A stretch of 20,844 nucleotides of DNA. It comes from a virus. The notes beneath the pieces were generated by a model. That model saw only the letters and a list, made by a program, of their open reading frames with translations, ran no database searches and was not told the DNA's origin. Of this stretch, positions 1 to 20,844 are shown one piece after another; within the stretch, counting starts at the first letter, position 1, and each line of letters starts with the position of its first letter. A program made the position numbers and the translations under genes. The stretch is from positions 1 to 20,844 of IMG/VR virus record IMGVR_UViG_3300033149_000625, one strand, 5' to 3'.

Positions 1-1
1 A

Positions 2-115
2 GGTTTTAGCTCTAAATTATTAATGCTTGATTCTCGCAAAGAGCCACAAATAAGTGCAGAAGATAGTGCTTTACTTGATAAGGCTGCTGAGGGTATAGAT
101 GAAGTTCCTTTTTAG
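2..115 (+). CDS. ssb: Single-stranded DNA-binding protein, C-terminal fragment
   Basis: The reading frame is open from the left edge and stops with TAG at 113-115, leaving 37 residues; the start lies outside the window. Seen: the fragment has an LLMLDSR segment near its start, then a polar linker rich in E, A and D, and ends in GIDEVPF. Known: bacterial and phage SSBs end the OB fold with a similar strand (MQMLGGR in E. coli SSB) and finish with an acidic tip of the DDDIPF type that binds partner proteins. The linker here is short, as in many phage SSBs. The next gene begins 2 bp downstream on the same strand, which suggests one early/replication transcript. The OB fold itself cannot be checked, so the call rests on the C-terminus and context. 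Confidence 0.7.
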   Translation, partial: GFSSKLLMLDSRKEPQISAEDSALLDKAAEGIDEVPF

Positions 116-117
116 AA

Positions 118-477
118 ATGGTATCAATAGCAGCTTATAAGAATCTAGGCAAAAAAAGCAAGTATCGTAATAAAAAGATTAATGGCTATGATTCTATAAA
201 AGAGTATAGAAGGGCCTGTGTTTTAAAGGATATGGAGAAACTGGGATTAATTACGCACCTAAAAGAACAACAATCATTTGTTTTGCTAGAGTCATTTACT
301 GATAATCAAGGCAATAAAGAAAGAGGTATCACTTATAAAATGGATTTTACCTATTTTGATACTCATAAAAATTATCTAGTCGCTGAGGATGTCAAGGGTT
401 TTAGAACATCGGTTTATACAATGAAAAGAAAGATGTTTAAAAAGCTATATCCTCAATATGTGTTTATTGAGAGTTAA
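118..477 (+). CDS. DUF1064 family protein, PD-(D/E)XK nuclease-like
   Basis: 119 residues. The protein starts with a Lys/Arg-rich stretch (about 8-20), then has YDSIKEYRR (24-32), a beta region ending ITYKMDFTYF (71-80), and the strong motif VAEDVKGFRT (88-97). Known: DUF1064 proteins of phages and prophages share this order (SxxEA-like helix, YxxDFxY, VxEDVKG) and fit the PD-(D/E)XK endonuclease/resolvase fold. Here Asp76, Glu90/Asp91 and Lys93 would be the metal-binding and catalytic residues. It follows the SSB gene by 2 bp, which fits a role in replication or recombination. The substrate is not known; a Holliday-junction-like activity is only a guess. Its TAA overlaps the stop codon of the opposing late operon by 4 bp. 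Confidence 0.8.
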   Translation: MVSIAAYKNLGKKSKYRNKKINGYDSIKEYRRACVLKDMEKLGLITHLKEQQSFVLLESFTDNQGNKERGITYKMDFTYFDTHKNYLVAEDVKGFRTSVYTMKRKMFKKLYPQYVFIES

Positions 478-1337
478 ACTGGCCCACCGTCCGAGAAATT
501 ATTTGTATAAGTATCGTTTTCTAGCGAATCTCTACCAGCTATAACAGTAGGATTAGTGCCAGTATATTTAGTTGTCCCGAATCCTATTGTTCCATCATCA
601 AAAGTAAAGTCACCAGCTATTGATGCGGCCCCCCAGTTTATATAAATGCTGTCGAGATTTGCAGTACTATATGCATTACTAAAGTTATCAGCCTCCATCA
701 TTTTATAAGGTTCCCATGCGCCATGATCTACATCAGCACTAGTATTCCAGAAGCAAAACTCACCATTTAGCACATTAGATACATCTACATTCTGAGTACC
801 CTCACCATCATATAAAAGTGAATCACGGAAAGCATTAAATAGATTATTAAAATTAGACCATGGCCAAGAAGCTATGCCTCCTATTGTTGGTAGCAATGGA
901 CACGATCTTGCAAAACTAGCTATATTAGTCATTCCAGTCATACTAGAAGCGGCTACATTAAGCTCAATTAAGTTAGAACAACCCCAAAATGGGCTAGCTC
1001 CTGCGCCAAATACTATTGTATCAGTATTTTTTGCCCTAATTAGTTTGTCTTTATCGCCACCGTTGGCGAAGTTAAAGCCAGTGGCAGATCCTAGAATTCT
1101 TATTTCTTTTGATCCAATTGAATCAAAGGTTATCAGGCTATCAGCATCAGAATTAACGACTTTTACTATTTTATTGTCTGTGTCATCAACAACTATGCAG
1201 TTATAAACCCCCCCTGGTATTAGGGGTAGGTCAAATTGATTGTTTGCAGAAGTTCCAGCCTCATCAGTTTTTATTTCAAAAGAGGAAGAAGGCCTATTTA
1301 TATCAGTACCTGCATTAGTAACTAAGGATGTAAACAT
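474..1337 (-). CDS. BspA-like leucine-rich-repeat protein, likely fibre-tip or receptor-binding protein
   Basis: 287 residues; the last gene of the late operon. The N-terminal half carries a beta-rich segment (FDLPLIPGGVYNCIVVDD, about 36-53) followed by ITFDSIGSKEIRILGSATGF. From about residue 110 come irregular leucine-rich repeats with phased Cys/Leu/Phe: SPFWGCSNLIELNV, TNIASFARSCPLLPTIGG, NFNNLFNAFRDSLL, and later VSNVLNGEFCFWNTS. Known: BspA-like (DUF285-type) repeats occur in bacterial surface proteins and in tail-fibre-associated phage proteins, where they mediate binding. There is no signal peptide, which fits a virion protein better than a secreted one. It starts 2 bp after the preceding fibre gene. 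The role is inferred from repeats and position; enzymatic function is not indicated. Confidence 0.6.
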   Translation of the reverse strand: MFTSLVTNAGTDINRPSSSFEIKTDEAGTSANNQFDLPLIPGGVYNCIVVDDTDNKIVKVVNSDADSLITFDSIGSKEIRILGSATGFNFANGGDKDKLIRAKNTDTIVFGAGASPFWGCSNLIELNVAASSMTGMTNIASFARSCPLLPTIGGIASWPWSNFNNLFNAFRDSLLYDGEGTQNVDVSNVLNGEFCFWNTSADVDHGAWEPYKMMEADNFSNAYSTANLDSIYINWGAASIAGDFTFDDGTIGFGTTKYTGTNPTVIAGRDSLENDTYTNNFSDGGPV

Positions 1338-1339
1338 TT

Positions 1340-2536
1340 TTAACTAAAATTATATTGTGCTATTCCGTACATATTAGTGCCATCACTAATAAAGCTAATT
1401 ATATCAACTGCGTTAGATCCTGTGCTTAATACTGGCGTGAGTCCAGCAGGAAATTTATATGCAGAGCCAAAACCTATTGTTCTTGATCCTGTTATATCTT
1501 GCTTGATGGTTAAGATATAAGTTGCGCCATCCTTCATGTTAGTTGGATTATCTAGAGTTCTGTTATTTGTTAAGATAACGGATGTTACTTGATTATCATC
1601 TAGGTCCCAAGCTATATTTACTGCATCTGTTAATGTTGATGCATTAAAATTCTGTTGTTTAGTGAATTCTTGAGCAACATTTGTTTTGGCAGTATCTGCA
1701 TCATAAGCTTGAACGCTTGATCCAATATCACCCGACACAAGAGCATTTGCAATCTTAGTAAGATTAGCATCTGTTACAAATCTCTTATTGCTAGAATCTG
1801 TTATATTTGCAGTTGTGGTAGTATCTATATTAGAAACATTTCCTAAGCCCACATCGCCTTTTACTAATGCTAGATTAGTTTTGGCTGTTGTTGGGTCGTC
1901 AAAATTATTATTGCAAGTTCTAGAGTCGCTTAATCTAGTGTCATTACCTTCAGCTACATCACCAGCACTAGAGCCAAAGTTTTTATTGAAAGCAGTATTC
2001 TTAGAGAATAACGGCTCTTTTTCTGAGTCAAGTTCATCAATAGCAGCCTGAACAGTAGTTGATGAAATAGAGCCAGCAGCAACATTGGTTATTTGTGAAG
2101 CTGTATAATCACCATTTTGAGAAACTACTGCGCCAGTCCTACTATGCACAGAATTAACAGCATCAGTATTATCTAGCTTGTACCATAAGGCACCGTTATA
2201 TCTTGCTTGATCTCCAACATCAAAAGTAATATTCCCAGATCCTAAATCTTGAGTGCCGCCAGTTGTTACATCATAAGTATCTCCTGCGCTTCCTACTCCA
2301 TCTGCTAAAGATGGGCTATTCGTAGCAGCATCCCATTCACCTTTAAGAGTCGCTACCCCTGCTGGTATCTGTGTTATTGGGACTTGACCACCGCTTCCCA
2401 ATTCAGCTAGTCCATTTGGAACGCCCTTTAGTGATGTCTCTAATTTATCGGCATTAAGGTTGGTGAAATTATCATTTAATTTACCTCTGGTAATTAAGCC
2501 AGATTCACCATTAATTATTTCTTCTATTGTTGCCAT
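1340..2536 (-). CDS. Tail fibre protein
   Basis: 398 residues. The N-terminus (TRGKLNDNFTNLNADKLE) is typical of phage fibre attachment regions. It is followed by a shaft domain of a type common in fibres: LKGEWDAATNSPSLADG, then GTQDLGSGNITFDVGDQARY and YNGALWYKLDNTDAVNSVHS. Repeats typical of trimeric fibre shafts follow: RTGAVVSQNGDYTASQITN, AGDVAEGNDTRLSDSR, VKGDVGLGNVSN. The C-terminal 120 residues form a Ser/Thr/Gly-rich beta region ending in YGIAQYNFS. Its N-terminus differs from that of the fibres at 6320 and 8002, so it probably attaches differently. It starts after a 17-bp gap whose minus-strand sequence is TTAAATAAAAA just before ATG, without a Shine-Dalgarno sequence. Confidence 0.85.
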   Translation of the reverse strand: MATIEEIINGESGLITRGKLNDNFTNLNADKLETSLKGVPNGLAELGSGGQVPITQIPAGVATLKGEWDAATNSPSLADGVGSAGDTYDVTTGGTQDLGSGNITFDVGDQARYNGALWYKLDNTDAVNSVHSRTGAVVSQNGDYTASQITNVAAGSISSTTVQAAIDELDSEKEPLFSKNTAFNKNFGSSAGDVAEGNDTRLSDSRTCNNNFDDPTTAKTNLALVKGDVGLGNVSNIDTTTTANITDSSNKRFVTDANLTKIANALVSGDIGSSVQAYDADTAKTNVAQEFTKQQNFNASTLTDAVNIAWDLDDNQVTSVILTNNRTLDNPTNMKDGATYILTIKQDITGSRTIGFGSAYKFPAGLTPVLSTGSNAVDIISFISDGTNMYGIAQYNFS

Positions 2537-2553
2537 TTTTTATTTAATTTAAG

Positions 2554-2703
2554 TTAATCAATCCAGTTTGCGTTGTCGTTCCAAACTCCGTTGTCGTTCC
2601 AGAATCCAGTTGCTAAGATCCACACGAGCCCTATTCCAGATCCTCCCAAAATATCTGAGGTTGTATCCCTTGTTATATTTGAAGTTATTTCTCTTGTTAT
2701 CAT
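2554..2703 (-). CDS. Small Trp-rich protein, probable tail-tip accessory
   Basis: 49 residues. The ATG overlaps the TGA of the lysozyme gene as ATGA, and it ends 17 bp before the next fibre gene, so it fills what would otherwise be a gap of more than 160 bp. The first part repeats an ITxxIT pattern (MITREITSNITRD) followed by GGSGIG, a short hydrophobic stretch (LVWILATG), then a tandem W-N/D repeat (FWNDNGVWNDNANWID). Short phage proteins with ITRxIT N-termini and W-x-D repeats occur beside fibre genes, but no function is established. The hydrophobic stretch is only about 10 residues, probably too short for a membrane span. I judge it real because of the coupled start and non-random repeats. 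Confidence 0.6.
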   Translation of the reverse strand: MITREITSNITRDTTSDILGGSGIGLVWILATGFWNDNGVWNDNANWID

Positions 2704-3140
2704 AACTCTAATATTCTTTGTTGCAATCTTTTTGCCCTGTTACCTACCTGCCTAAACCATTTACTATCTTCCATCTCAATAGATGCTTTCTTGAAATCTT
2801 TGACATGAATTGCTTGAATGAATTTCTTAAACCCCCTAAAGCGATTAATACCAAGATTAAACATCATATTAGCAATAACTTCTTGTAGTTGATCCCCAAA
2901 ATGGTCAAACCATCCGAACACCTCATGACAATCTTCAATCACTATTTCTATATCTTTCTTAAATAACTCTTCCACTCTTTCTTCACTTATTGGTGCTCCA
3001 ACTGGTAAATTATATTCTTTATTGCCTTTGCGTATTAAATGACCTATCCCGCAAGTTTTCAATCCTAGAGAGTCAAGATAAACTTCATACTTAACGCCCT
3101 CATCTATTTTTAATTGTTTTCTTAGTCTTGACATATTCAT
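2700..3140 (-). CDS. T4-type lysozyme (glycoside hydrolase family 24), endolysin
   Basis: 146 residues, slightly shorter than T4 lysozyme (164). It should hydrolyse the MurNAc-GlcNAc bond of peptidoglycan during lysis. The catalytic triad of the family is present in order: Glu14 in KIDEG, Asp23 in YLDSLG, and Thr29 in KTCGIGHL (the family's T-x-G-x-G-H). The C-terminal lobe shows NMMFNLGINRFRGFKKF (about 92-108) and a basic end with WFRQVGNRAKRLQQRILE. There is no signal peptide or signal-anchor, so release would depend on the holin encoded upstream. Translation may begin at the first ATG or at Met3; AAGGA lies 9 nt before the first ATG, which I therefore prefer. Confidence 0.92.
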   Translation of the reverse strand: MNMSRLRKQLKIDEGVKYEVYLDSLGLKTCGIGHLIRKGNKEYNLPVGAPISEERVEELFKKDIEIVIEDCHEVFGWFDHFGDQLQEVIANMMFNLGINRFRGFKKFIQAIHVKDFKKASIEMEDSKWFRQVGNRAKRLQQRILEL

Positions 3141-3205
3141 AGTTCTATATCCTTAAATAATTCTATTATTATATCTTGATAACTACTATCAAATCCTATT
3201 GACAT
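3137..3205 (-). CDS. Possible 22-residue leader ORF before lysozyme
   Basis: An ATG inside the last codons of the o-spanin gene opens a 22-codon frame that ends in a TGA overlapping the lysozyme ATG (ATGA). The predicted peptide is acidic (start MSIGFDSSYQDI, end KDIEL). The double overlap matches the rest of the operon and would let ribosomes be handed on to the lysozyme gene. It is short enough to arise by chance, and I recognise no family. Treat it as a candidate translational-coupling ORF only. Confidence 0.2.
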   Translation of the reverse strand: MSIGFDSSYQDIIIELFKDIEL

Positions 3206-3390
3206 TTTTCATTAAATTTATATTCGTATAAAGCGATTCTTTCTTTGTAAATTCTTGAAACTTCTTTTGTCTCATTTACTGAAACTATTGGACTCTTGGC
3301 CCAGTTACAAAAACTATCCATCACGATTTTCTTTTTGCAGCCCATCAATAAAGTTATGAAGCTCATCATTATTATAATTCTCAATCGCAT
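3196..3390 (-). CDS. Outer-membrane spanin lipoprotein (Rz1/LysC-like)
   Basis: 64 residues. The N-terminus is a lipoprotein signal (MRLRIIIMMSFITLLMGC) with Cys18 as the likely lipidated residue; Met at position -2 of the lipobox is unusual. The mature part, about 47 residues, contains DSFCNWAKSPI and ends with a Tyr/Asn-rich segment and NEKCQ. Known: LysC-like o-spanins of many Gram-negative phages show DSFCxxxxPI followed by a short helix and a terminal Cys region. Its start lies 77 bp inside the i-spanin gene in another frame, the classic nested Rz/Rz1 arrangement. With the i-spanin it would join inner and outer membranes and fuse them in the last step of lysis. The two mature Cys may form disulfides. 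Confidence 0.75.
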   Translation of the reverse strand: MRLRIIIMMSFITLLMGCKKKIVMDSFCNWAKSPIVSVNETKEVSRIYKERIALYEYKFNEKCQ

Positions 3391-3532
3391 TCTCGACCTT
3401 ATTTGTATTATTATTATCTTTGACTATAATAGCATTTTGCTTATTTATTAAAGCCTGCTTGCCATTTCTCTTACCCCAAAAGTAACCTATAAAAGGCAAA
3501 ATAGCAATTATAAATGTCAATATATTTCTCAT
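3314..3532 (-). CDS. Inner-membrane spanin-like protein (Rz/LysB-like)
   Basis: 72 residues. The N-terminal membrane segment (about 4-19, ILTFIIAILPFIGYFW) is followed by basic KRNGK and a polar Asn/Lys/Glu-rich helical region, ending in DELHNFIDGLQKENRDG. Known: short i-spanins of P2 LysB type have one N-terminal span and a periplasmic coiled coil. The o-spanin gene begins inside this gene, which supports the pairing. At 72 residues it is shorter than lambda Rz (153), so its periplasmic reach is limited. The start overlaps the holin candidate's stop as ATGA. If not a spanin, it would be a small anchor protein, but the nested lipoprotein makes that less likely. Confidence 0.68.
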   Translation of the reverse strand: MRNILTFIIAILPFIGYFWGKRNGKQALINKQNAIIVKDNNNTNKVENAIENYNNDELHNFIDGLQKENRDG

Positions 3533-3777
3533 TTTTTCTTAAAAAAGCCTTTAATTTTATCAACAGATGTTGATCCTACTAACGCAACTCCACTCCATAG
3601 CGTAGTATCTAGCGAGCCATCTATCTTGTCAAACATTGTAAACTGATCTGACATAGCAACGCTAAAACCTTTACCAAAAAGTATCACTTTCCCTATTAAC
3701 GAGTAGGTTATAAGAATAGCTCCTAATAATCGTCTTGATGACTTCTCCCCATCATCGCCTTGTAAAAAATTTATCAT
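3529..3777 (-). CDS. Probable holin
   Basis: 82 residues. It begins with an acidic and basic head (GDDGEKSSRRLL), has a clear membrane segment at about 18-35 (LGAILITYSLIGKVILFG), a polar loop, a weaker apolar segment at about 59-72 (TLWSGVALVGSTSV) and a Lys-rich tail (KGFFKKK). Small size, one or two spans and a charged C-terminus fit holins, and a GxxSSxRLL start is common in a group of two-span phage holins. It lies directly upstream of the spanins and lysozyme. Its start overlaps the previous stop as TAATG. No diagnostic catalytic motif exists for holins, so the call depends on topology and context. Confidence 0.65.
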   Translation of the reverse strand: MINFLQGDDGEKSSRRLLGAILITYSLIGKVILFGKGFSVAMSDQFTMFDKIDGSLDTTLWSGVALVGSTSVDKIKGFFKKK

Positions 3778-4256
3778 TAAAAATTATAACTTAAATTAGT
3801 AAAACAACCATGCCCCAATTTACTAGGCATGACACAACCAAAACCAACTGATATTTTTTTAGTTATTAAATAATCAGTAGACAGTCCATAGCTGATAAAA
3901 TGCTCTTTTCTTGGACTAAACACAGTATTTTTGACCATGGTATTTGTAACAAATCCAGAATATATATATCTTCCATATCTTTTACCTAATTTAAAAATAT
4001 CAGATTTAACCTTACTCTTTACATCTAGGCCATTTTCTAAGCTCCTCTTCTGGCTATGATTAAGCCTATTGGTATAAATACTTGCTACATAGTTCTTATA
4101 TTCCTTGTTATATCCAACAATAATTGCTGGCCTAAACTTTCTTGAATTATAATGCAATTCATCATTAAACGCAAGTGTTGATATGCTTATAATGGGGCCT
4201 GCATTAGCTGATTGGATTATTAGCACTAGACTTATAATCATTAGCAATATCCTCAC
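3777..4256 (-). CDS. Secreted protein, predicted small outer-membrane beta-barrel
   Basis: 159 residues. A clean signal peptide (MRILLMIISLVLIIQSANA, cleavage after ANA) leaves a mature protein of about 140 residues. The mature part contains alternating polar/aromatic strands, such as RPAIIVGYN, YVASIYTNRL, YIYSGFVTNT, FISYGLSTDYL, ISVGFGCVM and CFTNLSYNF. The C-terminal residue is Phe within a strand of alternating pattern, the hallmark recognised by the outer-membrane BAM machinery. Two Cys near the end could form a disulfide. I do not recognise the family. Phage-encoded outer-membrane proteins (for example lambda Lom) can alter the infected host's surface, but placement between fibre and lysis genes leaves the role open. 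The start lies 53 bp inside the upstream gene. Confidence 0.6.
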   Translation of the reverse strand: MRILLMIISLVLIIQSANAGPIISISTLAFNDELHYNSRKFRPAIIVGYNKEYKNYVASIYTNRLNHSQKRSLENGLDVKSKVKSDIFKLGKRYGRYIYSGFVTNTMVKNTVFSPRKEHFISYGLSTDYLITKKISVGFGCVMPSKLGHGCFTNLSYNF

Positions 4257-4533
4257 CTATTTCCTCCCATATTTTAGGTTTATCCAAGTCCAATTTATCA
4301 ATTATTTTTTTCATGTAATAAGCTTGCAAATCAGAATGTCTCTTCTCAGACTCTTTAATCTTTTGGATTTCCTCCTTTAAATAACTAACATCATTTTTTA
4401 AATCATTCACAATATCTTGTAGGTTATTAGTTCTTTTCTCGGATCTCTTATCCTTGCTAGCACTTATTATAGCCATTATTATTGCTATTAAGGCCAGTAC
4501 TGATAATATAAATATATAAGCGGTGTATATCAT
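4204..4533 (-). CDS. Membrane-anchored coiled-coil protein, unknown function
   Basis: 109 residues. One N-terminal membrane span (about 4-24, TAYIFILSVLALIAIIMAII) is followed by a basic patch SKDKRSEKR (25-34). A heptad-rich helix follows (about 37-67, with LQDIVNDLKNDVSYLKEEI), then an amphipathic tail with KIIDKLDLDKPKIWEEI. The basic residues after the span argue for a cytoplasmic C-terminus. Its ATG overlaps the upstream stop as ATGA, and its 3' end overlaps the beta-barrel gene by 53 bp. The layout resembles small phage membrane proteins near lysis genes (antiholin or superinfection-exclusion type), but nothing in the sequence decides the function. Confidence 0.6.
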   Translation of the reverse strand: MIYTAYIFILSVLALIAIIMAIISASKDKRSEKRTNNLQDIVNDLKNDVSYLKEEIQKIKESEKRHSDLQAYYMKKIIDKLDLDKPKIWEEIGEDIANDYKSSANNPIS

Positions 4534-5258
4534 TGATATATTATAAATTCTTTTATTTTATTTAAAATATTATCCTGATCTAAACATGATGATTTGCTCA
4601 TGCTCTTAGCAGATAATAATGTAATTATATATAATACCGTTTTATCTCTACTTATTATTGATGTTAACCAGAGATTATGAAGGTCATTTTCTTTATACCA
4701 GTTAGTACTTTCTACCACACTCCTAATTGATGGATAAAAGAATAACGCAGATAAATCTTGCTTATTGTTTTTGTCCCTTAAATAGAATCTTGATGCCAAT
4801 GTTTGCTCGCCAAGCCTGACAAATAAACCATAAGAATTAACATCAATTTTCTGATCCATCGCATATAATGAAGGATGTATATCTTTTAAATTTACTATAC
4901 AATTTCTATCTTTTTCTCTTGCATCGCAGGCCCTAGCAAGGTAGAATCTACCTAGCCAATGATCCATTAATGGGGGTGCTTTCTCTATATTAATCACACT
5001 TATAGATATTGCGGTTTTATCGCTGCATTTTATTAGTATACTATCTATATACTTAGTCATAGTGTCTGACTCTTTAATAATATTATAGGGCATCTTGTTT
5101 TTATGCTCTTCAACAGCTAGAAAGAAAGTTATGGTCATAGATGTTAATGCTATTGCTAGTATTATAGATTTACCCTTATGTAGCTTTATAGCACTTATTA
5201 ATGTCTTTATTTGTGTTAATGCCTTGATTATGTTTATTATAAGGTTAAGTATCGCCAT
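4530..5258 (-). CDS. Single-span membrane protein with soluble domain, unknown function
   Basis: 242 residues. An amphipathic N-terminus (1-25) and basic KLHKGK lead into one membrane span (about 31-49, SIILAIALTSMTITFFLAV). About 190 soluble residues follow. The Lys-rich flank before the span suggests the soluble domain is periplasmic. It contains beta-like segments (TAISISVINI, YGLFVRLGE, TVLYIITLLSA) alternating with helical ones, and four Cys (78, 111, 120, 225) that could pair in the periplasm. The strand order slightly recalls GAF/PAS-like sensor folds, but I see no defining motif and do not claim it. It sits between a permuted NlpC/P60 enzyme (TAATG overlap) and the coiled-coil membrane protein (ATGA overlap). 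Confidence 0.6.
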   Translation of the reverse strand: MAILNLIINIIKALTQIKTLISAIKLHKGKSIILAIALTSMTITFFLAVEEHKNKMPYNIIKESDTMTKYIDSILIKCSDKTAISISVINIEKAPPLMDHWLGRFYLARACDAREKDRNCIVNLKDIHPSLYAMDQKIDVNSYGLFVRLGEQTLASRFYLRDKNNKQDLSALFFYPSIRSVVESTNWYKENDLHNLWLTSIISRDKTVLYIITLLSAKSMSKSSCLDQDNILNKIKEFIIYQ

Positions 5259-5788
5259 TATTTCCAGATCTCCGCATTTGAATAAATAATATTATGCTTT
5301 TTCAATAATTTCATATATTCTTTTGGTGATATATCGTTAGGATCTATATTGCTTGGCAAATGTCCTAGTTTTTGAGATTTTATAGTACATGCTTCTGAAC
5401 AAAATACATCTGTATTATCTTCATCGGCCCTAAGAAGATCCTCAAATATAGGCCATGTATCTACAGCAGAATTAGTAGCGCCCTTAACATCATATTTTAA
5501 GCCTTTTAGCTCTTTCTCAACTTTCAGCAATGCGATTGGATTAACATATTTACGAACCTTAAAAGCATAAATTTTATTATGCCCTCCTATATCCTCTTTC
5601 CACTTGTCAAGTGTAAGGTGTCTGTATTTAGGCTTTTTAGCTTCACCAACATACACATCGCCGTTTTTAAGGAAGGTACTAGCTACATGATGACACTTTG
5701 ACCAAGTGAATAGATTTATTATCCACTTCAAAGGGTATCTAAAAGTATTGTAAATACTGAATTTTCTTTTTAGAAAGAGTATGTGCAT
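5258..5788 (-). CDS. Permuted papain-fold (NlpC/P60, YiiX-like) hydrolase
   Basis: 176 residues. The motif order is that of circularly permuted NlpC/P60 enzymes: the His motif comes first (CHHVASTF, 32-39, likely catalytic His34) and the Cys motif last (DVFCSEACT, 127-135, likely Cys130 followed by Ser-Glu). Between them lie YVGEAKKP and the beta segment KIYAFKVRKY. Known: this superfamily includes amidases, acyltransferases and cell-wall peptidases. In phages such proteins may process peptidoglycan or lipid. The N-terminus (FRYPLKWIINLFTW) is hydrophobic-amphipathic and could touch the membrane, but is not a standard signal peptide. It lies between the second fibre chaperone and the accessory membrane genes, with TAATG overlaps on both sides. 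Confidence 0.72.
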   Translation of the reverse strand: MHILFLKRKFSIYNTFRYPLKWIINLFTWSKCHHVASTFLKNGDVYVGEAKKPKYRHLTLDKWKEDIGGHNKIYAFKVRKYVNPIALLKVEKELKGLKYDVKGATNSAVDTWPIFEDLLRADEDNTDVFCSEACTIKSQKLGHLPSNIDPNDISPKEYMKLLKKHNIIYSNAEIWK

Positions 5789-6318
5789 TAGCTAAAATCT
5801 ACATTAATATTATTAACTTCCTCAATAGTTGTGCAAGCGTTAACTTGAGCAATTAAACTTCCTTCTGTTTGTCTTGCTAAAAGCTCATTATCTTCAATTA
5901 ATGTTGCAATAGCTTCAAAATCTGCTTTATCTAAATTAACAACTTCTTGATCTGGATAAGTAAAATAAACCTTTGTATCAGTGTCATTTAATGAAGTTAC
6001 CCTTCTCAAGATGGCGACTCTTGCATTTTGAGAATTAGCATAATCCTTGGCATTGTGAGTAACTGTTGATTTCTCAGATACAGTTTCTCGTATGGCTGAT
6101 ATTTCAGCTATCTTAGAATCTTTGGCTTCTGCTAATTTAATAGCAGAAATTTTAAGCTCAATATCAGACCACAATGGTTTTGTAAATTCTGTATTTTCCC
6201 AAATTAAACCGTCTATTGGACTTTCCCATGGTGTACCGTCTTGCTTAGTTTCCCAATAAACAAAGCCACCTTCAATTGTTGGATAAATATTTTTAATAGC
6301 TTTAATTATATTGCTCAT
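5788..6318 (-). CDS. Tail fibre assembly-like protein with DUF4376-type C-terminus
   Basis: 176 residues. The N-terminal part resembles fibre-assembly proteins (IYPTIEGGFVYWETKQDG, then LIWENTEFTKPLWSDIEL). It is followed by a charged helix (KISAIKLAEAKDSKIAEISA) and a DUF4376-like region with YANSQNARVAILRRV, VVNLDKADFEAIATLI and a C-terminal helix. Known: DUF4376 proteins often follow a tail fibre gene and are thought to act as fibre chaperones. It begins 1 bp after the fibre gene at 6320-7525, repeating the fibre-then-chaperone order seen at 8002-9156 and 7526-8002. The assembly role is inferred from family and position. Confidence 0.65.
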   Translation of the reverse strand: MSNIIKAIKNIYPTIEGGFVYWETKQDGTPWESPIDGLIWENTEFTKPLWSDIELKISAIKLAEAKDSKIAEISAIRETVSEKSTVTHNAKDYANSQNARVAILRRVTSLNDTDTKVYFTYPDQEVVNLDKADFEAIATLIEDNELLARQTEGSLIAQVNACTTIEEVNNINVDFS

Positions 6319-6319
6319 A

Positions 6320-7525
6320 TTACGCTCTAATTTCTGTTATTGTTATTGATGAGCTTAATGCTCCTCCATATCTCCTGTTACCGCCTGTGCCGTTAAAAGT
6401 TATACCTCCAGATATTCCATTGCCAGCTCTGACTTTAAAATCAATAGTGGATGTTGTGCCTGCAATCATATAATGGGATAACTGACAATTATTAAGAACA
6501 CCTGCATTATTTTCAAACTGACCTGAGCAGGCTAGCGCATCTGTATCTGAATCTTTGAATAAAGCAAGAACTCCATTTACTAAACTGTTTCCTCCTGAAA
6601 TTTGAGCTGATACTTCTATTTTTAATTTACTATTAGCGAATTTAGGTGTTATAGAAAGACTCATATACTGATCACCTTCATTGCTTTGAGGTATTGTATC
6701 ATTATTAGGTATAATAGTAGACCCAGTTGCAACCGCCCCAGTCTCAAAATTTACTGTTTGTAATGCACTATTTAGATCTGCATCTGATTCTAAATTAACT
6801 TGAATCCAGTTTGGTCCCTCGTACACTAGCTCTAAAGAATCAATACTAAACTCAAGCGTGGTATCTTGATTTCTAACTAAAACTATATTTCCACCGCTAG
6901 TGTCATTGTCCAGAACGGTTATTGTGCCATTGACTCCATTATTCTTTAAAAGCAATCTATCACCAACCGAGCCACCAGTTATAACATTTAAAGTATCATC
7001 AACATTACCTTCACCATTTAATCTAATGTATGATCCAGTATAGCTAATAGAACCAGATGAAATAGTTTGAATGATTGGTGGAGTAGTTAGCTTTTGATTA
7101 ATAGTTAAATTGTCAAAAGTACTATTTTCTGGATCATAATACAATTTCCAGTTCACAACATCAGTTAGGGCATTTCCTTCATTATTATCAGTTAAGGATT
7201 TGTAAAGTTTAGCTCCTCCAACCTCTCTTGTAATATCTCCTATATAATAATCAGTTGCAATTTCCCACTCTGGAATACCCTTTTGCATTATGTACGCAAT
7301 TTGACTCGTGTTTATGTAGTTCAATCCCTGAAACTCCTCTACTGCTGGCAGCTCATCACCAGATATAGTAGCATCGTTCCAACCTTCCTCAAAAGCTGCG
7401 TTAGCTTGCAATACATCTAAGTCACTACTTGGAATACCTAAGCCATCTTGCAATGATCCGAATTGTCCGTTGTTAGTTGCATTACCAGCAAATATTTTTT
7501 GATTTTTTCTTACTAAATTTACCAT
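6320..7525 (-). CDS. Tail fibre / receptor-binding protein 1
   Basis: 401 residues. The N-terminal 130 residues are paralogous to the fibre at 8002-9156: QKIFAGNATNNGQFGS, EGWNDATISGDELPAVEE, NYINTSQIAYIMQKGI, then AKLYKSLTDNNEGNALTD and a terminal NWKL. This part probably binds the baseplate. The last block, with its Y, G, LYK and W spacing, looks like a carbohydrate-binding (CBM5/12-like) module. The C-terminal 150 residues (FETGAVATGSTIIPNN, FANSKLKIEVSAQISG, FNGTGGNRRYGGALSSS, ITITEI) match a widespread beta-sandwich tip found in phage and prophage fibres. Its specific chaperone candidate follows 1 bp downstream. Confidence 0.85.
   Translation of the reverse strand: MVNLVRKNQKIFAGNATNNGQFGSLQDGLGIPSSDLDVLQANAAFEEGWNDATISGDELPAVEEFQGLNYINTSQIAYIMQKGIPEWEIATDYYIGDITREVGGAKLYKSLTDNNEGNALTDVVNWKLYYDPENSTFDNLTINQKLTTPPIIQTISSGSISYTGSYIRLNGEGNVDDTLNVITGGSVGDRLLLKNNGVNGTITVLDNDTSGGNIVLVRNQDTTLEFSIDSLELVYEGPNWIQVNLESDADLNSALQTVNFETGAVATGSTIIPNNDTIPQSNEGDQYMSLSITPKFANSKLKIEVSAQISGGNSLVNGVLALFKDSDTDALACSGQFENNAGVLNNCQLSHYMIAGTTSTIDFKVRAGNGISGGITFNGTGGNRRYGGALSSSITITEIRA
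7143..7210. repeat. Near-identical fibre segment, copy 1
   Basis: 68 bp that match 8774-8841 with four mismatches, counted by eye. On the minus strand it encodes the LYKSLTDNNEGN to NWKL block shared by the two fibres. Sequence on both sides diverges much more, so this piece was either recently exchanged between the two fibre genes or is under strong constraint. Confidence 0.85.
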
Positions 7526-8002
7526 TTATATATTTATGTTTTGGTTCTTTAAATAATTTAATGTAAAGTCATATTCTTCAACATCATTTGGCGTAGTCAG
7601 ATTCTTAATGTTTACTATATGGTTATCATAGACAACCCAATTAGTATCGACAATATCCATCATCGCAACGGATAAACTCCTTAGGTCTTCTAGGTCTATT
7701 TCGTTTATAATGCCCTCGTGTATATATATAAATTTAGCGTCCTGAGGTGACAACCCCATCAACACCTTATTATCTAGTTTATTTAATTGCTCTAATATCA
7801 GATCCCTACCAGCTTTAGTCAAAGATAGCGTAATAGTGCCGTTGATTGTCAGCAACCTTAGTTCAGGTGAGCTAAAGTGGTAAATATCTAATGCTGTTAA
7901 TTTCTCAGAGATAACCCCTTGTAGAACATTCGCATTATACTCACTTATTTCATCTGCGGTCAATTCTACATCCTGTCCATTTACCTTTTTATATAAAGTC
8001 AT
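7526..8002 (-). CDS. Putative tail fibre assembly chaperone
   Basis: 158 residues, between the two fibre genes: it starts by TAATG overlap with the stop of the fibre at 8002-9156 and ends directly against the start of the next fibre. The N-terminus MTLYKKVNGQDVELTADEI is of the kind seen in small phage tail-assembly proteins. The middle (LTINGTITLSLTKAGRDLIL) and C-terminal part are mixed helix/strand without a catalytic motif. It does not obviously align with the DUF4376-like protein at 5788-6318, although both follow a fibre gene. I do not recognise a named family; the chaperone role is inferred from context. Confidence 0.55.
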   Translation of the reverse strand: MTLYKKVNGQDVELTADEISEYNANVLQGVISEKLTALDIYHFSSPELRLLTINGTITLSLTKAGRDLILEQLNKLDNKVLMGLSPQDAKFIYIHEGIINEIDLEDLRSLSVAMMDIVDTNWVVYDNHIVNIKNLTTPNDVEEYDFTLNYLKNQNINI

Positions 8003-9156
8003 TATTTTATTCCATAAAGTTTAAAAGTACCATCAAATGTTCCAGCACTAAAGAAAATTTGTATTCCATTTACTGGTTGGGTATTTAAGAAAAATACACC
8101 GTTACCCGAGATTATAACACTACGCCCTGCTGTATTAGCATCATAACTTGCTTGATATGAAATATGTTTATTCTTTAATGATGAGTCTAGCCCATAAATA
8201 TCAATACTGCTATTATATACTGACTGGGCTTGATTTCCTACCTGATTACCACCGCCGTTATCATTCAACACAATCTGACCATCAATATTATCATCATCTG
8301 ATGCATTCCCACCTCCTGTATGCCTGCCTGATAGTGCATATCTATAACCTGTATTTTGCCAAACGCCACCGTTGTCATTAGAAAACCTAATATTAAGATT
8401 CACCATATTATTAGATGGAGTAACGCCACTACAAACCAACTTAAAATCTGAGTAATCAGATAAAGGTAAATTAATAAATTCTATTGCAACCGATCCTGAT
8501 GCTACTTGCGTTTGCAATAAGTCATAACCCAATATTGCATTATGTAACTTCTCAGGAGTTAATGTTGTTGTGTCCTCATTTTCATTGTTAGCCTCTGTCT
8601 GAGTAGAGAGCCTATTTATACCCTCAAGAATTTCAGAAGAATTGTTTAGAATAGAATTGTCTAATTTATCTCCTGAGCCAATCACAGGAATTTCCCCATC
8701 TAAAGACCCAATGTTTTCAAATGCTGCTGTACCAAGACTACCAATAATGCCAATTGTATCTAAATCTATCAATAATTTCCAGTTCACAACATCAGTTAAG
8801 GGATTTCCTTCGTTATTATCAGTTAAGGATTTGTAAAGCTTAACAGTGCCAGTCTCTTTTACTATAGAATTTTCGTAGTATTTTGTGCCTGCATCATATT
8901 CTGCTATGCCCTCTTGAAGTAAATAGGCTATTTGGCTTGTCTCGATATAATGTAAAGCATTTTCTTCTTCCAAAGGCGGTCTTTTATCTCCGCTGATAGT
9001 GGCATCTTGCCAGCCCTGTAAGTACGCTGCTAGACTTTGTAGAACATCCAAATCATCACTTGTGTTTGGTGATAACGCTTGCGCAGACCCGAATTGGCCA
9101 TTCTGTCCACCGTCTTTAGCGAATATCTTTTGTGTTTTTCTTTCAATTTTAGGCAT
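8002..9156 (-). CDS. Tail fibre / receptor-binding protein 2
   Basis: 384 residues. The N-terminal domain (about 1-133) is shared with the fibre at 6320-7525: QKIFAKDGGQNGQFGSAQ, QGWQDATISGDKRPPLEE, HYIETSQIAYLLQEGI, VKLYKSLTDNNEGNPLTD and then NWKL. A short linker contains STQTEANNENEDTTTLTPEK. The C-terminal half (VASGSVAIEFINLPLSDY onwards to FFSAGTFDGTFKLYGIK) is a beta-rich domain of the type ending in FxxGTFxLYGI seen at fibre tips. The different C-terminal tips on similar N-termini suggest that the virion carries, or can swap, two receptor specificities. It overlaps the DUF2612 gene by 8 bp. Confidence 0.85.
   Translation of the reverse strand: MPKIERKTQKIFAKDGGQNGQFGSAQALSPNTSDDLDVLQSLAAYLQGWQDATISGDKRPPLEEENALHYIETSQIAYLLQEGIAEYDAGTKYYENSIVKETGTVKLYKSLTDNNEGNPLTDVVNWKLLIDLDTIGIIGSLGTAAFENIGSLDGEIPVIGSGDKLDNSILNNSSEILEGINRLSTQTEANNENEDTTTLTPEKLHNAILGYDLLQTQVASGSVAIEFINLPLSDYSDFKLVCSGVTPSNNMVNLNIRFSNDNGGVWQNTGYRYALSGRHTGGGNASDDDNIDGQIVLNDNGGGNQVGNQAQSVYNSSIDIYGLDSSLKNKHISYQASYDANTAGRSVIISGNGVFFLNTQPVNGIQIFFSAGTFDGTFKLYGIK
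8774..8841. repeat. Near-identical fibre segment, copy 2
   Basis: The partner of 7143-7210 (68 bp, four mismatches by eye), in direct orientation and in the same reading frame of the paralogous fibre gene. Direct repeats of this length could support homologous exchange or deletion of the genes between them. Confidence 0.85.
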
Positions 9157-9901
9157 CTATGACTTTATCATAAGTTAATATTTCGCCTTCTTTTGTGAAG
9201 CCGTCTGTATAATTTGTAAAACCTGTTATTGTGTTTGGAATTGCTGTTGCATTGTAATTAGTAAATCCAAACATTTTCTTATCTCGCTTTATTAAACCTC
9301 CCAATCCAACCCCCATAGGGCGAGGCAATAAACCCTTAACAAATGCAATAACTGCAAGATTAAGGTTAGGCCCAGTAACAAAATAATATATCTTCATCTT
9401 TTTAGTATCTGAAAGTATTAAATCAGCACCAAAATAGTTAAACAATCCTTCGTCAATTTCACCGTTACTATGATTAGAATTGTTCTGAACAATTCTAAGT
9501 TTCAACATAAATCTATAATCATCATCATTCAGTGCACCTGAGCTAAATATACTGTTATAACTTATGAACCCTCCCGAGTCTGTTAAATAGTTAGCGTAAT
9601 CAGTAAATCCAACTGTCGTATCTGTTCCTAGCGTATCATAAGAGGTCATTCCAAAGAAATCACCTGTTGTATTTATTGAACTAGAAAATCTGTCAGTTCC
9701 AATGTACTTACCCAAGACATCTAGCTGTACACCTACCGCCGATTCTAAATCATAACCATCTTGAACTTGACAAGCTATGTTATCACTTAACAGAGTTCTA
9801 ACATGTAGATCAATAGTAGCCTTAGCTTTCTCAAGCTTGTTATACTGGATTATAAGCAAATTAGTATAATACTCTATTGTACTTTCTAGCTCTATACTCA
9901 T
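9149..9901 (-). CDS. DUF2612 family baseplate protein
   Basis: 250 residues. The first 70 residues match DUF2612: EYYTNLLIIQYNKLEKAKAT, then VQDGYDLESAVGVQLDVLGKYIG. A later block has DDDYRFMLKLRIVQNNSNHS, typical of the region linking to baseplate J. The middle and C-terminal parts contain similar Gly/Tyr/Thr strings (FFGMTSYDTLGTDTTVGFTD, MFGFTNYNATAIPNTITGFT), probably beta-strands that face the fibres. Known: DUF2612 genes follow baseplate J in many simple myoviruses and probably fill the role of the gp48/YmfQ-type protein that joins baseplate and fibre. It overlaps the J gene by ATGA and the fibre gene by 8 bp. Confidence 0.8.
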   Translation of the reverse strand: MSIELESTIEYYTNLLIIQYNKLEKAKATIDLHVRTLLSDNIACQVQDGYDLESAVGVQLDVLGKYIGTDRFSSSINTTGDFFGMTSYDTLGTDTTVGFTDYANYLTDSGGFISYNSIFSSGALNDDDYRFMLKLRIVQNNSNHSNGEIDEGLFNYFGADLILSDTKKMKIYYFVTGPNLNLAVIAFVKGLLPRPMGVGLGGLIKRDKKMFGFTNYNATAIPNTITGFTNYTDGFTKEGEILTYDKVIDA

Positions 9902-11094
9902 AATATAGTTATATCTATTCTAGCATTATCAACAATCCATTTCTCGTCTTTAGTATCAGTATTTAAAAAATCTACATAACTGACCCCATCGTTTGAAATT
10001 TCAACATTTAAAGGAACTCCACCGCCACCAGTTGCATTAATACCATCTTGAGCTACGCAAGTTATCGCTGCTGTGTTGGCTGACTCCCCAATAGTAAAAT
10101 CAAGATTATCAGTTATATATTGCTTTATTCCATCCTCATCAAAACCTTGTGTTGGGGTTAGTTTTTGAATATCAAACCTAATATAAAGCTCTTTTGAGAT
10201 TGGACGATCAAAAAGTATTGTAAAGATACTACCGTTTACTGTTGTAATATCTACGGCTATTGCGCCTTTCATATCACAGCCAGCATTTTTTGTAAAGTAA
10301 ATTGCGTCTGCAATATCTGTATTCGCTCCACCCTCACATATTACCCATATACCGTGAGCTGGTATTCCATCGGCATCAATTACATCTGTGTAATTCTCAT
10401 AAACTCTAGCATCGGTTACACCATCAATATTTAATAAGTTGCCAGTTAGAGAATCTATAAAACCTTTTGCTCTGTTAGCTGTTGATCTAGTTGCTCTTAA
10501 TCTTAACTGCGAGTCTAACTCGCCATCAACCCCGACTTCTAAAACTCCTGTTGAGTTATCAATGTTAGTAACCCCTAGTACGACCGTAACAGGGTTTGTT
10601 ATCGTATTAGGTATTGTTGTAATTGATCCTAAGTCCTTAGCTCTAAAAGTTAAATTATACACGCCTGCACTAGGTGCATTGAAAGTATCCAATAAAATAA
10701 ATTCAGTTCCTGAGTCATCCGCCACCGTGTAACCCACTCCATCAGGATTATTTGCCTCTGCATCTAATCCATCTAGCGTTAGAGAGCGATCAACGGTTAT
10801 TTGTACTTGTTGCTGGGTAAATGTTGCGCCCTGTCTTTGAATACCCAACAAAGAAACCCTTTGATCTAATACAACTCCAATTGCTTGCTCAATATCAAAA
10901 CCAGAGTTAATTTGCTTTATAACCTCCAATAAATCTTCTACAGTTTGAGCATAAAGATTTATTAACTGTCCGTCTGGCGTGTTACTATCTACAATTATAT
11001 CATTGCCATAAATAAGCTTGTAGCCGTCTTCTAGTTTAGTTATTATTTCTTGTATTGTGTCAATGGTTAAACCGTTGGCATCTAATGTACTCAT
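9898..11094 (-). CDS. Baseplate wedge protein J (gp47-like)
   Basis: 398 residues. The family features appear in order: an N-terminal helical part with EIITKLEDGYKLIYG, SNTPDGQLINLYAQTVEDLL and IGVVLDQRVSLLGIQRQGAT; a beta region (YTVADDSGTEFILLDTF); and the diagnostic GVDGELDSQLRLRATRS with KGFIDSLTGNLLNIDGVTDA. The C-terminal part (FDRPISKELYIRFDI, IKQYITDNLDF) is also typical. J is the main wedge component of contractile baseplates. The ATG's first base is the last base of a 31-bp repeat, and no Shine-Dalgarno sequence is visible in front of it. Confidence 0.93.
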   Translation of the reverse strand: MSTLDANGLTIDTIQEIITKLEDGYKLIYGNDIIVDSNTPDGQLINLYAQTVEDLLEVIKQINSGFDIEQAIGVVLDQRVSLLGIQRQGATFTQQQVQITVDRSLTLDGLDAEANNPDGVGYTVADDSGTEFILLDTFNAPSAGVYNLTFRAKDLGSITTIPNTITNPVTVVLGVTNIDNSTGVLEVGVDGELDSQLRLRATRSTANRAKGFIDSLTGNLLNIDGVTDARVYENYTDVIDADGIPAHGIWVICEGGANTDIADAIYFTKNAGCDMKGAIAVDITTVNGSIFTILFDRPISKELYIRFDIQKLTPTQGFDEDGIKQYITDNLDFTIGESANTAAITCVAQDGINATGGGGVPLNVEISNDGVSYVDFLNTDTKDEKWIVDNARIDITIL

Positions 11095-11124
11095 AATGTA
11101 AAAAGTTTTGACATTTTACTTGAC
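11094..11124 (+). repeat. 31-bp repeat, copy A
   Basis: 31 bp identical to 14247-14277 except for C at 11119 against G at 14272. It contains TTGACAT-like direct repeats 12 bp apart and an imperfect inverted repeat with AATGT/ACATT ends. It lies in the 45-bp gap between the gp25-like and J genes, abutting the J start codon. No other copy was noticed in the window. Confidence 0.9.
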
Positions 11125-11148
11125 ATATAAAAAACAGACTTATATATT
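11120..11148 (+). promoter_or_regulatory. Sigma70-like promoter, antisense to tail genes
   Basis: TTGACA at 11120-11125 is a full match to the -35 consensus. After a 17-bp spacer, TATATT at 11143-11148 matches the -10 consensus at five of six positions. It points rightward into the gp25-like and spike genes, which lie on the other strand, and no plus-strand gene follows. It may be a chance match, an antisense promoter, or a relic of a lost cassette like the one at 14312-14910. Confidence 0.45.
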
Positions 11149-11496
11149 AACGCTATCACTAACTGGATTAGTTGAGTAAATAGTTTTTACGCTGTAATTT
11201 ATTGTTAAATTTCTGCTGGTGGAATTAAAATTGAGGTCTAAATTAATGACCTCTGTAACTCCATCAGCTTTTAACATAACTGTTCTTATCTCTTCTCTTA
11301 GTGGTGCAGCTTGTGATCTTTTGGTTAGTCTATTTTTCCAGTCAACGCCTGCTTCAATATCAAAAAAACAATCTCCTTTCCATTCTTGAAGTTTTGTTTT
11401 TAGATTTTGAATAAGTGCTAATTGACTTGACTTGTAAGATGATTTACCTTTTCCAAAAGTCCAATCGTTATTTGCGTCTATTGCTCTAATTATCAT
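11140..11496 (-). CDS. Baseplate wedge protein, gp25/W-like
   Basis: 118 residues. Family features: DWTFGKGKSSY near the N-terminus, ALIQNLKTKLQEWKGDCFFD (27-46), GVDWKNRL (50-57), a helix with PLREEIRTVMLKADGVTEV and a C-terminal beta pair (RNLTINYSVKTIY). Known: gp25-like proteins form the wedge core with J and connect it to the first ring of the sheath. The position between spike and J is the usual one. The gene starts by ATGA overlap with the spike gene; 45 bp separate its end from J. Confidence 0.88.
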   Translation of the reverse strand: MIIRAIDANNDWTFGKGKSSYKSSQLALIQNLKTKLQEWKGDCFFDIEAGVDWKNRLTKRSQAAPLREEIRTVMLKADGVTEVINLDLNFNSTSRNLTINYSVKTIYSTNPVSDSVNI

Positions 11497-12194
11497 TTTA
11501 ATAAACTCCCAACTCTAGTTGATAAAGTTGCTAAATCACTAGCGGTTGTACCATCAATTGGAAGCAGTCCAGAAATGGGGTCAACTGTCTTTAAATTAGT
11601 AATTATTGTAATTAATTCGTCAATAACATCTTTTAGATTCTCTGCTGTATTCTTTAGTTCTAGTTTATCATCTACCACAATAGAACCACCACTTGAATTT
11701 AGCAAGCTTATTTTTGTACTGTCAAGAGAAATCTTATTATTTAAGTAATTTAATTCTGTTGCCTCGTTATTATAGTCTGTAATAAGATTAATCTGGCTCC
11801 TAATACCAACTAAAGCAATGGCATCCGAGAAATCATGAGCCCTCAGTGTATTAGGGCGTTGCACCAATCCATCAACTAACCAATTATCTAAATCTCTGTC
11901 ATTAAAAAACACTAAACAAGTATCGCCTTTATTAATAGGAATAGTTAATCCACCATTAGCACCTTTATTAATAATAGTTGGGCATTTCTCCAATAGTGAA
12001 TAATTAGTTAATATTTCGCCATCTGTTGTATTTCTAACGGATTTATCAACTAGCTTTATGTCTGCTGTTTGTTCATCTGAATAAAATGCCTCAACAATAC
12101 CTACTCTATGGCAATTAAATTCATACAATAAATCTTCGATAGCTCCGTCAATTACATCTTCTAATTCTGGCTCTGTTCTTCTTCCTTTGCTCAT
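11493..12194 (-). CDS. Gp138-type membrane-puncturing spike protein
   Basis: 233 residues. The N-terminal domain (about 1-125) shows an OB-like pattern: HRVGIVEAFYSDEQTADIKL, LEKCPTIINKGANGGLTIPI, then GDTCLVFFNDRDLDNWL and RAHDFSDAIALVGI. This is the signature of the Gp138 N-terminal domain of simple contractile tails. A short beta-helix-like segment follows (LNYLNNKISLDSTKISLLN, GGSIVVDDKLEL), which would form the trimeric needle shaft, and then a C-terminal helical tail. The protein would sit at the tip of the tail tube and pierce the outer membrane. I see no PAAR-type tip or HxH metal motif. Confidence 0.85.
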   Translation of the reverse strand: MSKGRRTEPELEDVIDGAIEDLLYEFNCHRVGIVEAFYSDEQTADIKLVDKSVRNTTDGEILTNYSLLEKCPTIINKGANGGLTIPINKGDTCLVFFNDRDLDNWLVDGLVQRPNTLRAHDFSDAIALVGIRSQINLITDYNNEATELNYLNNKISLDSTKISLLNSSGGSIVVDDKLELKNTAENLKDVIDELITIITNLKTVDPISGLLPIDGTTASDLATLSTRVGSLLK

Positions 12195-13096
12195 ACTCCT
12201 TTTAATCCTCCTAGTAATTTATTGCCAATAAATAAATTTAATGCTGTTTTGCAGTCTCCATTGACCGCTCCCGATATGACACCACTATGTCTTAATCCCA
12301 TAACCTTATATTGACCGTCAAACTTTGGGTTAAATTTTGATTGAACTTCTGCCAGTTGTCCAACTTGTATTCTTGGCTCAAAAATCATATCCATTACTAG
12401 GTCCGTGCCCTGCCTCTGTGGAGTCCCTAATAGTCCTGAGTCAGCATTTATTAATGGCACTTTTCCGCCTGTGGTTTTTATATATTCATTTTCATTTAAG
12501 ATATTAACTTTCTCAAGATCAATAAAAACCTCATCCTTGTAATTCTTCTTCAATAAGTAAAAGTTGTTGCCATTCAAGGCTGTTGATGTTTTGGATGCCC
12601 CTTGAATATCGCCAACTTTACCTTCTGTTGTTCCAGTTATGCCTGCTATTATGGTTTTAGCTATATCTTTAAAGCTTGTGCCGCCTGCTACTGTCTCATT
12701 TATATTTGAGTTATAGGCACCTAACGAGCCATCTTGAGCGTTAATATAGGTTATAACATCTGCACCTTGTCTATATGAATAAGCTTCAAGTAAATAGCCT
12801 GTAAATATTGTTGATAAATCATCATCTCTATTTAATGCAGTTTCGTACCCAGCTTGCAAAATAACTTTCTTTCTATTACCTGATACATCATTAATGCTAA
12901 ACCTATTCTGAAATATTAAACTCCTGTTAGTCTCGCTAAGGTTATAAACCCTAAAAGTCGCACTGTTTAAACTGCTCTGCGTGCTTCTAGCGACATCTAG
13001 CTCTAGGGTTAAAGGGCTTCTTATTTCAATAGCCTGCTCTTGCCCCTGTGCTGTGTTAATTTGAACTGTTAATTTATATCTTCTTTGGAACTTCAT
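12191..13096 (-). CDS. Baseplate hub protein, gp27-like
   Basis: 301 residues. The N-terminal strand pattern (RRYKLTVQINTAQGQEQAIE) and PLTLELDVARSTQSSLNSAT followed by FRVYNLSETNRSLIFQ match hub proteins of small myoviruses, where a tube-like fold uses VxNLSExTR motifs. Then come KKVILQAGYETALN, STIFTGYLLEAYSYRQGADV and ITYINAQDG, all characteristic. The C-terminal half (MDMIFEPRIQVGQLAEVQS, GQYKVMGLRHSGVISG) continues the family pattern. It would form the trimeric hub under the tube and hold the spike. It is coupled by ATGA overlap to the plug gene upstream and the spike gene downstream. Confidence 0.85.
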   Translation of the reverse strand: MKFQRRYKLTVQINTAQGQEQAIEIRSPLTLELDVARSTQSSLNSATFRVYNLSETNRSLIFQNRFSINDVSGNRKKVILQAGYETALNRDDDLSTIFTGYLLEAYSYRQGADVITYINAQDGSLGAYNSNINETVAGGTSFKDIAKTIIAGITGTTEGKVGDIQGASKTSTALNGNNFYLLKKNYKDEVFIDLEKVNILNENEYIKTTGGKVPLINADSGLLGTPQRQGTDLVMDMIFEPRIQVGQLAEVQSKFNPKFDGQYKVMGLRHSGVISGAVNGDCKTALNLFIGNKLLGGLKGV

Positions 13097-13434
13097 TTGT
13101 TATAAAAATCAGTTTCTACTTGTTCAACCTCTGCCTCTGTTAATAAAAACATTCGCACCCTATCAGTTGAGAAGTCATCAATAAATAATGGTTCGCTTAA
13201 ATCATCTGTTAAAATACTAATACCAAAAGGGATGATATTTTGATAACTTCTTAATATATTCGTCCCAGTTACTAACCTTGCACCATTTAAGATAAAATCC
13301 CCAAAAGTAATATTATAAAACCAGCCTTGTTGTTGATCGCTATATTCAAGCACTAGCTCGAAGTTTTGATTGTCCTCTGTTACAACATCAAATCTTTGTT
13401 TTGGATCTTGTGATATTTCTGTTATCTGTTTCAT
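13093..13434 (-). CDS. Baseplate hub plug protein, Pam3 gp18-like
   Basis: 113 residues. The beta-rich pattern includes QRFDVVTEDNQNFELVLEYS, GWFYNITFGDFILNGARLV, TNILRSYQNIIPFGISIL and a C-terminal FSTDRVRMFLLTEAEV. Known: cyanophage Pam3 gp18-type plug proteins show the same order (NFxLxLxY, WxxxI, GxxLV, LLxxxE) and close the tube just above the spike. It lies between the Dit-like and hub genes as expected. Its start is 7 bp after the upstream stop, and its end overlaps the hub gene as ATGA. Confidence 0.75.
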   Translation of the reverse strand: MKQITEISQDPKQRFDVVTEDNQNFELVLEYSDQQQGWFYNITFGDFILNGARLVTGTNILRSYQNIIPFGISILTDDLSEPLFIDDFSTDRVRMFLLTEAEVEQVETDFYNK

Positions 13435-13441
13435 CTGATTA

Positions 13442-14239
13442 TTAATTAATTTTTAAAAAAGATTTACCGCCTTCTTTTAGATCAAATAAAACTGATGAAT
13501 TCCTTTGTGTCCCATTTGCCGTCCCTTGGTCAACTTCTTCTGCGCTCTGATTCGTTAGTCTGCCTTGGGTTTCCTTAATGTCAAAATCAACTAATTCAGT
13601 TGTTGTAATTCTAAACTCTTTTAATGTTACTGCAAAATCAGTAATATATTTATTATCTCCTTGTGTTGTGATGATGTTTTCAATAGCATAATCACTTAAA
13701 AAGCCAAAAGGTGTTTCAACTGAAACAAGTTGTTTAGCACTATAAAGAGCTTTAAAGAAATTGTAAGCTCTAGCTTGGTTGTTATCTGGTGGATTTAATT
13801 CTTTGTATGCTTGATATAAATCAACCCCTGTTCCTATTGTTTGATCAATTGAGTCAACAACACTTACTTTATTAGCTTCTATTGTTCTATTTAATTGTGT
13901 CGCAAATCCTGTTACAACTGGAATATAGCTATTAATTATTGTTAGCTTCTCCGCAAGCTCTGTTACTTCTGATTTAGCACCTGCCTGTCTGTCTACTAAC
14001 TCACCAACAAAACCCCTTAATGTAAATCTTTCTGGCTTTATAGCAATATGATCTTGCCTTGTTGAATTGTCTTCTACAAAGTGATCCGTTATCTCTGCTT
14101 GTAGCTCTGATTTATGTTCTTCAAAAATATCAAACTCAAAGCCTGCAATGCCTAAGTTTACAACTGGCGAGACAACATATTTATTTACTAGATTGTTTGT
14201 TATTTCTGCTGTTTCTAGCGTGTTAAAATCTTTAGTCAT
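13442..14239 (-). CDS. Dit-like tail/baseplate protein
   Basis: 265 residues. Residues about 30-80 carry the Dit-like N-terminal signature: GFEFDIFEEHKSELQAEITD, then HFVEDNSTRQDHIAIKPERF and TLRGFVGELV. A helical region follows, then a second beta domain (QLVSVETPFGFLSDYAIENI, DFAVTLKEFRITTTEL). The C-terminal 50 residues are polar and probably flexible. Known: in simple myoviruses this protein forms the ring at the tail end, after the tape-measure gene. Here the moron (14312-14910) separates it from the tape-measure gene. A 31-bp repeat ends 8 bp before its ATG, and no Shine-Dalgarno sequence is visible. Confidence 0.8.
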   Translation of the reverse strand: MTKDFNTLETAEITNNLVNKYVVSPVVNLGIAGFEFDIFEEHKSELQAEITDHFVEDNSTRQDHIAIKPERFTLRGFVGELVDRQAGAKSEVTELAEKLTIINSYIPVVTGFATQLNRTIEANKVSVVDSIDQTIGTGVDLYQAYKELNPPDNNQARAYNFFKALYSAKQLVSVETPFGFLSDYAIENIITTQGDNKYITDFAVTLKEFRITTTELVDFDIKETQGRLTNQSAEEVDQGTANGTQRNSSVLFDLKEGGKSFLKIN

Positions 14240-14246
14240 AATTTAA

Positions 14247-14277
14247 TAATGTAAAAAGTTTTGACATTTTAGTTGAC
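14247..14277 (+). repeat. 31-bp repeat, copy B
   Basis: The partner of 11094-11124 with one mismatch (G at 14272). It lies between the divergent starts of the Dit-like gene and the moron. After the shared 31 bp the two sites differ: copy B continues into the dyad described at 14273-14297, copy A into an AT-rich stretch. Confidence 0.9.
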
Positions 14278-14297
14278 TTTTAGAAAGTCTAAGTCAA
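14273..14297 (+). promoter_or_regulatory. Nested dyad, candidate operator of the moron promoter
   Basis: Two overlapping inverted repeats: TTGACTT (14273-14279) with AAGTCAA (14291-14297), and GACTTT (14275-14280) with AAAGTC (14284-14289). They cover the -35 element and the whole spacer of the promoter at 14273-14301, so a repressor bound here would block the polymerase. The regulator is not encoded in the window as far as I can tell. Confidence 0.55.
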
Positions 14298-14301
14298 TAA
14301 T
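14273..14301 (+). promoter_or_regulatory. Sigma70-like promoter of the moron
   Basis: TTGACT (14273-14278), a 17-bp spacer and AATAAT (14296-14301) each match the sigma70 consensus at five of six positions. Transcription would start near 14308, only a few bases before the ATG at 14312, so the first gene would be nearly leaderless or start at the second ATG (14327). Confidence 0.6.
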
Positions 14302-14311
14302 GTAATTTTTA

Positions 14312-14611
14312 ATGACCAGAAAACAAATGTGTAAAATACAATTATTTCATGGCAGTAGTACTATTCATTCAAAAAACCTGAATGAATTAAAAAAAGGTGC
14401 ATGGTTTACAACGAAACTGTGGCATGCCTTTAAGCTAGCTGAAAGAACTAGCAAAAGAGACGGTGGCAACCCTTTTGTTATTTGTGTAGAACTTCCAGAA
14501 TCTCTGATAGATAGAGTTATTGGAAGGGATATACCTAATTATAGATTAAGCAAAGATTATAAAGCTTTGCGAATCTGTGAATATTATTTAAATAAAATAA
14601 ACTTAACATGA
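14312..14611 (+). CDS. Moron protein with ADP-ribosyltransferase-like N-terminal motifs
   Basis: 99 residues on the strand opposite to all surrounding tail genes. IQLFHGSS (9-16) is followed 15 residues later by GAWFTTKLWHAFKLAER (29-45) and then by a strand PFVICVELPESLID. Known: small ADP-ribosyltransferase-fold families (DUF3990, ART-PolyVal and KptA/PARP-like) share HGS/T, then an aromatic-S/T-T turn, then an A-x-x-x-A helix and a strand. His13 and Phe32 would correspond to the first two NAD-site positions. The third catalytic residue is not certain. At 99 residues it is a minimal domain and might be inactive or a binding protein. Alternative start Met6 (14327). It is coupled to the next gene by ATGA. 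Confidence 0.6.
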   Translation: MTRKQMCKIQLFHGSSTIHSKNLNELKKGAWFTTKLWHAFKLAERTSKRDGGNPFVICVELPESLIDRVIGRDIPNYRLSKDYKALRICEYYLNKINLT

Positions 14612-14910
14612 AAAAAATACTTATAACTTTATTATTTTTTGCGTTTTATTGCAATAGTTCTTTTGCCAGAACATCTTTTGATGAAAAGCTGGCTAAACTA
14701 GATGAATTAATTTCACAAGATCGATATACACCTAAACAAATGCAAATACTTATACAGATGGGTAGTGAAGGTTACACAAATTGTTTCCAATCGTCAACTG
14801 GTGCTATATGTAAATTTAGCGACCAATTCTGCTTAATAAAGAATAATAATGGTTTATCCCTTAAATGTCTAAAAGAATCTGATTTAGATGAATTAATATC
14901 CGCTATTTAA
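14608..14910 (+). CDS. Moron secreted protein, unknown function
   Basis: 100 residues. The signal peptide MKKILITLLFFAFYCNSSFA is of classical type, with cleavage likely after SFA. The mature protein, about 80 residues, is helical at the start (FDEKLAKLDELI, then YTPKQMQILIQMGSEGY) and has four Cys (C-x8-C, then C-x10-C spacing), likely forming two disulfides in the periplasm. I recognise no family. Its ATG overlaps the stop of the ART-like gene as ATGA, so the two are made together; immunity, export partner and surface modification are all possible roles. The 3' end overlaps the tape-measure gene by 8 bp on the other strand. Confidence 0.65.
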   Translation: MKKILITLLFFAFYCNSSFARTSFDEKLAKLDELISQDRYTPKQMQILIQMGSEGYTNCFQSSTGAICKFSDQFCLIKNNNGLSLKCLKESDLDELISAI

Positions 14911-15538
14911 TGCCATTACCTTGTGATGCTTGCACTCTATTTAAAGACTCCTGATTAATTATCCTTAGCGACCTTTGCACCTCTTGACCTGTCTCTTGAG
15001 GGCTTAATCCAGTAATATTGATATTATTATTGTTGACAATTCCACTACTACTAAACTCTGGTTTCCTAAAACCTGTGCTAAGAGCTTTTCTATTAGCTCC
15101 CAGAAGTTCACCCAAGAATTCTTTGCTTCTTAATAGAAAATTTCCTATGCCTTGACCACTTTCTGTTTTATCAATTTTTTCTGCAATAAATCTACCAAAC
15201 TGTGGTGCTTTTGAAAGAAAAGTTAAAGCCCCAACTATAGCAACCAATGGATTTGCTAAAGCAATTGCCGCCGTTGTCATTAAAATCATTGCATTAGTTA
15301 TACCATCCATGATGCCAACAATATCAGCATCCCCAGCGAATACATCCGCCAGATTAGGTAAATCTTCAAATGCTTTTACAAGCTCACCAATTATACTATC
15401 ACCACCAGCCCTAAAGACTGCAATATCATCTAGTAAAAGAATAATCGCCGCCAATCCTGCTAGAAATGGAGAAAAGCTCAATGTCAAGAATGTAAAAGCA
15501 GTTGCTAATATCTTAATGCCGTTTTCCATGCCAACCAA
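14903..15538 (-). CDS. Tape measure protein, C-terminal part (separated by a frameshift)
   Basis: 211 residues in the -1 frame relative to the N-terminal part at 15505-16305. It begins in a hydrophobic region (ILATAFTFLTLSFSPFLAGL, AAIILLLDDIAVF) followed by RAGGDSIIGELV, a familiar tape-measure block. A second apolar stretch (MILMTTAAIALANPLVAIVG) follows, and the C-terminus has the Asn string NNNNINITGLSPQETGQEV common at tape-measure ends. There is no credible start: the frame opens just after a TAA at about 15556-15554 and has only TTG or an internal ATG. It is best read as the continuation of the upstream frame after a 1-nt indel. Confidence 0.8.
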   Translation of the reverse strand: MVGMENGIKILATAFTFLTLSFSPFLAGLAAIILLLDDIAVFRAGGDSIIGELVKAFEDLPNLADVFAGDADIVGIMDGITNAMILMTTAAIALANPLVAIVGALTFLSKAPQFGRFIAEKIDKTESGQGIGNFLLRSKEFLGELLGANRKALSTGFRKPEFSSSGIVNNNNINITGLSPQETGQEVQRSLRIINQESLNRVQASQGNGIK

Positions 15539-16305
15539 GCTATCAATAAAAATTTAGCAAATCCCCTTGCCATTCCTGCTATGGTGTCAATAATTGCTTT
15601 GCCGTTATCCTTTATCCATTTAAAGAATTGTTGAACTAATTTATTTAATTCTGGCGCAATCTTTGCGACTGCTTGATCTTTTAAGGCTTTAAATCTTAAT
15701 TGTAGGGCTTTAATTGATGTTCCTACTTTATCAATATCCGCCCTTTGTCTTGGGTTTAAAAAAGTATTCTCACTTAATAATTCAAACTCTTTCCTGCTTA
15801 ACCTAAGTAAGTTAATGAAGTCTGGCGATAAACCTATTTGACTAATTAGATTAGTAGCAGTTGCAGGGTCTAAACCCTGAATAGCTCCCCTTAATTGTTC
15901 TATTACTCCAAAAGCATCTTGACCAGCAACATCAACGCCTAATAACTGGAATGGTGAAATGTCACCCTGTCCAATTCTTATTGCTGCTATATTCTTCTGA
16001 ACATTTCCTATTGACTGGGCTATTTGATCAGCACTCAATGCAAGATTAGATAATTGCCCTGCTTGTTGGAATTGTTGAAGTTTTTGGATTGATAAGCCTG
16101 TTTGTGCATTAAGATTTTGCAAAGAAACAACGCCTTTTAAGGCACTATTAATAAACCTATCTAAGCCAACTACTGCACCAGTAAAAGCAGCGGATACTAA
16201 TAAAAGATTACCTCTTAATGACTTAATGCCAGCATCAACTTTATTGATCTGTTGAGTGTCTGCTTTTACGCCTAATTGTATAAATAATTCACCTATGCTA
16301 GCCAT
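15505..16305 (-). CDS. Tape measure protein, N-terminal part (frameshifted)
   Basis: 266 residues. The N-terminus MASIGELFIQLGVKADTQQI is typical for the family. A coiled-coil/helical region follows with QTGLSIQKLQQFQQAG, LSADQIAQSIGNVQKNIAAI, QLLGVDVAGQDAFGVIEQLR and KDNGKAIIDTIAGMARGFAK. The frame then runs out of pattern (LLIAWLAWKTALRY) and stops. Adding one T to the T5 run (15548-15552 on the plus strand as A5) gives KFFIDSLVGMENGI and one 467-residue protein through 14903. At about 0.15 nm per residue that predicts a tail near 70 nm. Its start overlaps the chaperone gene by 8 bp. Confidence 0.88.
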   Translation of the reverse strand: MASIGELFIQLGVKADTQQINKVDAGIKSLRGNLLLVSAAFTGAVVGLDRFINSALKGVVSLQNLNAQTGLSIQKLQQFQQAGQLSNLALSADQIAQSIGNVQKNIAAIRIGQGDISPFQLLGVDVAGQDAFGVIEQLRGAIQGLDPATATNLISQIGLSPDFINLLRLSRKEFELLSENTFLNPRQRADIDKVGTSIKALQLRFKALKDQAVAKIAPELNKLVQQFFKWIKDNGKAIIDTIAGMARGFAKFLLIAWLAWKTALRY

Positions 16306-16570
16306 TTTTATTTAAATTATGATATTCTTCTTCATATTCACTACAAAAGCCTTCATATTCCATCATCTTTAGAACCCAAGAAATATCCATTTTATTTATA
16401 ACTTCTGGATTGCCCCCTCCGTAGCCTGCCTTTGCTAACCTTAATAAAATAACTTCTGCCTCATCAGCATTAATTTTTATTTTTGGCTCTCTTGGCTTTT
16501 CATCAATCGGAGTCCGCTCAATTTTGAAAAGAGGGTTTTGAAAAAAGGGGCAAGGTTCACTTTTAAGCAA
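16298..16570 (-). CDS. Tail assembly chaperone, frameshift extension (T-like part)
   Basis: An open frame of 90 codons in the -1 frame relative to the first chaperone, overlapping it by 94 nt. It has no ATG before the middle of the protein and a stop (TAA) directly before its first codon (TTG), so separate initiation is unlikely. After a slip at the heptamer 16540-16546 it would add 80 residues, starting QNPLFKIERT. The sequence includes a Pro/Lys linker (DEKPREPKIKINADEAE), a helix with LLRLAKAGYGGGNP, and DISWVLKMMEYEGFCSEYEE. Known: in lambda and most long-tailed phages the G-T fusion binds the tape measure while the tail forms. Confidence 0.82.
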   Translation of the reverse strand: MLKSEPCPFFQNPLFKIERTPIDEKPREPKIKINADEAEVILLRLAKAGYGGGNPEVINKMDISWVLKMMEYEGFCSEYEEEYHNLNKNG

Positions 16571-16923
16571 GCAATTACTATATGGTAATAATCACCTCTT
16601 GCATCCTCTGAGTTAAAAGTTGATTTAGTTATTTTCTCGCCGTTATAAGTTGATCTCTTTAAACAGTTAAATATTTCACCATTAACTTTTTCGCTAACAT
16701 CTAACGAAATAACCATGTCGATCAACGAATCTAAAGCCCCACTTTTAACAGCTTTTCCCATGTCGTCTTTTACACCTGATAGTAATTTATCAATATCAAT
16801 TTTTGATATTTCAACTCCGCTATCTTTTATAGCCCCAAGAACCGCAACACGCAGTCTTGAGGACTCTATAAAATCAGCCATGTTAATAATTACTTCTGCG
16901 CCACTTTCTGTTTTAAATTCCAT
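16477..16923 (-). CDS. Tail assembly chaperone (G-like)
   Basis: 148 residues. The gene lies between the tail tube and tape-measure genes, the fixed position of tail chaperones. The N-terminal part is small and helical (ESGAEVIINMADFIESSRLR, then SGVEISKIDIDKLL), with SLIDMVISLDVSEKV in the middle. It continues with DYYHIVIACLKVNLAPFFKT, closely resembling the conserved LKxNFxPFF block of such proteins. The slip site codes for the FF at residues 127-128. Without the slip, translation ends after 148 residues; with it a 208-residue fusion results. Its start overlaps the tube gene's stop as TAATG. Confidence 0.85.
   Translation of the reverse strand: MEFKTESGAEVIINMADFIESSRLRVAVLGAIKDSGVEISKIDIDKLLSGVKDDMGKAVKSGALDSLIDMVISLDVSEKVNGEIFNCLKRSTYNGEKITKSTFNSEDARGDYYHIVIACLKVNLAPFFKTLFSKLSGLRLMKSQESQK
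16540..16546 (-). promoter_or_regulatory. Programmed -1 frameshift slippery site
   Basis: The heptamer T_TTT_TTC in the chaperone frame has the X_XXY_YYZ form, and the overlapping C_CCT_TTT (16543-16549) is also slippery. It lies inside the 94-nt overlap of the two chaperone frames, and the second frame needs exactly a -1 shift. No stable downstream hairpin was obvious by eye in this AT-rich sequence. Confidence 0.75.
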
Positions 16924-17375
16924 TATAAGCTTCTAGGTGAGTTAGTAAATTTAATGTTGTAAATAGCTAATGATTGGTCTGTGTTGCCTTCCACATTAGA
17001 AACTGTCTCAACTCTTTTTGAGAAAACGCCACCAGATAAATCATAAATGTCGTTGGTTACATTTCCTAAGCCATCACCAACTTTTTTAATTACTTGGCCA
17101 GTAATAGTTACAAATCCAGAGAAATCCGCCTTCATGGAAATTAACCTAGAGTTTAAAGTCTTATCGTCTTTAGAACCCCTTAGAACTCTTAGAACTAAGT
17201 CAGCTTGATCGCCTGTTTCATTTAATGCAAAAATAGAATTGCCGTTTTTACCAGTCTTAACACCAACTAATTCATTAGGATAAGTTAAAGACCCAACATC
17301 TCCATCCCCTAAATCTATTAATGGTATACCATCAATAGATATTGTATCATTACCTGTTAAACTTTGAGTAGCCAT
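16923..17375 (-). CDS. Tail tube protein
   Basis: 150 residues. The pattern is that of contractile-tail tube proteins of the DUF3277-like group: SLTGNDTISIDGIPLIDLGD, GDVGSLTYPNELVGVKTGKN, GNSIFALNETGDQADLVLRV, LRGSKDDKTLNSRL, then FSGFVTITGQVIKKVGDGLG and YDLSGGVFSKRVETVSNVEG. The ending QSLAIYNIKF is also characteristic. Many copies would stack as hexameric rings inside the sheath. It is preceded by a 25-bp gap whose minus strand has TTAAATAAATT before ATG; no Shine-Dalgarno sequence is visible although the protein must be made in large amounts. Confidence 0.87.
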   Translation of the reverse strand: MATQSLTGNDTISIDGIPLIDLGDGDVGSLTYPNELVGVKTGKNGNSIFALNETGDQADLVLRVLRGSKDDKTLNSRLISMKADFSGFVTITGQVIKKVGDGLGNVTNDIYDLSGGVFSKRVETVSNVEGNTDQSLAIYNIKFTNSPRSL

Positions 17376-17400
17376 AATTTATTTAATTTAATGTTAATAT

Positions 17401-18876
17401 TTATCTTTCGATAATAGCACTTACAGTTGAAGAGTGGATCGCTCCGCTTTCTTTACCTGCAATTTGTATTAATGGAGCTTTTCTTGCATCTCTATCAACT
17501 TGTGATTGCTGAGCTATTGGCTGGCTATATATGTAATACCCTTTGTCAATAATGTTACGCTTAAAGTCTTCTGGATTGCCAAAAGTAGACCCGTTCCATT
17601 CGTTGCCAGCTCCAAACATTTCATTTGTGATTGCCCTATCGCAAACTTTAGCATAAGCACCTTTTAAGCCGTCCATTCCTGTTTCTGTTTGAGGAATTTT
17701 AGTGTTAGTTTGTTTTAGGTAATTAAAGCCTGCGACTTCAAGAGCTAATTTAAACCAGATAGCATTATAAACACTATCAAAGTATTGATTTGCACCATTT
17801 GAAACAACAATAGGTAAGCTTTGAACATCACCGTATAAATCTGCGCCTGCTGTCTTTGCTTTTTCAAATATTGTTTGAGTAATTGACTCATCAGGAACTA
17901 CATTAGCAAGAGCCTTTAAGTTCATTGTCATTGTAGTATTCGACCCTGCGAAATTAACACTAAACCCACGCCCTGCGTATGAAGCCTTAACTAAATTAGC
18001 AGTTGAAGGGTCAGAATAGTACAAGCATCTAGTCTTAGTTTGTGTTGAATCTTTAACGATTGAACAAATACCAGTTGTAGGCTCTAAATCTTCCGTACTA
18101 GTGAATTGATGCACAAACATCATATCTCTTGATTGAATAGCTGAGGCAGTCAAAGTAATTACTGCATCTTCCATTTCTAAATCTGTAATAACACCTGTAT
18201 AGCTTACTTGTTCCTCCGTTCTTACAATTGCATCAACTAAACTTTCGCCTTGTGCATTATTGCCTGCTATTGGCGTTCCTGCTGCAACATTGAATAAGCC
18301 TGCAACACTTAAATCTGTACCAGAACCAGCTGGAAGTTGAACCAAATCTATTGTTGAGGCTGTACCAACCTTTTTGGAATCAAGATCAAATCCTGTTGCT
18401 TTGCTAGTTACCACGACATCAGTTAATTTACTTTGTAATATTTGTGCAATATCAGCAAAGCTAGACGCATTAGTAAAATCTAAATCAGTTAAATCAATAT
18501 TATTTCCGTTTAGAACAACTCTAATGTCACCATCTGCAACCGCTTGTAAAGCCGCTAGATTAGCTGTTATATCTGTACCCGTAAAAGTTCCAGCAATAGC
18601 ACTAATTGAGTTTACTAGAGGTATAATAACAAGTCTACCCTCGCCACTTAGTATGTTAGGGCTTTGAGCAAAAATATTATTCGCCATTGCCGCCGTTACT
18701 GAATTAGTGCCATAATCTTCTGCAACTGCTTCTGGTGTTACATAAATTCTGAACTCATCTACATTATTTGGTGTTTCGGTAGTAAATAATCCTAGACTAT
18801 TAACATTAGCATCTGGCAAGCCTGCTGGCGTGTTAGTTACTGAAATATTAATAAAATTTACAATATCTATTGACAT
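17401..18876 (-). CDS. Tail sheath protein (DUF3383)
   Basis: 491 residues. It shows the features of DUF3383: SLGLFTTETPNNVDEFRIYV, EDYGTNSVTAAMANNIFAQS followed by PNILSGEGRLVIIPL. A variable middle domain (about 95-215) follows, then DMMFVHQFTSTEDLEPTTG, KTRCLYYSDPSTANLVKAS, AYAGRGFSVNFAGSNT-like and KALANVVPDESITQTIFEKA. The C-terminal domain has YDVQSLP-like and FDSVYNAIWFKLALEVAGF, typical of the part that links neighbouring subunits. DUF3383 proteins are the sheaths of AP22-like and related simple myoviruses. The presence of sheath and tube side by side shows the tail is contractile. Confidence 0.88.
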   Translation of the reverse strand: MSIDIVNFINISVTNTPAGLPDANVNSLGLFTTETPNNVDEFRIYVTPEAVAEDYGTNSVTAAMANNIFAQSPNILSGEGRLVIIPLVNSISAIAGTFTGTDITANLAALQAVADGDIRVVLNGNNIDLTDLDFTNASSFADIAQILQSKLTDVVVTSKATGFDLDSKKVGTASTIDLVQLPAGSGTDLSVAGLFNVAAGTPIAGNNAQGESLVDAIVRTEEQVSYTGVITDLEMEDAVITLTASAIQSRDMMFVHQFTSTEDLEPTTGICSIVKDSTQTKTRCLYYSDPSTANLVKASYAGRGFSVNFAGSNTTMTMNLKALANVVPDESITQTIFEKAKTAGADLYGDVQSLPIVVSNGANQYFDSVYNAIWFKLALEVAGFNYLKQTNTKIPQTETGMDGLKGAYAKVCDRAITNEMFGAGNEWNGSTFGNPEDFKRNIIDKGYYIYSQPIAQQSQVDRDARKAPLIQIAGKESGAIHSSTVSAIIER

Positions 18877-18877
18877 A

Positions 18878-19384
18878 TTATTCTATATTAATTTGGTTAG
18901 TAAAATTATCATAATAAACCGTATTGGTGGTTTTACTATAATGAGCCGTTAAAGTAACATTAGTAGCAAATCTATTTAACATTCCCGCACCTTCCAAGGA
19001 AGATAAATTGTTAGAGTTGTTTTTTACTCTTGCAATCTGGAACTGGTAAAGCCCTTGCTGATCTTGTGAAAAATCAGAATTAAGAGACATTGATACTTCA
19101 TGCCTTCTTAATCTTGCCTCATCATTCTTTGACATAAGATTTACTATATAGTTTTCTCTTGTCAAAACAGATATATTCTGTTGCGCCCCATCTGTTCCCG
19201 TTGGAGCTGGGATAAACTCATTAGTATTTGAGTAATCCTCTTCTGTTCCATAATCTAAAACTACAAATAAACCGCTTGTTTCTGGAATCTTAAAATCTTG
19301 GTTATAAATCCAGATTTGATCATCCGTTAAATTCATGCAATCTTTTAGAATATCACCTATTATTTTTATTGGCTCTCTATTCAT
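18878..19384 (-). CDS. Neck / tail terminator-like protein
   Basis: 168 residues. The layout matches the phage neck terminator gp12-like domain: an N-terminal helix (EPIKIIGDILKDCMNLTD), a strand (GLFVVLDYGTEEDYSN), then QQNISVLTRENYIVNLMSKN, ARLRRHEVSMSLNSDFSQ and YQFQIARVKNNSNNLSSLEG. It ends with a strand that follows the family pattern (RFATNVTLTAHYSKTTNTVY). Known: such proteins cap the tail tube and join it to the head connector, and the gene lies directly before the sheath gene. The start overlaps the preceding stop by 8 bp. Confidence 0.72.
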   Translation of the reverse strand: MNREPIKIIGDILKDCMNLTDDQIWIYNQDFKIPETSGLFVVLDYGTEEDYSNTNEFIPAPTGTDGAQQNISVLTRENYIVNLMSKNDEARLRRHEVSMSLNSDFSQDQQGLYQFQIARVKNNSNNLSSLEGAGMLNRFATNVTLTAHYSKTTNTVYYDNFTNQINIE

Positions 19385-19712
19385 AATTCTTAACTAAATG
19401 ATATTCATAGTAGTTATTTAAGCTGTAATCCTTTTCAAACATGACCTTATATTGTTTACCTTCGTACTCAATTAAGTCATTTGTTTGTATTTCTACACTT
19501 ACTCTTGTATGTATCATTAACCATTCCCAGCTCCTCATTTCTAAGGGTTTTATTTGTAAAGCTTCTGCCGTCAATGGCTGTACAACACCTTGAAAACTTA
19601 TATTTTCTTTACTTTCTACGGTTACATAATCAACTATTGATTGAGTAACTTTAATCATTGTTATTGGACTTTCCCAGCAATTAAAAGCAGTTTGTATTTT
19701 AGGTATTGGCAT
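19377..19712 (-). CDS. Head-closure / neck protein
   Basis: 111 residues. It contains SFQGVVQPLTAEALQIKP, LEMRSWEWLMIHTR, VEIQTNDLIEYEGKQYKVMF and ends with YYEYHLVKNYE. The order FxGVVQPLxAExLQ, RSWxWLxIHT, DxIxYxGxxYxV, YxxYHLV is recurrent in small proteins found between connector and terminator genes of tailed phages, and is thought to be the head-closure ring. The name rests on position and recurrence rather than on a named motif. Its start overlaps the stop of the 58-residue gene as TAATG. Confidence 0.6.
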   Translation of the reverse strand: MPIPKIQTAFNCWESPITMIKVTQSIVDYVTVESKENISFQGVVQPLTAEALQIKPLEMRSWEWLMIHTRVSVEIQTNDLIEYEGKQYKVMFEKDYSLNNYYEYHLVKNYE

Positions 19713-19888
19713 TAATAATCTTCTTTATTTAAAGTTATTCTGTAAGCTTTACCTTTTCCGCTTCCAATTTTTATACCTTCATCTCCTGCTAGCTCTAGGT
19801 ATTCAACTATAAAGTTCCAAAACTCCTCATTTTTTGGCAACTCTTCTTTTAATTTATCTTTTAATGCGTCTTTTAATAAATTTGTCAT
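19712..19888 (-). CDS. Small protein of unknown function in the neck region
   Basis: 58 residues. The ATG directly follows the TAA of the tail-completion gene (19889), and its TAA overlaps the start of the next gene as TAATG, so it exactly fills the space between two genes. The N-terminal half is a charged amphipathic helix (NLLKDALKDKLKEELPKNEE) with WNFIVEYLEL. The C-terminal half is a basic strand pair (GIKIGSGKGKAYRITLNKED). I recognise no family. The perfect fit in the coupled chain makes it a real gene rather than chance. Confidence 0.7.
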   Translation of the reverse strand: MTNLLKDALKDKLKEELPKNEEFWNFIVEYLELAGDEGIKIGSGKGKAYRITLNKEDY

Positions 19889-20365
19889 TTAATCCCCTTT
19901 TTCTACTTTACTAATTACTGACCTCCTTAATTGTGAAGTATCAATCAAAATTTGTTCGCTTCCTTTTGCATCAATTGTACTTTGCGCTAATGGTTGCCAT
20001 GTTCCAAATCCACCACTTTCAAAAGCTTCTTGAACAATAGCCTCACCAGCAATACCAATTAACTCAAATATCTTTTCTGCCCCACCTTCTTTATCTATAT
20101 TAGCCTTAATAACCTTGTTGGCAGTTGCTAATAATTCTTTTCTTTTTATCTCAATAGGATCTTTTAAAAAAGACCTTCTTGGTTTTCCTTCGCTAATTAC
20201 GCCGAATTCATGCTCTGCGCCAATTTCTGCGTTTGTTTTTCCTCCATCACTTCTTGCATTATCACTTGCAAATATCCCTAGTTTTGCAACTAAGTTTGTT
20301 TTTAAGTTCTCTTGTAACTGATCTAATCCTTTTAGGTTAGATGTTACTTTTACATCACTTGGCAT
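19889..20365 (-). CDS. Tail completion / gp10-like minor structural protein
   Basis: 158 residues from the ATG at 20365, which overlaps the upstream TAA as TAATG; an in-frame TTG 15 bp upstream (20380) is less likely. It contains KLGIFASDNARSDGGKTNAE, IGAEHEFGVISEGKPRRSFL and FESGGFGTWQPLAQSTIDAK, then ILIDTSQLRRSV. Known: this set (KxGI, NAExGxxHEFG, PxRSFL, G.W.PL...T, LIDTGxLRxS) is the mark of HK97-gp10/Mu-gpG-like tail-completion or virion morphogenesis proteins. The position between head connector and neck genes agrees. Confidence 0.83.
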   Translation of the reverse strand: MPSDVKVTSNLKGLDQLQENLKTNLVAKLGIFASDNARSDGGKTNAEIGAEHEFGVISEGKPRRSFLKDPIEIKRKELLATANKVIKANIDKEGGAEKIFELIGIAGEAIVQEAFESGGFGTWQPLAQSTIDAKGSEQILIDTSQLRRSVISKVEKGD

Positions 20366-20844
20366 TACGGCGTTGTACAACCTTTTACGGTTGTAATATT
20401 ACCTGTTAATCTTGGCAAAATCATATTAAGGTATTTTCTACCATAACTTGACCCTGCGTAAAATCCTAATATCGGATCGTCTAATTGCCATTGTGGTATA
20501 GAATAGCTTTCAGATACATTGCCAACACTTCTTGAATTTACCAGCCCTGCTTGCGTACCACTTTGACCGCCCGCATTTAAATCATTTACTAGATAATGAG
20601 CTGCTAGATACAAGTAGCCTAGTATAATATCAGCATTATCATCAAACAAAGCATCATTAAAAGTAATACATGCCTCTGCGTAAGCATTAGTAATATCTAA
20701 ATCACTAACTAAGCCTACATTACTAATCTCTTTCCAATCATTTATATTGGTTGGGAGGTTTCCTATAACCCCATCATTTAAGCATTGGTAAAACCTCTTG
20801 TTGACATCGTAAAAAACTTGGTCACCTGTATTATAGGTAGAACC
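20365..20844 (-). CDS. DUF4054 family head-tail connector (partial, N-terminus outside)
   Basis: At least 159 residues; the frame is open to the right edge, so the start is not in the window and the internal TTG at 20649 should not be taken as a start. The visible N-terminal part (GSTYNTGDQVFYDVNKRFYQ to the NDWKEI block) has the Y/G/W spacing of CBM5/12-like modules and resembles the block in the two fibres. The rest matches DUF4054: ITNAYAEACITFNDALFDD, GYLYLAAHYLVNDLNAGG, GLVNSRSVGNVSESYSIPQW, DDPILGFYAGSSYGRKYLNM and a terminal TVKGCTTP. Known: DUF4054 proteins are adaptor-type connector components encoded near the major capsid gene. Confidence 0.8.
   Translation of the reverse strand, partial: GSTYNTGDQVFYDVNKRFYQCLNDGVIGNLPTNINDWKEISNVGLVSDLDITNAYAEACITFNDALFDDNADIILGYLYLAAHYLVNDLNAGGQSGTQAGLVNSRSVGNVSESYSIPQWQLDDPILGFYAGSSYGRKYLNMILPRLTGNITTVKGCTTP

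Follow-up and report, generated by a model that had tools for sequence, protein, structure and literature searches.

The gene at positions 3777–4256 on the minus strand of the window, the whole stretch of 20,844 nucleotides, encodes a protein whose modelled structure supports its assignment to the class of small 8-stranded outer membrane β-barrels with an OmpX/OmpA/NspA fold. The window is a linear record of 20.8 kb from an environmental sample, which belongs to a bacterial virus and which contains genes of a contractile tail (tail sheath and baseplate). Four points emerge directly from the computational analysis, namely that the gene is coding, that its product carries a signal peptide, that a barrel is predicted, and that the gene is placed in the lysis cassette, where its start and its stop overlap the neighbouring genes. 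As to its function, we tentatively favour a late protein of the outer membrane surface that might mask the host surface against re-adsorption.

Position of the predicted barrel gene among the lysis genes

The open reading frame is a genuine gene. Direct reading of the minus-strand letters around its start (GGGAGGAAATAGGTG) places a GGAGG Shine-Dalgarno motif 6 nucleotides ahead of the GTG codon, and GGGAGGAAATAG followed by GTG constitutes a good ribosome-binding site of normal spacing. Residues 1–19 (MRILLMIISLVLIIQSANA), as read from the sequence and with a heuristic, form a typical Sec signal peptide, which ends with A-N-A and is followed by GPIIS, and the protein terminates with SYNF and thus with a Phe. 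Homologues of the barrel are found at three further loci, termed L028, L033 and L035. On the minus strand of the window, the following features are encountered in the direction of transcription:

5258..5788 (minus): 176-aa protein with a His...Cys order; no Pfam match
4530..5258 (minus): 242-aa protein, transmembrane segment at the N-terminus; also contains a domain in which cysteines are conserved
4204..4533 (minus): 109-aa protein, one N-terminal transmembrane segment followed by a coiled-coil-like tail rich in charge; 53-nucleotide overlap with the barrel gene
4257..4268 (minus): Shine-Dalgarno site, GGAGG within GGGAGGAAATAG, read directly from the sequence; located ahead of the GTG codon and within the upstream gene, which overlaps the barrel gene
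3777..4256 (minus): gene of the predicted small 8-stranded outer membrane β-barrel, 159 aa, GTG start; signal peptide at residues 1–19; Pfam OMP_b-brl matched in two homologues
3529..3777 (minus): holin-like membrane protein of 82 aa with homologues in L033 and L035; its start codon and the stop codon of the barrel gene have one base in common (TAATG)
3314..3532 (minus): Rz-like inner-membrane spanin candidate, from its place and the overlap with Rz1; weak PHROGs match to Rz (E 0.2)
3196..3390 (minus): Rz1-like outer-membrane lipoprotein spanin with an LLMGC lipobox; overlaps Rz; PHROGs match to an Rz-like spanin (E 6.7e-5)
2700..3140 (minus): endolysin, a phage lysozyme (Pfam PF00959, E 9.6e-10)

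We infer the role of the 82-aa protein as holin from its size, its transmembrane segments and its location, and the 176-aa protein might, judging by its residue order, be a permuted papain/NlpC-type enzyme. The barrel protein itself does not share the features of a spanin, as it combines a signal-peptidase-I-type site with a barrel and lacks a lipobox, and a separate Rz1-like spanin is encoded nearby. The strand of the barrel gene is also that of the tail and lysis genes, and promoter-like sites occur at chance level (23 found compared to a mean of 23.6 in shuffled sequences). The shared strand, the TAATG junction and the chance-level promoter sites thus argue for late co-expression of the barrel with its neighbours.

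The order of genes is kept at the other loci, with changes in the identity of the parts. L028 contains a 91-aa homologue of the 109-aa protein but differs downstream, where it encodes a 48-aa transmembrane protein, a 61-aa protein and a lipoprotein-like product of 94 aa, with a DUF5675 protein at the place that lysozyme occupies in the window. In L033 and L035, the order is maintained with an endolysin of another kind, which is M15-peptidase-like in L033, the one locus of the two whose endolysin was scanned. Both loci harbour proteins of 125–144 aa with similar architecture in place of the 109-aa protein and proteins of 203–224 aa in place of the 242-aa protein, the latter also of similar architecture and without significant homology. 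A common origin of the 242-aa and 109-aa proteins with the respective 203-aa and 125-aa proteins was considered but found no support in a profile comparison, which assigned a probability of about 1% (E 0.043 and 0.052), and the likeness is a resemblance in architecture and position. Profile searches of the PDB with the 242-aa and 203-aa proteins gave nothing useful, neither protein had a relative in the phage collection, and scanning with the 203-aa protein recovered only the two records already known.

Predicted fold and family membership

The earlier note had proposed a small outer membrane barrel next to the lysis genes, and the structure prediction supports this. When modelled by AlphaFold2 with a four-sequence alignment as input, the window protein folds into 8 strands that follow the signal helix (mean pLDDT 68.9, pTM 0.62), although only one of five models was good and the other four scored 55 to 39. 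The prediction is more uniform when the L035 homologue is placed first, where all five models score 74–80 (best 79.6, pTM 0.67) and the barrel shows eight main strands and two short ones in loops. Structural alignment of the window model with VIA-align yielded NspA as best match (Z 15.2, rmsd 2.8, 136 residues aligned), accompanied by OprF (Z 14.4, rmsd 2.9, 120 aligned) and OmpA (Z 14.3, rmsd 3.2, 142 aligned), and the L035 model aligns with OmpA (Z 14.7, rmsd 3.1, 154 aligned). In Foldseek, Ail, OmpA and OmpX rank highest with Ail leading (E 1.4e-4), whose structural alignment to the window model gives a Z of 11.6 at an rmsd of 3.2 over 139 residues. Soluble barrels (YceI-like) and photosystem subunits, with Z of about 9, were set aside as they fall below the top group of matches. 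A soluble periplasmic fold, the outcome that would have spoken against a barrel, did not appear.

The features that had originally suggested a barrel have fared unequally. The signal peptide and the C-terminal Phe are both present, whereas the alternation of strands does not stand out, as 1480 of 2000 shuffles scored as high as the window protein in a simple measure of hydropathy alternation over the predicted strands, and L035 exceeds its shuffles only weakly (216 of 2000 as high). Alternating strands judged by eye are therefore weak evidence and carry little weight alone, and the case for a barrel is carried by the fold prediction and the homologues. The C-terminal β-signal with its terminal aromatic residue is found throughout the four-sequence alignment, where the chains end with YNF or YLF and Y157 and F159 are invariant. 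The consensus of this signal also includes a Gly, which is found only in L033 and L035. The window protein contains two cysteines, C141 and C151 on strands 7 and 8, which are missing at the equivalent columns of L028, L033 and L035, and a disulphide bridge between them may possibly have been gained in the lineage of the window.

At the sequence level, the family reaches no cut-off in Pfam, NCBIfam or PHROGs. The Pfam model OMP_b-brl (PF13505) is matched by two of the four family members at E<=0.01 (best 2.7e-5), albeit under the gathering score, with L028 at 24.8 bits compared to a cut-off of 28.7 and L033 at 18.2 bits. The window barrel does not match this model at E<=0.01, and no other Pfam family, including the Ail/Lom model, is matched by any of the four scanned members at the same threshold. 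The window protein by itself gave no match in Pfam, PHROGs or NCBIfam, and a sequence search of the PDB returned only weak hits at chance level.

The claim that such proteins are rare in late lysis regions can be maintained in part. In a survey of 117 sequences with 4988 open reading frames, 1614 of which encode 80–260 aa, a strict filter for a signal peptide and C-terminus was passed by 13, and the seven that were judged convincing all belong to the barrel family. Conversely, the viral structure library is rich in small outer membrane barrels encoded by phages, among which the window model finds 17 and the L035 model 29 matches at E<=0.001, and nmpC offers a precedent for a barrel gene beside lysis genes. 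The best match of the L035 model, BFVD entry A0A6J5LNL8 (TM 0.83/0.79, 23% identity, E 1.6e-12), is annotated as 'Outer membrane protein beta-barrel' and, like A0A6J5LN35, originates from uncultured Caudovirales. These small phage barrels resemble the window family and are probably its true relatives, with a likeness at the level of the barrel protein. Small outer membrane barrels of phages are thus a known kind, with the present family itself absent from the libraries searched, and it is the position in a lysis operon with coupled start and stop codons that is unusual.

Persistence of the barrel in a variable lysis block

The relatives of the virus were reached via its tail sheath and baseplate proteins and not via the barrel protein. 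The barrel gene is matched in five of these 18 records (G001–G005; E 7.6e-52 to 1.9e-5), in each case in an open frame where internal stops are absent. The five IMG/VR phage records, in which the homologues occupy the same place, represent three lineages besides the window because G001, G002 and G003 are near-identical among themselves, with 53–55% identity to the window barrel compared to 25–29% for G004 and 23–26% for G005. The remaining 13 records (G006–G018) contain no match, an absence that is uninformative wherever a record stops before the lysis genes, as does G012. Substitution rates indicate purifying selection on the barrel frame, with a dS of 0.69 and a dN of 0.195 between L033 and L035, and values of 1.32 and 0.41, respectively, between the window and L028.

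Additional searches did not expand the family. The window barrel found no relatives in the IMG/VR pattern look-up or among INPHARED phages, a profile search of genome contigs gave 83 pattern matches and no relative, and queries with the profile, L033 or L035 added no new records. A lysozyme-based scan, in which 80 loci were kept of 584 relatives, provided no additional members either; weak matches (E 0.25–0.48) were judged to be chance, the one in G012 lying in a 248-aa gene that adjoins the baseplate gene.

Among the ten genes located at 474–5788, the barrel alone is matched by tblastn in all of G001, G002, G004 and G005, whereas the lysozyme, Rz and 176-aa papain-like genes are matched in none of the four. 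Since the tail genes at 9149–19712 are 78–96% identical between the window and G001 compared to 55% for the barrel, and since the lysis genes are matched unevenly, the lysis block appears to be either fast-diverging or exchanged, with the barrel as its most persistent component. The barrel would so have been retained while the lysis parts around it were swapped.

Variation is also seen in other parts of the record. The fibre-like proteins at 6320–7525 and 8002–9156 (minus) align with those of G001/G002 over about 34% of their length (61–62% identity) and with those of G004/G005 over 34–79%, with unlike remainders, a pattern that would be typical of an anchor with an exchanged tip. A 100-aa secreted protein is encoded on the opposite strand within the block of tail genes (14608–14910, plus); it shares mainly its signal peptide with G001/G002 (82% over 17 aa), where the mature parts are unlike, and it weakly matches G005 (E 0.003). 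Similar secreted proteins of about 110 aa, likewise on the strand opposite to the barrel, are found in G004 and G005, and the gene appears to be a rapidly changing accessory gene with a secreted product. It is adjoined by a 99-aa open reading frame (14312–14611, plus) with no Pfam match and no clear relative in the eight records tested. Where the window has other genes, L028 encodes a 587-aa protein (17777–19540 of that locus) with many 'W..S.V..M..MF..S.FNQPI'-like repeats, presumably of the BspA/DUF285 type, which is 32% identical to the window reading frame 474–1337 over about half of the latter.

Candidate roles at the outer membrane

In the masking role that we consider possible, the barrel would be made late, along with the holin, spanins and endolysin, exported by Sec and inserted by the BAM machinery of the host. 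Its outward face, with conserved basic residues (R64, K70 and R71, with K117 nearby), would bind LPS or a surface protein and alter the surface of the host late in infection, such that neither progeny nor related phages would be wasted on the dying cell or its fragments. The outcome would be superinfection exclusion or protection from debris, as for T5 Llp, Cor or the Lc/NmpC porins. This proposal draws on a stretch comprising strand 3 and the outer loop 2, where 8 of 25 residues are invariant compared to 15 of 115 over the remainder of the mature protein (Fisher p 0.034), a weak result in light of four sequences that effectively form three groups and of a stretch that was picked after inspection. 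The stretch carries R64, K70 and R71, and its loop would point outward because the N-terminus of outer membrane barrels is, as a general rule, periplasmic. The outer parts of Ail and OprH, both of which are found among the fold matches of the window model, are also basic and bind LPS, and this correspondence favours a late protein that acts at the surface. PMC9586334 proposes that phage outer membrane proteins block adsorption to infected cells and to fragments of lysed cells, and prophage proteins that hinder access to outer membrane receptors are covered in a review (PMC10883804). Several observations count against masking. The blocking of a specific receptor would predict variable outer loops, whereas loop 2 belongs to the more conserved regions of the protein, and the tips of the tail fibres differ from those of G001, with an alignment of fib401 and fib384 that covers only 34%. 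Moreover, the timing of the barrel looks late, unlike that of superinfection-exclusion proteins, which PMC9586334 describes as early-made.

The main rival, which we regard as doubtful, is an accessory role in lysis, where the late barrel would loosen or stress the outer membrane or perturb the packing of LPS and thereby speed spanin disruption and release, possibly together with the upstream transmembrane/coiled-coil protein. Both in the window and in each of the three further lineages, the barrel gene lies between the gene of this protein and the small holin-like membrane gene, with overlapping start and stop. This location would fit such a role, as would the persistence of the barrel where holin, spanins and endolysin are replaced. 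A further parallel is provided by CsgG of the marine methylophage Melnitz, a phage outer membrane barrel protein for which a role in the regulation of lysis is suggested by the authors of PMC9004378, although CsgG is an oligomeric curli secretion pore of a different fold class. However, disruption of the outer membrane already has its own proteins in the Rz/Rz1-like spanin pair. Barrels of 8 strands are not known to have an open pore, which also counts against this role, and our search of open-licence PMC papers found no report of a lysis system that uses, or is coupled to, such a barrel. It is unlikely that the protein is a moron of the Lom/Ail type that alters the surface of a lysogen, despite its fold relation to Ail and OmpX and the location of lambda lom beside tail gene J and of nmpC beside the DLP12 lysis genes, as none of six records, which are fragments, matched an integrase, and the barrel gene is co-directional and overlapping with lysis genes at a chance-level promoter signal, whereas nmpC is found on the opposite strand. 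We consider it quite unlikely that the barrel is an enzyme with lipid A or phospholipid as its substrate, a reading prompted by its similarity to PagL (Z 13.5, rmsd 2.7, 120 aligned) and PagP (Z 12.9, rmsd 3.4, 134 aligned), which are 8-stranded barrels of similar size. The active site of PagL consists of a conserved His-Ser-acid arrangement, whereas the invariant positions of the four sequences include neither His, Asp nor Glu, and a Ser only at S26 on strand 1. This weakens the enzyme reading, although shifts may be hidden at 25% identity. There is also no Pfam match to the PagL or PagP family, and a literature search for PagL-like phage enzymes brought up nothing on phage-encoded barrels. 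Finally, it is conceivable, if very improbable, that the transmembrane/cysteine protein, the transmembrane/coiled-coil protein, the barrel and the holin form one envelope-spanning device for the timing of lysis, where the barrel would sense a surface event such as the state of LPS or a superinfecting phage and gate the holin via the coiled-coil protein; if true, this would be a system of lysis inhibition with an outer membrane sensor, unlike rI/rIII of T4.

The window barrel finds counterparts in known phage proteins, each of which differs from it in some respect. NmpC of the DLP12 prophage is encoded next to a holin-lysozyme-Rz/Rz1 cassette (essD-rrrD-rzpD/rzoD), as is the window barrel, but on the strand opposite to the lysis genes, in contrast to the co-directional gene with coupled start and stop described here. 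Moreover, NmpC and the Lc porin of phage PA-2 are large 16-stranded proteins instead of 8-stranded barrels. Lom of lambda is, together with Ail and OmpX, a small 8-stranded outer membrane barrel and as such similar to the window protein, and lom is a phage gene, yet it adjoins tail gene J outside the lysis cassette. T5 Llp is a lipoprotein and not a barrel, and Cor is likewise a lipoprotein. For both of these phage-encoded outer membrane proteins, the proposed role in PMC9586334 is the same blocking of adsorption that we propose for the window barrel, with Llp being made early, in contrast to a predicted barrel that looks late.

Collectively, small outer membrane barrels of phages are known, and for few of them has a function been tested. 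A barrel that is encoded in a lysis cassette, whose gene reads into that of a holin-like protein and that persists amid the apparent exchange of lysis genes around it, provides a compact test case for whether such proteins protect the progeny from debris or assist in opening the outer membrane.

Follow-up and report, generated by a model that had tools for sequence, protein, structure and literature searches.

A repeat at virion-operon junctions of a phage is a candidate promoter-operator for antisense accessory genes

The stretch of phage DNA analysed here (the window; 20,844 nt, positions 1 to 20,844 of IMG/VR record IMGVR_UViG_3300033149_000625) carries two copies of a repeat, denoted A and B, directly before the starts of late genes, and a third copy, H, was found in another contig of the same virus. 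We consider it probable, judging from conservation and position, that this repeat is a conserved promoter-operator for accessory units transcribed against the late operon, rather than a recombination scar. The copies, their positions and conservation, their co-occurrence with antisense genes and the exchange of cassettes at H can be read directly from the sequences compared. The features of the two sites in the window are as follows.

11093..11133, plus strand: site A, repeat copy 1; kept in the sister species, diverged in the relative L021
11097..11113, no strand: 17-bp palindrome of A, TGTAAAAAGTTTTGACA, located by pattern search
11120..11148, plus strand: predicted sigma70-like promoter of A (TTGACA 11120-11125, 17 nt, TATATT 11143-11148)
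9898..11094, minus strand: J, baseplate wedge protein, the late gene abutting A (phrog_6)
11140..11496, minus strand: gp25-like baseplate wedge protein, flanking A on the side away from J (phrog_120)
14246..14286, plus strand: site B, repeat copy 2; 44/46 conserved in the sister species
14250..14266, no strand: 17-bp palindrome of B, located by pattern search
14273..14301, plus strand: predicted sigma70-like promoter of B (TTGACT 14273-14278, 17 nt, AATAAT 14296-14301)
13442..14239, minus strand: Dit-like tail protein, the late gene beside B (PF21821 / phrog_817)
14312..14611, plus strand: first accessory ORF at B, 99 aa, no family match
14608..14910, plus strand: second accessory ORF at B; 100 aa, N-terminus resembling a signal peptide

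A first-pass annotation of this DNA had described a 31-bp repeat, 11094-11124 and 14247-14277, with a single differing base. This was borne out, and the similarity reaches further, to 41 nt at 90% identity (11093-11133 and 14246-14286). The longest repeat with at most one mismatch spanned 32 nt, outside a duplicated fibre segment, while 200 dinucleotide shuffles scored in the same way reached at most 21 nt. (The fibre segment is an 87-nt block, 7143-7229 and 8774-8860, 86% identical between two neighbouring fibre-like genes, a partial duplication.) Only two copies of the repeat are present in the window, and both lie directly before a minus-strand gene start, as the annotation had stated: A touches the ATG of J, and B lies 7 nt before the Dit-like ATG.

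On inspection the 31-bp unit, real as it is, is better described as a 17-bp palindrome with a second TTGAC 12 bp on from the first (hereafter the box), of the general form TGT(A/C)AAAACTTTTTACA, in which the palindrome is followed by the second TTGACA/T. Read on the plus strand, the window copies consist of the palindrome TGTAAAAAGTTTTGACA, 6 nt and TTGACA/T, and the second, outer TTGAC is the predicted -35 of a sigma70-like promoter opposing the late genes. In the sister species A and B have perfect palindromes (TGTAAAAAGTTTTTACA), and H has the window's form. As RNA the box folds weakly, which speaks for its being recognised as DNA and led to the rejection of a hairpin formed by the sense RNA; a leader-peptide reading of the box (MSKLFTL...) was rejected because stops interrupt the frame in the sister species. 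An unrelated 28-nt near-perfect palindrome, ATCTATTAATGGTATACCATCAATAGAT, lies at 17313-17340 within the tail tube gene.

The plus-strand promoters that the annotation had placed at both copies were recovered by prediction, with a match of 11/12 at A, among the two best of the window, and of 10/12 at B. The window contains 38 TTGACW sites, only two of which have a -10 matching at 5/6 or better; as A and B both score 5/6, they are these two. The -10 of A overlaps the last gp25 codons, and the sister species retains the promoter hexamers of B. Behind A there is no plus-strand gene, as annotated, and behind B there are two.

Contig G016, which matches the window at 100% identity across 5,296 nt, supplies the third copy for the window's virus, site H, located before the head maturation protease gene. 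A 32-kb relative representing the sister species (G002) has copies at H, B and A, which are its exact palindrome matches. Two weaker ones, at 1752 and 2991, precede additional genes in the terminase-portal interval. The weaker copies, in which the palindrome overlies TTGACA, are reversed in orientation relative to the downstream genes, and site 2991 has no good -10 by the scoring rule used. Every match in G002 with at most one mismatch is intergenic, and a reversed control pattern gave zero matches there. The search for further copies thus yielded at least three in the window's virus and five in the sister species, and none of the strong ones lies within a gene. Searching the whole of IMG/VR with the gapped box pattern matched 10 stretches, 9 of them in the window's phage group, including L021, an independent relative at 67% identity. 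The stray tenth match (L166) lies between divergent HTH genes of a distant prophage lacking related proteins and was rejected as chance. Also set aside was the exact 19-mer AAAAAGTTTTGACATTTTA, whose 10 IMG/VR matches are unrelated sequence, with flanks that differ from the box by 8 mismatches in 30 bases.

G002 shows two further features. The sequence TACTAGGACAAA, allowing at most one mismatch, occurs in it four times, always on the sense strand: at portal codons 2-5, at site H, in the ribosome-binding region of the major head protein and at site A (L047 3358-3369, 6283-6294 and 7861-7872; L048 4820-4831). The gap at its site A (L048 4795-4889) also contains, on the antisense strand, a strong hairpin with a GAAA cap, which is absent from the window's shorter gap.

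Between the window's virus and the sister species the element is identical at 38/40 positions at A, 44/46 at B and 71/71 at H, as against 57-73% identity at fourfold sites (57-63% as the comparison for A), and conservation at A and B extends up to the late-gene ATG. Strong conservation of A, with no gene following it, argues that A is not a decaying remnant, and the site is probably functional today. All nine sites scored (those of the 90% clade, of L021 and H of the 75% clade) carry, 16-18 nt from the outer TTGAC, a -10 that matches at 4/6 or better, compared with 21% in AT-rich background; as the sites share descent, these counts cannot be treated as independent. At site A three lineages have three different -10s: TATATT after 17 nt, TAAAAT after 16 nt and TATATT after 16 nt. 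By the same rule no -10 passes at B of the 75% clade (G006, G007), where the palindrome is degenerate.

The gap between the tape measure gene and Dit holds antisense genes in the window and in the 90% and 75% clades. The first ORF in the window, which may alternatively start at the ATG at 14327 to give 94 aa, has no match in Pfam, PHROGs or PADLOC and no phage relative was found for it; it has an FHGSS motif near the N-terminus and is possibly ADP-ribosyltransferase-like. In the position of the second ORF, secreted-like proteins of 105-110 aa are encoded in the sister species and in the 75% clade. Site H bears one of two antisense cassettes, an ORF of 28-29 aa, hydrophobic, in L168 and G016, or one of 48-59 aa in G002, G004 and G017. 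These cassettes are non-homologous, both stand beside an unchanged 71-nt block, and the replacement ends at that block; the ORFs of 28-59 aa may be chance reading frames. The H allele of L168 and G016 shows few differences, although the contigs are 88.8% identical overall. In four unrelated antisense cassettes, at B and H, the ATG lies 61-62 nt from the same reference base before TTGAC, and the window's B departs from this spacing because an additional ORF comes first. The proposed association of the repeat with accessory cassettes is upheld at B and H, with alternative cassettes at H; at A none was seen among the relatives examined.

Accessory genes differ or are missing among relatives. Neither box nor antisense gene was found at Dit or J in the closest box-less relatives, the 65% clade (L072-L079), or in the more distant relatives inspected; there, Dit comes after the tape measure gene and J after gp25. 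The protease junction of two 65%-clade contigs likewise lacks both, and a sense gene occupies it. Since box and antisense gene are missing together, the boxed gaps are most simply read as derived, and the boxed junctions do look like a derived state. Within the 75% clade, B combines its degenerate box with secreted-like antisense genes, and H has a diverged box and no antisense ORF. Over 83 relatives the median length of the gp25-J gap is 7 nt, and the three largest gaps inspected, in distant relatives, contain sense-strand genes; none of the relatives examined showed an antisense gene at site A. Elsewhere, a 51% relative (L086) has a 569-nt insertion between the plug and hub baseplate genes, and in the window two overlapping frames before the tape measure gene (16298-16923) resemble a tail-chaperone frameshift pair. 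Relatives in genome_contigs were at 41-52% identity only (Dyadobacter, a Thalassobium MAG and a Gastranaerophilales MAG), and a search for tRNAs as a hint to the host found none.

The placement of the -10, the spacing of 61-62 nt to the ATG and the cassette replacement at H that stops at the conserved block favour a plus-strand promoter-operator. A DNA-binding protein would probably recognise the 17-bp palindrome, and the outer TTGACA/T, 6 bp past it in the window copies, would supply the -35 hexamer for a sigma70-type promoter that opposes the late operon. The module would sit at stop/start junctions of this operon, ahead of the head protease (H), of Dit (B) and of J (A), and express small opposite-strand accessory cassettes under one shared control; the two weaker copies of the sister species precede the extra genes in its terminase-portal interval. 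Promoter activity, protein binding and shared regulation are in this scheme what we infer from the arrangement of the sites. Site A, now with no recognisable gene, may be an unoccupied platform under selection or may initiate a non-coding antisense transcript. A more elaborate version, in which a phage regulator, perhaps a small HTH protein, coordinates a regulon of antisense cassettes and gene-less A yields an antisense RNA with a regulatory role across the baseplate genes, seems rather unlikely. Box-bearing clades (G002, G004, L168, G006) do encode a small HTH protein of 76 aa between terminase and portal, which was not seen in the window, itself incomplete. As the regulator this protein was retained as a lead only: weak relatives occur in G009 and G014, and G009 has no box at Dit.

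The annotation had offered two readings of the repeat, a binding site controlling late transcription and a recombination sequence by which cassettes enter. The binding-site half of the former fits best, given the number of copies and the intergenic position of the strong ones. Its other half, a sense-direction element for protease, Dit and J (a late promoter, a translation-start element or a stoperator-like site) comparable to the Start-Associated Sequences of Cluster K mycobacteriophages, is suggested by the closeness of the box to the sense ATG: in both clades as well as L021, each A, B or H copy lies 0-8 nt before it, a placement that antisense control alone does not need. The conservation running up to this ATG, and that of A where there is no cassette, would suit such an element as well. 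However, the same late genes lack the box in the 65% clade and beyond, and as these relatives do without it, the box is probably not a sense-direction control of late transcription. By eye, no acceptable sense-direction sigma70 hexamer pair was seen at the sites, the box has no Shine-Dalgarno sequence and folds weakly as RNA, and the copies at 1752 and 2991 of G002 face the wrong way; overall we regard the sense element as unlikely. The recombination reading, with A as an empty or former insertion site, draws on the derived look of the boxed gaps, on the sharp edges of the H cassettes, one of them at the conserved block, on the near-identity of the L168 and G016 alleles and, in the sister species, on TTTGTCCTAGTA, present at both A and H 26 nt downstream of the outer TTGACA, as though a cassette leader had been retained at A. 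Yet the box marks the 5' end of cassettes only, with no second copy found at the 3' end, which leaves this reading unsupported; swaps at H leave the box untouched, and homologous recombination in flanking DNA would suffice for them. For A, a former insertion is conceivable as history, but no antisense insertion was found at gp25/J, where 83 relatives were measured and the three largest gaps inspected, and the site is constrained rather than decaying, so that entry of cassettes through the repeat appears quite improbable.

A further alternative is a small antisense RNA that regulates structural genes and is initiated by the element at A (and H). The transcripts predicted from A and H of the sister species begin with TTTGTCCTAGTA, which is complementary to the ribosome-binding region of the major head protein (one end mismatch) and to portal codons 2-5 (one mismatch), and the A transcript forms its GAAA-capped hairpin at -12.8 kcal/mol (z -3.8). 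The window record shows no such complementarity, nor does the conserved leader of the 75% clade, no Rfam family matches, and the reading arose post hoc; we hold it to be very improbable. The promoter-operator for antisense cassettes accordingly remains our preferred reading.

Several known systems resemble the arrangement in part. Site-specific recombination would place copies at both cassette ends; here the box marks the 5' end alone, and the window has only two copies. Start-Associated Sequences of Cluster K mycobacteriophages are repeats within a few nt of start codons, with 11-19 copies near non-structural genes and a 13-bp Shine-Dalgarno-like core (AGGAG); their extended forms are 17-bp imperfect inverted repeats, varying in sequence by subcluster and proposed to be protein-binding sites (PMC3203893). 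The box shares their closeness to start codons, at 0-8 nt from the late-gene ATG, but has no such core, and its 3-5 copies lie near structural genes with a predicted opposite-strand promoter. Stoperators of Cluster A phages (L5, TipsytheTRex) are asymmetric 13-bp sites, more than 20 per genome, which follow the direction of transcription and bind a known monomeric repressor (PMC9283540). They likewise scatter one operator sequence over short intergenic gaps; the sites described here differ in being palindromic and few (3-5).

Phage morons are independently expressed genes inserted in late operons, such as the ant moron of P22-like phages (PMC2629481). Like them, the genes described here are extra genes at a late-operon junction, in which relatives vary or have none, with an apparent promoter of their own, and at the gap between the tape measure gene and Dit the insertion into the operon is evident from comparison with related phages. 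Unlike morons, one conserved palindrome-plus-promoter module is common to several junctions, and one copy is gene-less. Morons are usually described singly, each with its own promoter; here one conserved putative operator-promoter recurs at several virion-operon junctions while the genes behind it change, which suggests that accessory genes may plug into a shared control line. Site H, with its alternative cassettes, and site A, a predicted promoter with no gene, are natural test cases for the gain, loss and control of such cassettes.
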